The notes under the pieces are model-generated. The model was not told the DNA's origin and ran no database searches. It worked only from the letters and a program-made list of their open reading frames with translations. A DNA stretch of 64,000 bases, taken from the IMG/VR virus record IMGVR_UViG_3300006793_000015, positions 1-64,000 of that record. One strand, written 5' to 3'. The translations under genes were made by a program, and so were the position numbers. Within the stretch, counting starts at the first letter, position 1. Each line of letters starts with the position of its first letter. This DNA comes from a virus. Below are positions 1 to 64,000 of this stretch, piece after piece.

Positions 1-36
1 AATATTAGTATAGAAAGTAAAAACTCGAGTACACAA

Positions 37-1341
37 ATGTCACAAAATACAACCGCTAATAGTAAAACTGAGAAATACCCGCTTTTGCAGGTAGGCTTTG
101 AGACTGATTCCGAACTTGACGCAAAGGTTCGTGAGTCACTCACAACCGCCCGAATTGGGCTTCTGCTTAAAGAGCCGTTCTTTGGTAATCTGGCTACACG
201 CCTGACACTCGTAAATGCTGATGAATGGTTGCCTACCGCCGCTACTGATGGCCGTCGTTTCTACTACAATACGAAATTCGTAGAGCAGTTATCCCCTAAA
301 CAGATTGAGTTTTTGTTTGGGCACGAAGTTCTTCATATTGTATACGACCATATTGGACGCCGTGGTGATCGTGATCCTAAACTGTCTAACATTGCCGCTG
401 ACTATTGTGTCAACGGTGACTTGATTGTTAATCGCATTGGCGAGGCTATTGATCAAGTTCCTATTGTACACGACAGAAAGTATTACGACATGTCGTTTGA
501 AGAGGTGTATGACGATCTCTACGAAAACGCCGAGAAAATTGATATCGACGAACTGCTTGATGCGGTTCTCGATGATCACTTGGATAGCGATGACAGTGAC
601 GAAGGTAATGATGGAGACGGAGAAGGAAAAGGTAAAGAAGGCGGTAAAGGCGGCCGCCCTAAACTATCCGAAGAAGAGCGTAAAGAAATTCGTGATGAGA
701 TGAAGGAAGCGATTATGTCAGCGGCCCAAAATGCCGGCGCAGGCAATGTACCTGCTGGTGTTCGGCGTATGCTCAAAGAACTTACTGAGCCGAAGATGAA
801 CTGGCGTGAGTTACTTGATGTGCAGATCAAAAGCCTTGTAAAGAGTGATTACTCCTTTATGCGTCCTAGCCGTAAGGCGTGGCACACTGGCGTGATGTTG
901 CCTGGTATGGTTCCTGATGATACAATCGACTTGGTTGTTGCTATTGACGTTAGTGGTAGTATCAGCGAAGATATGGTGCGCGACTTCCTTAGCGAAGTTA
1001 AAGGCATTATGGACGCCTACACTACGTTCAACGTTAAAATATTTTGTTTTGATACTGATGTATACAGCATCAAAGACTTTACTGCTGACAACCTCCACGA
1101 GATTAATGAGTATGAAATTGTAGGCGGTGGTGGTACTAGTTTTGAAGTGGTATACGAGTATATGAAACAGAATGGCATTGAACCTAAAAAACTTTTAGTA
1201 TTTACAGATGGCTATCCGTGGGGTTCATGGGGAGATGAGAATTACTGTGATGTGTGTTGGGTCATACATACTCACAGAATTGAAGGTGCACCTAAGCCAC
1301 CATTTGGTGCTCATGCATATTACGAAACAATCTATAGTTAA
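37..1341 (+). CDS. VWA-like / metallopeptidase-like protein (DUF2201 type)
   Basis: 434 aa. The N-terminal part carries an HExxH-type zinc motif (FGHEVLHIVYDH, about residues 95-106), as in the putative metallopeptidase domain DUF2201_N. The C-terminal part is a von Willebrand A-like domain with a MIDAS motif (AIDVSGSIS, about residues 305-313). A charged, Gly/Lys/Glu-rich linker (about residues 185-225) separates them. In bacteria this family is often coupled to a MoxR-type AAA ATPase, which could lie just outside the window. A chaperone or metal-dependent assembly role is known only by analogy. The frame is open to base 1 with no stop, and no strong ribosome binding site precedes the ATG at 37, so the true start could lie upstream of the window. 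This stretch and the next gene look richer in G+C than the rest. Confidence 0.8.
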   Translation: MSQNTTANSKTEKYPLLQVGFETDSELDAKVRESLTTARIGLLLKEPFFGNLATRLTLVNADEWLPTAATDGRRFYYNTKFVEQLSPKQIEFLFGHEVLHIVYDHIGRRGDRDPKLSNIAADYCVNGDLIVNRIGEAIDQVPIVHDRKYYDMSFEEVYDDLYENAEKIDIDELLDAVLDDHLDSDDSDEGNDGDGEGKGKEGGKGGRPKLSEEERKEIRDEMKEAIMSAAQNAGAGNVPAGVRRMLKELTEPKMNWRELLDVQIKSLVKSDYSFMRPSRKAWHTGVMLPGMVPDDTIDLVVAIDVSGSISEDMVRDFLSEVKGIMDAYTTFNVKIFCFDTDVYSIKDFTADNLHEINEYEIVGGGGTSFEVVYEYMKQNGIEPKKLLVFTDGYPWGSWGDENYCDVCWVIHTHRIEGAPKPPFGAHAYYETIYS

Positions 1342-1354
1342 GGAGAATGTCGAA

Positions 1355-3424
1355 ATGAATATTAGTAAATTAGCAGTGGCGGCTATCGCAACTGTTTACA
1401 GCGTTTCAGCATACGCATTGGACAGTACCTATAACTTTGTACAAGGGCACGGATCGGTTGGATGGGTAGAGCACTTTGCTGACAACGGTAACGCTGTAGC
1501 AAGAGACTGGAATGGTGATGGTAATACTGATGTTATGGTTTTTGCAGCCGCTCATGGAGTTTATTGTCAAAATGGATGCCCAATGGGATGGGATGTGAAA
1601 ATCCAACCTTATGTATTTCTTAGTAATCCAGACGGCTCTTATAGTCCTACACGCGCAGGTGGTGTTGCCGCTAGTGAAACAGTAAATGAATGGACTGGTA
1701 ACTACTTTGCACAAGGTCCAATTGCATTAGGTAATGGTGGCGGTGGAGCAACGAATCCTGCTCTTATTTACAACGGAATAAATGCGGCGCCTGGACCTGT
1801 TTTCAACTGGCACGGATCGTCAGTAGGTGACGTCAATAAAGACGGGCGTTTGGATATTGTTGGCTTCTCTGGTGGTACGGTGGTTTATCTTGGCTTCAAT
1901 CCTGGTGAACGAGGACAAAACGTAAACGGAGAAGTTAGTGATCTTGGACAGATTCGTATGCAAAATAGTGCCTTCGCAGGAACACTTATGGATCTGGATG
2001 GTGACGGGTATCCCGAACTTATTTCTGGAGATATGGATGTTAGATCAGGAGGAGGGTTTGCCGGAGCAGGAGGAGCATTTGCTCTTGATGGCGTATCAGC
2101 AAGAGGCGGTGCTATTAACGTGTACAAGAACAATGGTGGGGAATCGTTCTCACTAATGCAGATACACCCAGATACGATTCCAGGAGTAGCAGGACTGAGA
2201 GCGGTTTATAACAATGGACGTGACATCATCGTGTATGACGAATGTGGTGACGTTTGTGCTACCAATAGTTGGATTCGTGTTTTTGCTACTGGTGCAGGTG
2301 GTGTAAGTTTGAAACAGCAATTCGGAATAAGTGGAACTGTTCCGCACTCTAAAGGACAAGCACCAATGCTCGTTGACTTAAACGGTGATGGCAAAAACGA
2401 TCTCTATGTCAATCATTATCAAAACTATGCTGGCAGTGTTGGATCACAACATGGCGGTATTTGGTTGAACAACGGTAACGGAACGTTTAGCCAACTCGGT
2501 AGTGCAATTTTTGCTAACGTGCCTAATGCAGGATCAAAGGGAGCCTTGTTTCCAACCCACGCCAACAATGACGGGCGCATGGATTGGATTATTGTTTATG
2601 AAGACGGTTCCTTTGGAACACTGCTCTCTCCAATGGCTACTATTTCTGTACCAGGCGAAGAAGAGGAAGAAGAGGAAGAGCAAATTGGAAAAGGGTATGC
2701 GAGGTTCGCAATGCATGATGTTATCAAAGGACGTGACCCTCGTTTTTGGCAGTTAAGTTTTGTAAAAGACCAGATCCTTAACATGCAGGGACACTTTATA
2801 GATAACAGTAAATTAATGTCTTTTAACGACATTAATATGGTTCCCGTATTTAACTTTGATACTAATACTGCCTTGACGTTTGGTGCTACTAAAGCAGACG
2901 AGTACGGGGAAATCGATAACGCCGTTGTAGGTTTGCGATACGGAGAAGTTGATGTGGCGGTTGGTATTGATAACAGCCTTATGGGTTGGGCGCCTGGACA
3001 AAGCCTGATGCATGTCGATGATCCCACTACTCGTTATATTAATATTAGCCGTAAGAAAAGCATTGGTGAATGGAACTTTAGTGCTAATGCCACTTACGCA
3101 TTTGGTACAGCAAACGGCAGTTATGGTTATGTCAAAGACGTAGAGGACTTCCACGCAATGGGCTTTGGTGTAAACGCAAATTACGGCAGATTAAACTTTG
3201 GTATCACCCAACCGCTACGCATTGAACAGGGCGGGATGATGTTTGCGGACTTTATTGCAGATATGGAGCCTGACGGACGACATATTGACTATACTCTACA
3301 GTATGACATGGGCATCAATAAGCATAACAATATTGAGTTTAGTGTTAGTTACATGAATGACGTGGATCATTTACGAGGTAACGACGATGTTCGCGCTATA
3401 GCAAAGTATAAGGCTTCATGGTAA
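1355..3424 (+). CDS. Secreted FG-GAP repeat protein with possible outer-membrane C-terminus
   Basis: 689 aa from the ATG at 1355, preceded by AAGGAGAA at 1340-1347. An in-frame start at 1208 is rejected because the 1355 start gives a clean Sec signal peptide (MNISKLAVAAIATVYSVSAYA, residues 1-21). Five Asp-rich FG-GAP/VCBS-like calcium loops follow (DWNGDGNTD, DVNKDGRLD, DLDGDGYPE, DLNGDGKND, HANNDGRMD), which suggests a beta-propeller. A run of eight Glu separates this from about 235 residues of alternating beta-type sequence ending in Trp. That ending resembles an outer-membrane beta-barrel or autotransporter translocator, and the barrel reading is inference. A secreted host-surface protein is unusual in a lytic T4-like phage. 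It could mask or modify the host envelope, block superinfection, or act in adhesion. The gene overlaps the next one by 7 bases. Confidence 0.8.
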   Translation: MNISKLAVAAIATVYSVSAYALDSTYNFVQGHGSVGWVEHFADNGNAVARDWNGDGNTDVMVFAAAHGVYCQNGCPMGWDVKIQPYVFLSNPDGSYSPTRAGGVAASETVNEWTGNYFAQGPIALGNGGGGATNPALIYNGINAAPGPVFNWHGSSVGDVNKDGRLDIVGFSGGTVVYLGFNPGERGQNVNGEVSDLGQIRMQNSAFAGTLMDLDGDGYPELISGDMDVRSGGGFAGAGGAFALDGVSARGGAINVYKNNGGESFSLMQIHPDTIPGVAGLRAVYNNGRDIIVYDECGDVCATNSWIRVFATGAGGVSLKQQFGISGTVPHSKGQAPMLVDLNGDGKNDLYVNHYQNYAGSVGSQHGGIWLNNGNGTFSQLGSAIFANVPNAGSKGALFPTHANNDGRMDWIIVYEDGSFGTLLSPMATISVPGEEEEEEEEQIGKGYARFAMHDVIKGRDPRFWQLSFVKDQILNMQGHFIDNSKLMSFNDINMVPVFNFDTNTALTFGATKADEYGEIDNAVVGLRYGEVDVAVGIDNSLMGWAPGQSLMHVDDPTTRYINISRKKSIGEWNFSANATYAFGTANGSYGYVKDVEDFHAMGFGVNANYGRLNFGITQPLRIEQGGMMFADFIADMEPDGRHIDYTLQYDMGINKHNNIEFSVSYMNDVDHLRGNDDVRAIAKYKASW

Positions 3425-4698
3425 ACAAAATACTTAAAGTATTAGAAAAGCAGGCAAGTCCTAGTGGGTTGCCTGTTTTTTCCGCGGATGAATGGCAAGA
3501 GTTTAAAGGGCAATATGAAAAGAAAGAAGCAATAGAGGCGTTCGCACATTACATTGTCAACAATAACATTCCGTTTCCGTTTCAAGATATTACTGAAAAC
3601 GATGTAGTAGATAGGTTTAGAAAACTTAAAGGTATGGACCATAACAAACTGTTATATGGTTATACTACTGCCATTACAGACAAGTTTAATGACTACGAAT
3701 ACTCTGTTCAAAAATACTGTAAAGACGTTATAGACATTAATCACTACTATAACGATATTAGTAACTACTTTCAGCAACAGAACAGACTTAAATGTAGTGG
3801 TTGGTCACATAAAAGTCCATTAGATATATGGAGCAGTGAAGAAGCATTAAAGAAACTTAACTGGACATTTTGGCGCGAAGGCGTTGTAAAGTATGTAGAC
3901 GAAGCCAAGTATAGAGAAGCATTTAGACTAGGTGCGTATGTAGCGACACAGTTTAAACCTACAGTTGCCAAGTATGTTTATAACAGGTTTAACGCTAAAA
4001 CAGTATTAGATACTAGTTGTGGTTGGGGAGATAGATTAGCAGGTTTTTGGACAAGTAACGCAGAAACTTATGTAGGGTGTGATCCAAATCCGAACGTTTA
4101 TAAAACATATATGGAGCAATGTAAGTTTTATGACAATCATATTTTTAACAACGACGGACTGTTAATGGAGTTTAATGCATGCAATGGTTTAGAATGGTTT
4201 AGATATGAAGGTGCTAAAACAGTAACTATTTTTAACGCACCCGCAGAAGATATTAAAGACTTTCCAGAACTAAATTATGATCTAGCATTTACTAGTCCAC
4301 CATATTATAATACAGAACGCTACGCAGAAGGTATAAAAGAGGAAACGCAAAGTTGGTTTAAGTATAAAGAGTTTGATAGTTGGTTAAATGATTTTTTGTT
4401 TGTAACGCTAGAGAAAACTAAAAGTCTAATTAATCCACAAACAGGCGTTATAGCAGTAAATATTATTGATGCTAATATTAAGAACAAGAGACATTATGTA
4501 TGCGATCCTATGACAAACTTTATGGATAGTATTGGTATGCCGCTACAAGAAGTCATCGGTATGCGTATGAAGCAAAGACCAAAGAACGAAGAAGGCGGTG
4601 ACAAAGAACATATGCAGGACTGTTTTGTAGAGCCCATATGGGTTTATAGTTCTTCCAATGAAAACACTTTAACACAATTTGAGAGGTTATTCGAATGA
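3418..4698 (+). CDS. DNA methyltransferase-like protein (TSPPYY motif)
   Basis: 426 aa. It has a class I SAM-binding motif (LDTSCGWGDRLAGF, about residues 197-210) and the amino-methyltransferase catalytic motif TSPPYYN (about residues 291-297), which is typical of N4-cytosine/N6-adenine DNA methylases. The SAM motif precedes the SPPY motif, the beta-type order, with a roughly 190-residue N-terminal region of unknown role. The likely function is phage DNA methylation against host restriction, or a regulatory mark. The start overlaps the end of the FG-GAP gene and the stop overlaps the next start by 4 bases, so translation is probably coupled. The target sequence cannot be read from the protein. 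Confidence 0.75.
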   Translation: MVNKILKVLEKQASPSGLPVFSADEWQEFKGQYEKKEAIEAFAHYIVNNNIPFPFQDITENDVVDRFRKLKGMDHNKLLYGYTTAITDKFNDYEYSVQKYCKDVIDINHYYNDISNYFQQQNRLKCSGWSHKSPLDIWSSEEALKKLNWTFWREGVVKYVDEAKYREAFRLGAYVATQFKPTVAKYVYNRFNAKTVLDTSCGWGDRLAGFWTSNAETYVGCDPNPNVYKTYMEQCKFYDNHIFNNDGLLMEFNACNGLEWFRYEGAKTVTIFNAPAEDIKDFPELNYDLAFTSPPYYNTERYAEGIKEETQSWFKYKEFDSWLNDFLFVTLEKTKSLINPQTGVIAVNIIDANIKNKRHYVCDPMTNFMDSIGMPLQEVIGMRMKQRPKNEEGGDKEHMQDCFVEPIWVYSSSNENTLTQFERLFE

Positions 4699-5408
4699 GC
4701 AGACGTGCTTACATTTTTGATGTTGATGGTACTTTAACTCCTAGCAGACAAAAAATAAATTCGGAATTCAGCGAATGGTTTACTGATTGGGTTAAACAAG
4801 AACATGTATTTTTAGTAACGGGTAGTGACTATCCTAAGACAGTAGAGCAGTTAGGAGAGGAGATTTGTAATACAGTTCAACGTTGCTATAACTGTTCCGG
4901 TAATAGTGTGCGGGAGCAAGGTGACGAAATATACGGAGACGAGTTGAAACTTGAAAATAAAGCACACGACTTCTTAACAGAAAAACTAGTTGCTAGTAAG
5001 TTTCCATTACGCACAGGAATGCATTTTGAAAACAGACCTGGAATGATTAACTTTAGCGTGGTAGGTAGAAACGCTAATCTTAACGAACGTGCGGATTATG
5101 TTAGATGGGACGTTAAAACAAATGAACGACACACGATCGCAGAAGAATTTAATAGACTGTTTCCTGAATACCAAGCAGTTGTAGGAGGAGAAACTGGCTT
5201 GGATATTTCCAAGTTAGGCTGTGATAAGTCGCAGATTATTTGGGACTTCGATGACTATGACATTAGTTTCTTTGGCGATAGAATGGAACCCGGCGGTAAC
5301 GACTACACGTTGGCAGAGGCAATACGAATTCGCTACAATGAACAAGACATGTTGCATCACGTTACTAGTTGGACAGATACTTGGAGAAGATTAACCCATG
5401 GAAAATAA
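4695..5408 (+). CDS. Phosphomannomutase, HAD superfamily (eukaryotic PMM type)
   Basis: 237 aa with the complete HAD set: nucleophile motif DVDGTLTPSR (about residues 9-18), motif II LVTGSDYPK (about residues 40-48), a Lys in SKLGCDKSQII, and the Mg-binding motif FFGDRMEPGGNDYT. This matches the alpha-phosphomannomutase family, which interconverts mannose-6-phosphate and mannose-1-phosphate, the precursor of GDP-mannose. The length fits the family (about 240-250 aa). The start lies in a 4-base ATGA overlap with the upstream methyltransferase. It would feed the sugar pathway suggested by the epimerase, aminotransferase and glycosyltransferase genes further on. Confidence 0.88.
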   Translation: MSRRAYIFDVDGTLTPSRQKINSEFSEWFTDWVKQEHVFLVTGSDYPKTVEQLGEEICNTVQRCYNCSGNSVREQGDEIYGDELKLENKAHDFLTEKLVASKFPLRTGMHFENRPGMINFSVVGRNANLNERADYVRWDVKTNERHTIAEEFNRLFPEYQAVVGGETGLDISKLGCDKSQIIWDFDDYDISFFGDRMEPGGNDYTLAEAIRIRYNEQDMLHHVTSWTDTWRRLTHGK

Positions 5409-5619
5409 AAAACCTTATCAAAAACTTGCTTGGACAAGTACCGCGTTATTAATACTTGCGGCTACATTAGCGGCATTTAATGTACATCCTCAGTACGTCT
5501 GGATGTTTATTATTGCTAATAGTATGTGGACACTGACGGGCATACTATGGAAAGAAACTAGCCTTATTGTACTCAACGCTGGCTTAACAGTAATATATAT
5601 TGTAGGAATGTTGTGGTAG
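5398..5619 (+). CDS. Small three-helix membrane protein
   Basis: 73 aa and almost entirely hydrophobic. Three transmembrane segments are visible at about residues 10-28, 33-51 and 55-72, after a short basic N-terminus (MENKKPYQK). No family is recognised. It overlaps the phosphomannomutase gene by 11 bases. A holin, an inner-membrane exclusion protein or a small transporter subunit are all possible, and nothing in the sequence decides between them. Confidence 0.65.
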   Translation: MENKKPYQKLAWTSTALLILAATLAAFNVHPQYVWMFIIANSMWTLTGILWKETSLIVLNAGLTVIYIVGMLW

Positions 5620-5633
5620 ATAAAAACTAAATT

Positions 5634-5771
5634 ATGAAAGACTACTTTAAATTAAGAATGACTTGGCGGGTGTTTAACGTCGTTGAAAAGTTTCTTTTTT
5701 CGCTTTCTATGGCGTTATTAACAGGTTCTATAATATTTTTGCTATATATAGTATACAATGGGCCTTTATAA
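5634..5771 (+). CDS. 45-aa single-pass membrane peptide
   Basis: A short ORF starting with ATG at 5634, 14 bases after the previous stop. The N-terminal half is basic and amphipathic (MKDYFKLRMTWRV). It is followed by one hydrophobic segment from about residue 20 to 41 (FLFSLSMALLTGSIIFLLYI) and a short tail ending in NGPL. Its 3' end overlaps the next gene by 14 bases, consistent with the compact packing here. It forms a pair with the preceding small membrane protein, so a joint membrane role is plausible. The function is unknown. Confidence 0.5.
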   Translation: MKDYFKLRMTWRVFNVVEKFLFSLSMALLTGSIIFLLYIVYNGPL

Positions 5772-6141
5772 TACAAGAACAGTAAATCACCACAACGTCT
5801 TAAATAGTAGACGATGTAAGACTACTCCTCCGTATTTTACTTCCATCACTATTCCTATTCGCTCTCACCAAATAGAGTCGAGCAAACAACAAATAATTGA
5901 TGATTTAGACAAGTGGATCTATCTTTCATTAGATGGAAGATATAGCATTGCTAAAAAGATAATGGTTGGTTTTGATACCAAAATATCTATTAATAAAACA
6001 GTAGATCCAAAACACCCAATTATTGGGCGCGTAAATGCGTTTGATATGCTTTGGTCTTTAGAATGGGTTATTGGATTTGAAGAGCCTAGCGAGGCAAGTT
6101 ATTTCGTATTATCTTGTCCTGTACTACAAGATCTCAAATAG
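5758..6141 (+). CDS. Hypothetical protein, 127 aa
   Basis: A soluble-looking protein with no signal peptide or membrane segment and no recognised motif. The middle holds an amphipathic stretch (SSKQQIIDDLDKWIYLSLDG) followed by a Lys/Ile-rich segment. It overlaps the 45-aa membrane peptide by 14 bases and ends 4 bases before the stop of a convergent minus-strand gene. It is likely real because of this packing, but its function is unknown. Confidence 0.55.
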   Translation: MGLYNTRTVNHHNVLNSRRCKTTPPYFTSITIPIRSHQIESSKQQIIDDLDKWIYLSLDGRYSIAKKIMVGFDTKISINKTVDPKHPIIGRVNAFDMLWSLEWVIGFEEPSEASYFVLSCPVLQDLK

Positions 6142-6145
6142 TAGA

Positions 6146-6637
6146 TCATTCTCCAGTCTGCTCTTTAGCCCACGCTCTACACTTTTTAACATATGTAAAA
6201 GTTTTTATAATAACATCGTTTATTGTTGCTGGATCTTTTACTGCCCTGCGCTCTGCTATCTTAGCAGATGTGGCTAATCTTTGCTCAGTTACTATTTTCA
6301 CTAGTGTATCTTCTGGTATACCGGATTGCTCTAAAATTCCAAGTGAGCGAAAAATTAAACTATCAAATAGTTCTCTGTTATTTTCTAATCTTGCATCTAC
6401 TAGACCGTATGAGTTACTAGTAACATCTATTTGGAATATTTCATTCATAGCATAATGAACCGCCATTAAGCGTTTTAATTCTTCATTAGCCAATGTACAC
6501 TCTATACCTTCTTTTACAAACCAAATCAGTGCGGCATTTCTTCCATCATTTTGATCACTTTGTTCGGAATTTTCCTGTGCATAACCTGTGAAACTAAATA
6601 CTATAGTAAGGATTGTAGTTAATATAATTCTTTTCAT
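6146..6637 (-). CDS. Predicted secreted/periplasmic protein, 163 aa
   Basis: The start at 6637 (ATG) gives a good Sec signal peptide (MKRIILTTILTIVFSFTGYAQ, residues 1-21). A TTG further upstream at 6664 would spoil it and is rejected. The mature part is mostly helical and acidic, with two cysteines (IECTLANEE and KKCRAW) that could form a disulfide. It is the only minus-strand gene inside a plus-strand block. It faces the convergent gene ending at 6141 and lies back to back with the gene at 6664, only 26 bases away. No family is recognised. A periplasmic inhibitor or superinfection factor is possible but only inferred. Confidence 0.6.
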   Translation of the reverse strand: MKRIILTTILTIVFSFTGYAQENSEQSDQNDGRNAALIWFVKEGIECTLANEELKRLMAVHYAMNEIFQIDVTSNSYGLVDARLENNRELFDSLIFRSLGILEQSGIPEDTLVKIVTEQRLATSAKIAERRAVKDPATINDVIIKTFTYVKKCRAWAKEQTGE

Positions 6638-6663
6638 ACAATTAATTATCAGGAGAACAAACA

Positions 6664-6954
6664 ATGTCGGAAAATACTGAAAATGCAGAAGAGACGCCAG
6701 TAGAAGTACCTAATGAGGCATCTGAAGCATTACCAGAAGCAGGAGATGCACCAGAATTTAATTTAAAAGATTTATTGGCTGTTAAGCAGATCGTCGAAGT
6801 TGGTGCCCGAAGAGGTGCATGGAACGCGGCAGAAATGTCTGCTGTAGGCGTTACTTATGACAGGCTAATGAGGTTCTTAAGACACCACTTACCTGCCACT
6901 GAACCAGCACAACAAGAAGTACAAGCAGATGCACCAGAAGCACCTGCTGAATAA
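6664..6954 (+). CDS. Small acidic protein, 96 aa
   Basis: It starts with ATG at 6664 behind AGGAG at 6651-6655. The first 30 residues are Glu/Pro/Ala-rich and probably disordered. The core (about residues 34-80) is helical, with the segment LKDLLAVKQIVEVGARRGAW. The C-terminus again is a Pro/Glu/Ala tail. No enzyme motif is seen. The next gene follows 22 bases downstream and has its own GGAGAA ribosome site, so both probably share a transcript. The function is unknown. Confidence 0.6.
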   Translation: MSENTENAEETPVEVPNEASEALPEAGDAPEFNLKDLLAVKQIVEVGARRGAWNAAEMSAVGVTYDRLMRFLRHHLPATEPAQQEVQADAPEAPAE

Positions 6955-6976
6955 TCAATATTAAACGGAGAAATAT

Positions 6977-7519
6977 ATGAAACACGTTGGCAAGCAAATA
7001 TCAACTAAAGACAAAATCATTTTACTTTTTAGGGAAGTCCCCGGCGAGCCAGATAACTGTTTAGTAGCAAGAACAGCATCTTTATCACAAGATGATCATG
7101 ATTCACTAATTACAGTTTTAGAGAGTGAAGAAGGCCAACAAGCCAACACACTAGCAGAAATTTTACATGTTAAAATGAACGGTGCAGGGCGCCCGATTTT
7201 AGAAAGTTTACATGTTAGTCAAAAGATTCTAAAACTACCTGCTAGTGATGTTGCTCTCACACCAGACACAAACACTGCTATTACGCTATCTGATGTTAAT
7301 GCCGCTATTCGCGGAGAAGAAGTATCAGCACCAGAAAGTGACGACAGCGGTGTATTAACTGATTCAAAAATTGCAGAAGGCTTGCGTAGTCAGGCAGCTA
7401 TTATGCAAAAAGAAGCGAAACGGTTACTTGCTGAAGCAGAAGAGTTGTCACCAACTAAGAAAGCAAGAGCAAAGAAGACTACTAAGAAGAAGGCTTCCAA
7501 AGCCCGTGCCTCAGCATAA
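6977..7519 (+). CDS. Hypothetical protein with basic histone-like tail, 180 aa
   Basis: It is preceded by GGAGAAAT just upstream of the ATG. The N-terminal 90 residues look like a small mixed alpha/beta domain. A helical Ala/Glu/Lys-rich region follows (SQAAIMQKEAKRLLAEAEEL), and the last 25 residues are a Lys/Ala/Arg-rich tail (KKARAKKTTKKKASKARASA) like those of histone-like or nucleic-acid-binding proteins. Binding to DNA or RNA is inferred from the tail alone. The 3' end overlaps the next gene by 14 bases. Confidence 0.6.
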   Translation: MKHVGKQISTKDKIILLFREVPGEPDNCLVARTASLSQDDHDSLITVLESEEGQQANTLAEILHVKMNGAGRPILESLHVSQKILKLPASDVALTPDTNTAITLSDVNAAIRGEEVSAPESDDSGVLTDSKIAEGLRSQAAIMQKEAKRLLAEAEELSPTKKARAKKTTKKKASKARASA

Positions 7520-7823
7520 AGAAGTTTACTTAACAGACTCTTTTAAGAATCGATGGTTGGACATTATTGAAGACGTTGATATCACTAATGTCCCCGTCGA
7601 ATATATAGATCATCTCGTATTACGCAACGAGCATGACAATGAAGTTGTAATAAGTGTCATCGATCTTTTAGAGGAAGGCGTAGATCCAAGAGACTTAGAA
7701 GAAGAACTAACATACCGCATAGATGCCTATGGCGGTGTACTTTCAATTGACTATGTTTTAAACGTTGACAAGGTTAAAACAGACATTCAATTATCAACAA
7801 ACAATGCATTAAAAAATCTTTAA
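7506..7823 (+). CDS. Hypothetical acidic protein, 105 aa (GTG start)
   Basis: The frame is open from 7371, but the upstream part is the Lys-rich tail of the previous gene read in another frame. The GTG at 7506 overlaps the previous stop by 14 bases and begins a normal-looking protein (VPQHKEVYLTDSFKNRW). It is acidic and alpha/beta, with the segments VDITNVPVEYIDHL and LLEEGVDPRDLEEEL. No family is recognised. It ends just before a strong promoter for the next gene, so it is probably the last gene of its transcript. Confidence 0.55.
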   Translation: MPQHKEVYLTDSFKNRWLDIIEDVDITNVPVEYIDHLVLRNEHDNEVVISVIDLLEEGVDPRDLEEELTYRIDAYGGVLSIDYVLNVDKVKTDIQLSTNNALKNL

Positions 7824-7829
7824 TTTTTA

Positions 7830-7858
7830 TTGACAAAAAGTAGTTACAATTATATAAT
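7830..7858 (+). promoter_or_regulatory. Consensus sigma70-type promoter of thyX
   Basis: TTGACA at 7830-7835, a 17-base spacer, and TATAAT at 7853-7858: a full match to the bacterial housekeeping promoter. The expected transcription start, about 7 bases after the -10 box, falls on the ATG of thyX at 7865, so the mRNA would have no 5' leader. No Shine-Dalgarno sequence is seen, in keeping with this. Confidence 0.8.
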
Positions 7859-7864
7859 GTAAAT

Positions 7865-8776
7865 ATGACTAAAGTTTCAGACATAAATTTTAACACAGAC
7901 GAAAACTATGTAAAGTATTTGGATCATGGCTTTGTCGGTCTCGTTGATACAATGGGATCTGACAATGCGATAGTCCAAGCTGCGAGAGTGTCATATGGTG
8001 ACGGCACCAAAGGCACTAGTAATGATAGGGCATTAATACGCTATCTAGTTAAGCACCGACACACATCACCGCTCGAGATGTGCGAGGTAAAATTCCATTT
8101 AAAGATGCCCATCTTTGTTATGAGGCAACACGTTAGGCATAGAACAGCAAACTTGAACGAATATTCTGGCAGATATAGTATTATGTCGGATGAGTTTTAC
8201 GTTCCTGATAAAGAAAACCTTAAACCACAAAGTTCAATCAACAAACAGGGAAGAGATGGTAAATTACTTCCAGTTGAAGAAACGATGTGCCATAATACTA
8301 TTAAACGAATTGGTAGAGAAAACTACAATGATTATTTAAGTTTATTGGGAGAACACCCAAATGACAATTATAACATTGAAGAAGATCAACGTCAAGGTTT
8401 GTCAAGAGAGTTGGCCCGTGCCGTGTTGCCTCTTAATAACTATACAGAACTATATTGGAAAATAGATTTAAACAACTTTTTCCACTACGTTAAATTAAGA
8501 GCAGATTATCACGCACAATGGGAAATACAAGAATTAGCAAGATCAATGTATAGTTTAATTCAAGATAAGTTTCCTTTGTCGTGTGAAGCATATGAAGATT
8601 TTATTGAAAACGCTCATACTGCTAGTCGTATGGAAGTTGATCTAATAAACAGATTAATTGATAAAAAGCGATGGAATGAACTAGTAGAGGATTGGAGAAC
8701 TGAAGAAGCAGTGGCAGAGCAGTACGGCATGTCCAAACGTGATCTCAATGAGTTTAAGCAAAAATGGAGTCTTTAA
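7865..8776 (+). CDS. thyX: Flavin-dependent thymidylate synthase ThyX
   Basis: 303 aa. The signature RHR-x7-S motif is present as RHRTANLNEYSGRY (about residues 93-106). ThyX converts dUMP to dTMP using FAD, NADPH and methylene-tetrahydrofolate, raising dTTP supply for phage DNA synthesis. The flanking segments MRQHV, VLPLNNYTELYW and HAQWEIQELAR agree with the family. The length is somewhat above the common 220-260 aa, as in other phage versions. It is transcribed from a full-consensus promoter directly upstream, probably as a leaderless message. The stop overlaps the start of the deacetylase gene by 13 bases. Confidence 0.95.
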   Translation: MTKVSDINFNTDENYVKYLDHGFVGLVDTMGSDNAIVQAARVSYGDGTKGTSNDRALIRYLVKHRHTSPLEMCEVKFHLKMPIFVMRQHVRHRTANLNEYSGRYSIMSDEFYVPDKENLKPQSSINKQGRDGKLLPVEETMCHNTIKRIGRENYNDYLSLLGEHPNDNYNIEEDQRQGLSRELARAVLPLNNYTELYWKIDLNNFFHYVKLRADYHAQWEIQELARSMYSLIQDKFPLSCEAYEDFIENAHTASRMEVDLINRLIDKKRWNELVEDWRTEEAVAEQYGMSKRDLNEFKQKWSL

Positions 8777-9363
8777 AAAATGAAGGGAAATCTATTCTAG
8801 CACTTAGTCCACATCCGGACGACGCGGAGTTAGGAGCAGGTGGGTTCATTTTAAATGAACTTTCTAAGAAAGGCTTTGTTAAAATTGTTTACTTTTATAA
8901 AGAAAAAGTAACAAGTGTAACTGAAAACTCTTCTAAATTAAATTACTCGTACGAATTCTTCTCAGACTCTGAAACTCGACCAGTATTAAATAACAATAGT
9001 GTGGCCCGATTAGATGATATTATCTATGGTAAAGAGCAATATGATTATATGTTAATACCACATTACGGCGACAGTCACCAAGACCATAAAATTGTAAACG
9101 AGTTAGCAATTGCAAGTAGTCGTAAGTTTACAGGCACTATATTGCAATATGAAATCAGTGCTTATATAAACAATAACAAATCTTATAATCCAAATGTATT
9201 CGTTGGAATGGATAACATTCAAGACAAATTGGATTGGTGCAATTCATACTGGGACGTTGACGACAAAATATTAGAATCAACTCGCGCACTTGCTATATTA
9301 CGTAGTGCTAATACAAATTACCCTTATGCAGAAAGTTTTGAATTACTAAGATGCACATTGTAA
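8764..9363 (+). CDS. PIG-L family deacetylase
   Basis: 199 aa. The zinc-binding motif SPHPDDAELGAGG (about residues 14-26) and a downstream HxxDH motif (GDSHQDHKIV) identify the LmbE/PIG-L fold. Members remove N-acyl groups, usually acetyl from GlcNAc or related sugars. It overlaps thyX by 13 bases and the aminotransferase gene by 13 bases. With those neighbours it suggests synthesis of an amino-sugar. The exact substrate is not predictable. Confidence 0.88.
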   Translation: MESLKNEGKSILALSPHPDDAELGAGGFILNELSKKGFVKIVYFYKEKVTSVTENSSKLNYSYEFFSDSETRPVLNNNSVARLDDIIYGKEQYDYMLIPHYGDSHQDHKIVNELAIASSRKFTGTILQYEISAYINNNKSYNPNVFVGMDNIQDKLDWCNSYWDVDDKILESTRALAILRSANTNYPYAESFELLRCTL

Positions 9364-10415
9364 AAGCAAATAATCTTAACAGGTTATGGAATGAAATAAG
9401 AGATGAAGTTCAAAGAACTTCTGATTTATCTTTGTCTAATGGTATATGCCAAGGTGGTGAAATAACCAAATTGGCCGAGGCAAGATTAGAAGTAGTAACT
9501 AATAGTAAATTACACAATGCGGTAATCTTCCATAGTTGTACAGACGCGCTAACGCAAGGCTTGCGTAATTTAAATTTGCCTGCTGGCAGTGAGGTTCTTG
9601 TACCTGCTTATACGTTTATCGCAACTGCAACAAGTATTTTACTTGCGGGATTAAAACCTGTCTTTGTTGATGTTGGTAATGATTATTGCATTGATTTATC
9701 TGACGCCAAAGAAAAAATTACAAACAATACAAGAGTAATGTTATATGTTACATTGTGGGGTAATTCAATGAACAAATACGCTAAAACTTTTTGTGACGAA
9801 AATAATCTCTTGTTAGTGGAAGATGCGGCGCAAAGTCTAGGAGCACTATTAAATGATGCTGAATTTACTGTTTTAAGTTTTAGTCCTTCAAAACCCTGTA
9901 CTACAATGGGAAGTGGTGGCGCATTAATTACAAAAAATAAAGATGTATTTGAATTAGCCAGGTTAGGAAGATTACACGGTAAATCCAATAACTCAACACC
10001 TAGTATAGGATTAGGCGTAAACAGTATGATTAGCAGTACTGAGGCGGCTACATTATATATTACATTAGGCCTAATGAAAAAACACCAATCTAAACGACAG
10101 AAAATTGCTAATATATATAAACAAGAACTTAGAGACTTATATGAGTTTCCAGACTATACACAAGATTGCACGTATAGTAAGTTTGTAATTAAGTGTGACA
10201 AGAGAGACGAACTGGCACAGCACCTTAGATCTAATAATATTCAAACACAAATCCACTACAGTATTTTGCCTATTCAAGAAAAAATATTTGATGTAAATTA
10301 TAGTGATTTTAAGAATAGTTTAACGTTGCAAGAAAAAAGTTTAACAATACCAAACTGTCCCTATATGACAGATGATGAAATAGAAAGAGTTTTAGAATGT
10401 CTAAAAAAATTTTAA
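9351..10415 (+). CDS. DegT/DnrJ/EryC1-type PLP sugar aminotransferase
   Basis: 354 aa. It has the expected order of motifs: VLVPAYTFIATATSIL, PVFVDVG, VEDAAQSLGA, and the PLP-lysine region SFSPSKPCTTMGSGGAL (Lys near residue 182). Members transfer an amino group from glutamate to a keto-sugar nucleotide. The family average is about 370 aa, so it is full length. It is coupled by overlaps to a deacetylase upstream and an NAD-dependent epimerase/dehydratase downstream, the usual partners in making amino-deoxy sugars for surface polysaccharides. Confidence 0.88.
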   Translation: MHIVKANNLNRLWNEIRDEVQRTSDLSLSNGICQGGEITKLAEARLEVVTNSKLHNAVIFHSCTDALTQGLRNLNLPAGSEVLVPAYTFIATATSILLAGLKPVFVDVGNDYCIDLSDAKEKITNNTRVMLYVTLWGNSMNKYAKTFCDENNLLLVEDAAQSLGALLNDAEFTVLSFSPSKPCTTMGSGGALITKNKDVFELARLGRLHGKSNNSTPSIGLGVNSMISSTEAATLYITLGLMKKHQSKRQKIANIYKQELRDLYEFPDYTQDCTYSKFVIKCDKRDELAQHLRSNNIQTQIHYSILPIQEKIFDVNYSDFKNSLTLQEKSLTIPNCPYMTDDEIERVLECLKKF

Positions 10416-11392
10416 TATTAGGAGGCCATGGCTTTATTGGCTCACATACCAGTAACATACTTCGCAAACAAGGCCATATTGTGGGCGTAGTAGATTGTTA
10501 TCATCAGTATTATATTTTTCCTGATGATGAATATCAATGTATACTGAATCAGAGACAAGAACATGCAAATGCAGATCATGTATTTGTTGGAAAGATTGAA
10601 GATGTTAATTTTATGGCATCTGTTTTTGCAGAATTTCAACCAGACGTGGTTATTCACTTAGCAACTTACCCCAATGCGTATATGGTAAAACGTAATGTAG
10701 TTGATGCTACTGGAAATATGATTACAGCGACAGCAACAACATTAGACTTATGCACAGAACACAATGTAGAAAAGATTGTATTTTCCAGCAGTAGTATGGT
10801 ATATGGTAACTTCGAAAGTGATGCACCTGATGAAAATAGTAAAACAGATCCTAAAACTTTGTATGGAAGTTATAAACTACAAGGTGAACGCATGTGTCAA
10901 ATTTGGCACAGGGAAAAAGAATTAAATTATACAATACTTCGTCCTAGTGCTTTATACGGAACTAGAGATATGATTGTTAGAGTAATTAGTAAGATGGCAG
11001 AAAGTTCATTAACTAATGGTAATATTCGTGTTCAAGGTCCTGACAATAAGTTAGATTTTAGTTGGGTTACTGATGTTGCTGATGCGTTTGCTGTATGTGC
11101 CACTAACGAGACTACCACTAACGAAATTTTTAATTGTACGCGAGGCAATGGAAGAACTATCTTAGAAGCAGCTACTATGATCCAGCAAAGACTGGGTGGT
11201 GACATAGAAATTTATCCGCACGACAGTTTTTATCCTAACAGAGATACATTAAACAGTAATAAGTTAAAAGAGTTTACTGGTTGGAACCCTACTGAAGATA
11301 TTGATGCTGGAATTCCAAATTATTTAGATTGGCTCTTAGAGCAACCGTTTATTAAAACGCTTCCTCGGTATCAAGAGGTAATGGATCAGTAA
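10397..11392 (+). CDS. NAD-dependent epimerase/dehydratase (extended SDR)
   Basis: 331 aa. The N-terminal Rossmann motif is GGHGFIGSH (about residues 8-16), and the catalytic pair appears as YGSYK (about residues 155-159), with Ser in SSSSMVYG. It belongs to the nucleotide-sugar epimerase/dehydratase group and would work on a sugar nucleotide, perhaps providing the keto group for the aminotransferase. It overlaps that gene by 19 bases. Its last 41 bases overlap the end of a convergent minus-strand gene, so there is no space for a terminator between the two transcripts. Confidence 0.87.
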   Translation: MSKKILILGGHGFIGSHTSNILRKQGHIVGVVDCYHQYYIFPDDEYQCILNQRQEHANADHVFVGKIEDVNFMASVFAEFQPDVVIHLATYPNAYMVKRNVVDATGNMITATATTLDLCTEHNVEKIVFSSSSMVYGNFESDAPDENSKTDPKTLYGSYKLQGERMCQIWHREKELNYTILRPSALYGTRDMIVRVISKMAESSLTNGNIRVQGPDNKLDFSWVTDVADAFAVCATNETTTNEIFNCTRGNGRTILEAATMIQQRLGGDIEIYPHDSFYPNRDTLNSNKLKEFTGWNPTEDIDAGIPNYLDWLLEQPFIKTLPRYQEVMDQ

Positions 11393-14387
11393 TACTATTG
11401 TAGCGTTCTTCAAAGTAAGACTTTAACCACGGCCAGTCATAACTATTTAATAAAGCACTATACTGGCCTTCTTCTTGAGCATAGTATTCCAAAGCATCGT
11501 TTGCTCCTGCTAAACACCATTCAGCATTTAATCCTTCTGCAACAGTACACCATGTTTTAAGCCGGAAGGCAATTTCTGGTCTAGGATCACCTAGATCAAC
11601 TTCACGTTTAAGTTTTAAAACTTCACGGAAAGCACTTCTCCATGTTACCCATGGATCTTCGTTAAATCTACTAATACTAGCAACAACTGGTATAGTGTCA
11701 TGATTACTACTAAGAGTAAAGTCTAATCCAGGTTTAGTATCTAAAGTTAATTGTTTATGATACATGTTAATATTCATTGCCCCGTATTCTAATCCGTTTA
11801 ACGGATTTCGACTATGTAACATGTAATGTTTAGTTTCCTCAAGGTAATTAGGATTTAAATCAAATTTAAAATCCGGCAATACTTCGGTTTTTGCAAAAAC
11901 AGCATAAAACCAATCTGTTTCACTTAACCGTGCGGCGGCTTGATAGGCTTGCGTTCTACCATCTACACCATCACTACGTAATAAACGGTTTTCACACCCG
12001 TTTTGTTTATGTATATTTACAAGGTGTTTCCAGTTTTCGTTGGCGTTTTTTTCGCCATTTGAAATAAACACTATATCTAGTGGTTTATCCTCACATTTAA
12101 AGCCATCATGACGCAAGATATATGGGTAGTCATATAATTGAGTCCGAAATTCACTTTTACAGTCCCGCGGCACCAAGGATACACTACCACTTGTGTTAAA
12201 AACGTGAAGTTCTGGCTTTTTCCAGAAAGGAGGGTCATATGTTACCGGAGACTGGTTATTGTGCAGTATCCATCCATACATAGTATCTAAATCTTGTAAA
12301 CTTTTAATTGTTGGCCAACTACACCGAGGAACACTGACGTCTTTAATATAGTTTACAGTGTCAAACCATCCTAACACTTTTAAACTTTCTAATTGTTCTT
12401 TAAATAGTTTTACTGGAACGAGGAAAGTATCTCCTTCAACTTGTCCGTTACTCGGAAATACATGCAACATATTCTGTTGCCACGGCTCTGGTTCCCATCC
12501 AAAATCAAAACTAGTATAATCACAAATACTACCACATACCCATATATATTCTTCGTCTGTTCGTTCAACGATCCGTTTAAGAGTATCTAACCATGTTCCA
12601 AAGAATCTTGCTTTCTTATAATTTAAATTGGGTGAGAATTCTTCGTTATTTCCAAAGTCAACGTACCATATTTCTCGATTATCATCAAATAATTCTACTT
12701 GTTGATCCTCTACGAAGTTTAAATTATAAACATCCTCAATATTCTCTGCCCAATCAAACGTGCGAATAAAGTCGTCTGCATTTACTAAAAATGTGTTGCT
12801 CCATTTGTTCCATTTACTGCCAAATACGTGTAGCATACCATTCTGCCATGGTTCGCAATGCCAATCAAAGTTAAAATTTGAGTAATCGTTTTCGCTTGAT
12901 ACCGCCCAGAATCGCCCTGTCTTGCATTTCTTAGCACACCGCAGTAGTGTATCGCGGGTATCCCCAAAGAAGCGCGTCTTGAGCGTCTGAGAGTGTTTCG
13001 TCACTAGTGAATCATAGCGTTTTGTACTAGCAGAGCCCCCTTTGTCTATATAGAAGATATCCAAGGTGCTATTCGCTACTACCCTTTGATCTCCCACAAA
13101 ATTCAAGTGGTTATTGCCTTTTAAATAGGCAGGAGCATTTACGTAGAATGTTTGGCTATGCTTTTGCCATTGGGATCCAAACACATGAACATATTCCATT
13201 TGGCTTGCATCCGGATGCCAACTAAAGTCAAACTCCTTATAATCCATCTCCGGATTCAATGCCCAAAAGCGTTCAGTAGGATGTTCGTTTATTAAATTCT
13301 CTAATGTTGTTTCAATATTGTAACGCGGTAATGTATCGCTTTTACTTGTTACACGTTGGTCCGTTACGTAGTTTACTTTTGGATTAGCATCATTGCCATT
13401 GTAGTAAAACGTTTTACTAGTCTTTTGCCATTGTGATCCAAATACGTGCTTAAAGTCTTTTTGTGATTCTTCCGGATGCCAACTAAAGTCAAATGTGCTG
13501 TAATCTGCTTCACTGTCTGTATGCCAATGTTCTGTAGTGGGCAACGCTTTTGCTTGCGGGGTATCTATATAACTTGTTTCAGTCGCACCTTCTACTTTAT
13601 ATACTGGACCTCCGTCTTTCTGCCATTGTGTGCCAAATACATATATGTATGGTGGATCATCTGGGTCTGGTAACCAACTAAAATCAAAACTATCTTCGTC
13701 TATATTCTTAGGAATAATCCAATCTTCTTTATTAGGTAACGGCCTAATAACTTGGTCACTTACATATTTTTTAGGTGCATCATTATTTGTAATGTATAAT
13801 ACGTTACTGTTTCGTTGCCATAAGGAAGGAAAAACATATGTCCAATCACCGTGTGAGGGATCAGGATGCCAACTAAAGTCAAAATTATCTGTATCAACGC
13901 CTTTGGGTATTTGCCAATTATCTAAACAGTTTGTTCTTTTTGTTATTTGGTCAGAAACATATTTTTTAGGCGCACTTGGATTAGTAACATAATAAGTACC
14001 ACCTTCTTTTTGCCACTGGGAAGGAAATGCGTGTGTGTATTCTTTATTTAGACTATCCGGATGCCAACTAAAGTCAAAATCTGTATAGTCAGTATTATCC
14101 TCAAGTACCCAATTTCTTGTAGTTGGTACTCTCGTTACCTTTTTTGTATTATGGAATTTTAATTCGCCTTCAGGACTTTGTTTGTTGACTAATCTTATTC
14201 CGCCGTCACGTTGCCATTTACTTGGGAAGATATGTACGAACTGGGACTCCCATGGTACAGGAACCCAATTGAAATCAAACCCAGTATAATCAACACCATG
14301 ATCAACGTACCAAAAATATCTCGTTTTACATTTGCTGGCTGCTTCGTAAATATCATTGACGTCATCCCTGCTTATAATATCATACAT
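11352..14387 (-). CDS. 1011-aa aromatic-repeat protein with degenerate GT-like C-terminus
   Basis: At least eight repeats of a Trp/Phe-rich unit fill roughly residues 30-660. Each has a core like FDFSWHPD followed about 10 residues later by HVFGSQWQK and then TFYV; cores lie near residues 39, 107, 169, 236, 301, 387, 509 and 629. A ninth, worn unit sits near residue 720. The C-terminal region (about 770-950) resembles the glycosyltransferase-like protein at 31262-32188: DIVFISNGE parallels DCIYLTYDE, and WRSAFREVLKL parallels WRAGFREGVKM. The DGD of that protein is replaced by AKT here, so catalysis may be lost. Role unknown; repeats of this kind could bind sugar or peptide. The start abuts the sulfotransferase-like stop. 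Confidence 0.8.
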   Translation of the reverse strand: MYDIISRDDVNDIYEAASKCKTRYFWYVDHGVDYTGFDFNWVPVPWESQFVHIFPSKWQRDGGIRLVNKQSPEGELKFHNTKKVTRVPTTRNWVLEDNTDYTDFDFSWHPDSLNKEYTHAFPSQWQKEGGTYYVTNPSAPKKYVSDQITKRTNCLDNWQIPKGVDTDNFDFSWHPDPSHGDWTYVFPSLWQRNSNVLYITNNDAPKKYVSDQVIRPLPNKEDWIIPKNIDEDSFDFSWLPDPDDPPYIYVFGTQWQKDGGPVYKVEGATETSYIDTPQAKALPTTEHWHTDSEADYSTFDFSWHPEESQKDFKHVFGSQWQKTSKTFYYNGNDANPKVNYVTDQRVTSKSDTLPRYNIETTLENLINEHPTERFWALNPEMDYKEFDFSWHPDASQMEYVHVFGSQWQKHSQTFYVNAPAYLKGNNHLNFVGDQRVVANSTLDIFYIDKGGSASTKRYDSLVTKHSQTLKTRFFGDTRDTLLRCAKKCKTGRFWAVSSENDYSNFNFDWHCEPWQNGMLHVFGSKWNKWSNTFLVNADDFIRTFDWAENIEDVYNLNFVEDQQVELFDDNREIWYVDFGNNEEFSPNLNYKKARFFGTWLDTLKRIVERTDEEYIWVCGSICDYTSFDFGWEPEPWQQNMLHVFPSNGQVEGDTFLVPVKLFKEQLESLKVLGWFDTVNYIKDVSVPRCSWPTIKSLQDLDTMYGWILHNNQSPVTYDPPFWKKPELHVFNTSGSVSLVPRDCKSEFRTQLYDYPYILRHDGFKCEDKPLDIVFISNGEKNANENWKHLVNIHKQNGCENRLLRSDGVDGRTQAYQAAARLSETDWFYAVFAKTEVLPDFKFDLNPNYLEETKHYMLHSRNPLNGLEYGAMNINMYHKQLTLDTKPGLDFTLSSNHDTIPVVASISRFNEDPWVTWRSAFREVLKLKREVDLGDPRPEIAFRLKTWCTVAEGLNAEWCLAGANDALEYYAQEEGQYSALLNSYDWPWLKSYFEERYNSITDPLPLDTEEAF
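13213..14078 (-). repeat. Near-identical DNA repeats within the 1011-aa gene
   Basis: The 20-base string ggatgccaactaaagtcaaa occurs exactly at 13213-13232, 13474-13493, 13864-13883 and 14059-14078. It encodes the FDFSWHP core on the minus strand. Spacing is irregular (about 195-390 bases) and follows the protein repeat. Identity at synonymous sites points to recent duplication or gene conversion. Confidence 0.85.
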
Positions 14388-14957
14388 TTAGTTTGCTAAT
14401 TCAGGATAAAAAACTTTCTGTTGTAAATTAAATACTCTCCAAATATTTAAGCAGTAACTTTCTAAATCTGTGTTATCTAGCATTTCTGTGATGTGAGAAT
14501 AGTTACTAATTGTTTTTTTATAATATTCGGAACCGCGCATTATATAATTAGTATTTAACTCTTTCTTTACCATGGTATCATATAATATGAACTGAAACGA
14601 ATACTTCGCCGCTAGCGGTATCATGTCATCTGTAAAGGCTTTTAAATATTGACACGCTCTTGCTATATGATCTGCGGCAATTTCATGTGGTTCGTATACC
14701 TCGAGTGGTCTATTTACGTGCCCAACATCATAGCCGTTTCTCCATGCATTTTGCATAGAGTACATATTTGAGATAAGTTGATCACGTGGAGAACGCACTA
14801 ATATTATTAAATGCTTGCCCTTTTCGTCATACAGTTCTTTTGCTGTGGACGCTTCATGCTTAAACTCGCACTCCTCTCCTTTGCTTTTTAAATAACTTTG
14901 GAGTAAGTGATTACCACTTCGCTTTGCACCGTATATTACTATTGTATTCTTTTCCAT
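14388..14957 (-). CDS. Sulfotransferase-like P-loop protein
   Basis: 189 aa. The N-terminal segment IVIYGAKRSGNHLLQSYL fits the 5'-phosphosulfate loop of PAPS-dependent sulfotransferases. LIILVRSPRDQLIS (about residues 50-63) fits the 3'-phosphate-binding motif (R...S). The protein is shorter than most family members (about 250-300 aa). In this context it could sulfate a sugar or peptide. It abuts the 1011-aa gene downstream with no spacer. Other P-loop kinases are an alternative, but the RSPRD motif favours sulfotransferase. Confidence 0.7.
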   Translation of the reverse strand: MEKNTIVIYGAKRSGNHLLQSYLKSKGEECEFKHEASTAKELYDEKGKHLIILVRSPRDQLISNMYSMQNAWRNGYDVGHVNRPLEVYEPHEIAADHIARACQYLKAFTDDMIPLAAKYSFQFILYDTMVKKELNTNYIMRGSEYYKKTISNYSHITEMLDNTDLESYCLNIWRVFNLQQKVFYPELAN

Positions 14958-14958
14958 A

Positions 14959-16047
14959 TTAACTACTTATTCTAATTCCATTCTTTCTGTCAACTAAGTT
15001 AGGATATCCCTTTATCTGTTCGCTATATTCTATCATCCACTGCTTATAACGTTGAGTATTCTTTATTAAAGAAGTTATCTTATACCACTCTATCACTGTG
15101 TTTTTTGTACAGAATACATCAAAAATTTTTTTATTTCCAAACACTGTTTGGAAATTAGTCATAAGTTTAATGTTATCTTCGTTAACCCAGTAGTTTTCGT
15201 AATTGTGCAAATCTAACGGAAATATTCCTCCCCATCGAGAAGAATTATCAGTATCCAACTCCTGTCCCTCATGCCCATTATCAGTAAACATGCGATCAGC
15301 ACTAAACCCAGCCAATACAATGTTCTCAGAAAAAATATTTTTTATACATGTGTCAACATTTGGTGCAAATTCTCCACCATCATAATGCGTTTTGTTATCA
15401 ATTATAATTTTAAACTCTGATTTATCATATCGTGTGTGTATACGCTTTCTTTTCTTAACTAAAGCAAAATCAGGTTCGTATATTGGATAACATTGGTAAT
15501 TAATAACGTCAACTGTGACGCCATTTTTTAAACATACGCAATGTAAAAAACCACTATCAATACCTTCAGACAGTAACAATGTTAACGAGCCTTTTTTTCT
15601 CAATTGTGTTACTGTCTGTACTACAGACTCGGATAATAAGTTAAAATCTTCTTTTGTTGCCCCACTACTATAATTCTCAAAAAAGTTAATTGATCTTTTT
15701 AGATTTAGATCGTTGTCATAAACTTGTATACTGTTAGACGGAAGTGGTGCAGTATTAGTTATAGGGGCTGTAGTAATATGAGAATCTGACATATATAAGA
15801 ATTGCATTAGACTAAAGTCTGTTACTGTAAGACAAAATGATTCTGTTTTCCACACTAATGCAAATTGGCCGTCTAAACTCTTAATTGCTTCTATACACTG
15901 ATCAACATTATCATTCAATAAACTTAATAAATCTTCAATTTCATTCTTTAGATTTAACAAAATACCAGTAAAATGTAAAAATCCATAATTATTGTGTCCA
16001 GACGAATTGACATCAGGATGCTGATTATTGTAGAGTATTTCCATCAT
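14959..16047 (-). CDS. Asparagine-synthetase-like PP-loop protein
   Basis: 362 aa from the ATG at 16047; a TTG at 16059 is a possible alternative. A segment like the glutaminase half of AsnB (LDGQFALVWKTESFCLTVTD) appears near residues 65-85, but the protein does not begin with Met-Cys, so the catalytic Cys2 seems absent. The PP-loop appears as LLLSEGIDSGF (about residue 160), a variant of SGGxDS, and a later AGFSADRMF resembles the AsnB GxGxDExF region. Homologues adenylate a carboxylate and then form an amide, as in aspartate or RiPP and beta-lactam pathways. Without glutaminase activity it might use ammonia or another amine. It overlaps neither neighbour strongly. Confidence 0.65.
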   Translation of the reverse strand: MMEILYNNQHPDVNSSGHNNYGFLHFTGILLNLKNEIEDLLSLLNDNVDQCIEAIKSLDGQFALVWKTESFCLTVTDFSLMQFLYMSDSHITTAPITNTAPLPSNSIQVYDNDLNLKRSINFFENYSSGATKEDFNLLSESVVQTVTQLRKKGSLTLLLSEGIDSGFLHCVCLKNGVTVDVINYQCYPIYEPDFALVKKRKRIHTRYDKSEFKIIIDNKTHYDGGEFAPNVDTCIKNIFSENIVLAGFSADRMFTDNGHEGQELDTDNSSRWGGIFPLDLHNYENYWVNEDNIKLMTNFQTVFGNKKIFDVFCTKNTVIEWYKITSLIKNTQRYKQWMIEYSEQIKGYPNLVDRKNGIRISS

Positions 16048-16055
16048 GTCCGCAA

Positions 16056-16760
16056 TCAAACAAAGTCATTGCCAAAAATATTATCTACGACCCATCCGTA
16101 GAGTGGCGTTTCAAACTTAAACTTCCATATACCGTTTAGATTTAAACAAGAACTATTTGGCACATGGTGCATTAATTTATTATCGTATACGTACAAGTAG
16201 TCGTTATTGGAATGTTCTTTAATAAAGTTTATATCAGCGGTTGCATCATAATACATTTTGTTTCCTTTAATAACATAGCCAGAGTCAGTAATAAAGACAC
16301 CACTATATTCAATAAATTCGTTATTTGTATGGTCAAACACTTTTGGTTTATTATACTTTACGTGATTGTGTCTATAGTTTAATAGTTTATAATCATCAAC
16401 AATAAAGTTATTATTATTCATTTGCTCTAAAATATAGTAAGAATTATTAGTGCAATCCATATAACAATGGCCGCGTCTGTGAATTAAATCATTTAAATCA
16501 ACACCGTTGATGTACAGACTTTTTATGTCAATACCAAAATCACCATTTAAATAATCTTGTGGGTAAACTGCGTTAGTGTGCTCTAGTTCTAGAACATAAG
16601 AGTTGGGTTCATAGTCATGAATATCTACAGTGTATGAGATGTCGTCTAACTTTGTTATAGGTAATTGATTATCGTTACTGTCAATTACAGAAACATTTAA
16701 ATCAGGTTTCTTATCTAAATTACAACTATAATCCACACCTATCTTAAATTCAATAGACAT
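16056..16760 (-). CDS. Hypothetical Asn/Tyr-rich protein, 234 aa
   Basis: A soluble, Asn- and Tyr-rich protein with beta-type sequence and no signal peptide. A Cys pair is seen in HRRGHCYMDCTNNSYY. The C-terminus ends in WKFKFETPLYGWVVDNIFG, which resembles a carbohydrate-binding or capping beta domain, though I do not recognise a family. It precedes the asparagine-synthetase-like gene, separated by 8 bases when the ATG at 16047 is used. It follows the only sizeable gap in the island (16761-16879). Confidence 0.55.
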   Translation of the reverse strand: MSIEFKIGVDYSCNLDKKPDLNVSVIDSNDNQLPITKLDDISYTVDIHDYEPNSYVLELEHTNAVYPQDYLNGDFGIDIKSLYINGVDLNDLIHRRGHCYMDCTNNSYYILEQMNNNNFIVDDYKLLNYRHNHVKYNKPKVFDHTNNEFIEYSGVFITDSGYVIKGNKMYYDATADINFIKEHSNNDYLYVYDNKLMHHVPNSSCLNLNGIWKFKFETPLYGWVVDNIFGNDFV

Positions 16761-16779
16761 TCGCTTCCCGCTCGTTGAT

Positions 16780-16809
16780 TTAAGTAGGAAATTCCACTAA
16801 CCTACTTAA
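16780..16809. terminator. Inverted repeat in the 16761-16879 gap (possible terminator or operator)
   Basis: TTAAGTAGG at 16780-16788 and its exact complement CCTACTTAA at 16801-16809 form a 9-bp stem with a 12-base loop, in a 119-base AT-rich gap between two minus-strand genes. There is no long T-run on the minus strand, so an intrinsic terminator is uncertain. A protein-binding palindrome or RNA-processing hairpin is equally possible. The neighbouring 16815-16867 stretch is almost pure A/T with a second imperfect palindrome. Confidence 0.35.
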
Positions 16810-16879
16810 CTTTATTATATGCTATTATATTTAAAATATATACGATATATTAAATAGTAGCATATAACTATGCGGTGCG

Positions 16880-18502
16880 TTATTTTGTTGGCGGGGGTGG
16901 CGCTTTAGCCATTGTGAATACTTTTATACCGTATGCTTCTTCAAAGCGTTTTGCGTCTTGAAAATTATTTACTACCGGCTCTCCCCTAATGTTTAAACTG
17001 GTATTAAGTAACATAGGACAGCCTGTGTAATATTCCCACATTTTTAATAAACTTCTTATCTCAGGATTATCATTAGGACCTACAGTTTGAACTCTGCTGG
17101 TGCCATCTGCGTGAACTATGGCAGGGAAGTCTTTTGGGTGTTTACACTTTGCTGTATATTGCATATAAGGTGAGCTAAGTTTTGTTCTGTTACGAAATAA
17201 CTTTATACCGTGTAATACCACGTAATCAGAATTGTCTGGATTGGGCGTAAATTCAAATGTTGCGGGCATTTCAAAGTATTCGTCTGCTTTCTCTTCTAGT
17301 ATCATTGGAGCAAATGGACGAAACTTTTGTCTACGCTTTATCTCATTTACCTTGTCTTTGATATGTTTCCCACGCGGATCTGCTAACAAACTTCTATTAC
17401 CTAAGGCGCGTGGTCCAAACTCTGCTCTACCGTTAGCAACACCTACGATATTACCCTCTAATAATTCTTTTAACAACTCTACTTCAGGGTATTGACCTGG
17501 TATGTTATATCCTAAATATGGACTCTCCCACCTTAACCTCTTACCGTATGCTAATGCGGCGGCTCCTAAACTACTACCAGCATCGCCCGGGTTAGGCATA
17601 ATCCAAATGTCGCTCCAATTTTTCGCTATCTTTGAATTAGCGACACAATTTAATGCAACTCCACCCATGTAAACTAAGTTTTTAGACTTACAACTTATCC
17701 TTGCATGGGCCATAATATGCCCTACAACAAACTCTAATACTTGTTGAGATGAAGCGGCAATATCATAATTGTCTTGTTCTTCCATCAACTCGTCGGAGCG
17801 CCAGCCTGTTCCAGCGTGTAAGTTTTCTTTCATGCGTATAATATTCTTACCATTAATATCCCAAAACGTATCCATCAAATCTTTTGTATACATTGGTAAC
17901 CCATATGCCGCCATTCCCATTAAGATATATTCTTCGTCTAATGGGCGCAGGCCTACGCGATCAGTCATAGCACTATAAAATAAACCAATACTGTTTGGAT
18001 ACTTTGCGCCCCACACTTTCTTATATTGTGCTTTGCCGTTTCTGTCATACTCTGCATCCCATATGGTAATGGTATCCCATTCTCCTATTGCATCAATGAC
18101 CACTACAGTTGCATCAGCAAATGGGCTTGTTTGAAACCCGGCGGCCGCATGGGATAAGTGATGCCCGTAGTATTTAAATTTACAGTTTTTCCCCACAACG
18201 CAATTAGTTTGTTCTTGTAACTGCTTGCGTATGTTAATATTATCTAAATCAAAAAAGTCTGCCCACTGCCCAGAATATGCTTGGCGAGTTTTCTTAAGCC
18301 AGGGATTTTCGTAGTATGCGACTATTTCTAAAGGACTATTACTAAAACTTAAAGCATCTTTTATTAGGCCGGGGTTTAAATTCTTATCGTGTTTTTTCTT
18401 ACTGTAACGTTCAGCATGTCCTGCAAAAAGTATAATGCCGTCGTTGTCAATTAAGCTAGCTGCGGCGTCATGAAATCCGTAACTTACTCCCAATATTGTC
18501 AT
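16880..18502 (-). CDS. Carbamoyltransferase, NodU/CmcH family
   Basis: 540 aa. It has the N-terminal GVSYGFHDAAASLI and the metal-binding HHLSHAAAGF (about residues 115-124) of the Kae1-like domain, which makes carbamoyl-adenylate from carbamoyl phosphate. The C-terminal domain carries GRAEFGPRALGNRS (about residues 362-375) and LNTSLNIRGEPVV. Members O-carbamoylate sugars and antibiotics; examples are NodU and CmcH. The length is normal for the family. It overlaps the upstream SGNH hydrolase gene by 35 bases. In this island it would add a carbamoyl group to a glycan or related product. Confidence 0.92.
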   Translation of the reverse strand: MTILGVSYGFHDAAASLIDNDGIILFAGHAERYSKKKHDKNLNPGLIKDALSFSNSPLEIVAYYENPWLKKTRQAYSGQWADFFDLDNINIRKQLQEQTNCVVGKNCKFKYYGHHLSHAAAGFQTSPFADATVVVIDAIGEWDTITIWDAEYDRNGKAQYKKVWGAKYPNSIGLFYSAMTDRVGLRPLDEEYILMGMAAYGLPMYTKDLMDTFWDINGKNIIRMKENLHAGTGWRSDELMEEQDNYDIAASSQQVLEFVVGHIMAHARISCKSKNLVYMGGVALNCVANSKIAKNWSDIWIMPNPGDAGSSLGAAALAYGKRLRWESPYLGYNIPGQYPEVELLKELLEGNIVGVANGRAEFGPRALGNRSLLADPRGKHIKDKVNEIKRRQKFRPFAPMILEEKADEYFEMPATFEFTPNPDNSDYVVLHGIKLFRNRTKLSSPYMQYTAKCKHPKDFPAIVHADGTSRVQTVGPNDNPEIRSLLKMWEYYTGCPMLLNTSLNIRGEPVVNNFQDAKRFEEAYGIKVFTMAKAPPPPTK

Positions 18503-19136
18503 AGATAATCTCTGCTATTTTAGTATGGCCATCTTCCAATGGATGGCCTTTAGGACCATGTGGTAACCCATATACCCAATTTACTACCGCCTCATTTGGC
18601 CATCCTATAAAGTACTTATCGTCTACAAGTTCTTTAAATTTAGAATTACACCTAGGTATTATTTTTTCATTCTCAAACGCATTAAACATCAAGTACGGTA
18701 TTCTTCTATCTTCGAAAAATTCCTGCAACTCTCTTACTTGTACAAAAAATTTATCTAATAAGTATTGATCAATATCGTCTTTATTTGGTAGAGATGAAAT
18801 ATCGCGTGGTAGCGTTTTTACTTCTTCGGGTGCTATTCTAAGATAAGTGGTCCATTGTATTATTGCAATTGCATTGTTAGGATTATGATTGTATCGCGAC
18901 TCATCAGCAATGATTGCACCAGTTGAGCCAATCATTTCTAAATCATTGTAAAAGTTTTTAGTTGTATTAACAATTCGAGTGTTAGATGCTCCGCTTCTGC
19001 CAAAATTAATAACTTGTGCTCTAGTTAACTCACTTAACTTAAAAGGCCAGCATGAACTATACGGTTTTTCCAACTCGTCACCAAAAGTAAAACTATCACC
19101 GTTAGTAAATATTATTTTTTCTTGATTGATATCCAT
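18468..19136 (-). CDS. SGNH/GDSL-like hydrolase (first copy)
   Basis: About 222 aa from the ATG at 19136; a GTG at 19148 would add four residues. The catalytic serine block is TNGDSFTFGDEL (near residue 12), the Gly block is GRSGASNTR, and the C-terminal His block is HPLEDGHTKIAEI. This matches the SGNH hydrolase fold, whose members act as esterases or as sugar O-acetyl-esterases or acyltransferases. A similar protein is encoded at 19451-20281 with the same serine and histidine blocks, so the two are probably paralogues. It overlaps the carbamoyltransferase and Smr genes. The substrate is not known. Confidence 0.75.
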   Translation of the reverse strand: MDINQEKIIFTNGDSFTFGDELEKPYSSCWPFKLSELTRAQVINFGRSGASNTRIVNTTKNFYNDLEMIGSTGAIIADESRYNHNPNNAIAIIQWTTYLRIAPEEVKTLPRDISSLPNKDDIDQYLLDKFFVQVRELQEFFEDRRIPYLMFNAFENEKIIPRCNSKFKELVDDKYFIGWPNEAVVNWVYGLPHGPKGHPLEDGHTKIAEIIYDNIGSKLRIS

Positions 19137-19345
19137 AAGTGAAAACACCCGCCATCATTTGTTTGTTCTATTTTTCTAACTAGTGGGTTACGCTCAAGCC
19201 AGAAAGGAAACTCTCTACAAATTTCTCCTTTGCCTGTTATAACTTTAAGTTTTTTAACTCGTTCTTCGTGACAATCTTTAACAGTGTTTTGAATATCTTC
19301 ATACGCTTCTTGCACGGTGTAACCGTGGTAATCGATTATAATCAT
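19112..19345 (-). CDS. Smr-domain protein, 77 aa
   Basis: A short protein that is nearly only the Smr domain: DYHGYTVQEA (variant of DLHG at residues 5-8), KVITGKGEI in the middle and TNDGGCFHLWI near the end. Smr domains of MutS2 and related proteins bind or nick nucleic acids, and small stand-alone versions are endonuclease-like. Its position between two SGNH genes gives no clue to its job. It overlaps the downstream SGNH gene, and its ATG overlaps the stop of a small basic ORF. Confidence 0.78.
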   Translation of the reverse strand: MIIIDYHGYTVQEAYEDIQNTVKDCHEERVKKLKVITGKGEICREFPFWLERNPLVRKIEQTNDGGCFHLWISIKKK

Positions 19346-19476
19346 TTATATATAAATGGATCTCTCTTTTTTAGTTCTTTTAAACGCTTTCTATATCGTA
19401 TTTCGCGTTTAATTGCGTTAATAGGGCGCATGGCTTGATACTTTGCTTTTTTATAATATCTTTTCAATGTGTTCAT
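19342..19476 (-). CDS. 44-aa strongly basic peptide
   Basis: A short ORF bridging the SGNH gene at 19451-20281 and the Smr gene. Its start overlaps the SGNH stop by 26 bases, and its stop overlaps the Smr start in an ATGA arrangement. It is very rich in Lys, Arg and Tyr (KREIRYRKRLKELKKRDP), which suggests nucleic-acid binding. It fills what would otherwise be the only 105-base gap here. No clear ribosome site is seen. Confidence 0.45.
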   Translation of the reverse strand: MNTLKRYYKKAKYQAMRPINAIKREIRYRKRLKELKKRDPFIYK

Positions 19477-20281
19477 AAATTAACTCTGCCGCATCTGCGT
19501 GTCCTTTTTCTAAAGGATGTGATGTAGCGTATTCATAATTATTTATAAGTCCCCAGTCATTAAAACCAATATACTTGCTTGTCGGCCAGTCTCCGGGAAA
19601 ATGATACCAAGAATCTTGGTCAATTGTTTTTCTCAAACTAGTAACGTATTCGTTAGTCTCATCTTCAAATAATTGTTTAGGAACATGATACCCAGTATAA
19701 GCAAATATATGATTAATATTATGAATTTTTAAGAAGTTTTGAAGTGAGAATATATCTTTTAAACTTGAGTATACGTCATCTTCGTCGCTAACAATATTAT
19801 ACCATGCTTTACCAAAGTCTACTACGCCCGCACCTTTGTAAATATTATACTTGTTTTCTAAGGAAAACTTGGTGCTTGCGTAATTGGGCGTGTCGGGGTG
19901 TATCTTTTTAAACCAGTCTGATTTTGCCTCGTTCGTAGCACAATATGGATCCAAAGCTAACCATTCCGAATCTTGTTTATACATTAGATCATTTAACGTT
20001 CCGTTGATTAACTTAAATTCTCTTCTTGCTACAAATGTCCACATAATTTGAACAAAAATATTCTCTGGTAAATACCCATTCTCTAATGCCTTATTGACCG
20101 TGTATAATATACGTCGAGTAATAAAAGAATTGCTTCTACCACTGGAGGCTGTATTGATATGCATATGGGCATCTAATTTTTTAGAAACTAAATTAGCCCA
20201 GCATAATTCACTAGGGCCTCCGGCATCATCCGGAAGTTCTGCACCGAACGTAAAACTGTCACCACCGGATATAACTAACAT
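19451..20281 (-). CDS. SGNH/GDSL-like hydrolase (second copy)
   Basis: 276 aa. The serine block is ISGGDSFTFGAELP (residues 4-17), the middle block is TASSGRSNSFITRR, and the C-terminal His block is HPLEKGHADAAELI. It shares GDSFTFG and HPLExGH with the copy at 18468-19136 but is longer by about 50 residues. Probable esterase or acyl-transfer activity on a sugar or peptide is inferred from the fold. Its ATG abuts the stop of the upstream unknown gene (TAA then ATG). Confidence 0.75.
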   Translation of the reverse strand: MLVISGGDSFTFGAELPDDAGGPSELCWANLVSKKLDAHMHINTASSGRSNSFITRRILYTVNKALENGYLPENIFVQIMWTFVARREFKLINGTLNDLMYKQDSEWLALDPYCATNEAKSDWFKKIHPDTPNYASTKFSLENKYNIYKGAGVVDFGKAWYNIVSDEDDVYSSLKDIFSLQNFLKIHNINHIFAYTGYHVPKQLFEDETNEYVTSLRKTIDQDSWYHFPGDWPTSKYIGFNDWGLINNYEYATSHPLEKGHADAAELIYEHIEKIL

Positions 20282-21367
20282 TTAACGCATTTCCTTAATT
20301 GACATATTTTTAAAATCCTCATCATGCCAAAAATAGTCATACGTGGCACTAGCGTCTGATGTTCTTATTTTATAAACATCTAAATAATCATTCATTACAT
20401 ACCAAATTAAATATGGAATGTCTGTATTAAAAGACTTTTGTAAGTTAACCTGTCCTACTTGTGGATGTCCTAGTGTTAATGTTGGGTCTTTAGGATCTAA
20501 TCCATTCTTCTCTAACCAGGCGACAAATTGGTTAATCTGGTCCATTGACTGAGGAAAATCTGCCTTTCTGGACCAACTAATATCGAAATCGCCGGCAGCT
20601 TTTGTTTGTGTTCTGCACGACGTAGTCACCACATCGTCTAACATACTATCCGGTCCTTCGTCTGTAAAAACTTCCCAATGTGATTTTCCGATTGCCTTGT
20701 TTATACCTACATATACACCACCAGGTGCTTTTAGTAATGAGTCGATGCCGAAGCCTTCAAAGTCCGCTTCATCTACTAAATCAAATCTTGGTGAATTCAG
20801 CCAGCACATTAATTGTGACTTCTGCATCCATTCAGGTGCTTGAACTAACTTACGGTTAGTCAACGCCCATGTCTCAAACTCATGGCATAATAAATTAAGT
20901 TGTCTAATGTGATACTTCTCTTCCTTAGTTGCGTTATGGTAATGCTCGGTCATTGATGTGGATGAATCGCCAGTGTCTATTCCTTGTAATTCTTCAAACC
21001 ATCTATGTAACCAATTAAATCTGTCATGATTAATTGTTAGTCCAGAATGCCCGAATCCTACTTCTCCATAGTTGATACAATTTTCCATTGTAAATGGTTC
21101 TGTTTCTATATGGTAATCTAATGAACTATTATTAATAGACAACACTGTATCGTTAATCTCATCAAGTATTAATTGCCCGTTGCGTTTACTATTCATAAAA
21201 CCCATAAAGCAATAGTTCTTTTCGAGTATTAAATTGTCGTTAAGTATTCCGTTTAATGCTGTGAGCCATTTGCGGCTTAGCCCTGTGTCGTATATATCAA
21301 TATAGACATCCATAGTATTATAATGTCTGGTTCTTAACGTCATTACAATTTCATCTAGTTTTTTCAT
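20282..21367 (-). CDS. Unknown protein, 361 aa
   Basis: Not recognised. It is soluble and rich in Trp, His and Asp, for example GHSGLTINHDRFNWLHRW near residue 105, HEFETWALTNRKL near residue 163 and FDISWSRKADFPQ near residue 265. The conserved-looking HxxFxWLHxWFEELQG and HQxxxxxHEFExW patterns suggest a metal-binding or helical core. The co-directional neighbours are an SGNH hydrolase and a methyltransferase, so it is probably another part of the island's pathway. Confidence 0.6.
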   Translation of the reverse strand: MKKLDEIVMTLRTRHYNTMDVYIDIYDTGLSRKWLTALNGILNDNLILEKNYCFMGFMNSKRNGQLILDEINDTVLSINNSSLDYHIETEPFTMENCINYGEVGFGHSGLTINHDRFNWLHRWFEELQGIDTGDSSTSMTEHYHNATKEEKYHIRQLNLLCHEFETWALTNRKLVQAPEWMQKSQLMCWLNSPRFDLVDEADFEGFGIDSLLKAPGGVYVGINKAIGKSHWEVFTDEGPDSMLDDVVTTSCRTQTKAAGDFDISWSRKADFPQSMDQINQFVAWLEKNGLDPKDPTLTLGHPQVGQVNLQKSFNTDIPYLIWYVMNDYLDVYKIRTSDASATYDYFWHDEDFKNMSIKEMR

Positions 21368-21385
21368 TGATTAGTTTCTCTTTTA

Positions 21386-22243
21386 TTATGTATTTTCTAA
21401 TAGATAAAAAGATTTACGTCCTGCTTTTCTCGGTGGAGATTCTCCGCGGCCAATAAATGACTGGTAATCATAATATTTTTTTACTTTCCATCCTTGGTCT
21501 TTGACAAAAAAATCAATAGCGTTTCTTGATGGCATTAAACCAGTAACTGAAGTATATGACATCATAGATTCGTCGGTTTGTTTAGGTTTCCATACCTCAA
21601 AGTGTCCGTTTTCAAAAATATCATCCTTTACCGTTGATTCTAAAAATAAGTATTTTGGTCTAATCACTTCTTTAACATGCCTAATAACATGAATACCGTT
21701 TTCTAAATAATATAATACATCAAGCATAAACACTACATTTACTCTATCTAAATTAATATTCTTTCTTGGTATGTGCCTATCTACTGTAATAAATTCGTTG
21801 TCAACGGTAGTTAGTGTAGAATCTATAGACATTGTATGATTAGTTATTTTATCTGTTAGGTTACATATACTAGCAAGTTCCTTTCCTAGTGTTGATCTAC
21901 GCATGTTTGGTTCAATTGAAGTTATTTCTTTCGCACCGATCTGCGCCGCCCACACAGAAAAAAAACTAAGATTGGATCCAAGATCAAGTATTGTAGCATC
22001 TTTAATTATGTTTTTACATAATATATAATACAAATAATATCGAAGTTTATAGCATTCTGGAAATTCCCATGACGCTGTAGATGTATCATAATCAGAAAAC
22101 TGTAAATTGGGCTTGTCAAAAAATTTATGGAAAATATAATTAATCTCAGGTAAAAATGGCATATTGAGTTTATTTAATTCATCAAAATTAATGTCAATTA
22201 CTGAATTAATTTTTTGTAAATTTAAGATACTGTCTTTTTTCAT
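21386..22243 (-). CDS. SAM-dependent class I methyltransferase
   Basis: 285 aa from the ATG at 22243, which overlaps the upstream radical SAM stop as ATGA. A TTG five codons earlier is rejected. The SAM motif is ILDLGSNLSFFSVWAAQIGA (about residue 90), with an acidic residue at the end of strand two (SIEPNMRR) and a post-motif VNVVFMLDVLYYLENG. This is a small-molecule type methyltransferase. It follows the seven radical SAM genes directly and may methylate their product. Confidence 0.78.
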   Translation of the reverse strand: MKKDSILNLQKINSVIDINFDELNKLNMPFLPEINYIFHKFFDKPNLQFSDYDTSTASWEFPECYKLRYYLYYILCKNIIKDATILDLGSNLSFFSVWAAQIGAKEITSIEPNMRRSTLGKELASICNLTDKITNHTMSIDSTLTTVDNEFITVDRHIPRKNINLDRVNVVFMLDVLYYLENGIHVIRHVKEVIRPKYLFLESTVKDDIFENGHFEVWKPKQTDESMMSYTSVTGLMPSRNAIDFFVKDQGWKVKKYYDYQSFIGRGESPPRKAGRKSFYLLENT

Positions 22244-23541
22244 ATAGTGTTCCACCAATTTAAAATATCCCTTTGAAGAATATTATTAATATTATAACTG
22301 GTTTTACGCAGATTGTCAATTTTTTCCATGCGTTGCTTGCCTTTTAAAAGGCCTTCCTCGTATTCGTTAGGCCATTCTTCTGCGAACGTTGGTCTTTCTT
22401 TTAGATTTTTTAATACATCTATTAGCGGTTGTTGTTTCCATGTTGCCTCCCTGCATTGTTCTAATAATTCATCTACTTTATCGTTTAATAAGTTACGCGG
22501 TAAACACATTGGACTCATTATAATGTCCGGCGTAAAAGCAAAAGTAACCTTCGCTAATAACATTGTATCTAACTCCTTACTCAAATCAAACATATTTTTT
22601 ACTTCGTATAGCCCGGGTAAAGTTAAAGTAAAGTCTAAACGCATTTGGTTTGGATGTTTTTGTGCCGCCATACCTTGTTTATAGTAATCTAAAAACTTAC
22701 TCCATTCCAATCCATCGCGTATATATTCTCCTATAGGACCAGTGCCATCTATTGAGGCACATATTTGCCAATCACGTATGTTACATAATATGTCATTGTA
22801 TAAATGTACGCCTTTATACTCTATACGAGATAAGTTTGTATTATATCTTGCGTATACTTTACCACCATCTCCCTGTTCTATAATCTGTTTCATATACTTC
22901 CAATGTTCTTCAAACATTAGAGGTTCACCACCTACCCAATATATTTCCTCTACTCTGCCCTCTGCTACTGCATCGGCAAACTCTTTCTCTACTACTTGCG
23001 ATTGGAATTCGCTTATTTGTTTTCTTACAGTTGGATCCATCCAATTGTTCTTTGGATCGCTATAGTTAATCATATCATTGCTACGTTGCTCTGTTTCCCA
23101 ACTGCTACTTAACATATCGCCACACATACGGCACTTAAAGTTACATAGGTTACTAAAGCGATAGTCCCAACTTACTGGCTTCATCGTAGTGTAGCCTGTT
23201 TCGTCCGTGCTTGCTACTACTTCGTCGTATTTGTGTTTAAACAAATTCCAAAAGTAATCTCTATATACGTCTGTGTTTAGTAACTTCTTGTTACATACTT
23301 GGCAAGCATCTATCTCTTCTCCTGCCATATGTGCTCTACGCACACTTTTCATATACTCGCTGTTCCAATGTTCTTCTAACGTTATTGGATTGTATTCTCC
23401 TGTGCCTGCTTCAGTGTCTATATACTGCTTAAAACTTTGTGCGGGTTCTCGCGAAGCACAACACAATCTACGTTCTGTTTGCGGACTTAGGTAAGTATGC
23501 ACCCATGGCGCCAAACACATGTTTTCGGGCTTTGTATTCAT
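22240..23541 (-). CDS. Radical SAM protein 1 of the cluster, N-terminal SPASM/twitch-like module
   Basis: 433 aa. It begins with a cysteine module: CLAPWVHTYLS at residue 9, LCCAS near residue 27 and CQVCNKK near residue 80, like SPASM/twitch domains that bind extra Fe-S clusters. The radical SAM core follows, with CNFKCRMCG near residue 132 and GGEPLMFEEHW near residue 202. The core generates a 5'-deoxyadenosyl radical from SAM. Similar enzymes modify peptides or small molecules. It is coupled to the methyltransferase downstream and overlaps the next radical SAM gene by 4 bases. Confidence 0.88.
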   Translation of the reverse strand: MNTKPENMCLAPWVHTYLSPQTERRLCCASREPAQSFKQYIDTEAGTGEYNPITLEEHWNSEYMKSVRRAHMAGEEIDACQVCNKKLLNTDVYRDYFWNLFKHKYDEVVASTDETGYTTMKPVSWDYRFSNLCNFKCRMCGDMLSSSWETEQRSNDMINYSDPKNNWMDPTVRKQISEFQSQVVEKEFADAVAEGRVEEIYWVGGEPLMFEEHWKYMKQIIEQGDGGKVYARYNTNLSRIEYKGVHLYNDILCNIRDWQICASIDGTGPIGEYIRDGLEWSKFLDYYKQGMAAQKHPNQMRLDFTLTLPGLYEVKNMFDLSKELDTMLLAKVTFAFTPDIIMSPMCLPRNLLNDKVDELLEQCREATWKQQPLIDVLKNLKERPTFAEEWPNEYEEGLLKGKQRMEKIDNLRKTSYNINNILQRDILNWWNTI

Positions 23542-24890
23542 TGGTTATTCATAGGTGGCAGGCACTTATTGTATTCGTAACCAATATACTCTGATAATAC
23601 CGGATCTACTTCGTTTAACGTCTTAGTTCTCATGCTGTCTACTCTCGCAGTGTCAGTTAACATACGATCCGTATGGTCTTCATCATCTTTAATATTTCTC
23701 AAATCAGTGCTATGCATGTAGTTAATAAAAGAATCAATTTCTTTAACATTATCAAACTTACTGTCTATTAACTCTTGCCAGTTGTATGCTCTCAACTTAT
23801 TTGCTATAATGTTCTTTATTTCGGGAGTATGCATTTGAATGTTATAATGTAACGGATAGTGCATCAAGTTCAAATACCAAGAGTCTAAATTTTTAATTTC
23901 TTTGATCCAATCAGCAACATCTGGTAAATTATGAAAGTTAAATAAATTAAGAGTAGTGCAAATCTCTGTTTCTATATTACTTGGCTTGTTTCCGGAAATA
24001 TACTGAATATTGTTGTTTACTTCATCCCATTTTGCACCGTAACGTTGATACTCGAACTTATCGCCGATGTCGTCAATGCTAAAAGAAATTCTACAGTGTT
24101 TAAAATGTGGCAGAATATTATGGTATTCGTGTTTTGGTAATTGTGTTCCGTTTGTGTTGTAATGTATGTTAATGTCTTTAGAGTGGCCGCTTTCTATTAG
24201 TGTTTCTAATACTTGGAAATGCTCTTTAATCATCCACGGTTCTCCTCCCGTAAACTCCAAATGTTTTACGTTAGGTAATATCTCTTTAAGATCTTCCCAA
24301 AACTGTGGGTTCTTACGCGGCCATTCACCTTGCTTTAAATAATAGTATGCGGGTGTTTTCTTTGTATCTTCTTTCTTAGCACCGTAAAACTTAATACCCA
24401 TTTTTATTTCTTCTTCCGCCCACTTACTGCTACTCCAAGAGCCGCATATTCTACACTTTAAGTTACATATGGTTCCTAATTTTAAATCTAAGTACGCAAT
24501 ATCTTTCTCTGTTACATCTTTATCAAATATATTTTTTATTTGTGGTAGGTGATGTGAGAAATAGTGAGCCCAGTTTATGCGCTTACTTTCTAAACCTGCG
24601 CCTTCTTCATCCCAACACTTCTTACAAATCTCAGGCTTTTTGCCATCTAAAAATTCTTGTCGTAACTGTTGCATGTCAGTACTGTTAAACGCATCCGTAA
24701 TAGTATCGCCATTGTTTAAATTGTATGGATCTTCCGTGCCTTCTTTATAAACAGGCCCTTCTGCCATACAACAAGGCTTGAGCCAACCCTTAGCGTCTGC
24801 TTCCATATGCATAAAAGGAAGATAACACAATGTAGGAGTTTTTTCAAATGACTCTGCTTGCTTTATAACTTGCCTCAGTTTTTCGTTCAT
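23538..24890 (-). CDS. Radical SAM protein 2 of the cluster, N-terminal SPASM/twitch-like module
   Basis: 450 aa. The N-terminal cysteine module has LCYLPFMHM near residue 21, KPCCMAEG near residue 38 and ICKKCWDEEG near residue 85. The core motif is CNLKCRICG (near residue 141), and LEFTGGEPWMIKEHF (near residue 215) is the SAM-binding GGE motif. It lacks the FSNLCNF context of copies 1 and 3 (GTICNLK here), so it is the most divergent of the first four. It overlaps the genes on both sides by 4 bases, favouring coupled translation. Confidence 0.88.
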   Translation of the reverse strand: MNEKLRQVIKQAESFEKTPTLCYLPFMHMEADAKGWLKPCCMAEGPVYKEGTEDPYNLNNGDTITDAFNSTDMQQLRQEFLDGKKPEICKKCWDEEGAGLESKRINWAHYFSHHLPQIKNIFDKDVTEKDIAYLDLKLGTICNLKCRICGSWSSSKWAEEEIKMGIKFYGAKKEDTKKTPAYYYLKQGEWPRKNPQFWEDLKEILPNVKHLEFTGGEPWMIKEHFQVLETLIESGHSKDINIHYNTNGTQLPKHEYHNILPHFKHCRISFSIDDIGDKFEYQRYGAKWDEVNNNIQYISGNKPSNIETEICTTLNLFNFHNLPDVADWIKEIKNLDSWYLNLMHYPLHYNIQMHTPEIKNIIANKLRAYNWQELIDSKFDNVKEIDSFINYMHSTDLRNIKDDEDHTDRMLTDTARVDSMRTKTLNEVDPVLSEYIGYEYNKCLPPMNNQ

Positions 24891-26137
24891 AATTGGATTA
24901 GTTCCGGAAATGTTTCCTTAAAATTCTCATCTCGTATTGCATCTATTTGTGCTGTAAGTTTTAAGAAGTCTTGTAGCAATTGTTCGTTAGCAGTTTGATT
25001 AATGAAGTTAATAGCACTTTCATAACCGTTCGTTGCTCGTTGCAAGCCGTCCAACGGTCTAATGTATTCAATATGCTCCTTGTATTTAGCGACTAGTTTT
25101 TCCTTAAGATTATTTGGTAGATTGTCTATACGATAGTGTGGTGGATTCATTAATATATTAATGTTAAAGTCTTGTGCGTTAATAAATCCTTTGTCCATCC
25201 AATCTCTATGGAAGTCCGGCATATGGAAACTGTTTAGTATGCTTAACGTACAACTAATATAAAAGTCTACGTTAGGGCATATTTCTAACATGCGTTCTCT
25301 GTTACGCTCTGTTTGGTCCCATACAGTTTCTTTGCGTATGTATTCACCGCGTGGTCCCATTCCATCTAAACTTGCTCCAATGCTTACACTATTAAACAAC
25401 TTCCACATCTCTAATACATCTTGTTTCTTATAACGCAATTCGCTAAAGTTTGTATTATAAATTAACTTTACATCAAAGCGTTCTAAACGTATTAGTTCTT
25501 CAATGATCTTCCAGTGCTCTTCCATCATAAGTGGTTCGCCACCAGCAAAGTATATTTGCTCTACGTATGGCATATGGCGTTTTGCTTCTCGATAAAAGTC
25601 TTTTGTATCGCCACAGCGGATTATTTTTGGATGGTCAGGCTTACTGCCGTGTAACTTCTCATAGTCTTGATACCAGTTACTGCTAAACAATGGGCCGCAA
25701 GTTCTACATCTAAAGTTACACAAATTGCTAAACCTTACGTCCCAATATATAATCTCAAACTCTGGATCTACTGTGTTTGCTTTGTTAATGTGATGCCCGA
25801 AGTGTTTATTGGCACTTACTCTACCGCTCATAAAGCCATTGCGATCCTGTTCGTAACACTTGCTACACTCTTTTAACTTTTTACCTGCAAGCATATCTTG
25901 CCGTATGCTTTGCATCTTCTCACCATGCCATATATTTTCCAGTGTAGTATCTTTAAGTGTTCCTAGTGGCATGTCCATATCTGACATACAGCATAAGTGT
26001 ACAGTGCTGTCCGGATAGGCGTGTATATGTGTCCATGGGTATATACAAAACGCTTCGTTCTCTGTTAATGCAATACGCTCGTTGTCTGTTAAATCTTCTA
26101 GTTTAACATATAGCGGTGCTTTCTCGTTATAATCCAT
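24887..26137 (-). CDS. Radical SAM protein 3 of the cluster, N-terminal SPASM/twitch-like module
   Basis: 416 aa. Motifs in order: FCIYPWTHIHA (near residue 31), HLCCMSDMDMPLG, CSKCYEQDRNG, then the core VRFSNLCNFRCRTCG (near residue 145) and IYFAGGEPLMMEEHW (near residue 200). The region FAGGEPLMMEEHW is encoded by a 47-base stretch (25511-25557) identical to 26763-26809 in the next gene, so these two are close paralogues or recombining copies. It overlaps its upstream neighbour by 11 bases. The substrate is unknown. Confidence 0.9.
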   Translation of the reverse strand: MDYNEKAPLYVKLEDLTDNERIALTENEAFCIYPWTHIHAYPDSTVHLCCMSDMDMPLGTLKDTTLENIWHGEKMQSIRQDMLAGKKLKECSKCYEQDRNGFMSGRVSANKHFGHHINKANTVDPEFEIIYWDVRFSNLCNFRCRTCGPLFSSNWYQDYEKLHGSKPDHPKIIRCGDTKDFYREAKRHMPYVEQIYFAGGEPLMMEEHWKIIEELIRLERFDVKLIYNTNFSELRYKKQDVLEMWKLFNSVSIGASLDGMGPRGEYIRKETVWDQTERNRERMLEICPNVDFYISCTLSILNSFHMPDFHRDWMDKGFINAQDFNINILMNPPHYRIDNLPNNLKEKLVAKYKEHIEYIRPLDGLQRATNGYESAINFINQTANEQLLQDFLKLTAQIDAIRDENFKETFPELIQL

Positions 26138-26809
26138 CCATTAGTTCCTTTAGTTCCGGAAACGTTTCAACAAAGTTTTCGTTTCTGTATTGGTCATACT
26201 TGCGTATTTCTTCTCTAAACTTTGGTAGCAAGTCTGTTCTATCCTCTTGTTTTAAGAAGTTTATTGCTCCTGTAAACCCGTTTGATGCTCTCATGATGTC
26301 ATCATTAAAGTTTATTTTTTCTATATGGTCTTCATATAATTGTACTACTTCTTCTTTCATTTGTTGTGGTAAAATAGTTAGTCTGTACCACTCTGGCCCT
26401 TGCAACACATTAACGTGAAAATCGTATGTTTCTATTAATCCTTGTTGTATCCACTCATTATGAAAATCTACTATATGGTATGCGTTTAATGCCTGTAGCG
26501 TAGCACTCGCAAAAAAGTCTACTGTAGGACATATAGATAACATTTCTTCTCTGTTACGCACAATATTGTCCCACTTAGTTCCTTTACGTATGTACTCTGC
26601 CCTTGCTCCCATTGCATCTAAACTTGCACCCACAGACACGAGTTCAAACTCCTTCCATGTTTCAAATATATTACGCTTTTTATACTTTGTCTCACTAAAG
26701 TTCGTGTTGTAAATAAGTTCTACGTCTGTTTTACCACGCTTTAGTAGTTCATCTATTAAACGCCAGTGCTCTTCCATCATAAGTGGTTCGCCACCAGCAA
26801 AGTATATTT
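25511..26809. repeat. 47-bp exact repeat shared by radical SAM copies 3 and 4
   Basis: Bases 25511-25557 and 26763-26809 are identical over 47 positions, in the region encoding FAGGEPLMMEEHW on the minus strand. Flanking codons differ. Complete identity including third positions suggests recent duplication or gene conversion between tandem copies. Confidence 0.85.
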
Positions 26810-27443
26810 TATGTAAGTTATCTATATACGGCTCTACCATTTCCCAGTTTAATTGTTTACTACCGCGGGTATAATTAATAATTGGAACTTTACGATTGTA
26901 CATACTGTTTGATTCTTTTGCCCAACTACTACTAAACTGTGGCCCACACATTCTACAACTAAAATTACATTGATTACTAAATCGCATATCCCAATAAAAA
27001 ATGTTTGGATCTGCACTGCCATCTTCATATGTGTTGTCTATATAATCTACAGCATATGCAAAGTTTCTATTGCTTTCATTACGTAAACTAAAAAGAGAAG
27101 ACTTTTCTAATTCGTAACATTTTTTACAAGTGTCACTGGGTTTGTCTTGCAACATATTGAGACGAAGTTGCTTCATGCTTTCGCCATTCCATACTTCCTC
27201 AAAAGTATTTTTCCGTAAGTTGCCCACTGGAATTTCCATATCAGCCATACAGCAAGGATAAGCATTACCATCAGTCCAGCCGTGTAAATGTAACCACGGC
27301 AACATACAAAAGTGTTTACTGCTCGTTAGTAAATTATAATGCTCTGTAGTAAATTGGTGTTGCTCTAGTTTTTGTTTATTTCTATCAAGCAATAATGATT
27401 TACTGTTGTGAGGTGTATCCTCGCTTAGATATCCTTTATCCAT
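26127..27443 (-). CDS. Radical SAM protein 4 of the cluster, N-terminal SPASM/twitch-like module
   Basis: 438 aa. Motifs in order: FCMLPWLHLHGW (near residue 47), YPCCMADMEIPVG, EEVWNGESMKQLR, TCKKCYELE, the core MRFSNQCNFSCRMCG (near residue 158) and IYFAGGEPLMMEEHW (near residue 216). It is the nearest relative of copy 3 in motif spelling and in DNA. It overlaps copy 5 by 8 bases. The EvWn...Rxxxl pattern between cysteine groups is typical of SPASM-like modules, here placed in front of the core. Confidence 0.9.
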   Translation of the reverse strand: MDKGYLSEDTPHNSKSLLLDRNKQKLEQHQFTTEHYNLLTSSKHFCMLPWLHLHGWTDGNAYPCCMADMEIPVGNLRKNTFEEVWNGESMKQLRLNMLQDKPSDTCKKCYELEKSSLFSLRNESNRNFAYAVDYIDNTYEDGSADPNIFYWDMRFSNQCNFSCRMCGPQFSSSWAKESNSMYNRKVPIINYTRGSKQLNWEMVEPYIDNLHKIYFAGGEPLMMEEHWRLIDELLKRGKTDVELIYNTNFSETKYKKRNIFETWKEFELVSVGASLDAMGARAEYIRKGTKWDNIVRNREEMLSICPTVDFFASATLQALNAYHIVDFHNEWIQQGLIETYDFHVNVLQGPEWYRLTILPQQMKEEVVQLYEDHIEKINFNDDIMRASNGFTGAINFLKQEDRTDLLPKFREEIRKYDQYRNENFVETFPELKELMDGL

Positions 27444-28803
27444 TTAAACTATTATACCAGTCTGCTAGGCGTGGGAACGTCTCTGTAAAGTTCTTTCCTC
27501 TACGCTCATCGTATTGTTTATAAAAATGATAGAAGTCATTGTGTAACGCAGGCTTTTCAAATGTATCACTGTGCGGCGTTTCCACTACATCCAAGTAGTC
27601 TATTAATCGCTCTACATGATTGCGTTCCATCTCCTGTAACAGTGGATTGGTTTTTGCTTTACTATACCAGTTTTGTAAATCTCCCCTAAACTCTGCTAGT
27701 GTTTCTTTTGGCAATATTAACGGAGATTGGAAACTTGGAAAACGTAAAATGTTCAGTGTAAACGTAGGACGATCTGATCCATATGTCTCTTTAAATTCTA
27801 TTTGCTGTTGTAAAAACTCCGGTAATGAGTTTAAGCACAATGCGTTAATAGTACACATCATATGGAAACCTTCTAAATTTCCATCTGTACAAACTTTGTG
27901 GCAGTTATCTACCCACCTGTTCCATTCTAATCCGTCACGTATATACTCTGCATGTGGACCCATTGATTCACAACTCGTGTATAAATGTAGATGTTTAATA
28001 GATTGTGCGTTTTCTATGAATCGATTTATTAAATCGTCTTTTCCTCCGAGGTTACTGTTAATAGCGAGACGCATGTCTGGCTTAACTGAGCCCTCTTTGA
28101 ACTTATCAAATAGTTTCCATACATCATCGGACATCAATGGTTCACCACCTGTAATACGGAGTTCGTCTAATGTTTCATGTAATTCCTCATCCCACCACTT
28201 CCAGAACGCTTCAACATACGGATTGTTTTCATCCTTTTTATATAATTGAGCGGAAGGGTGGGAATGAGTGAAATGATTACGGCCATCGCTAATTAGATTT
28301 TCGTAAGGGCCGTCTTTTTTGATGTCTTTTACCCAGGTGCTACTAAAAGCAGGATTGCAATAAGAGCAACCAAAGTTACAAGTCCGGTCAAAGGCGGCCT
28401 CGAGAGTACGTAAAGCAAAATTCTCTGTAGGTAACTTATTTTTAACATAATTAACATCCTCCTCGTCATAAATGACTGACTTATGGACACGATCCGAAAT
28501 CGAATCAGGCCCAATATCTTCAATCTTCCAACAATATTCGCAACCTGCAGGACGCTGTCCTACTAGCATATTGTGTCGATCTTTCTTTTTTTGGGATGTG
28601 TTATGAATAGCTGCTGGATTTGACTGAAGTTCTGTTACATCTATTTCGTGGGCGGGCGGATGATGACAACTTGTCGTCATTCCACTGCCTAACCATATTG
28701 TAGCGTTCCTCCATTTTGCCATACAAAAAGATGGACTTACATTAGTATTTAGCCACTTTTTTACTTCTAAATCAGTCTCTCTACCGGGTTTTCTTAATGT
28801 CAT
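27436..28803 (-). CDS. Radical SAM protein 5 of the cluster, HHPP subtype
   Basis: 455 aa. The N-terminal module is altered: FCMAKWRNATIW (near residue 26), then TTSCHHPPAHEID instead of a CC pair, then GCEYCWKIED. The core is TCNFGCSYCNPAFSSTW (near residue 142) and LRITGGEPLMSDDVW (near residue 218). It shares the HHPP-type module, an HNT...KK segment and a CNP-type core with copy 7, so these form a second subfamily. It abuts copy 6, an unrelated architecture, and overlaps copy 4 by 8 bases. Confidence 0.9.
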   Translation of the reverse strand: MTLRKPGRETDLEVKKWLNTNVSPSFCMAKWRNATIWLGSGMTTSCHHPPAHEIDVTELQSNPAAIHNTSQKKKDRHNMLVGQRPAGCEYCWKIEDIGPDSISDRVHKSVIYDEEDVNYVKNKLPTENFALRTLEAAFDRTCNFGCSYCNPAFSSTWVKDIKKDGPYENLISDGRNHFTHSHPSAQLYKKDENNPYVEAFWKWWDEELHETLDELRITGGEPLMSDDVWKLFDKFKEGSVKPDMRLAINSNLGGKDDLINRFIENAQSIKHLHLYTSCESMGPHAEYIRDGLEWNRWVDNCHKVCTDGNLEGFHMMCTINALCLNSLPEFLQQQIEFKETYGSDRPTFTLNILRFPSFQSPLILPKETLAEFRGDLQNWYSKAKTNPLLQEMERNHVERLIDYLDVVETPHSDTFEKPALHNDFYHFYKQYDERRGKNFTETFPRLADWYNSLNG

Positions 28804-29823
28804 TTAGAACCTCATTACTGTTTCTTCGTTAATTTCTGTTGATTTGCACTTTAATTTGCATATATCTAACTTGGGAATATTGGCTATAAACTGTGTCCAA
28901 TAATTAGTGTTTAAAACGGACTCTAATCCACTTTGTTTTATATTTTTATCTTCTGTTTGCCACTCTGCGTATGCTTTATCATTATATCTATCTATAATCC
29001 AACAGCACGGATAAAAATACCCTCTGCTGTCTACAAACAACCCCTTTGTGCCTATAAAACAATACGGGGTTATATCTCCAATTGGTGTTTGCTTTTTATA
29101 TATTTCTCTTGCTGTCTTAAAACTGTCGTCGTATATTTTTCTATCAGTAAAACGTATTGTATTACTTTCGTATCTACCAGACTCACTAATATATTCTTTA
29201 ATAGGATCTAAAGAATCGTCGTAGTGCTCGTAAAAGAAATTAAACTTATTACTTTTAGTTTGTCGCATTGCATCGAAGCCTAATTCCTGTGCAAGATTTA
29301 CCATATGGTCTACGTGTTTATAATTAAAAGAAAAATAAATCATATCCCACACTAGTCGTACGGGACCAATACGCAATGTTTCTATTCCTTCTATTATACT
29401 ATTCCAATTACTGTTTACTCTATACTTCTCATTGCTTTCTTGATCATAGCCATCTAAACTAAAATGAATTTGGTCGTATTTGTTTAAGGTTTTTCCTAAC
29501 TCTAACCACCAGTCAGTTTTTTTATAACTACCATTGGTTACAATATTTAACTCTACTTTTTGATTATTACTTTTAAAGTATTCGCATATTTCTATAAATT
29601 CTTTGTTGTAAATTGGGTCGCCGTCATAGCCACAAAAAGTAACTCTTTTCGTTTCTTGTAAAATATCTTTAGTAAAGTTTTCTTTAAAAAAATTTAAATC
29701 TAAATTATCTATTACTAATGTTTCTGGTTTTTCTGTTCTAGAGCAACGCGGACACTTTAATGTACAAGCACTTGTAAGTTCAAAATGCCAATGCCATAAT
29801 GGCCAGTTAAAGTCATTTCTCAT
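28804..29823 (-). CDS. Radical SAM protein 6 of the cluster, conventional SPASM architecture
   Basis: 339 aa with the usual order: the radical SAM core first (HFELTSACTLKCPRCSR, near residue 20) and C-terminal SPASM-like cysteines (YCFIGTKGLFVDSRG near residue 254, PCCWIID near residue 272, and CKLKC near residue 322). In place of GGE it has CGYDGDPIYN near residue 62. It is closer to general SPASM radical SAM proteins than to its six neighbours. It sits between copies 5 and 7, overlapping copy 7 by 4 bases and abutting copy 5, so it may have been inserted between two related genes. Confidence 0.85.
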   Translation of the reverse strand: MRNDFNWPLWHWHFELTSACTLKCPRCSRTEKPETLVIDNLDLNFFKENFTKDILQETKRVTFCGYDGDPIYNKEFIEICEYFKSNNQKVELNIVTNGSYKKTDWWLELGKTLNKYDQIHFSLDGYDQESNEKYRVNSNWNSIIEGIETLRIGPVRLVWDMIYFSFNYKHVDHMVNLAQELGFDAMRQTKSNKFNFFYEHYDDSLDPIKEYISESGRYESNTIRFTDRKIYDDSFKTAREIYKKQTPIGDITPYCFIGTKGLFVDSRGYFYPCCWIIDRYNDKAYAEWQTEDKNIKQSGLESVLNTNYWTQFIANIPKLDICKLKCKSTEINEETVMRF

Positions 29824-31262
29824 GCCTGTGCTAACCTCTTACATTCTTTCCACCAATCTACCATCTCCGGGAAAGTTTCTAGGAAGTTTGTTCCTCTGCG
29901 TTTATCGTGTTCGTTAAAAAATCTATAAAAATCTGCTTTACAATCTCTTACATATTGCTCATCTAGTTTACTGCCTTCTTGCCACCATGCTAAATCTCGT
30001 TGCATACGTTGGACTTCATAATCCTTAAAACCTTTAAATCTTGTGCTTTCGTCCTCCATATTATCGAGCATCCAACATACATTATCATCATGAATCATTT
30101 GGTATGACTCTGGCAATAACTGTACGCTCTGCCAAGCTGGTTGCCTTAGTAGCGGAGTATCAAACCATATACGTTGATACGTATCACTATATGCTTGTCT
30201 TAATCCGTGTATTGCTGACAACAGTTTGTCTAAACCCGTTACACTCAAATTATTATACGTAATGATAAATGTAACACTGTTTCTATATGGAATCTCTGTT
30301 AAAAATCTATTGATGTTATTCCACATTCGATTAAAATCTAAGCCATTTCGTATATATTCTGCTTGCTCCATCCAACTATCAACACTAATGTACTGCATAA
30401 AGTGTTCTACTTTTTCATCTAAGCAAATGGGTTTAATCGCTTCAATATATTTGTCAAACAGTTTATCTTCCACAGAGAAGTTACTTGTTACGTTGAGGTG
30501 TAGGTCACTCTTTGGATTTGCGTTAATGTAATCAAATACTTTGTAAGTATTTTTATCCATCAAAGGTTCGCCGCCTGTCATTCTAAAGTGTTTTAAATCT
30601 TTATATAGATCAGGCCACCATTTCCAAAATGCTTCTACATATGGATTATATTGACTGTGGGGAATACAAGCACGGCTTCCTGTAAAGTGTTCAGGTGCGT
30701 TATGTGGAGTTTTAGTGGGCCATGCTCCAAATTGTTTTGTTTCCTTTTCCCACGACGTGCTAAATTGAGGTGAACAGTAACTACACTTTAGATTACAGTT
30801 ATGGTTAAAGTTAACCTCAACATAGCGTGGGTTCTTATCTGCATCCCATGGCGTGTTAAGTATAGTTTCAAAGTCCATATGTGCCCATGGTTCACCACTT
30901 CTGTAGTGCCTGTCGCTCATATGTCCTGTATCTTCTATGTTCCAACAGTACTGACATTCTTTTGGACGTTCGCCTTTGATCATCAATTTACGCATTTCTT
31001 TTTTGTGTTGCGTGTTGTGTAGTGCGGATGGATTTACTTTAACTGCTTCTGCATCCATTTTATGGAGTGGAGGATGATAGCAACTATTATTATATCCTGT
31101 TGGCAAATGTAAACTAACTTGGTTCCATTTAGCAAGACAAAAGGATGGCGAAACAGAGTCTAACTGCTCTTTAATATTTTCGGCACTTTTATAAAAGTCG
31201 GATTTAAATTTTCCGTCTTTTACTTCTACTTTGTCGCCCTTATTGTCTTTATATAGTTCCAT
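29820..31262 (-). CDS. Radical SAM protein 7 of the cluster, HHPP-like subtype
   Basis: 480 aa, the largest copy. N-terminal module: FCLAKWNQVSLHL (near residue 42), NNSCYHPPLHKMD, HNTQHKKEMRKLM, ECQYCWNIEDTG. The core is HNCNLKCSYCSPQFSTSW (near residue 156) and FRMTGGEPLMDKNTY (near residue 231). It closely parallels copy 5 and also ends in a RRGTNFLETFPEM-type motif, a segment shared by copies 3, 4, 5 and 7 (NFxETFPE). The start overlaps the glycosyltransferase-like stop by one base, so it is part of one tightly packed transcription unit. Confidence 0.9.
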   Translation of the reverse strand: MELYKDNKGDKVEVKDGKFKSDFYKSAENIKEQLDSVSPSFCLAKWNQVSLHLPTGYNNSCYHPPLHKMDAEAVKVNPSALHNTQHKKEMRKLMIKGERPKECQYCWNIEDTGHMSDRHYRSGEPWAHMDFETILNTPWDADKNPRYVEVNFNHNCNLKCSYCSPQFSTSWEKETKQFGAWPTKTPHNAPEHFTGSRACIPHSQYNPYVEAFWKWWPDLYKDLKHFRMTGGEPLMDKNTYKVFDYINANPKSDLHLNVTSNFSVEDKLFDKYIEAIKPICLDEKVEHFMQYISVDSWMEQAEYIRNGLDFNRMWNNINRFLTEIPYRNSVTFIITYNNLSVTGLDKLLSAIHGLRQAYSDTYQRIWFDTPLLRQPAWQSVQLLPESYQMIHDDNVCWMLDNMEDESTRFKGFKDYEVQRMQRDLAWWQEGSKLDEQYVRDCKADFYRFFNEHDKRRGTNFLETFPEMVDWWKECKRLAQA

Positions 31263-32188
31263 TACCAGCCTTCAATTTGACGTATTACATCCAACTCTTG
31301 TATCATAATGTCGTAGTTAGTATGTGTGCTATAATGTGCTTTGAAAAACTTACTTGCTTCAGCATCCATTTCGCATATAGGCATACCTAGTTTGTTTTGT
31401 AGTATTTCGCCTAGTAACTTTGCTTCTTGTTCTGGATCCTTAGATGCGTATTCTGCGTTAAACATTTCTGTGAGATACTTAAAGTCTCTTACATTTACAT
31501 AGTTCCAGTCTGTAAGCATAGTTAAAAATGTGCCTAAACGTGCTCCATATATTGCCCAATTGCCGTGTTCAATATCGCGTCCAACAGTTTGCCAGATGCA
31601 TAGATTGTCGTAGTTACGTGCGTGAATTGCTTTTTCAAATGTGTCAAGATCAGGACGCTTGCCTTGGTCTAACACCATTTTGACGCCTTCTCTAAACCCT
31701 GCTCGCCATGCGTGTAATTCTGATCCATTTGGATATGTTGTGCTATAACAGTTATGCATTGCCTTGTAATTGTCATCAAAGCAAAATTCAACCAATGTTT
31801 CATCTCTGCCATCAGTGTTTTCATGTGACTTCATATTCATTACAAACTCAACTGGCCAACAACTTAACCCACCATTGCCATACATTAGTCCGTTTATAAT
31901 ATTGCGTCCTTTCCATCTAAAAACACAATCCTTTGTAGCGTCATCTATTGTAAGTTGCAGGTTAAAGAACTCCGGGTCAGGCATATTGTCTCCGTCGATT
32001 AAAACAAAACGTTCTGTGTCACTTGCCTCTGCCGCCGCTTTGTGTGCCGCATCGGATCCATAAACACCATCTACGTGTTTTGCCCACGGAACCATGTTAA
32101 GTATCTTAGCCCAAAACTCGTCCTTCTGTGGTTCATCATATGTTAAGTAGATGCAGTCTAAATCTGCCACATCAACTATCTCAGTCAT
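31262..32188 (-). CDS. Glycosyltransferase-like protein (DGD motif)
   Basis: 308 aa from the ATG at 32188, which has GAGGAA 7 bases upstream. A TTG at 32203 is less likely. The region RFVLIDGDNMPDPEF (near residue 66) carries a DxD-like nucleotide-sugar/metal motif after DCIYLTYDE, as in GT-A folds. A later stretch SELHAWRAGFREGVKM matches the C-terminal region of the 1011-aa protein at 11352-14387. It is the presumed active relative of that domain. It overlaps the upstream 75-aa gene by 8 bases. Confidence 0.65.
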   Translation of the reverse strand: MTEIVDVADLDCIYLTYDEPQKDEFWAKILNMVPWAKHVDGVYGSDAAHKAAAEASDTERFVLIDGDNMPDPEFFNLQLTIDDATKDCVFRWKGRNIINGLMYGNGGLSCWPVEFVMNMKSHENTDGRDETLVEFCFDDNYKAMHNCYSTTYPNGSELHAWRAGFREGVKMVLDQGKRPDLDTFEKAIHARNYDNLCIWQTVGRDIEHGNWAIYGARLGTFLTMLTDWNYVNVRDFKYLTEMFNAEYASKDPEQEAKLLGEILQNKLGMPICEMDAEASKFFKAHYSTHTNYDIMIQELDVIRQIEGW

Positions 32189-32408
32189 TAAATGTTTCCT
32201 CAAATAACTTTGCTTCTGTTGGACGCCTAAATGTTACTCTAACTCCATCAGCGTAAACTTTATCGTCTACTTTAAACTCACCTTTACAGTTTGTTTGGCA
32301 CCACTCTTTAACAGTCCTGTAAATTTTAACTGCTTCTTTAAATTCTTTGTTTTTAATTACTTCTCCTTGCTGTGCTTCCCAAGGATATTTTGCGTGTTTT
32401 GTTACCAT
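32181..32408 (-). CDS. Hypothetical protein, 75 aa
   Basis: A small soluble, charged protein with one long amphipathic helix (NKEFKEAVKIYRTVKEWC) and a C-terminal beta part (KVYADGVRVTFRRP). It has no recognised family. It is preceded by AGGAATCAATA before the ATG at 32408. Its last bases overlap the glycosyltransferase-like start in ATGACTGA. Close packing supports that it is real. Confidence 0.55.
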   Translation of the reverse strand: MVTKHAKYPWEAQQGEVIKNKEFKEAVKIYRTVKEWCQTNCKGEFKVDDKVYADGVRVTFRRPTEAKLFEETFND

Positions 32409-32431
32409 TATTGATTCCTATTTTGTTTCTC

Positions 32432-32821
32432 TTATTGTAATTGATAATAACTTTCGTCTCTATTAAACATCACCTGATCTGGATCAATGACATGTTTAAT
32501 TAACCTATGATCCTTCTCTGTTACTAAAACTGGTTGACTATGATCTAACTCCGAAGCGTGTGTTACTTGTCTATACTTTGACGCTGAACTGCTATGTTTT
32601 TCTATAGGCTTTAACTTACCATCTTCGACAGTCCAGTCAGTGATAAAGTTATTCTCTGGCCAGTTCCATGGAACTTTTATATAACTTAATTCTTCTCTTT
32701 CTTCTGGCGATGCCTCGTATATTTTACCTGCATCATCATAGTATAAGCAATAGTCTGGCTTTTCCTTTTCACTATAGTCAAAGCCTTCCAATGCTTCTAA
32801 AAACTCATTAAGTCCTTTCAT
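32432..32821 (-). CDS. Hypothetical protein, 129 aa
   Basis: An acidic, soluble protein with several Trp/Tyr (YIKVPWNWPENNFITDW near residue 47). It lacks signal peptide, membrane segment or known motif. Its start overlaps the glycosyltransferase-like gene upstream by 14 bases, and 23 bases separate its end from the next start. No function can be assigned. Confidence 0.55.
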   Translation of the reverse strand: MKGLNEFLEALEGFDYSEKEKPDYCLYYDDAGKIYEASPEEREELSYIKVPWNWPENNFITDWTVEDGKLKPIEKHSSSASKYRQVTHASELDHSQPVLVTEKDHRLIKHVIDPDQVMFNRDESYYQLQ

Positions 32822-33671
32822 AGTACTCTATTGTTTTATCAGCCAAGTACTCCTTACATTCAGCACCATGTACTGGATATATTTGTGGCTCAACACCAAT
32901 AAGTAGTCCAATGCTATCACTATAACTTATATTAACAACATCCTCTATCTTATGCTGTTCGGGCCACTCTAAAATGCTTGGCTTTAAATGTACAAACGTT
33001 GGATAATCCAATACGCTGTTAGTAGCAGTATACTCTTGCTCCTGTAATACTAACGCAATGGCTAACGCAACATCTGTTGTGGGTTTACTGTCTCTACAGT
33101 TTTTAATATTCTCTGTTACAGTATTCCAGTTCTTGTAAACCCATTTAAGTGTTTTAAACAGTTTTAAACTTTCCTCGCCGTAACGAAAATACATAAACCC
33201 ACTATACGCATTAGGCAGTTCGTTTTCATCAAATACTTTTCTGTATTTGCGCGATGTAGCAATGCTTCCATCTAACTTGCGAACGTTTGTAGCAATAAGC
33301 ACTTCCTGCTCACGCATAAACGTCCACCAGTGGTCAATGTTTCTCGTAAACACTAAGTCACAGTCTATCTTAACTGTTTCTTTAAATGGTGTTATTGCCC
33401 ACGCTTTCCACTCGTTACCTAACTTCCAACTATCTTCTTCGCTTTCATCTCCCCACGGTATGTCTATAACGTAGTCAAACACTTCGTGGTGCTTATCCTC
33501 TAAACACTGTTTAGTCGCTTCGTCTACTGCTACGGCAAATTTGTTTATACGTTGCGTTGCCTTTAAACTTAATCCACATGCGTAAGCAAGTTTTAAATAG
33601 TCTGTTGTCTCATTGTTTTGAACAAAAGTAAAATATCCTAGTTGTTCGTTGTGATCTTTAATTCTCTTCAT
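32808..33671 (-). CDS. Glycosyltransferase-like protein, GT8-like (DCD motif)
   Basis: 287 aa. It carries KIDCDLVFTRNIDHWW (near residue 103), a DxD motif after a beta-strand in the form seen in GT8 and related retaining GT-A enzymes. NAYSGFMYFR (near residue 150) resembles the family's acceptor-site segment. VKIDCDLVF aligns with the LLLDVDYLMF of the next gene, so the two are probably related. The sugar donor and acceptor are not predictable. It overlaps both neighbours. Confidence 0.7.
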   Translation of the reverse strand: MKRIKDHNEQLGYFTFVQNNETTDYLKLAYACGLSLKATQRINKFAVAVDEATKQCLEDKHHEVFDYVIDIPWGDESEEDSWKLGNEWKAWAITPFKETVKIDCDLVFTRNIDHWWTFMREQEVLIATNVRKLDGSIATSRKYRKVFDENELPNAYSGFMYFRYGEESLKLFKTLKWVYKNWNTVTENIKNCRDSKPTTDVALAIALVLQEQEYTATNSVLDYPTFVHLKPSILEWPEQHKIEDVVNISYSDSIGLLIGVEPQIYPVHGAECKEYLADKTIEYYERT

Positions 33672-34497
33672 TTGGTGTATGGATTAAAGTAGGCTGTGTT
33701 GCATATCTTATAATACTATTAGCATGTTCGAGTATGCTATACTTGTTCATAATATGTAAATTAGCATTGCGTATCATCGATACTTCGTTGTCAAACTCAT
33801 AAACTACCATACCATCTTCTCTAACATCTGTTAAAGTATGCTGAGAAGGTAAAGTAAGGAGGGAGTTGTCGAAATAACCTTCTAAACTTAAAAGGTTATA
33901 TGCAATACTTATAGCATAATCGTTGCGGTATGGCCCTTTCTTGAAATTATATAGATTGTAATAATACATATAATTTTCTTTTACCGTACTCACTAAATCG
34001 AAAAATGTTTTAGCAGTTTCTCCTTTAGTAAAGTATAACACGGTTGCCCACAGCATGGGTATGCTACTCCAATGCAATAACTTATCATCAATAAAACTAT
34101 TCTTACCTGTTATATCAAACACATTCTTATGGCATACTAACTCTTCTTGTGTTTCGAATATTCCTTGCAACGAATTGTTAAACATTAGATAGTCTACATC
34201 TAATAGTAAAGTTTTTTGGAATGGAGACAATTCGTATGCTAATGGTCTAGTTTTATTGTGCCATGTAAGTTCTTCGACTTCTCCCTCGGGGTTTCTAAAC
34301 GTTCTTCTTCCGCTATTGCCAGCATCAATATGTATTACGTGGTCAAACGGTCCATCGACAGGATTGTTAGTAACTAACGCTATTCCTGTTCCTGGTAAAT
34401 GTTTGCGTACTAACAAAGCACAAATAATGGCGAGATTTGTGTAACTTATTGATTCGTTATCATACGCAAATAATAATACGCCTTTATCATCGGGCAT
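33658..34497 (-). CDS. Glycosyltransferase-like protein, GT8-like (DVD motif)
   Basis: 279 aa. An N-terminal VLLFAYDNESISYTNLAI segment leads a GT-A-like fold, and KTLLLDVDYLMFNNSL (near residue 98) holds the DxD motif. It shares the general layout of the 287-aa neighbour. The family-level role is transfer of a sugar from a nucleotide donor. It overlaps the next gene by 14 bases, and its ATG overlaps the upstream stop (TAATG), so it is probably co-translated with the promoter-proximal 117-aa gene. Confidence 0.7.
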   Translation of the reverse strand: MPDDKGVLLFAYDNESISYTNLAIICALLVRKHLPGTGIALVTNNPVDGPFDHVIHIDAGNSGRRTFRNPEGEVEELTWHNKTRPLAYELSPFQKTLLLDVDYLMFNNSLQGIFETQEELVCHKNVFDITGKNSFIDDKLLHWSSIPMLWATVLYFTKGETAKTFFDLVSTVKENYMYYYNLYNFKKGPYRNDYAISIAYNLLSLEGYFDNSLLTLPSQHTLTDVREDGMVVYEFDNEVSMIRNANLHIMNKYSILEHANSIIRYATQPTLIHTPNEEN

Positions 34498-34847
34498 TAA
34501 ATTTGATCTGGTTTTCTAATTTGTCGAATTTTGTTTAGTTCGGCATAGTATTCGTTGGTTACTTCGTAATACCGTTGCCATAGTTTTTGTGTAAAGTCTA
34601 CTGGATCCTCAATTATAATTGGATTTTCAAATTGATCTAATACAACAGTTGGATTTGATTCTAAGTCATTTCGTTCAGCAATTTGTTGCCTTAAAGACAT
34701 TAGTTCGCAAAAACTAATTAATTCATAGGATACTTTGAATAAACCGCCGTTGTATGGGAGGGAGAGTAACCCCAAAGTGGTCTCACGCTTTGTTGCATGA
34801 GCCACTTTTTGGTTAAACTTTTTCTTTACAATTTCTTTTGCACTCAT
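34497..34847 (-). CDS. Hypothetical protein, first gene of the island transcript, 116 aa
   Basis: I choose the ATG at 34847 (MSAKEIVKKKFNQKVAHATK) rather than the TTG at 34865, because the predicted transcription start of a consensus promoter falls at about 34847. The basic N-terminus is followed by helices (LISFCELMSLRQQIAERNDL) and a C-terminal RYYEVTNEYYAELNKIR helix. No family is recognised. It is the promoter-proximal gene of the minus-strand island and may be a leaderless message. Confidence 0.6.
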   Translation of the reverse strand: MSAKEIVKKKFNQKVAHATKRETTLGLLSLPYNGGLFKVSYELISFCELMSLRQQIAERNDLESNPTVVLDQFENPIIIEDPVDFTQKLWQRYYEVTNEYYAELNKIRQIRKPDQI

Positions 34848-34853
34848 AGACTC

Positions 34854-34882
34854 ATTATATAACAAATGCTTCTAATTGTCAA
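34854..34882 (-). promoter_or_regulatory. Consensus sigma70-type promoter driving the accessory island
   Basis: On the minus strand: TTGACA (34877-34882), a 17-base spacer, TATAAT (34854-34859), then only 6 bases to the ATG at 34847. This is an exact consensus match. It sits in the 45-base gap between the last late structural gene and the accessory island, so the island can be transcribed without the late regulator. Confidence 0.8.
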
Positions 34883-34892
34883 TATTAATTAA

Positions 34893-35804
34893 TTAAGATT
34901 GTGTAAAGCCTGTACTACTATATGTTGGTGCACCTGTCCAGGCTGCATTGTTCAATGCTGTAGTGTTTGGTGTTCTGTGTGTAATAGTATTTGTTACTGT
35001 ACCGTCAACGCTATCATCAAAGTTATCAGCGGCTGCATCAGCCCATGTAATAGTGAATGTTAATACACTACCACTGTCGCCGTTTACGCCCTGAGCACCG
35101 TTTGATTTTGCTTGTACAGAAATATAGTTTGATGTATAAGGACTGTCACCTTCATATTGTCTAAATACCAACTGATTAGAGGTTGACATGTCATGATAAC
35201 CAACTGTTGTTGCTTCTGTATCTGCTGTTCCAGAACCGCCAGACTTAGTTGTACCTTGTGCGGCAAAAATAATTGTGCCACATGCGGTTGCTAAATTTGA
35301 CCACTCAGTATTCTTTGTATGTGTTGTGCCACCTGTTCTACTAAATGTGAACTGTGTGCTACCACCTGCATTAAAATAGTATCTTGCTTCGTCGCCACTT
35401 GCCCATGTAAGTGTAAACTCATGAACTGTACTTGTTGTCCAACTAGCAGAGCCATCGCCTGTACTGGATGTGTCTGTATAGTTGGGGGACGTAATGTTCA
35501 ATCTGTTTGTGTCAATTGTGGTAATATTACCTGATAGAGCGGAGTATGCACTGATTGTATCACCTGCGCTGGGTGAGCTAATCGCTGTAATTGAGCTACC
35601 TTGATGGGATGAGGCTGAGGAAATTCTTGCTAACAATGTTGACCACTGGGTTGCTGTAACGGTTGATGATGCGGAAGTAGAAGCAATTGTGTTTGATTGC
35701 CCGTATCCATGATCACCTGATCCAGTCCCCCATATAGCGTTAACGCTAGTAGTAAAGTCATTATAGTGTGTAGCGAGAATTGTATCACCTGTTACGTATG
35801 CCAT
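34893..35804 (-). CDS. Virion structural / tail-fibre-like protein, 303 aa
   Basis: A Ser/Thr/Gly-rich protein with extended beta repeats, starting MAYVTGDTILATHYNDF. It is typical of small tail-fibre or virion-associated proteins of marine phages. AGGAGA lies 11 bases upstream of the start. A late-type element TATAAATA lies upstream at 35938-35945 on the same strand. It is the last of the structural genes before the accessory island. The assignment as a fibre part is inferred from composition and position. Confidence 0.6.
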   Translation of the reverse strand: MAYVTGDTILATHYNDFTTSVNAIWGTGSGDHGYGQSNTIASTSASSTVTATQWSTLLARISSASSHQGSSITAISSPSAGDTISAYSALSGNITTIDTNRLNITSPNYTDTSSTGDGSASWTTSTVHEFTLTWASGDEARYYFNAGGSTQFTFSRTGGTTHTKNTEWSNLATACGTIIFAAQGTTKSGGSGTADTEATTVGYHDMSTSNQLVFRQYEGDSPYTSNYISVQAKSNGAQGVNGDSGSVLTFTITWADAAADNFDDSVDGTVTNTITHRTPNTTALNNAAWTGAPTYSSTGFTQS

Positions 35805-35937
35805 CTTTCTTATATTCTCCTATAGGGTTTTACTGTTTTTTCTCGAGATTTTGTTAATTAAATTCAAAGTATTATTCATTTGTTAAGTTATGTACAGCGT
35901 ACAAAGGAATAATTGCCTTTTATAAAAGTAACAACAG

Positions 35938-35945
35938 TATTTATA
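35938..35945 (-). promoter_or_regulatory. Late promoter element TATAAATA
   Basis: An exact match to the T4 late promoter core on the minus strand, in the 152-base gap between two structural genes. The start would be near 35932, giving a leader of about 128 bases before the ATG at 35804. The leader holds only weak hairpins. Confidence 0.65.
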
Positions 35946-35956
35946 CTTTTTCTTAA

Positions 35957-37495
35957 TTATACTACTCGTACAATACAAAGAACTAGTTTCTCGTTTTCAT
36001 TTTTATTGCTTTCTAACGCCCTTCCAATACAATTAAAAGCAGTTATTTCACTATCAGTTGCTTTTCTTGCTGTACCATTACCTGCTGACACTAGTCGGTC
36101 ACCTTTTGTAACCGAACCAGTAACTTTAACTGGAACTCTACCAGCCAATGCTACTTGAATACCATCTTCTTGTTCACTGTTCATTAAGTATGCTGGGTAT
36201 GAACTTACAACACCTAACACATCTTCTGATGCTGTTGTTTCACACATTGTAACTTCACGCTCTCCACCAATCTGTACAACAGTACCTGCGTCATAGTCGT
36301 AGTCTGCTTCAAACTTTTCTGCTAAGTCAGCATATTGTGCTGAAGTTGCCAAACCTGTTAATGTGGCTACGTGCATGTTTGCGTAACTATCAATTGTTAC
36401 ATTACCTGCTGTGCTACCTGTTTCTGTTGTGGTAACGGCTGCCCATTCATCAGCAGTCTCATCCCAAATCATACCAGTATTTGCGCTTGTTCCGCGCTCA
36501 ACAATAATACCTGCGTCATAAGAAGGCGTACCTGCAACATTTTTAGCAAGAACAATTAATGGATCTTCTACTAATAAGTTAGTAGTGTCAATTGTTGATG
36601 TTGTGCCATTAACTGTTAAGTCGCCTGCGATTGTAACAGCAGTAGTTGACCCATCAATTTCAATGGCGTTGGTAGGAACACCACCTACGTTAACGTTCAT
36701 GTACATATTACCATTGCTAGTATTATTCTTAAACGTTACATCGTCACCCGACACTGATAATGTAATATCAGAGTCAACACCAATTACTACACCATTATCA
36801 TTTAAAACACTAATCGAACCTGATGTTGTTTCGTTTGTGTCAGATCGCATGTAATTGGCGGCCGCTACTCCTGCTAGTGAGTCAGAGTCAGTTGCTGTTC
36901 CGTGCCATTTAGCATCTGTTACTGTAGTGCTAAGGTTATAACCAGGACTTACTGTAGCAAATCCACCAATTGCTACGTTTGGTGTAAAGACACTATCTTT
37001 AGATATAATAGCAACTCTTGTGTCTGCTACATACATTGAAATTACAGTATGATCTGCCGCCAATGTATCTGTGATAGTTTCTACAAGTGGGCCTGTTTTA
37101 ACGCCAGCTGCGTATAAAGGACCAACAAGAATCCATGATGTGTTGTCCCAAGCAAATAATTGGTCATTTACGGTATCAAACCATAACTCACCTTCTGAGG
37201 GACTAGTAGGAGCAGTTGATTGTCTCGTTAAACCGCCCGCGCCTTTCCAATTTGTTCCGGTATAAACTTTTAATGTACTCGTTCCTGTATCCCACCATAA
37301 TTCACCAGCAAGTGGTGAACTTGGTGCAGTTGTATTTGCAAAGTTTTCTAGTAAGTATACAAAGTTCTCGTTTTGAATCTCACCGTAACCGGCATAGTTC
37401 TTACCAATGAGGGTAAGATCTGAAGTTGTGTCTAGGGTCGAATCCGCAACTGTTGTTAAGACTGACCCATCCGTTTTATTAACTGTATATGCCAC
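35957..37495 (-). CDS. Tail fibre protein, 512 aa (GTG start)
   Basis: The GTG at 37495 is preceded by GGAG 7 bases upstream. The N-terminal third has repeated short modules (GELWWDTGTSTLKVYTG and GELWFDTVNDQLFAW), a pattern common in phage fibres. The middle is beta-rich, with TVNGTTSTIDTTNLLVEDPL. The C-terminal part (ADLAEKFEADYDYDAGTVV onwards) resembles the conserved end domain of marine T4-like fibres. It probably helps bind the host surface. Two TATAAATA elements upstream suggest late expression. Confidence 0.75.
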   Translation of the reverse strand: MAYTVNKTDGSVLTTVADSTLDTTSDLTLIGKNYAGYGEIQNENFVYLLENFANTTAPSSPLAGELWWDTGTSTLKVYTGTNWKGAGGLTRQSTAPTSPSEGELWFDTVNDQLFAWDNTSWILVGPLYAAGVKTGPLVETITDTLAADHTVISMYVADTRVAIISKDSVFTPNVAIGGFATVSPGYNLSTTVTDAKWHGTATDSDSLAGVAAANYMRSDTNETTSGSISVLNDNGVVIGVDSDITLSVSGDDVTFKNNTSNGNMYMNVNVGGVPTNAIEIDGSTTAVTIAGDLTVNGTTSTIDTTNLLVEDPLIVLAKNVAGTPSYDAGIIVERGTSANTGMIWDETADEWAAVTTTETGSTAGNVTIDSYANMHVATLTGLATSAQYADLAEKFEADYDYDAGTVVQIGGEREVTMCETTASEDVLGVVSSYPAYLMNSEQEDGIQVALAGRVPVKVTGSVTKGDRLVSAGNGTARKATDSEITAFNCIGRALESNKNENEKLVLCIVRVV

Positions 37496-37579
37496 TTTAT
37501 TTCTCCATTTTATAATCGATTATGTTTGCCACGGCACTACGCCGTTAAATGTTTGGCATTGCATATAATATGCTACTAT

Positions 37580-37598
37580 TATTTATATTCTATTTATA
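37580..37598 (-). promoter_or_regulatory. Two late promoter elements in tandem
   Basis: TATAAATA occurs twice on the minus strand, at 37591-37598 and 37580-37587, in the 146-base gap upstream of the fibre gene at 35957-37495. Tandem late elements 11 bases apart may mark a strong or alternative start. The gap also holds a short GAAAAG/CTTTTC inverted repeat (37620-37634) just after the upstream stop, too weak to call a terminator. Confidence 0.6.
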
Positions 37599-37641
37599 GA
37601 AAGACTCAATAATAGACAAGAAAAGTGGCTTTTCCGGTGCC

Positions 37642-38313
37642 TTAAGTTGCGGAACTTAGGTTTGTAAGCGTTTGAATGCGTATTGTATAGTCGATTTGAA
37701 TCAAACGGTTTAATGACTTCTGTACAGGGTGGAAAACTACGTGTGTAAGTAAGTTACCCTCGCCTAACACACCTTCCCAACTCTTTAGGCCTAATTCGTC
37801 AAATACATACGTGCCGTCTAGTGAAGCAGAGTTATCAAATGCTTCTTGACCTGCTGGTTCACCGTAATCTAGCAAGCATGAAACTAAAATATCGGAATAA
37901 ACTGTGCCTGCAACGTGACTGACAGTCATTTTGTTTCGTGTTGGATCTGGATTGGAACTACTAGTATCGTCAACAACCTTATAATAAGTTTTATTGTATA
38001 AGTCTGCCGAACTGCCTGAGTTATTTGCAGGTAGGTATGTAATGATACCAGTAGTAGATACTGAGGTACCACCGTTACCAAAATGCATTTCGTGAATAAA
38101 CCCTGTTGTCTTATTAGCGACGCTCTGTGCCAGTGCTAAAGAAAAGTTTTCATAATGAATAGCGTTACGCTTATCTACAAAAACCTCTTCTGTTTCGGGA
38201 TCAAAGATTTTAATGTGACCTTCAATGTTCACACTAGGAATTTCATTAGGTTGTTTTGTTTCCATATCTTGTTTTTCTTCACTTTCGTTGACTTGTTTAT
38301 TTTCATTTTCCAT
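37642..38313 (-). CDS. Predicted virion structural protein, 223 aa
   Basis: The first 30 residues are Glu/Gln/Asn-rich and probably disordered. The rest is beta-rich: HIKIFDPETEEVFVDKRNA, then HEMHFGNGGTSVSTTG, and a terminal LIQIDYTIRIQTL. It lies between the giant protein and the tail fibre genes, so it is probably a baseplate or fibre-associated part. No T4 counterpart is recognised with certainty. A GATAAATA element immediately upstream may drive it late. Confidence 0.6.
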   Translation of the reverse strand: MENENKQVNESEEKQDMETKQPNEIPSVNIEGHIKIFDPETEEVFVDKRNAIHYENFSLALAQSVANKTTGFIHEMHFGNGGTSVSTTGIITYLPANNSGSSADLYNKTYYKVVDDTSSSNPDPTRNKMTVSHVAGTVYSDILVSCLLDYGEPAGQEAFDNSASLDGTYVFDELGLKSWEGVLGEGNLLTHVVFHPVQKSLNRLIQIDYTIRIQTLTNLSSAT

Positions 38314-38319
38314 CTGAAG

Positions 38320-38327
38320 TATTTATC
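38320..38327 (-). promoter_or_regulatory. Late promoter-like element GATAAATA
   Basis: It fits NATAAATA on the minus strand within the 17-base gap between the giant gene and the 223-aa gene. The expected start, about 6 bases downstream, is next to the ATG at 38313, so the message would be nearly leaderless. It differs from TATAAATA by one base. Confidence 0.45.
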
Positions 38328-38330
38328 CTA

Positions 38331-41300
38331 TTAATATGCCTTTGGAGTAGTTAACGGTGCTTCCTTAAGGAATTTTGCCTGTGCTGACGTTGCTAAACCT
38401 AAACCTTGGCCGTTTGTTGCTGTACTTGTGCCTTGATCATACCATACATTAGTATGTGCTTCAGTCTTACCTGGAATTGCTTGTTGCTTACTTCCATCAA
38501 CAACTTCAGTTTGTGCGTTATAAGTTGTTTGGACACCTGTGCCCCAAGTTCCTCTACGAACTCGTTTTAATGTATTTCCGTCAATTTCCCAATATTCTAT
38601 TCTCTCGCCTCCAATGAATATCACACCTGGAATACCATTTGTTGGTTGCGGTGTTAATAACTTGGATGCGTCAGTAACACTAATTGTTAAATCTGTGTAT
38701 GCAAGATCTGTAGATAATGTTGTTGTATTTGCTGTGGAAATTCTATAGTATGCAACTTGGTCAAACATATCTTTCCAAATTCTAAATCCAATACCTTGTC
38801 CTTGCTCAGCTTCGGCTCCGCGCATAGTAGTCACTGTGATCTTATCTGATGCTAATATCAACCCACTTAGTGGTGTCATTACCAAATAACCATCACTAGT
38901 GATATAGTAATCATGGTTTGCTATTTGATAAACTCCGTTTAACCATACCCAAGCATAGTTAGTGTTGTATTCTTCCATCATTACTCTAATATCGTACACT
39001 GGTGTAGCAATAGAAACGCTAATATCGCCGGCGTACGCAATATCATCATATACGACTGTGTCAAACCTTTCAAGTCCTGTTGAGGTTGCAATTGATGATC
39101 CCTCAATAGTAATAGTGTTTCCTTGGCTGTACTTTTGATTAATATATGACTGTACAAAAACTGAATCACTAGTAGATGCATTAGCAGTTCTTGATAACCC
39201 TGTACCATCTTCTAAAATAATACTTTGATCATTTTCAATCCAGTACTGCCCGTTTCTAACAGATATAGCAATCTCTAAGCCGTCTGCAGGTGCTGTGACA
39301 AATGTTATTTCTGCTCTTGCTGGAGTTCCTGTAAACGTATAATCTGTTGTGAGTGTCTTTAACTCTCCGCCAACGTGTACTTGAATGTCTGCATCAGTTG
39401 CTAATGCGTAGTCTACTGTTGGATTAGATGGACTCGCAAATACAGTTGTGCTACCATCACCAGTGTAATATTCTGTGTCACCTGGTGCTAGTCTAGTCTT
39501 GTTTAAGTATACAACTACTTTAGCATAATCCGGACCTTGCTCTATAAACTGTGCTGGATAAGTTAATATGTAATCTGTAGGCCATGTTGTTAGTGTTGGA
39601 AGAGTAAATTCTTCCGAGTCAACTCTAATATAAGGTTGTGGAATACCAATTTTATCATCATAAACTGATGCGGTTGCCGTTGCTTGCACACCCCCTGCTC
39701 CAGGAGTGCCTATTGTAACTGTTGGCGCACTAGTATATCCTGTGCCTACGTTTGTTATAATAAATCCTTCAACTTCTCCGTTGTCGTTAACTACTGCGGT
39801 TGCGGCTGCGTTTGAGCCTACACCACTAATAGTAACTGTTGGTGGATTGCTAGGATCATATTTAGATCCTGGATTTGTTACTTCTAGTCCAGACATGTTG
39901 AATGTATGTACTCTTATTCTAGAATTAGCAATAGGAGCGGCATCAAATGTAATTTTTGTTCTCTTATAATAACTAGTTGCTGTATAAGATTGATTGCCAC
40001 CATTGACTGTAACATATAAACTTTGCGCGTATTGATATGGAACATTGACAATAAACTCAGTTGTTGATTCATCACCAACAAAGTCTTGCTGGAATGAACT
40101 AAAGTTTTCACCGCCCGTTTCAACTAAAACAATATGTACTAGTTGTCCATTCAACGCAGGTGAATTTAAGTTAACTGTGTTGTTAGTAAAATCTAATGTA
40201 TAATCAACTAAGCGAATTTTTAGTACGTTATCAACATATACCTCTGCGCCAAATGACGCAGTAGGTAAGCCGCCTAAGTCACTGAAATTGTAAGCAGTGG
40301 TTGAGCCATTGCCATTATACGTATACTTTCTAACAGTTACACCTGAATTTCTTGGAGTAGGCATTTCATACACTTTCATATCCAGTGTATCAAACAATCT
40401 ACCTGGAATTTGTTCTTCAGGAGCATGTGATGTGTATGTTGTAACAAATCCATCACCATCGACTACAACATTAGCAGGGTCAACACCGCCAGTACTGCTA
40501 AAATCACCGCCGCTCATATCTGTGTCAACAGACGCGATAACCCTAATGCCTTCTTCTGTTATAGCAAAGTCATCAAAAGCATTTCTAGCATACGCGGCTC
40601 TGTCATAACCAGGTTCTAAACTAAACTCCGCACCAAGGACCTTGTTTGCTTTATACTCCAAACCTGATTCGGATATAACCGCTTCATAAGTTGGAGTATT
40701 TACCTGCTCGTTTTTCCAGTTCTTATCACTGTTTGTGCCTGTTTGCCCACCTGCGTAATAAAGTGTTAAACGATCACTGTTCTTTTTACTTGTTAGTTCA
40801 TGATTTGGCTCTAATCTATTGTACGTAGTAAATGAAATTGTTGCGGTTGCTGTAGCATTTGAACCTCCGCCACCGCTAATAATAACAGTAGGGGCTGTTT
40901 GGTAATCTCTGCCTTGTTGAGTGACTGTAATTCCTGCTACTGCGCCGCTTGAAATATTTGCTACTGCCTGTGCGCCTGTGCCACCAAGTCCGGTGCTCAC
41001 TGCCGTTGCCCTTGCTTCTGTTATTGGATTAGGGTCAGTTGGGCTATTTTTTATAAACTGTACAAATGGAGTTTTAGTATATCCACTGCCAGGCTCTGTT
41101 ACTGTAACACTGGTCACTGAACCATCAATGTCTAACACCAACGACGCAGTTGCTTGCACTCCGTTTAACTCATCTGGTGGTGATATTACAATCAATGGCG
41201 CCACTGAGTAACCCATTCCCTTTTCTGTTACTGTAATTTCTGAAACAGTTCCTGTTATTGTAACTGTTGGAATTGATGTGTATCCTGTGCCGCCAGTATC

Positions 41301-44300
41301 TACAGCAATTGTTTTAACATGTCTAGGGCCATCCACACGATCAAACTTAATTGTTTCTAAAATATCTCTTACTTTAAAGTTTTCTAAGTTAGCGTATACT
41401 ATCGCGCCGCTACCTGCGCCGCCTTGTACTGTAACTTTAGGCGTGGTTACATAACCTGTCCCAGGATTTGTTACAGTGACTGATTCTACTTCATCTAAAC
41501 CTGGTGACTTCATTACAGGAACAGCGGTTGCGCCGCTTCCGTCTCTATGTGTACCATCTTCTAATGCTGAGAATCTAAAATATCCTTTGGCGGCATTACT
41601 TGCGTCTGTTTGCGTAAAGGTATATGTTGAACCTCTATACAATATTAAATTAGGACGCTCTACACCGTCAATATAAAAATCTGGATTGCCTTCGCCATCA
41701 ACTACTACAGTAACAGCAAATGTTTTTGTTTCTGGAGTGGGTAATGCTGGCTGTACTCTCACCTTCCAACCCATGTCTTTAATATCACTACTGTAATACC
41801 ATAATGTATCTGGGCTATGGGTTGGAATAGTTAAAACTGCTTGCGCGCCACCTTCTCCTGGTCTTACCAGGCTAGTGTATGAATATCCAAGTTCCCATTG
41901 GGCACCACTTTCAATAATAACTACCGGAGGAGTTGTTGTTGTTTCTTTACCATCATACTTCGTTGTATCATATGATGACTCTGCATACTCTGAAAGATCA
42001 GTTGTGCCGTAGCCGCTACCACCATCAACAACAGTCATAGATTCAATATGCTTAGTGTAATGATTGGACCAATTGACCCATGGGCCAGTCTGCATTCTTT
42101 CGTCATCGTCTGCGTTATATACATTTGGTGAACGGAATATTTCTTGTGTCGCATCCCAGTAACCTGGAAGATCAAAGTCTGTAACCGCAGTCAATGCTAC
42201 ATCAAGGTATGGATATCTATATACATACTCTCTTAAATTTGTTCTATATGGTTTTGCTTCCTTAATATAATTTTCTATACTATCCTGTACGTCATAACTG
42301 TAGTTTGTAATTTCAGTAAGTTCTCTTACTGTTTGTATTACTTTTACAAAACTGGTTTTAAATGCCCAGTCAATTTGTAGGTTTTGGTCGTGTAGTGCAA
42401 AACGAACTAACTCAAACCAAACTTTATTAAAATGCTCTTCTAATTCATCAATAAACAAATTGTCTTGTAACGCACTAACGATGTACCTCAGTTCTTGTAG
42501 AGGTTCTGTTAATGTATATAGTTCTGTCTTTAATTTAACAGTTGCATTTTCTTCGCCTATTAAAGTATATGAATCAGAGCCTTTTACATATAGTTCCCAT
42601 CTAGATTGACCATTATTAATTACTTTTACCACATCACCTATAGCAGTGGTAATTTTTTCTAAATCGTTTCTTAGAGGAACAATTTGATCAATAACTGTGT
42701 TGCTACTATAGTTAGTAGCATACCAATCTACATAATCCCAATATTTGGTTGTGTCATATTTTTGTTTTTTATTAAAATTCCACAATCCTTGTGCTGTTGA
42801 CCATGAATATGATGTCCAATAATTTTCTCTTGTTTCGTCTTTCCTAACTATTACAGTGTAACCTTCTGAAACTGTATTAGTGTTTATATACGTTAATTCT
42901 GTATATGTTTCTACAATTTCATTGTAGCCAGTTGATGGAATTGGATCTGCGGTGCTAAGAGTAGTTAGATCAAAGTCTATCGCCATTTTATTAGTTGCAA
43001 ATACTGTATTACAGTAATTAACTAAAATTTTAATAGCGCCTGCTTTGTCAACAAACATTGTTTGTCTTGGATAATTTAATATTCCGTAACGTTGTCCAAT
43101 ACGCACTGTTGGGTCAGGTACACTTTTTTCTGTAATATCTAAACCAACTAAACTATCTGATAGTTTAGTTACCAAGTAACTATTTGGTTTAGACAATTTA
43201 TTATCTCTTTGCATTAACTGCCATTCAGTGTGTAAAGGAATATTATTTTTCTTTGTGTCATAATTAACGCTGAGTACAATATTCTTGTTAACTAGGTTTT
43301 TATTTAAATTATAACCAACAATTGCGTTTTGAGCAACTACACCTATATAAGCAAGTCCGTTACCTTCCGGATCTTTTAACATGTTAGCAACTGTATTGGC
43401 TGGAAGTTTTCTTGTTGCGGCTGGTATAAAACTTTGCAACTCTAATTCTCTTCCACGTGATGTAAATCTAATTTGTCCTGTCGCGTCTAAATATGCTCTA
43501 GATTTTTGTGGAATTGATGTTTTATTTTTAACCCAGTAATAATATACTGATTCAAGTAAGCCTGTTGCGTCGTCTTTTCTAACGTATTCAACATAAGCAC
43601 TATCGCTCGCAAACTTAGGAGTTCCGTCGCCATCATATACAGCGTAACTTGAAGGCAACGTATCACTTTCTACCCACTCATATACGCTAATTTGTGTGCC
43701 TGGGAATAGTTTACCCCATGATTTTTTTCTATACTCCAAATCACCTTGTTCATAATCAACATACTTGGTGTTTGTTAAATCCCACCACAATGTTCCAACT
43801 TGGTTAGGTCCCCAATGGTTATCTGAGTCTGTGGTCACTGTAGTATCTGTGGCCACATTATAAACTGCTGGATCATAGAATGTTTTGAAACTTATTTCTT
43901 GGTTTACAACGCCAGGTATCTTTCCTTTTACTGGATCCAAGTAGTCAACATAGTTTATAAACTTATTAGTTTTCTGATTGTATGTGAATACTTGATTAAT
44001 TGTGTCAATGTCAACTCTGGAATTTTGTTGTCGCTTAACATTCCAGGAGCCTTTGTTATTTGCGTCAATCGCCTCTAGTACTGAACCAGTATTAGACGTA
44101 TACTTACTAAACTTAATAGTATACGCAAGCGGTGGATTATCAAATGTAACTGTGCTATTAGGTGATGCATTGTCGCTTGTAAAGCCAGATAATATCTTTT
44201 TATCATTAATAGTAACTTCAATATTATCAGTACTATATTGTCCAGTTATTGCAAATGCTGTAGTTACACCATCTCCAATTGTTGTCTCTGTTTCGAAGTA

Positions 44301-47300
44301 ATCATCTCCTGGAGCACCAACGAACGCGGTGTTATTTGTTAATGTAATGCCTGAACCGTATTTGTCATACTGTCTGCGTTCTCTCCAATCTAAACGTTGA
44401 ATTAAACTGTTTGTCATATCGCTATTAATATCGTATATTAACGCAGACCCTGACTCTAATTGGATATCACTAATTGCCGTATTAGACTGATCAAATGTTG
44501 TTAAACCGTCATCTATACCTATCTCAACAATTGAGTTTCCTGCTGGACTACTAATTAACAATTTAGAAGCGTCTTCGTTAAACTTTATTCTTTCTCCATA
44601 ATAAGCGTTTTGTAAACCGTCTGGATGTACTAACGATGCTTTAAATTCATACAATGTAATACCAATTGCTGTAAACACTGCCACACCATTTGTATTACCT
44701 ACTGTAATACTAAGTTTATTATTTGTTGTGGTGCTAGTACTAGTAATTTTTAATTTATTATCCGAAGTGCTTTCTGCGGTGATGAATGTAATACTTGCGT
44801 CATTAATATCTTGTACAATATCAGTCAATGCTGTACCTGTAAATGTAACCTGTGTGCCGTTAATAACAATTTGATCACCAATACCAACAGTTGGATTAGC
44901 AACTGTTCCTGTTATTGTACCAGTTACTTTCATATTATTAATAAAGTAGTCTACTTCACCTGTATTATACGCTAAGGCAGCAGTTGCTCCTATGTAGGTG
45001 TAATCTGCACCTGTGGCACCAACTGCGACAATGTGACCACTGTCGCCTGATTCTACTTGCTTACCAAAAAATTCCAACTCGCTTGTTATGTTACTAGAAA
45101 GTTCTTGAACTTCGCTATACGTTTCGTTAGGTGACTTAGCATAAACTTTAGTGCTTCCTACTTGCAATTTTCCGCCGGCTGCTTTGTCTGGCTGGCCGAC
45201 AAATGCAAAATCTCCATTATCGTTTATAGCAACACTTCTACCAAAGTCTGTTGCTGATGCTCCTGATAGAGTTTGAACCTGATAAAAATAATTTCCAGTA
45301 CGCATCTCAACATTGTTAGAACCTAATGGTGGGAAGGTAACAAATGTAATTGTTCCTGCTCCTAATGTATAATCTAATCCTTCAATTTTAATTTGTCCAT
45401 CAACATACACTGTAACTTCTCTATTGTCACTGTATGATATTGTTGTCGCAAACGTTGGAGTTGCGCCTGTTCCGTTAAAGAACTCACTATTCGTTGTCGT
45501 AACAGTATTTGTTAGTCCATAAATGTGTGCCTTTAACTCTCCTGGCTCGCCAATAATCATATAGTTTCCGTTGTTACTAAGAGCAACATCATAACCAAAA
45601 TATCCATTTACTGCTGGCGCCGGTGATCGAAGTATATCAAATGCCTCATATGTTTTATCATCTTTTTGTTTTAAAACAATAACATAGCCTTCGTTACTAT
45701 TACTTCCTGGTGCTGTTGTTACAACGTAATCGTGTTCTTTAGTATTATCAAATCGCCACCCAAGAAGTCCGCTGTTGCGAAGTTTACTGCCGTCAATTAT
45801 ATTACTGTCAAAAGCAAAGTCTGCCGGCACTAAGGCAACCGTCTGTGTATTACTACCTCCTGGATCTTTAGGAACGGTATCTGCTTCTAATACAGGATAT
45901 TCCTTCATTGTTGGTCCTACTACGTAAGGATAAACTACAGAACCATCTACCTTAATTGTCAAAAAGTATGCGTATGTGCCGTCTGGATAATCAGGAGTTA
46001 CACCATAACGTCCATTGTGTTTGTCTAACGTGCCTGATCCATCTGAATAATAATAATCTTGTATAAAAGATCCTTTAGAATATTGGGTATAATTGTATTC
46101 TCTATCAGCAAGAGGAGCGTCATGTAACAAGTATGATGAGGTCATTCTTACTGGTGTTGTAGCAGAGTTAGTAGGAGTTTGATATCCAAAAGGTCCATAA
46201 ATTGGATAACCATCATAAGCATAGCCAATTATTTTAGAGTGCCCATCCGCGTGTCTCCAATGATCGCCGCTGTAATTAGTATCATTATAATAACTATTTT
46301 CTAAGTATACGCTGTCATTCCATTGGCTTAAAAACTTACCACTATAATAATTATAATGGTTGTCATCCAACGGTTGTCCGTCGCCACTGTCCAGTCCTAA
46401 TTTGCTTCTGTTTACTACAGCGTTCCATTGCCAATTTAATGGTGCTTTTCCTTTGGCACTGCCAGTGTCGTTAGTTAATTCTCCTTCAACTATAGGACTT
46501 TTAATAGTAACACCAGTTGCTGTAATACCAATACTATCACTTCCAATTTCTCTTGGAGTAGTAGTTGTGGTATTTGTTCCAACACGGATGTTTATAGTGT
46601 GTTCAAAAACTTTTGGTGTAACTCTATTAGAATTACTATCATTTGGAAATGTACCAAAAGATGATGGCTGTGGCAATCCGTCAGTATTAACAGTTAACAA
46701 GTATCCAGAGTTGTTTAAGTAACCTGACGTTAGTGAACCATCGCCACTTACAAAAATACTCTTAACATCAAATACTGTTTTGATGTCTCTTGTCCATTGT
46801 TCAATGTTGCCTGCTGAGGTGCCATCGTACACTGATCCTACTAATAATGTGGAAGTGTCTTTGTTAGTGGAAACTGCCTGCCCAAATCCAGTATTAATTG
46901 CTTTACTGTTAGGATATATTTGCTCTCTTAGCGTGTAAGGATTCTTTTTCTCTAATACTGCCCATTTCCCTGTATCAGCGTAGTCATCAACCCATGCTAA
47001 ATCACCGTCTTGCCAACCATATCTTGGTTCATCTGTTCCGTATAAACTGTCTGAACTATTATATCGAGCATTGGATAATACTACCATCTCGCCGCGTGTT
47101 ATAGTAGGTGCTTGTGAATCACCCAAACTTGCGTATGGTTCCAGTGACGTTGTTGCGTGTAATTTTAGTACATAAAGTCCGTTGGAGGATAAGTTTTCTT
47201 TTACTTTGTAAATTCCACTAAAATCTACTCCACTGTTTGACGTGCTTGTCCAGCGTCTTAAAATAATATATTCGCCTACTAGTATGGTACCAATGGGATA

Positions 47301-50300
47301 CAAAAATGCAACAGTTAATTCATTGTCGTTATCTTTAGATACACTTATAGGTGAATTCCCTGCGTTAGTAATTCTATATACTGCCCAATCTTTTGAATCC
47401 TCTTTAAACTGCGGTGGGAAACTGTCAGCACTAGAGACCCAAACTTTGTCACCAATTGCTAACGAATTAAGATACGCAGTTTTTTCAGTTAGTACTATAG
47501 ACTCACCTACTCCAGTTACTACGAAGTTTTTACCTCTATAACTGGACGGTATAATTTGTGTGCTATCAAAACTTACTACGGCACCATTATATAATGTAAC
47601 AGAGCCACTAGTAGTATAACTTGTTCTTCCAATTAACTGTGTTTCGATATTAATTGTTTCTTCTATTATAATAGTGTTAGAAGAAACCCACTCTGATAGG
47701 CTAACAACTGAATGTTTCGTATCGTCAGTTCTTACATACCCTGCTGTTGGAAGGGTTAGTCTATCATCTATTGTGTCTGATTCTATAGAGAATATATTTT
47801 TATTAAAGTGTAATGGTTCTAATGGCTTTTGGTAAAGATCGCTTGGACGAACTGTAATATTTTCATTCTTATATTGCTCGTCAGCATTAATAAGCTCTAT
47901 TAAGTCAGGACTTTCTTTAAATTTATTCTCTTCTAAGTAAAAATCAATACTTTGTGTGCTGTCTACAGAACCATACTCGCCAATTCTAAATGCCCATTCC
48001 TCGTATAAGTTAATTGAGGTATCCAAAGCAGGAACTTTTGCTCTGAGCAATTTATCAACAACCGCTGTTGTTCCTTTTTCTTTAATAAATCCTTGATAGA
48101 ATTTCTTTTGAGCAGTTTCGTCAATCTGCAGATTCTCTAAATATTTTCTACTTTGGTAACCTATTAGGTTAGAAGAAAGTTTCTCAGTGCTAAACTTCCT
48201 CACATCTTCTTCAATCTCGTAGAAGGCTCTAAACTGATCTGCTTTTGTATCCAAGTTAGGAAGCAAGCCAGTGTTAACTTCATCTAGTAGTTTCCATTTG
48301 CTAAAATCAAACTTTCCTTGTTCTGTTAAATCCGACGGAGCGTGTTTTATATTAGCGACATAAAATTTACTTTTAAATCTTATAATCTCGCCGAGTTCAT
48401 AATTATTGTTAACATCCCAATCATCAACGCTGTCATCTAATAAGACATAGCCTGGCAATTGTTGCGTTCCGTCCCACAATCTTGTCTTATAGCCTACTAA
48501 CTTAATTCTGTTTTGTCTGCTACCAGTGGTTAAGTTCCAAATAACATCATTAAATACAGTTTCATTTTCTACAATTAACAAATGTTCTGTTTGTATTGGA
48601 TTTAAGACGCAAGCGTATACACCATCTACTTCTTGGCTAGTGCTTAATTCAAATGTGTTATCTTCTCTCTTATAAAATAAATCTTGAACTAAAATCTTTT
48701 GCTTGTTTTGGTTGATAACTGATGACGGAATAATCTCGCTAGTTAAACTTCCGACCTGTGCGTTACTTAGATTAAACTTTAGAACTGAGCTACCAGCACT
48801 CATTGTAAGCATTGATCCGGGACCAAAGTTTGTTTGTGTCCAGTATAAAAATTCAACTCCTGACTGATCCCAATCTTCAACTAGTCCAAAATCATCGCTA
48901 ATATTATCAAATTGTAAACCAGTAGACTCTAAATATCTACCATAACTAATAATAAAATCATAAACATCTTGTATAGTTTTGTATTCTGTTCTATAAGGCA
49001 CTTTGGTTGGAGTATTTTTAAAATCTCCATATCGTAATACTGTAACTCCGCCTTGCGTTGGAATTTGCTGAGTCCTTGTTAAATATTGCCTATCATTTTC
49101 AAAATCATCTGTTGATGAAAAAGGAATATTAACAATGTAATATGACCCAGAGGTTGTTTCTAATATTTGTCCAGCTGCGTAATCATTATTAGGCTCGTAA
49201 GGAACGGTATCAAGTTGTATTCCACCAACTGAAACTTGTCTTTTATTTCCTGAGGTAGTAATACTTTGCAGAACATTAAAGTAAGGAGTATCGACAGAGT
49301 AACCATCAATAATGTAGCCAGACTCAGTTCTTTCAACTATCACACCCGAGTAATTAATTCTTTCTAATGGCTTTCCTTCTAATAGATAAAAGGAATAATC
49401 TTCTTGTGGTATAAACACGTCATTGGAAGAGCGTGTTGGTGAAATTTGCTCAAGTATAATCTTTAACTTTTCTTTATCTGTAAACCCTGCCATTTTATAA
49501 GCAAGATTAAGACTTAAACTATTAAGATTCTCATTAAACTTTATTGTGCTACCGCCCAAGTAAACTGTATAATCAACTATCCAGTTACCATAACCAGCAG
49601 TGTATTCAACAGTACCATCTGCGTTAACAAACCCATGTGTGCTTACTGCGTTAGGAACAATTGGTAACCCAGTGTCCTTGTGTACATAATGTCCTACTAG
49701 GTTTGTGGTTATTTTAGACACATCGTACATTAGTTCAAAATATTTTGCCGGCTTTGTTAACGCCATCAACTTCTGTAACGCGAACGGATAACTGCTAGAT
49801 CTTTTCCATGCTGTTTCAGCCGGACCGTCGTCACCTATTGCCCAATCTGCGCTTGTACTTGAATCAATTCTATCAATTAATCCAACATCTACAGGATGCA
49901 TTAAGTTACCAGCACTGTCTGTAGGAATATAGTTAGCAACTAAACCTGTGCGTTTGTATTTGTCATATGTGCCTGCTTTGGGTCCGGACGCAATCACGCC
50001 ATCCTCTAAGTCTTGCCACAATATTAAGTTATCTCTTGTGTAAGGTGCTGGGCCATAAGTAAGTTCCCACCACGATGGCTTATCTGTAAATCCAAGCATT
50101 TCCCACGGGCGTGTATGTGGTCTGTCTGTATCATAAAAATACTTGTAAATGCCTCTCCAGTAGCCAGGCAATAATTGTGTCGAATCAAATTTATTCTTTA
50201 TTAAACTATAGTTCCAAGTAAACGGATCGCTTACGTCGTAAGTTGAGTTTGTGATGTAATTTATTCCGTTTTTGTTAGCCCAATTGGATATGTAGGCACT

Positions 50301-53114
50301 TAATATATTGTTAATCTCTTGAGTAGTGTAGTCTACTTTTCTAGTATGACCGTTAATCAAGTTACATGTATCAAGTAAATTACTATTATACTCAACTTTA
50401 AGATTGTTGTAAATTCTTTTTTCTAACTCTAGTAAAACATCATCTTTATAATCACCATACGCTGGTGTGATGGAACCATCGTGTCCTTGAATAACATCAA
50501 TTGATGTCTTGTATGTGTCATCTGTAAACTTACTTGGAACATACTTTGGATATAATCCCAACTTAGTAGGAGTAGGCGGCACAAAGTTACCACCTGTAGT
50601 AATATACTCAACGATCTCAAGTTTTTCGTTTGAAACTAATGTTACACTGTCCGCCAATGTAACAAACGGAGTTGTTGTAGAGAAAGTATAATCTCTATCT
50701 TTTACCAGCATAACACCATTGTTGTATATTAATACACCAGTTTCACTTGGAACTGTGTCGTTGTAAGTTTTATTAAGTTCAAACTTCTTATTATCAATAT
50801 CAAAAATTGTATATGTTAAAGTTGTTGTATCTGTTGAGAACGGAACCATATCACTATTGTGATATGCCATTGTATTATTTTTACCAGCGAACATTGTCTG
50901 TAAAATAGAATCAACAAACCTAGATGTATTTGAATCATACTCGAGGTTGTCAGCAGTAGTTAAAAATAAGTTCTTAAATCTATTGTATTGTACTTCTGCG
51001 TGGTCAATTGAAGTGAAAAAGTCATATTCGTTGTTTGTTAGTATGTACCCTGCTTTTGCTAAACTAGCAGAGTTTTGAACAATGTTTGTTCCTAACAGAC
51101 TGATGTCGCCAATGTCTCTAGTATTATTATAACCAAAGTATGTGCCCTCAAATTCTAAACTATTATCAACGCACGTTCCGATATGGTCTCTAATTTGTCC
51201 AAGGGTGTATGTTGTTGTTACGTCCAAATTATTAAGCGGGTTATTATTTAAGTTAACAGGAATGTTATACACTTCTCCATCTACTAAGTTTTCAGTAGTG
51301 TCGTCAGTATAGGATTTTATAACAAGTACGTCACCAGTGGTAAGGGCTGTTGTGAAATTAACATACTGTACATTATCAGTTGTTAAAATATAAAAATCTT
51401 TTGTGGTGGAGGAGTTTTCTCCTTTCTCCTTCAACTTTCCGTTAACTTTTACAATTAAATTCTTTGCGTTAGTTTCTTCCTTTGGAGTTGTCGTAATTTT
51501 AAACTGTTGTAATTCAGATCCTACTGAAATTGTTTGTTGTATAAACTGTCTACTCTCAAACGGTGCTTTTGTCCAGTTATTTTCTACTGTATAATCAGAA
51601 ATACTATTATAGTTGTGTAAAAAGCCTTTTGCGTTTCTTACACTACTAGTGACATTGTTTAAAACATCAGTAGTATATGTAAAACTATCTCTAATAATAT
51701 TATCGTAAAAAACAATGTCGCCAATGTTATTAAAGTTTCTATATGTTAAAGCAAAACCTAACTCAGTGTCTGCCACTCCTGCTGAGTTTACTGCGTAACT
51801 GAACACTGGAGAACCAGCGAACGTGCTGTTAGTATATGTTGAAAAACTAACACCAGTCTCATCAAACATATCAAACAATGGGGCTTGGTTTACTCCTGCT
51901 TTAATTTGTCCTTTATTCCATTTGCTGTTTTTATAATACCACTGTGTTCCTGCATTATTGCCATATTTGGCAATAAGTGTATTATGCTCTACAGGATCTG
52001 CGATAGTAGTTGACTTTTCCAAGTGTATAGTATCTACACCAGCAATTCTAAGAATTTGTATTTCGTATACAAAGCCATTAACAAAAGGATCTGCATCGCT
52101 TGTAAATACTATTAATTGTCCTTCTTCAACCAACTTTCCGTCTATGTAAGTACCAGCACTTGGCTGTCCTTCTAAATCAGAGAACGCATCTGTAAATAAA
52201 GTGTCAACTAAGTCGACATCTGTTAACTTAGCAGTACCAAAATCATAAAGTTTTAAGTTTTTATCAAACTCAATAATAGGACGTTTTGCTCTAACTGCTG
52301 AATCAAATACAGGAACTGTGTTTGTATATTCTGCTGTTTTGGTAATAATATCTTCATGGAACCAACGGTTATTATTACTCCATTGGTTGCCATCAAGTGC
52401 GCCAGGCTTAATAGTTATGTAATCTTTAGTTAGAGAATAAACTGCTGACTCAGGTGTGACTAAAGTGCTCCACTCAATCAATTCAATGCTCTTTCCAACA
52501 TTTGCAACCAGGTATTCTTTGTTTTGGTATGATGATGGATACGTAGATGCGTTAGTGAACTTAACTTTTAGTCCAGAGGAAAACACCACTGATTGTGTGC
52601 CACTAGTAGCAGTAAAAGTTGTTTTGCCTATTAAATCTGATTCTACATTAATTTCTTGATCAATCTCTATAGTATCTGGACCGTCTTGTAACCAAAAGTA
52701 TTTTGTATAACTGGAAATTTTATCTTGGTCAATAGGTGGTGTCCACACATAGTATTCACTAGAAAACAATCTGTTATGATTATAACTACTACCGCCCTTT
52801 ACTTTAACTGAGTTAATTGTGTCAATATATGTGGCGGCAAAGGCATAAGCAGATTGCTCTAAGTTTGCCGTTGCTAAATCTTTTTTAATTGTTATTGCAG
52901 GTTCTAACTGATAGTTTCTTCTATCAGATGTTGTTTCAACTACATAACTATCAGTTGTTTCAAAGTTGTTAACATCTCGCCTTCCAACGAAACCATTAAC
53001 AACATCCAAAGTCCCTGGGGACATTAACTGATCCAATGTTGCGTTTAAAAACTTTTTATTAACATCAGTTTGAAACTGTCCAGGTAATAGGTTAACAGTC
53101 TTTCTTATTGCCAT
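38331..53114 (-). CDS. Giant baseplate/fibre structural protein with YHYH domain, 4927 aa
   Basis: One uninterrupted frame of 14.8 kb with AGGAAAT before the ATG at 53114. The start (MAIRKTVNLLPGQFQTDVNK) resembles large structural proteins of marine T4-like phages. Near residues 2220-2380 it holds a YHYH-type domain: DDNHYNYYSGKF, DGYPIYGPFGY and HNGRYGVTPDYPDG. From about residue 3690 to 4480 there are many GxGYxxxPxVxI repeats (for example GSGYTKTPFVQF, GTGYTSAPTVTI), which suggest an elongated beta structure. It directly follows gp6, where T4 has gp7 and gp8. The whole may be a combined wedge, fibre or adhesin protein. The exact role is inferred. Confidence 0.8.
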   Translation of the reverse strand: MAIRKTVNLLPGQFQTDVNKKFLNATLDQLMSPGTLDVVNGFVGRRDVNNFETTDSYVVETTSDRRNYQLEPAITIKKDLATANLEQSAYAFAATYIDTINSVKVKGGSSYNHNRLFSSEYYVWTPPIDQDKISSYTKYFWLQDGPDTIEIDQEINVESDLIGKTTFTATSGTQSVVFSSGLKVKFTNASTYPSSYQNKEYLVANVGKSIELIEWSTLVTPESAVYSLTKDYITIKPGALDGNQWSNNNRWFHEDIITKTAEYTNTVPVFDSAVRAKRPIIEFDKNLKLYDFGTAKLTDVDLVDTLFTDAFSDLEGQPSAGTYIDGKLVEEGQLIVFTSDADPFVNGFVYEIQILRIAGVDTIHLEKSTTIADPVEHNTLIAKYGNNAGTQWYYKNSKWNKGQIKAGVNQAPLFDMFDETGVSFSTYTNSTFAGSPVFSYAVNSAGVADTELGFALTYRNFNNIGDIVFYDNIIRDSFTYTTDVLNNVTSSVRNAKGFLHNYNSISDYTVENNWTKAPFESRQFIQQTISVGSELQQFKITTTPKEETNAKNLIVKVNGKLKEKGENSSTTKDFYILTTDNVQYVNFTTALTTGDVLVIKSYTDDTTENLVDGEVYNIPVNLNNNPLNNLDVTTTYTLGQIRDHIGTCVDNSLEFEGTYFGYNNTRDIGDISLLGTNIVQNSASLAKAGYILTNNEYDFFTSIDHAEVQYNRFKNLFLTTADNLEYDSNTSRFVDSILQTMFAGKNNTMAYHNSDMVPFSTDTTTLTYTIFDIDNKKFELNKTYNDTVPSETGVLIYNNGVMLVKDRDYTFSTTTPFVTLADSVTLVSNEKLEIVEYITTGGNFVPPTPTKLGLYPKYVPSKFTDDTYKTSIDVIQGHDGSITPAYGDYKDDVLLELEKRIYNNLKVEYNSNLLDTCNLINGHTRKVDYTTQEINNILSAYISNWANKNGINYITNSTYDVSDPFTWNYSLIKNKFDSTQLLPGYWRGIYKYFYDTDRPHTRPWEMLGFTDKPSWWELTYGPAPYTRDNLILWQDLEDGVIASGPKAGTYDKYKRTGLVANYIPTDSAGNLMHPVDVGLIDRIDSSTSADWAIGDDGPAETAWKRSSSYPFALQKLMALTKPAKYFELMYDVSKITTNLVGHYVHKDTGLPIVPNAVSTHGFVNADGTVEYTAGYGNWIVDYTVYLGGSTIKFNENLNSLSLNLAYKMAGFTDKEKLKIILEQISPTRSSNDVFIPQEDYSFYLLEGKPLERINYSGVIVERTESGYIIDGYSVDTPYFNVLQSITTSGNKRQVSVGGIQLDTVPYEPNNDYAAGQILETTSGSYYIVNIPFSSTDDFENDRQYLTRTQQIPTQGGVTVLRYGDFKNTPTKVPYRTEYKTIQDVYDFIISYGRYLESTGLQFDNISDDFGLVEDWDQSGVEFLYWTQTNFGPGSMLTMSAGSSVLKFNLSNAQVGSLTSEIIPSSVINQNKQKILVQDLFYKREDNTFELSTSQEVDGVYACVLNPIQTEHLLIVENETVFNDVIWNLTTGSRQNRIKLVGYKTRLWDGTQQLPGYVLLDDSVDDWDVNNNYELGEIIRFKSKFYVANIKHAPSDLTEQGKFDFSKWKLLDEVNTGLLPNLDTKADQFRAFYEIEEDVRKFSTEKLSSNLIGYQSRKYLENLQIDETAQKKFYQGFIKEKGTTAVVDKLLRAKVPALDTSINLYEEWAFRIGEYGSVDSTQSIDFYLEENKFKESPDLIELINADEQYKNENITVRPSDLYQKPLEPLHFNKNIFSIESDTIDDRLTLPTAGYVRTDDTKHSVVSLSEWVSSNTIIIEETINIETQLIGRTSYTTSGSVTLYNGAVVSFDSTQIIPSSYRGKNFVVTGVGESIVLTEKTAYLNSLAIGDKVWVSSADSFPPQFKEDSKDWAVYRITNAGNSPISVSKDNDNELTVAFLYPIGTILVGEYIILRRWTSTSNSGVDFSGIYKVKENLSSNGLYVLKLHATTSLEPYASLGDSQAPTITRGEMVVLSNARYNSSDSLYGTDEPRYGWQDGDLAWVDDYADTGKWAVLEKKNPYTLREQIYPNSKAINTGFGQAVSTNKDTSTLLVGSVYDGTSAGNIEQWTRDIKTVFDVKSIFVSGDGSLTSGYLNNSGYLLTVNTDGLPQPSSFGTFPNDSNSNRVTPKVFEHTINIRVGTNTTTTTPREIGSDSIGITATGVTIKSPIVEGELTNDTGSAKGKAPLNWQWNAVVNRSKLGLDSGDGQPLDDNHYNYYSGKFLSQWNDSVYLENSYYNDTNYSGDHWRHADGHSKIIGYAYDGYPIYGPFGYQTPTNSATTPVRMTSSYLLHDAPLADREYNYTQYSKGSFIQDYYYSDGSGTLDKHNGRYGVTPDYPDGTYAYFLTIKVDGSVVYPYVVGPTMKEYPVLEADTVPKDPGGSNTQTVALVPADFAFDSNIIDGSKLRNSGLLGWRFDNTKEHDYVVTTAPGSNSNEGYVIVLKQKDDKTYEAFDILRSPAPAVNGYFGYDVALSNNGNYMIIGEPGELKAHIYGLTNTVTTTNSEFFNGTGATPTFATTISYSDNREVTVYVDGQIKIEGLDYTLGAGTITFVTFPPLGSNNVEMRTGNYFYQVQTLSGASATDFGRSVAINDNGDFAFVGQPDKAAGGKLQVGSTKVYAKSPNETYSEVQELSSNITSELEFFGKQVESGDSGHIVAVGATGADYTYIGATAALAYNTGEVDYFINNMKVTGTITGTVANPTVGIGDQIVINGTQVTFTGTALTDIVQDINDASITFITAESTSDNKLKITSTSTTTNNKLSITVGNTNGVAVFTAIGITLYEFKASLVHPDGLQNAYYGERIKFNEDASKLLISSPAGNSIVEIGIDDGLTTFDQSNTAISDIQLESGSALIYDINSDMTNSLIQRLDWRERRQYDKYGSGITLTNNTAFVGAPGDDYFETETTIGDGVTTAFAITGQYSTDNIEVTINDKKILSGFTSDNASPNSTVTFDNPPLAYTIKFSKYTSNTGSVLEAIDANNKGSWNVKRQQNSRVDIDTINQVFTYNQKTNKFINYVDYLDPVKGKIPGVVNQEISFKTFYDPAVYNVATDTTVTTDSDNHWGPNQVGTLWWDLTNTKYVDYEQGDLEYRKKSWGKLFPGTQISVYEWVESDTLPSSYAVYDGDGTPKFASDSAYVEYVRKDDATGLLESVYYYWVKNKTSIPQKSRAYLDATGQIRFTSRGRELELQSFIPAATRKLPANTVANMLKDPEGNGLAYIGVVAQNAIVGYNLNKNLVNKNIVLSVNYDTKKNNIPLHTEWQLMQRDNKLSKPNSYLVTKLSDSLVGLDITEKSVPDPTVRIGQRYGILNYPRQTMFVDKAGAIKILVNYCNTVFATNKMAIDFDLTTLSTADPIPSTGYNEIVETYTELTYINTNTVSEGYTVIVRKDETRENYWTSYSWSTAQGLWNFNKKQKYDTTKYWDYVDWYATNYSSNTVIDQIVPLRNDLEKITTAIGDVVKVINNGQSRWELYVKGSDSYTLIGEENATVKLKTELYTLTEPLQELRYIVSALQDNLFIDELEEHFNKVWFELVRFALHDQNLQIDWAFKTSFVKVIQTVRELTEITNYSYDVQDSIENYIKEAKPYRTNLREYVYRYPYLDVALTAVTDFDLPGYWDATQEIFRSPNVYNADDDERMQTGPWVNWSNHYTKHIESMTVVDGGSGYGTTDLSEYAESSYDTTKYDGKETTTTPPVVIIESGAQWELGYSYTSLVRPGEGGAQAVLTIPTHSPDTLWYYSSDIKDMGWKVRVQPALPTPETKTFAVTVVVDGEGNPDFYIDGVERPNLILYRGSTYTFTQTDASNAAKGYFRFSALEDGTHRDGSGATAVPVMKSPGLDEVESVTVTNPGTGYVTTPKVTVQGGAGSGAIVYANLENFKVRDILETIKFDRVDGPRHVKTIAVDTGGTGYTSIPTVTITGTVSEITVTEKGMGYSVAPLIVISPPDELNGVQATASLVLDIDGSVTSVTVTEPGSGYTKTPFVQFIKNSPTDPNPITEARATAVSTGLGGTGAQAVANISSGAVAGITVTQQGRDYQTAPTVIISGGGGSNATATATISFTTYNRLEPNHELTSKKNSDRLTLYYAGGQTGTNSDKNWKNEQVNTPTYEAVISESGLEYKANKVLGAEFSLEPGYDRAAYARNAFDDFAITEEGIRVIASVDTDMSGGDFSSTGGVDPANVVVDGDGFVTTYTSHAPEEQIPGRLFDTLDMKVYEMPTPRNSGVTVRKYTYNGNGSTTAYNFSDLGGLPTASFGAEVYVDNVLKIRLVDYTLDFTNNTVNLNSPALNGQLVHIVLVETGGENFSSFQQDFVGDESTTEFIVNVPYQYAQSLYVTVNGGNQSYTATSYYKRTKITFDAAPIANSRIRVHTFNMSGLEVTNPGSKYDPSNPPTVTISGVGSNAAATAVVNDNGEVEGFIITNVGTGYTSAPTVTIGTPGAGGVQATATASVYDDKIGIPQPYIRVDSEEFTLPTLTTWPTDYILTYPAQFIEQGPDYAKVVVYLNKTRLAPGDTEYYTGDGSTTVFASPSNPTVDYALATDADIQVHVGGELKTLTTDYTFTGTPARAEITFVTAPADGLEIAISVRNGQYWIENDQSIILEDGTGLSRTANASTSDSVFVQSYINQKYSQGNTITIEGSSIATSTGLERFDTVVYDDIAYAGDISVSIATPVYDIRVMMEEYNTNYAWVWLNGVYQIANHDYYITSDGYLVMTPLSGLILASDKITVTTMRGAEAEQGQGIGFRIWKDMFDQVAYYRISTANTTTLSTDLAYTDLTISVTDASKLLTPQPTNGIPGVIFIGGERIEYWEIDGNTLKRVRRGTWGTGVQTTYNAQTEVVDGSKQQAIPGKTEAHTNVWYDQGTSTATNGQGLGLATSAQAKFLKEAPLTTPKAY
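39700..42040 (-). repeat. Gly-Tyr-Pro beta repeats within the giant protein
   Basis: A run of degenerate units of the type (G)GxGYxxxPxVxIxGGG, separated by 25-45 residues, lies in the C-terminal fifth of the 4927-aa protein (about residues 3690-4480). Some units carry Ala-rich inserts (AQAVANISSG, ATATISF). They are visible in translation and are not exact at DNA level. Confidence 0.7.
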
Positions 53115-53122
53115 ATTATTTC

Positions 53123-56100
53123 CTATGCACTTGTTGTAATTGTGCCGCTTGCTCTAATCTTAGATGCTGTTACTGCATCAATAATCTCAACGTTTTCTAC
53201 TTTAGCATCACTTATAAAAATCTCATCGCTTGTACACTCAATTTCAAACAAACTACCAAAAGTTTGCTCAGTACCCTTTGGAACAATTAATACTGTTGCA
53301 ACGTGTGGTGATAATTCAGTGTGAATATACGCTGATAATTCTGTAAAGTAAAATGTATCTCCAAAGTCCCAATTTACGCTATCAAAATATTCATTAATAG
53401 CACTCACTGCCTTTGTTTTAATTTCAGTGTCAGTGATTGAAGACTGTGGATTTTTTACAATCTTAAACTCTGCTTGCAGATAGCTATCTGCTTTGCTTCC
53501 AAACAATACTTTATACTTTACTGGATGGAAAATAATCTCATCACTTAGCATTTTATAATCTAATAAATTACTAAATTGTGACGATAACTCTGTTGTAGTA
53601 CTTTCTTCTGGTTTAATAACAACACCAGTATTATCTTTTATGTAACGAATAAATTGGTTACTATATGATTGGGTTAATATATACAAATCAATAATATTAC
53701 TCAACCCAGGGTTAATTCTTCTGTCGCTTGGTGAGTTATGCTTGTAGTTAAAGTATAAGTCTTTTCTACCAATATATGCCAAATAATCTGTGCTATCCAA
53801 CAATGTACTATCTGCTGAATTGTTTACTTTAAACTTCTTATCTAGAGTTAAGTATATAACTTCTCCGTCACTAAAAATTGACAAGTCTGTTGGCAAGTTT
53901 GTTGCTAAATCGTAATCTAAATTAACTTCTTTTGTAGTTAATCTATATTGTTCTCCACCGTCTGCCTCAGTTAACTTTTCAAAAAATACTAATTTGTTAT
54001 TTGGATTAACTGTTGGATCAATTACTGTGGTAAACTGATCTGGATTATCTGGAATGCCGTCGTCATCGCTATCTAAAAATGTAACTAATACTCTACGTGT
54101 GTTTGTGCTTCCTGAAAACTCTGTGTCTAAACCGTAAATTTGCCAAATGTAATCTTGATCTAATGCGTCATTAGAATCAGGCTTGCTATTCATTTTAAAT
54201 ACATTAACGTGGTCTGCTAATGTTTGTCCAGTTCGTGAGTCATAAATTTTAACTGAATCGTCAAAGTAAAATCTTGTTTCCAAATCACTTTCAAAACTGT
54301 ATTTTAAACCTCTATATGTTGATGTATAAATTACGCCAGTACTACTAAAACGTATCATCCAACTTGAGTCTTTACGTAGTCCGGAAGTGTCGCCCGCAAA
54401 GCTAAAACTAAATGCATTTGTCGTATTTAAATTTTCTGCTAATACAATAATCCATTCTCTAGTAGTTGCATCAAAGCGTAAGCCAAACTCTTCATGATTA
54501 AATATTTTGTTTAGCATTGCGGTTTCAATTGCAGAAGTCAAGTCTGTATCAAACTGCGGAATAATTTCCGCTACTTCTGCACCATCACCAATCTTTTCTG
54601 TTAGTGTTACTGGGCCGGAGCCGTCGGATAGATTGCCGGTGCCACCATTCATGCCATCACCTACTACGTTTTTAACCATTGCCCATATGGAACTAAATGT
54701 TCCTGGAGCACCAACTACACCAGTGTGTAAACTGCCATCTGACTTAAAGTATTTTCCAGACGGTGCATTAAACTTAACTAGTGAGTTTGTTGTTAACCAC
54801 ACTCTGTTGTCTGGTGCCCCTGAACCAATTGGAACTGGAGAGCCGATGTTGTTTTTAAAATAACCAGTGCTGATATTAGTGCTTGTAGTTGACTGTTCCC
54901 AAGTTGTGGTGGATACTGATATTCTTGGGTAATTTTTATAGTAGTATTGTTTACTACTAACGTTACGTAGAATAGGTTCAATAGTATCGCGAATAATTCG
55001 CAATATATCCATTTCATTAGAAAACTCAAAATCAAAATTGTTAGTAAATAATTCTTGGAATAATATTCCATCCTCACAAAATACGTTTGTGGATGAATAC
55101 TTTGCTGAAGGATCAATGACATCTAAATATCTAGATATACCACTTGATGTTCTATTAACTGCCTTTGCTTTAATAATTTCGTTTGTTGCTGTTACTGGAA
55201 AAATATTATAATCTTCGCCATTAACCATTCTGTTTTGTGAATAATAACTCTGCGGTGCCTTTGTTCTAATATCTTCAATAGTTTCTCTTTCGGCTGCATT
55301 ATAAACTTGCTGTTGTAGATCAAGAACCATTGTTAATGTATGTTGAACATTATATTTGCTTAGGTAACTAATGTTTAACGTTACACCTTGCATATCGTCT
55401 GAGTTAATGTCGTATGACAATCCGTTACCTTGTCTAAAGTATGATCTAAAACTACCGCGTGGCATATCAGAAAATATACCGTCGCCAAACACATATGTAA
55501 TTTGATCTGCTTCACGTGATTGTACACTGTATAATGATCTTATATCTCTTGATAAACTATTGTAAATCACGTTATTACCTGTTACCGCTGGCACTTGCGT
55601 CCATAGTCTATATAAGTCATTGTTAGAATCTAACTCATATAACCAAACATCATTTTGGCTAACGTTACTAGTATTAATTAATACTTGTCTATTAGGAATT
55701 GCTTGGTCAATAGTAAAATCAGATGCTCTTAAAGTACCTTGTTTAAAGTAAGCAAAGAAGCCAGTGTTGACACTGCCGTTACCTTTGCCGTCACTTCTAT
55801 ATAAAAAACTAAATGGTGAGATAGTGCTAGGTTCTTTTTCATAAACATAGTCATAACCTTCAAAAGTAGCACTAACAATTTCAAAATCAATATTAACGCC
55901 ATCAATTGATGCTTGGAATGGAAACACTGGCAGTGTTCCAGTTGCTATGTTAATTTGGTATTCTTGAGTCTCGATACCATTTAACGTTTTAGAACTATTA
56001 GGGTTACCAACTTTTTGTGTGTTCACCATTGCCGCATTTAATACTAAATTAATTTGTTCTGCGTAATCATCATTATTAATGTCATTCCAATCAATTCTAG

Positions 56101-56518
56101 TGTTTGCTAAATTCTCTCCATTGGAATCATAAACATCTTCCGTTGTAGAGATGCTTGATAACTTTAACATTCCGCTTGCGTTTACACTACGCTTTGCGTT
56201 ATAACTTACGAGTCTCGCAAGTCTTAAAATACTTTCTCTGCGTTCAGCAGTTGCTAGGAAGTTTTCTCTAGCGTTTAAATCTACTCTGTAACTAATGTTT
56301 TGTGTTACATAAGATATGAGGTCAATTAACGCAATAAATTCTGAACTTTCAATGTAGTCATTGAAATCTTCAGGATAGTATGCTTTGATGTAATCAATCA
56401 TTGACTTACGCAATGTTTGGAAATCATAACTCTCAAAGTCTGCGTTAATAAAAGATTGGTATAATACTTGCCAATCCTCTGCGTTGTATATGTTATTTTG
56501 TCGTGTTGTTAATGCCAT
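53123..56518 (-). CDS. Baseplate wedge protein, gp6-like
   Basis: 1131 aa. The N-terminal region (SFINADFESYDFQTLRKSMI, then EFIALIDLISYVTQN and LNARENFLATAERRESILRLARLVSY) is typical of the T4 gp6 family, which forms the baseplate inner ring. It is longer than T4 gp6 (660 aa), with extra beta-rich sequence after about residue 500, as is common in marine relatives. The start overlaps the gp25 stop (TAATG), so translation is coupled. The giant gene follows within 9 bases. Confidence 0.9.
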   Translation of the reverse strand: MALTTRQNNIYNAEDWQVLYQSFINADFESYDFQTLRKSMIDYIKAYYPEDFNDYIESSEFIALIDLISYVTQNISYRVDLNARENFLATAERRESILRLARLVSYNAKRSVNASGMLKLSSISTTEDVYDSNGENLANTRIDWNDINNDDYAEQINLVLNAAMVNTQKVGNPNSSKTLNGIETQEYQINIATGTLPVFPFQASIDGVNIDFEIVSATFEGYDYVYEKEPSTISPFSFLYRSDGKGNGSVNTGFFAYFKQGTLRASDFTIDQAIPNRQVLINTSNVSQNDVWLYELDSNNDLYRLWTQVPAVTGNNVIYNSLSRDIRSLYSVQSREADQITYVFGDGIFSDMPRGSFRSYFRQGNGLSYDINSDDMQGVTLNISYLSKYNVQHTLTMVLDLQQQVYNAAERETIEDIRTKAPQSYYSQNRMVNGEDYNIFPVTATNEIIKAKAVNRTSSGISRYLDVIDPSAKYSSTNVFCEDGILFQELFTNNFDFEFSNEMDILRIIRDTIEPILRNVSSKQYYYKNYPRISVSTTTWEQSTTSTNISTGYFKNNIGSPVPIGSGAPDNRVWLTTNSLVKFNAPSGKYFKSDGSLHTGVVGAPGTFSSIWAMVKNVVGDGMNGGTGNLSDGSGPVTLTEKIGDGAEVAEIIPQFDTDLTSAIETAMLNKIFNHEEFGLRFDATTREWIIVLAENLNTTNAFSFSFAGDTSGLRKDSSWMIRFSSTGVIYTSTYRGLKYSFESDLETRFYFDDSVKIYDSRTGQTLADHVNVFKMNSKPDSNDALDQDYIWQIYGLDTEFSGSTNTRRVLVTFLDSDDDGIPDNPDQFTTVIDPTVNPNNKLVFFEKLTEADGGEQYRLTTKEVNLDYDLATNLPTDLSIFSDGEVIYLTLDKKFKVNNSADSTLLDSTDYLAYIGRKDLYFNYKHNSPSDRRINPGLSNIIDLYILTQSYSNQFIRYIKDNTGVVIKPEESTTTELSSQFSNLLDYKMLSDEIIFHPVKYKVLFGSKADSYLQAEFKIVKNPQSSITDTEIKTKAVSAINEYFDSVNWDFGDTFYFTELSAYIHTELSPHVATVLIVPKGTEQTFGSLFEIECTSDEIFISDAKVENVEIIDAVTASKIRASGTITTSA

Positions 56519-56907
56519 TATGCTGTACTCAGTGTAGCGGTAGTTGTTTGTGTGTTAAAATCAATTAGCAAATTTTCTATTATCTGGTCTGGAATAAACT
56601 TTAAGTTTAATTCTATTAATAGACCGTGCTCATATTGTTTAACCACTATATTTTCTGCTTCTATTCTCGGATCATAAGCAATAACATCCTGTATGTCTTG
56701 TCTTATTGTTTCTATTGTGGTTTCATTCAAGGGCTCGTAAACCATATCCCATACCACAGATCCAAAATCAGGTAGTTGTAACTTTTCACCTTTTCTTATA
56801 TTAAAATGGTTCATAAGATCTTGTTTTGCAATATCAAAACCAGTTAATGTGTAAGAATTAGAGAAGTTTTTGCCCAGAGTATTGAAGCCTTTATATGTAA
56901 TCGCCAT
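56518..56907 (-). CDS. Baseplate wedge protein, gp25-like
   Basis: 129 aa, the normal size of the gp25/GpW family. Motifs include FDIAKQDLMNHFNIRKGEKL, the PDFGSVVWDMVYEP loop with its conserved small and acidic residues, and YDPRIEAENIVV. gp25 joins gp6 in the baseplate core. It stands between the gp5-like spike gene and gp6, an order like other marine T4-like phages. No strong ribosome site is seen. The 48-base gap upstream has only an AT-rich CTAAATA-like sequence. Confidence 0.93.
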   Translation of the reverse strand: MAITYKGFNTLGKNFSNSYTLTGFDIAKQDLMNHFNIRKGEKLQLPDFGSVVWDMVYEPLNETTIETIRQDIQDVIAYDPRIEAENIVVKQYEHGLLIELNLKFIPDQIIENLLIDFNTQTTTATLSTA

Positions 56908-56955
56908 ACTAATATTTAGTTATTTTAATTATATACTACTATTAACCTACGTAGA

Positions 56956-58491
56956 TTAATTACTACTGTCAGCAATATGTGAGGTGGTTCCTGCTTTAGG
57001 TTCCTTTTTCTTTGATTGGTTAATTCTTGGATCTGGCTCGTGCATTGGAACTCGTTGCATTGCGGTATAATAAGAGTAGCTGCCATCAACAGCATAACGT
57101 TTACCACCGTGCGTGTTGGATGCTCCTTTGTTTACCCAGTTATTTTCATATATAGCAACTCTGCCTGCTTCTTCAGCAACGTTTCCGGCTTCAGTGTTGA
57201 GTTTAATAGGATACTTTGTTCCGCCGCCACTTTTAAGAAAAATACATGCTGTGCTTGTAAGGCTAATTGCTTCCTTGCAAGTAATATTAAACCAGTCAGT
57301 GGACTTAAAGTTCATAGTGCCTACTGATGTTGCTTTTAAATTACCATTTATATAGAAGTGAGCGTGTCCTTTGCCTTGAGCATTTGTTGGATTTGTTTCT
57401 ATTTTAAAGTTATGCCCTGCTAGTAGATTAATATCCTCGCCCGCTTGTATATTAACATCAACATCTGCTAACATATTAACATTACCTTCGGCATGAACGC
57501 TAACGTCTTTAGCACTAAACACATCTACTGATCCGTCATTTCTCAACTCAGCCCAAGCACTCCCGCTTGCAGTTCCTAAATAAACTGTGCCACCGTCGTC
57601 ACTTAATAAAATTTGATGCCCTGTACCTGTTCGTAATCTTATTAACTGGCTAGTACCATTATTGTCGCCGTCGTCCATAACAAAAGTATGTCCGCTTTTT
57701 CTGTTAACAGGCCACTCATATCCTTCTTTATTTTCCTCAGTAACAAGTCCTTGCGTAATTGTTCCAAAGTCATAATCTAAAGGACCAGGCGTGGAAATAC
57801 CAAACACATTAGACGGACTCTCGCGTTGAACACTAGAAGTTGTAAGTCCTCTAACATAGTCTGTTTCTAATCCTTGCATAAGCAAAGTATCAAACATTGG
57901 GTGTACAGGTTTTTCTACATTTTTCCAAGCAGTAGTTTTGTCAAATTTCTTGGTACTTAACTTATTATATTCCGCAACAGGCACTTCAAACTTTGGTGAA
58001 GTTATACCAGCTGCTTTAGTAGAACTTGAGCCTTTAAATGCTGGCGATGCGGCGATACCCGGAACCATATGTAACATTAATGCGTCAGGAATATATGAGA
58101 TAATATAACCACTTCCTAGTTTGCCTTCTGCAAACACTACCATAACTTGGGTATCAATATCAGGTGTAGGGAAGGTCATACCATATGATTTAGTGGTCAT
58201 TTCATACTGATCATTATTATCAGCTAATGCATTCGTTCTTCCGTAAAAAGGCAATGCTAATGAGCAAAGTATAGTGTTAGATTCATACTCTGTCTTATCG
58301 TAACCTGATTCTTTGGATTTACGCTGTTGTGCTAATGCAGGAATATAAACCGCAATACGATTCATACCGCTGTCATCACCATATCCTTTGACAATACCTA
58401 TATAAGGACCTGGGTCTGTTTTCGCTGTATAATCTCGTCCAGCAGTGGGTAATCCTACTGTAGGCTTTTTAGGATGATTTGCTTGAGGCAT
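56956..58491 (-). CDS. Baseplate hub/spike protein, gp5-like, without lysozyme domain
   Basis: 511 aa. The N-terminal region (GPYIGIVKGYGDDSGMNRI) resembles the OB-fold of gp5. The C-terminal half has repeats typical of a beta-helical spike (VDVFSAKDVSVHAEG, VNMLADVDVNIQAG, EDINLLAGHN). No T4-lysozyme-like segment is visible between them, unlike T4 gp5. It would form the cell-puncturing tip of the tail and be made late. It lies downstream of the 963-aa hub-like gene, separated by 27 bases. Confidence 0.82.
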   Translation of the reverse strand: MPQANHPKKPTVGLPTAGRDYTAKTDPGPYIGIVKGYGDDSGMNRIAVYIPALAQQRKSKESGYDKTEYESNTILCSLALPFYGRTNALADNNDQYEMTTKSYGMTFPTPDIDTQVMVVFAEGKLGSGYIISYIPDALMLHMVPGIAASPAFKGSSSTKAAGITSPKFEVPVAEYNKLSTKKFDKTTAWKNVEKPVHPMFDTLLMQGLETDYVRGLTTSSVQRESPSNVFGISTPGPLDYDFGTITQGLVTEENKEGYEWPVNRKSGHTFVMDDGDNNGTSQLIRLRTGTGHQILLSDDGGTVYLGTASGSAWAELRNDGSVDVFSAKDVSVHAEGNVNMLADVDVNIQAGEDINLLAGHNFKIETNPTNAQGKGHAHFYINGNLKATSVGTMNFKSTDWFNITCKEAISLTSTACIFLKSGGGTKYPIKLNTEAGNVAEEAGRVAIYENNWVNKGASNTHGGKRYAVDGSYSYYTAMQRVPMHEPDPRINQSKKKEPKAGTTSHIADSSN

Positions 58492-58518
58492 TATGCTTTT
58501 CCATTGTTATTTAAAGTT

Positions 58519-61410
58519 CTATTGTCCTGTTAGAGGATTTACTGGAAGTATGTCTGACAAATATCCGTGTTCTTTCCAACTATTATAACCGTTTCCATAT
58601 TTACCGTGTGTAATCTTACTACTTTCACTCGCTGAGTTTCCGGCCGCCCAAGCAGTTACGGCTGCCGCTATCGCACCTGCAGACACGGCATTAATAACAT
58701 CTTTTCTCGCACTGCGTTCAGTATTGTTATTATTTGATATAGTAGTTTGGTCTTGGGACGCATAACTGCTTGTATTAATAATTGGATTTAATCCAACTAC
58801 GCCAAGCGATTGTCCAGTAGGCTCGGTCAAAACAGTGCCTCCTGTACTAGTTACAAATGACGGCGATGATCTATAACTCTCAATAGCAGGACTTGCACTA
58901 AATGTAAAAGATCCTGATGCGTCTCCTGGATTTGGACGCATAGGAGTAGTTCCACGCGAAGTATTGGAAATTACTGCTGATGTAGTGCCTGACTGCGCCG
59001 ACGTTGTGTTTAAAGAATTTAACTGAAATGATCTTGCTTCAGCCGCTCTAAACTCTTGTGCGCTTTGAGGAGAAGATTGTATTGCTTGGGTATTAAAATC
59101 TGCATGTGGATTTACACTGTTTCTATTTGACGCTGTTTCAGTTACAGGGCCACTAACTGAGTCAAACTCACCTGCCCATTCTCTGTCAGCTGCTTCTGAT
59201 GCAAGTTCGCGTTCTTTTTGTTCTTCTTGGCTGGCTAATGATTGCACTGGTGTTCCGTCAAATTCGCCAGCGGCGCTGTCAACGGCTGCTTCACTTCCAG
59301 GCGCGGTTGTTGTTGCTGATGCGGCCGCGGCTTTAGCATCTTCAAAATCATAATTTGCGGCTTCGTCATCTGACATTAACTCTTGACCTGGTTTCTCAGG
59401 GTTGTCTATGTTTTCGCGCCATTGATTATAAATTCTTGTGGCCTCAACAGCTTGTGTAAATTCACCGCCTTGGAAAGTACTGTTTACCTCCCAAATTCTA
59501 TAGTAACCTGACAATGTGCTACCGCCATCACTCTCAGCAAAGTTTGCTAATCCAGTTGCTTCATCATAATCTCTTGGAGTTTTGAACACTAAGTAAAAAT
59601 GCGAATCGTCAAGATCACTAAGAATTGCTCCGTTTGCTGGATCGTGTCCTTCGGTGCCGCCTTGGGCTCCTGTTTTATTAGGAGTAGTCATTGTTAGAAT
59701 ACCGTCTTGTTGTATATAACCAGGATCTCCAACAATCTCTAAACTAATAGTTATCATATCAGACCCAGGAGTTCTGTATAGATTTTCCATCAACGTGGCG
59801 CCAGTTCTTTGCTTTTGGTTTGCGTGTTCATCTGCATTAAATTTGTTATTTTTTGGTTTAATGCTTTGTGCGCCACTAACAACAGCCTCTCCATCTTGCT
59901 GATTCCCTGACTCAGGTGACACATTTGCTTCAGTTTCTTCAATAATAGGGTTTTCAGAACCTTCGTTTGATGTTCCAATACCCGACATTGCCATTATAAA
60001 AGCATTGTTGAAGGTCAAATCTAAGTTTCTTATATCTAAGTTTTGTCCAGTGTAGATATAGCTATAACTTCTAGCAGGATTACGAAGGCCGTTTTCTCCA
60101 GGTTTAGATTTCCCGCCAGTAACTTCAGGATCAACTACTTTGTAAGGATCTATTTGTATAACTGTTTTTCTAGCATACTTGTTTCGTATTTTATCAAAAT
60201 CTTTTAATGTCTTAACATACGTAATTTTCCACCAATTTAGGCCGTTTTCTGGATTTTTCAGTACTGACCTAGCATCCTTCATTTTATCAAGCGTGGTGTT
60301 TTCTTCTAGTTGATCAGTGACGTATGTACTATCACGTATTATTTTTTCAAGAAATGCTAACATGGATTGCCCAGGTGCTGTTATCTCAACCTTGTAGTCG
60401 CCTCTCTCACCTTCACCATAATACCTTATGTCTCTATTAAATTTAAATTTTTTCTCGGGAGGCACTTGACGCCCCCTCTCGCCAGGAGCTGTAGTAACCG
60501 GGCCTACCCTCAATAAAGTTTGTTTAGCAACATTTGGTTCTATTTTTGCATTTTTTAGCTTTTCAGCAATTGGGCCACCACCTGACCCTAATTTAAATTC
60601 AATTTCATCAGGAAATTCCTGTGTTTTCGGTGCGACGACAGTTCCGGCAGAATTTGGTTTTAGTCCTGCACCACCTATTTTGTCTGTTGATCTTTCCACT
60701 TGCTCTCTATTAAATTCTTTCTCAAGAATTTTACAAAAGTCTTGAAGTGATTTTCCTTTAACTTGTTTTAAATTAAGTGCTTGGGTCAATGGATTGTTAC
60801 TTCCTTCTAACACAGCCATTGCGATAAACTCAACTGAATAACTAGTACCGACTGACGTAATATTAAAATCTAAACTTACTAATCTGACAGGAATCCATCG
60901 AGTAGCTGGTTTTATTCTAACCGGCTGGCCTGCATCATCGTACCCAAGAAAATCAATTTGAATTAGTAGCGGTTTCTCTGTCCAATTTGGTCCGTCTTCG
61001 GTTAGTACTTCGTGAAGTCTTTCCAACAATGTGGTGCCAGCTGGCTCTACAATGGCCATGTTCATATCCATCACGTTGGTTGCACGACTGGTGGAATTCA
61101 TACCCATCATTCCTGATATTGACATAGAATCTATGTAAAAATCCAATCCAAAGGCTGGGTGCCGGGCTGGTATAAACTCTGTGGCGCTGTCTGCAATTCC
61201 TCCGGAAGATATTAATGTGTTACATATAGAAGGAATATTTCCATGGCACCATTCCCAACTGCCGTTTTCAGCCAAATCGTTATACATCTGAAAAGATTTA
61301 AAACTTAACAAACTAATTTTATAAGTGTAGTTTGTGAACTGATGTAAAATATTATCAGGTGCTGGAATGGGCTTGTTAGGATCTATTTGTAGGTTTGGAT
61401 CACCTGACAT
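58519..61410 (-). CDS. Probable baseplate hub protein (large, gp27-like position), 963 aa
   Basis: Starts MSGDPNLQIDPNKPIPAPDN, with TTGGAG 10 bases upstream of the ATG. The N-terminal two-thirds are beta-rich segments of hub type: DFYIDSMSISGMMGMNSTSR, VRLVSLDFNITSVGTSYSVEF, DMITISLEIVGDPGYI. The last 250 residues are Ala/Ser/Thr/Gln-rich and low-complexity. Its position between gp53 and the gp5-like spike fits a hub that holds the spike, as gp27 does in T4. I see no direct gp27 sequence match, so the name is from context. Confidence 0.6.
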   Translation of the reverse strand: MSGDPNLQIDPNKPIPAPDNILHQFTNYTYKISLLSFKSFQMYNDLAENGSWEWCHGNIPSICNTLISSGGIADSATEFIPARHPAFGLDFYIDSMSISGMMGMNSTSRATNVMDMNMAIVEPAGTTLLERLHEVLTEDGPNWTEKPLLIQIDFLGYDDAGQPVRIKPATRWIPVRLVSLDFNITSVGTSYSVEFIAMAVLEGSNNPLTQALNLKQVKGKSLQDFCKILEKEFNREQVERSTDKIGGAGLKPNSAGTVVAPKTQEFPDEIEFKLGSGGGPIAEKLKNAKIEPNVAKQTLLRVGPVTTAPGERGRQVPPEKKFKFNRDIRYYGEGERGDYKVEITAPGQSMLAFLEKIIRDSTYVTDQLEENTTLDKMKDARSVLKNPENGLNWWKITYVKTLKDFDKIRNKYARKTVIQIDPYKVVDPEVTGGKSKPGENGLRNPARSYSYIYTGQNLDIRNLDLTFNNAFIMAMSGIGTSNEGSENPIIEETEANVSPESGNQQDGEAVVSGAQSIKPKNNKFNADEHANQKQRTGATLMENLYRTPGSDMITISLEIVGDPGYIQQDGILTMTTPNKTGAQGGTEGHDPANGAILSDLDDSHFYLVFKTPRDYDEATGLANFAESDGGSTLSGYYRIWEVNSTFQGGEFTQAVEATRIYNQWRENIDNPEKPGQELMSDDEAANYDFEDAKAAAASATTTAPGSEAAVDSAAGEFDGTPVQSLASQEEQKERELASEAADREWAGEFDSVSGPVTETASNRNSVNPHADFNTQAIQSSPQSAQEFRAAEARSFQLNSLNTTSAQSGTTSAVISNTSRGTTPMRPNPGDASGSFTFSASPAIESYRSSPSFVTSTGGTVLTEPTGQSLGVVGLNPIINTSSYASQDQTTISNNNNTERSARKDVINAVSAGAIAAAVTAWAAGNSASESSKITHGKYGNGYNSWKEHGYLSDILPVNPLTGQ

Positions 61411-61414
61411 GATA

Positions 61415-61726
61415 TTATAACTCCAATGATTTTTGAAGAGTTGTTATTTTTGGTACAAATATAGTTACGCCCGCAACAAAATCATATACTGGGTCAATTA
61501 GAGTGTCTGGGTTTCTCACCGCAAATACCCACCACAGGTTAGCATTGTTATAAATGTCATGTGCTAATAAATCAGGGCGATTATTATAACTCTCTTCAAT
61601 TTGATATTCTAAATCGTCGTTTTCGAATGGAAAGGATCTCTTTCTCATTATGCCTAATCTACTATTTACAGTGGGAGTTAAGTAATAAGGACTATCTGCA
61701 AAATAACTGTATCTTGTCTTTGCCAT
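61415..61726 (-). CDS. Baseplate wedge protein, gp53-like
   Basis: 103 aa from the ATG at 61726; the frame is open to a GTG at 61753, but AAGGAGG at 61738-61744 favours the later start. The C-terminal half matches the gp53 signature: RPDLLAHDIYNNANLWWVFA and VRNPDTLIDPVYDFVAG. gp53 stabilises the outer baseplate wedge and is a conserved small virion protein. It starts 1-2 bases after the stop of the tail-tube-cap-like gene and ends 4 bases before the hub gene. Confidence 0.92.
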   Translation of the reverse strand: MAKTRYSYFADSPYYLTPTVNSRLGIMRKRSFPFENDDLEYQIEESYNNRPDLLAHDIYNNANLWWVFAVRNPDTLIDPVYDFVAGVTIFVPKITTLQKSLEL

Positions 61727-61727
61727 T

Positions 61728-62396
61728 TTATATAAAGCCTCCTTCACTGTCACTTCCTAATAATCCGCCAGATGCGAATTTTTTCAGTCCAAAACGTTTG
61801 GATGTTGCTTTTCTTGAATACGTTGGCTTTGCTGTTATAGTAACTGTAGTGCTTGATGGAATCATTGTTTTACCATCAGAAGTTCTAATGTAATCAACAC
61901 TACTTGGAAGTTCCATCGAAAATGATTCTACTACAACAGGTACATTTGAAAATATGTAATCTCCAGATGCATTTAATCTTAGTACAGGTGGCGGCGTGCC
62001 TGCTACAGGCTCCGCATCTTGTCCAAAAAACATTTTTGTAACAGTTCTTAAAAAGTGTAACACTCCTCTTAAATAGTCCGCCTCAGCAGAACTATTTGCT
62101 GTAAACTGTCCTGTAATTTGTATTGAGCCAATTTGATGACTTTCAAACGTAGGATGATCATAGTTTGTATGAGTAAGTCCAGCCGCGCCATAAGCCGCGT
62201 TGTGTTGAACAAACAGTGTCGGAGTGTAAGGAAAAATAATTCCTTTTCCGGCTGCCAATGGACTTAGCACTGGTCCTCCCAAGAGGTCAGTGTTGACTGT
62301 TAATCTTGTTCTCCAATCCTCACCTACATCGCTAAACGCAACTATTGGCGCCGCAATGCTACCTAATAATATTCCACCAAATGGTATTGTTGCCAT
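61728..62396 (-). CDS. Probable baseplate/tail-tube-cap protein (gp48- or gp54-like)
   Basis: 222 aa from the ATG at 62396, which has AGGAAC upstream. A longer in-frame start at 62474 would run through the promoter region and is rejected. It begins MATIPFGGILLGSIAAP and has beta-rich stretches (SIQITGQFTANSSAEADYLRG, VPVVVESFSMELPSSVDYIR). It sits at the head of the gp53-hub-gp5 gene order, where marine T4-like phages carry gp48/gp54-type genes. The choice between those two is open. It is probably the first gene of the late tail transcript. Confidence 0.6.
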   Translation of the reverse strand: MATIPFGGILLGSIAAPIVAFSDVGEDWRTRLTVNTDLLGGPVLSPLAAGKGIIFPYTPTLFVQHNAAYGAAGLTHTNYDHPTFESHQIGSIQITGQFTANSSAEADYLRGVLHFLRTVTKMFFGQDAEPVAGTPPPVLRLNASGDYIFSNVPVVVESFSMELPSSVDYIRTSDGKTMIPSSTTVTITAKPTYSRKATSKRFGLKKFASGGLLGSDSEGGFI

Positions 62397-62419
62397 AAAA
62401 AAGTTCCTGTATGCCTTGT

Positions 62420-62427
62420 TATTTATT
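62420..62427 (-). promoter_or_regulatory. Late promoter-like element AATAAATA of the tail operon
   Basis: It fits NATAAATA on the minus strand. The expected start is near 62414, giving an 18-base leader that contains AGGAAC before the ATG at 62396. It touches the -35 box of the divergent gp55 promoter at base 62427. Confidence 0.5.
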
Positions 62428-62455
62428 TGACTTTTTAATATACGTGTATTATAAT
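62427..62455 (+). promoter_or_regulatory. Sigma70-type promoter of gp55
   Basis: TTGACT at 62427-62432, a 17-base spacer, TATAAT at 62450-62455: one mismatch from consensus. The start would be near 62462, leaving a 15-base leader with TTGGAG at 62466-62471 before the ATG at 62477. Confidence 0.7.
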
Positions 62456-62476
62456 AAATACTATATTGGAGCATAA

Positions 62477-63283
62477 ATGAACAATAAAAAAACAGTTTAC
62501 CTTAGAAACAAAGATATTTTAGAAGAAATACACAAATCAAAGAATACCTACAGTAGTTACACTACACCAGAAGATGCTGATTACGATATCATTGTACCAG
62601 AGATTGAAAAAATTAATATAAGATCTGTTGCACAAGCGAAGCGTAATCGAGCGGCAAAACTTTCCAAGATAGAACACGCAAAAGCAGTAGAGGAAAATAC
62701 ATCTCGTAAAAAACCTCGACTTATTGACTTTCAAATTAATTGGAAAAAGATTCCTAAAGAAGATCTTGTGTTTAGAGTTATGACTTTTGACCATATTCCT
62801 TTACAACACGGAAGGGTTAAAACACCAAAGCGTGTAGCGGATCACTATGAAAAACTTCCTTTTCCGCCATATCAACACTTTCGTTATGATGACAATAAGG
62901 AACTTTTTTGCGTAGGCAAAAGTCACTGGATTGGTGACTTAGAAACTGGATATTTTAACAAGGATCATGGTCAAATGACTGAAAACCTCGCTAAAATGTT
63001 TATGAAGTTATGTGATCGTTATGGCACAAGATCTAACTGGCGCGGATACACATATAATGATGAGATGCGCGGTACTGCGATATTACAATTAATTCAAGTA
63101 GGGTTACTATTTGATGAAAGTAAAAGCCAAAACCCATTTGCGTATTACACAGCAATTGTCACTAACTCGTTTACCAAGATTCTTAATATGGAAAAGCGTA
63201 ACCAAAACATTCGTGATGATATATTAGAAATGAATGATATGGCGCCAAGTTACACAAGGCAAAATCAAAACGCAAAAACTTGA
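62477..63283 (+). CDS. RNA polymerase sigma factor for late transcription, gp55-like
   Basis: 268 aa. The C-terminal half matches the gp55 family: YTYNDEMRGTAILQLIQVGL (about residue 192), FAYYTAIVTNSFTKILNMEK, and RNQNIRDDILEMND. gp55 replaces the host sigma factor on RNA polymerase and recognises the TATAAATA-type late promoters found upstream of the structural genes here. The N-terminal about 100 residues are Lys-rich and longer than in T4 (185 aa in total). It is transcribed from an early-type promoter divergent from the tail genes and is followed 37 bases later by gp47. Confidence 0.92.
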   Translation: MNNKKTVYLRNKDILEEIHKSKNTYSSYTTPEDADYDIIVPEIEKINIRSVAQAKRNRAAKLSKIEHAKAVEENTSRKKPRLIDFQINWKKIPKEDLVFRVMTFDHIPLQHGRVKTPKRVADHYEKLPFPPYQHFRYDDNKELFCVGKSHWIGDLETGYFNKDHGQMTENLAKMFMKLCDRYGTRSNWRGYTYNDEMRGTAILQLIQVGLLFDESKSQNPFAYYTAIVTNSFTKILNMEKRNQNIRDDILEMNDMAPSYTRQNQNAKT

Positions 63284-63308
63284 CAATTTACTTTAACTTT
63301 AGTATAAT
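63280..63308 (+). promoter_or_regulatory. Consensus sigma70-type promoter of gp47
   Basis: TTGACA at 63280-63285, a 17-base spacer and TATAAT at 63303-63308: an exact consensus. The -35 box overlaps the gp55 stop codon. The start would be near 63315, leaving a leader of only about 6 bases before the ATG at 63321, too short for a Shine-Dalgarno site. Confidence 0.8.
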
Positions 63309-63320
63309 ATTTAATTATAT

Positions 63321-64000
63321 ATGAGTAACAATAATCTATTTAAAAAAGTAGCAGTTTGTACAGATATACACTTCGGAAATAAAAGCAATTCAACTACACA
63401 CAATCAAGATTGTGAAGACTTTATTGACTGGTTTATAGAAACGGCGCACAAAAACGATTGCGAGACTTGCATGTTTTTAGGCGACTGGCATCACCAGCGA
63501 GCAAGCATTAACGTCCATACGTTAAACTATAGTTTGCGTAGTTTGGAAAAGTTGGGTAAATCTTTTGAGAAGTTTTACTTTATTACAGGCAACCATGATC
63601 TCTACTACAGAGATCGTCGTGATCTAAACAGTGTTGAATTTGCTAGTAGATTTCCTGGAATTTCTATTGTAAATCAAACAATTAACGAGGGCAATGTTGC
63701 TATTGTTCCGTGGTTAGTTGGTGATGACTTTAAGAAAATTAAAAAAATTAAAGCAAAGTATATTTTTGGACACTTTGAACTGCCTCACTTTTACATGAAC
63801 GCTATGGTACAAATGCCGGATCACGGCGAACTTTATGCTGACGACATGGGACATGCAGACTACGTGTTTAGTGGTCATTTCCATAAAAGACAACAGCAAA
63901 AGAATGTAATATACATTGGTAATTGCTTTCCACACAACTATGCTGATGCGTGGGACGATGATCGTGGCATGATGATGTTGGAATGGGATGGTGAGCCAGA
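63321..64000 (+). CDS. Recombination endonuclease subunit, gp47-like (SbcD/Mre11 type), cut by window end
   Basis: The frame begins at the ATG at 63321 and stays open to the last base, so the gene continues beyond the window; about 226 residues are visible. It shows the calcineurin-like phosphoesterase motifs in order: CTDIHFG (about residue 13), FLGDWHHQ (about residue 52), ITGNHD (about residue 89), FGHFE (about residue 150) and FSGHFHKR (about residue 183). gp47 pairs with the ATPase gp46 as an Mre11/Rad50-like nuclease in DNA end processing and host DNA breakdown. A gp46 gene would be expected next. Confidence 0.93.
   Translation, partial: MSNNNLFKKVAVCTDIHFGNKSNSTTHNQDCEDFIDWFIETAHKNDCETCMFLGDWHHQRASINVHTLNYSLRSLEKLGKSFEKFYFITGNHDLYYRDRRDLNSVEFASRFPGISIVNQTINEGNVAIVPWLVGDDFKKIKKIKAKYIFGHFELPHFYMNAMVQMPDHGELYADDMGHADYVFSGHFHKRQQQKNVIYIGNCFPHNYADAWDDDRGMMMLEWDGEP

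Follow-up and report, generated by a model that had tools for sequence, protein, structure and literature searches.

A conserved jumbo-phage cassette of radical SAM and glycosyltransferase genes behind tail-fibre genes, with a possible role in building an unusual glycan

The window (the whole stretch of DNA analysed, 64,000 nucleotides) is part of a 114,469-base IMG/VR record and contains seven contiguous open reading frames on the minus strand (positions 22240-31262), each encoding a radical SAM (rSAM) protein (R7 to R1, in order of transcription). Adjacent genes share 4-11 bases or abut, and the coordinates, the overlaps and the presence of CxxxCxxC in all seven proteins are as given in a preliminary description of this DNA; the motif occurs exactly once in each protein. 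Genes for the baseplate wedge, the giant protein and the fibre come directly before the array. Features are listed below in order of transcription; locus counts refer to the best 80 of at least 599 candidate loci.

53123..56518, minus strand: baseplate wedge subunit (PHROG 10646, 998 bits)
38331..53114, minus strand: giant virion structural protein, 4927 aa (PHROG 10938, 1088 bits)
35957..37495, minus strand: fibre-like protein (cluster in 38 loci)
34893..35804, minus strand: Ser/Thr-rich (33%, by composition) conserved protein, encoded immediately ahead of the cassette (50 loci)
33658..34497, minus strand: G1, glycosyltransferase-like, homologue of G2 (profile-profile comparison with G2: probability 99.7%, E 3e-26)
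32808..33671, minus strand: G2, GT8/glycogenin-like glycosyltransferase (family profile against PDB: glycogenin-1, E 3.7e-4)
31262..32203, minus strand: U, conserved glycosyltransferase-like protein (GT2/GT-A-like, weak; PF13641 in 5 of 32 family members, best E 0.0036)
29820..31262, minus strand: R7, N-terminal-twitch radical SAM, first gene of the array (NF033640, 324.6 bits)
28804..29823, minus strand: R6, an inserted gene for a radical SAM protein with SPASM at the C-terminus, outside the N-terminal-twitch family (CxxxCxxC at 20; no NF033640 match)
27436..28803, minus strand: R5, N-terminal-twitch radical SAM (NF033640, 312 bits)
26127..27443, minus strand: R4, N-terminal-twitch radical SAM, paralogue of R3 (NF033640, 408.7 bits; 46% identity to R3)
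24887..26137, minus strand: R3, N-terminal-twitch radical SAM (NF033640, 402.7 bits)
23538..24890, minus strand: R2, N-terminal-twitch radical SAM, the fastest evolving of the array (NF033640, 361.7 bits)
22240..23541, minus strand: R1, N-terminal-twitch radical SAM, last gene of the array (NF033640, 283.7 bits)
21386..22258, minus strand: methyltransferase-like protein (weak; PF13489, E 7e-4, below cut-off)
20282..21367, minus strand: V, conserved protein (52 loci)
19451-20281 and 18468-19148, minus strand: two DUF6071/SGNH-like genes with a small gene between them (PF19547, E 1.3e-7 and 2e-4)
16880..18502, minus strand: O-carbamoyltransferase, NodU/TobZ type (PF16861, E 8e-52; PF02543, E 3e-38)

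The baseplate wedge subunit is closest to those of the jumbo phages Atu_ph07, Munch and GAP32 (about 35% identity over the full length), with Agrobacterium phage Atu_ph07 the nearest cultured relative by this protein; the fibre-like protein resembles Atu_ph07 gp176 by inspection. Because the wedge points to jumbo phages rather than T4-like ones, and the giant protein to virion PHROGs, the earlier label "T4-like" is only loosely right, and judging by these proteins a better name for the phage would be jumbo myovirus, with Atu_ph07, GAP32 and Munch as relatives. The late T4 promoter pattern TATAAATA occurs at four sites in the window, all on the minus strand and fewer overall than expected by chance; three of the four precede fibre or Ser/Thr-rich genes, and the sites are not kept in relatives.

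All seven array proteins are radical SAM proteins, as first described, with a GGEP motif at the expected distance in six of the seven, but they are not one family. R1-R5 and R7 match the NCBIfam model NF033640 (N_Twi_rSAM, radical SAM with an N-terminal twitch domain) at 283.7-408.7 bits over nearly the full profile (curated cut-off, 170 bits), whereas R6 has no match to this profile and is an ordinary rSAM/SPASM protein. Within R1-R4 the Pfam SPASM match lies N-terminal of the core (below cut-off in R1), and this match is absent from R5 and R7; an invariant N-terminal cysteine is present in all six N_Twi proteins. The auxiliary domain of the aminoglycoside enzyme BtrN aligns weakly with positions 18-95 of the N_Twi profile. 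An AlphaFold model of R4 (pLDDT 89.5) has CteB, anSME, viperin and MoaA as best Foldseek matches, with SuiB and BlsE also matching; this fold, being as near to peptide maturases as to MoaA, viperin or BlsE, leaves the substrate unsettled.

The six N_Twi paralogues share 22-46% pairwise identity and are thus old rather than the product of a recent amplification. R3 and R4 (46%) alone look, by identity, like a younger duplication, common to the nearest relative (locus L013). Recent tandem amplification is ruled out for most of the array, as R1, R2, R3/R4, R5 and R7 form separate clades that recur across contigs (support for the R1 clade is low, 0.28).

To survey relatives, loci were gathered by a scan with the six-protein profile (rSAM-anchored set) and by a second scan anchored on U, chosen to avoid circularity; each set comprises the best-scoring 80 of at least 599 candidate loci, and the two lean towards close relatives, overlap and have contigs in common. 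Nearly all of the best 80 rSAM-anchored loci carry several N_Twi genes. Within these best 80 of at least 599, R7 orthologs occur in 71 loci and U in 67; counts for R5 and R1 orthologs (best 80 of at least 599 candidates) are 73 and 67. Assignment to the nearest paralogue gave the order R7-R5-R3/R4-R2-R1 repeatedly across loci, and on the tree exactly this order is found in 46 of the 56 best-scoring loci that hold all five clades, against a chance expectation of about 1 in 120. In L013, R3, R4 and an R6-related gene stand at matching places, and all proteins compared with that locus are under purifying selection (pN 0.09-0.33, pS 0.65-0.87), including R2, which has 52.7% identity to its L013 ortholog.

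The preliminary description had raised the possibilities of motif loss and of an assembly error, and had proposed a synteny search. CxxxCxxC is intact in all seven proteins and in 423 of 424 proteins across the five clades, and the ordered cassette recurs in many related phages; dozens of contigs show the same gene order independently, so that the array cannot be put down to an assembly artefact. Recurring order, intact motifs and purifying selection together exclude both an artefact and decayed paralogues. Two loci filed as bacterial MAGs (L103 and L109) carry the phage cassette and are probably phage contigs. Cellular homologues mostly occur singly, in mixed surroundings that suggest no pathway, and we reject the idea that the array copies one cellular pathway. 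A tblastn search among cultured phages gave no match for R7, U, V or the Ser/Thr-rich protein. The claim that phages carry rSAM genes one or two at a time does not hold: published phages carry 8-12, and 23 whole IMG/VR records related to this one have 6-21 NF033640 matches each.

Clustering of neighbouring genes defines a cassette of fibre-like protein, Ser/Thr-rich protein, G1, G2, U, rSAM array, V and carbamoyltransferase, the last in 53 loci (best 80 of at least 599). The earlier description of the flanks stands for the glycosyltransferase-like genes, with G2 matching glycogenin-1, and much less for the methyltransferase, whose Pfam match falls below cut-off; from profile matches, glycosyltransferase identity is firm for G2 and weaker for G1 and U. 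Linkage of these genes to the putative tailoring enzymes is strict, as a glycan cluster would have it: within the best 80 of at least 599 candidate loci by the U-anchored scan, the order G1-G2-U holds in 80 of 80, and N_Twi genes follow U in all 55 whose downstream sequence reaches 7 kb or more, 49 of these having no fewer than three. R7 is the steadiest companion, found in 53 of 55 glycosyltransferase-anchored loci with enough downstream sequence. Related loci also carry APS-kinase-like, UDP-sugar dehydrogenase and epimerase genes, and an amidinotransferase with AGAT/StrB1/SxtG matches (cluster in 15 loci, best 80 of at least 599). For V, a structural model (pLDDT 87) found no PDB match with E < 0.1, and we therefore propose no function; its structural relatives are phage proteins only, one of them from Atu_ph07.

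A conserved ordered set formed by six of the seven rSAM genes, behind tail-fibre genes and beside sugar-transfer genes, makes a sugar-type decoration the most likely role, rather than a one-off oddity. Our preferred reading, held tentatively and at somewhat less than an even chance, is that these seven genes form the central part of a cassette, conserved in jumbo phages, for making and tailoring an unusual glycan, which would most likely sit on the tail-fibre proteins encoded just upstream; the Ser/Thr-rich protein is a candidate virion protein and acceptor. The multi-step pathway proposed earlier is supported by gene order and synteny. Of its suggested products, a modified peptide or glycan, the glycan is the likelier from its context (two GT8/glycogenin-like genes, a weak GT2-like gene and a carbamoyltransferase), though not decisively so. 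Counting against a glycan, the matches that mark G1 and U as glycosyltransferases are weak when each is taken alone, and the mixed contexts of standalone cellular homologues suggest no pathway.

That the glycan is placed instead on the host envelope (LPS or capsule), excluding competing phages, is unlikely. Pelagimyophages carry GT8-type genes together with rSAM cassettes in a host-recognition cluster, and O-chain modification has been proposed for the GT8 genes (PMC7029224); but a position directly behind fibre genes in many phages suits virion decoration better, and an unsystematic look recognised no membrane transport, flippase or ligase genes in the cassette. Radical SAM enzymes and carbamoyltransferases also occur in DNA hypermodification, and the 114,469-base record has a further small group of rSAM genes near another of its regions. 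Judged on this fragment of a phage genome, hypermodification of phage DNA, nucleotides or tRNA is nevertheless very improbable here, the cassette being syntenic with tail genes and not with DNA metabolism.

A more serious alternative, which we still regard as rather unlikely, is that the rSAM enzymes act in a RiPP-like manner on a virion protein (fibre or Ser/Thr-rich), cross-linking, epimerising or oxidising side chains or backbone, while the glycosyltransferases glycosylate the same protein. The predicted R4 fold, as near to the SPASM peptide maturases CteB, SuiB and anSME as to the other matches, would favour this reading and count against a glycan, as would the rSAM proteins of Atu_ph07, which look by their matches like peptide maturases. 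At the same locus, Atu_ph07 encodes three rSAM/SPASM genes and a structural-like protein, gp170, whose C-terminal end reads CHSSCHASCHNSRSRR (also written FCHSSCHASCHNSRSRR; tag pattern CHxSCHxSCHxSRxRR), and Phosso, SURPRISE13 and DT01 likewise combine a cupin gene, an rSAM gene and a gene for a tagged protein. The DNA pattern of this tag (PHROG 35144, function unknown; no NCBIfam model) matched at least 120 stretches in IMG/VR. Among the 80 stretches examined of these at least 120, the tag is exactly C-terminal in 99 of 99 open reading frames; conservation of its letters is partly built into the search pattern, of which the C-terminal position and the neighbours are independent. Where a locus has a single copy of the tag and its sequence extends far enough upstream (48 loci), an rSAM gene lies at most 60 bases upstream of the tagged gene in 37, a cupin gene precedes that rSAM in 33 of the 35 tag loci with more sequence, and at least two N-terminal domain types bear the tag. 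The adjoining rSAM proteins have the peptide maturases PapB, DynA and DarE as best matches; alternatively, the run of CH pairs could be a metal-binding tip.

With unrelated rSAM systems at the same tail locus, action of the array on a virion protein gains weight. Against it, the Atu_ph07 rSAM proteins are only remote relatives of N_Twi, the CHxS tag is absent from the window and from the array loci examined, and the linkage to glycosyltransferases is strict. Nor do the overlapping or abutting array genes leave room for a RiPP precursor gene, none of which was found inside the array. Two conserved small proteins of the cassette have no obvious precursor core motifs.

For the radical-tailored glycan, gene presence, family, intact motifs, gene order, linkage to glycosyltransferase-like genes and the place beside fibre genes are observed, whereas we infer the chemistry, its substrate, the sequence of steps, the product and the attachment site as follows. 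G1, G2 and U would place sugars on the acceptor. In R7, R5, R3/R4, R2 and R1, the core [4Fe-4S] cluster would cleave SAM to a 5'-deoxyadenosyl radical, and the N-terminal twitch cluster would help to pass electrons or to bind the substrate. The enzymes might each alter a different C-H position by oxidation, epimerisation, dehydration or rearrangement, comparable to the twitch enzyme BtrN, with carbamoyl and other groups added afterwards. More tentatively still, a jumbo-phage lineage may possess an assembly line, with five orthologous rSAM enzymes and three glycosyltransferases, for a new radical-tailored tail-fibre glycan, with several such radical systems, unrelated to one another and including the CHxS-tag one, occupying that locus.

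For 15 years phage gene sets with multiple rSAM genes have been remarked on as "highly unusual", with no function assigned to them. Conserved order, strict glycosyltransferase linkage and a fixed place behind fibre genes together point to a defined pathway whose product can be tested for, since a sugar or residue in modified form is predicted on the virions. In that case, phages would apply radical chemistry to their own receptor-binding apparatus, which bears on host recognition and enzyme discovery. Literature searches found no virion proteomics or chemistry for these phages; in the cultured phages Atu_ph07 and Phosso, radical modification at the tail locus is testable now, and the CHxS-tag system may be the stronger lead.

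Several known systems resemble the cassette in part. Campylobacter phages CP220 and CPt10 have 11 and 12 rSAM genes, including a five-rSAM module with an amidinotransferase that is interchangeable between the two phages (PMC2853527). Direct examination of CP220 showed five rSAM genes close to its baseplate genes, together with the amidinotransferase and two genes resembling nucleotide-sugar transferases, an arrangement like that of the window. The rSAM proteins of these phages differ in their shorter length and are related to N_Twi only remotely (relatives of R6 also occur in Campylobacter phages, weakly), and they have not been described as an ordered conserved array. The marine T4-like genome TARA_ERS488813_N000010, likened here by its published description, has 12 rSAM genes, which its authors read as iron-sulphur metabolism, without array or synteny analysis (PMC5332604). 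Pelagimyophages, which are smaller than the window phage, gain and lose rSAM cassettes in a host-recognition region that is comparable in both its gene types and its location (PMC7029224). Atu_ph07, Phosso, SURPRISE13 and DT01 likewise keep several rSAM genes next to tail genes, and for Atu_ph07 and Phosso the locus, made up of giant structural protein, fibre and rSAM module, is the same, but with another rSAM subfamily, a cupin and a CHxS-tagged protein in place of glycosyltransferases; Aeromonas phage 332-Vera, with eight rSAM genes within a structural cluster (PMC12390700), is grouped with these by published description. Aminoglycoside tailoring (BtrN, TobZ, StrB1) also includes a twitch rSAM, an O-carbamoyltransferase and, as in some loci here, an amidinotransferase, a likeness by enzyme type only; no aminocyclitol scaffold genes were recognised in the cassette. 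The NF033640 model covers individual proteins, to which it gives no function, and not an ordered array of five orthologs and glycosyltransferase genes, and no description of such an array was found in the open-access literature searched. The cassette is made of known families and is of a kind already seen in phages; it is real, widespread and conserved, and in the literature searched it had not earlier been defined as a system.

CHxSCHxSCHxSRxRR is a modular C-terminal tag of small virion-like phage proteins, lying exactly at the C-terminus in 99 of 99 ORFs (80 loci, from at least 120 matching IMG/VR stretches) and joined to at least two N-terminal domain types. The usual setting is a trio of cupin, radical SAM/SPASM protein and tagged protein, in that order. 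Tagged proteins are encoded at:

L137 21119-22009, Atu_ph07 gp170
L138 6415-7335
L139 7667-8227
L140 6046-6582
L141-L220, further tagged proteins

No earlier description of this tag was found, as far as the literature search reached; it may form the tip of tail proteins, either carrying a radical modification or binding metal.

The T4 late-promoter sequence TATAAATA (window sites 35938, 37580 and 37591, minus) occurs below chance frequency in the window, where three of four sites precede fibre or Ser/Thr-rich genes; conservation of the sites was looked for in relatives and not found.

Protein V (window 20282-21367) is conserved in 52 loci among the best 80 of at least 599 candidates, and resembles phage proteins only. 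Its AlphaFold model is confident, and a PDB fold search with this model returned no match with E below 0.1. Fibre, glycosyltransferase, U (glycosyltransferase-like) and radical SAM genes of the phage cassette also occur on L103 and L109 (genome_contigs). These two contigs are catalogued under MAGs of Rickettsiales and Neomarinimicrobiota, and are probably phage contigs that were misbinned.

The genes of window 11352-16059 are likely additional tailoring genes, and include:

14388-14957, possible sulfotransferase (weak match)
14959-16059, ATP-pyrophosphatase/asparagine-synthetase-like gene (weak match)
within 11352-16059, 1011-aa protein with a domain common to its family and U

A smaller second radical SAM group, two radical SAM-like genes close to the contig end, lies elsewhere in the same record (L012 2350-4984; record 106350-108984).

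An AGAT/StrB1/SxtG-like amidinotransferase (L052 16287-17327) lies near the array, and its cluster is found there in 15 loci among the best 80 of at least 599 candidates. As in such loci, the module of Campylobacter phage CP220 has an amidinotransferase alongside radical SAM genes.
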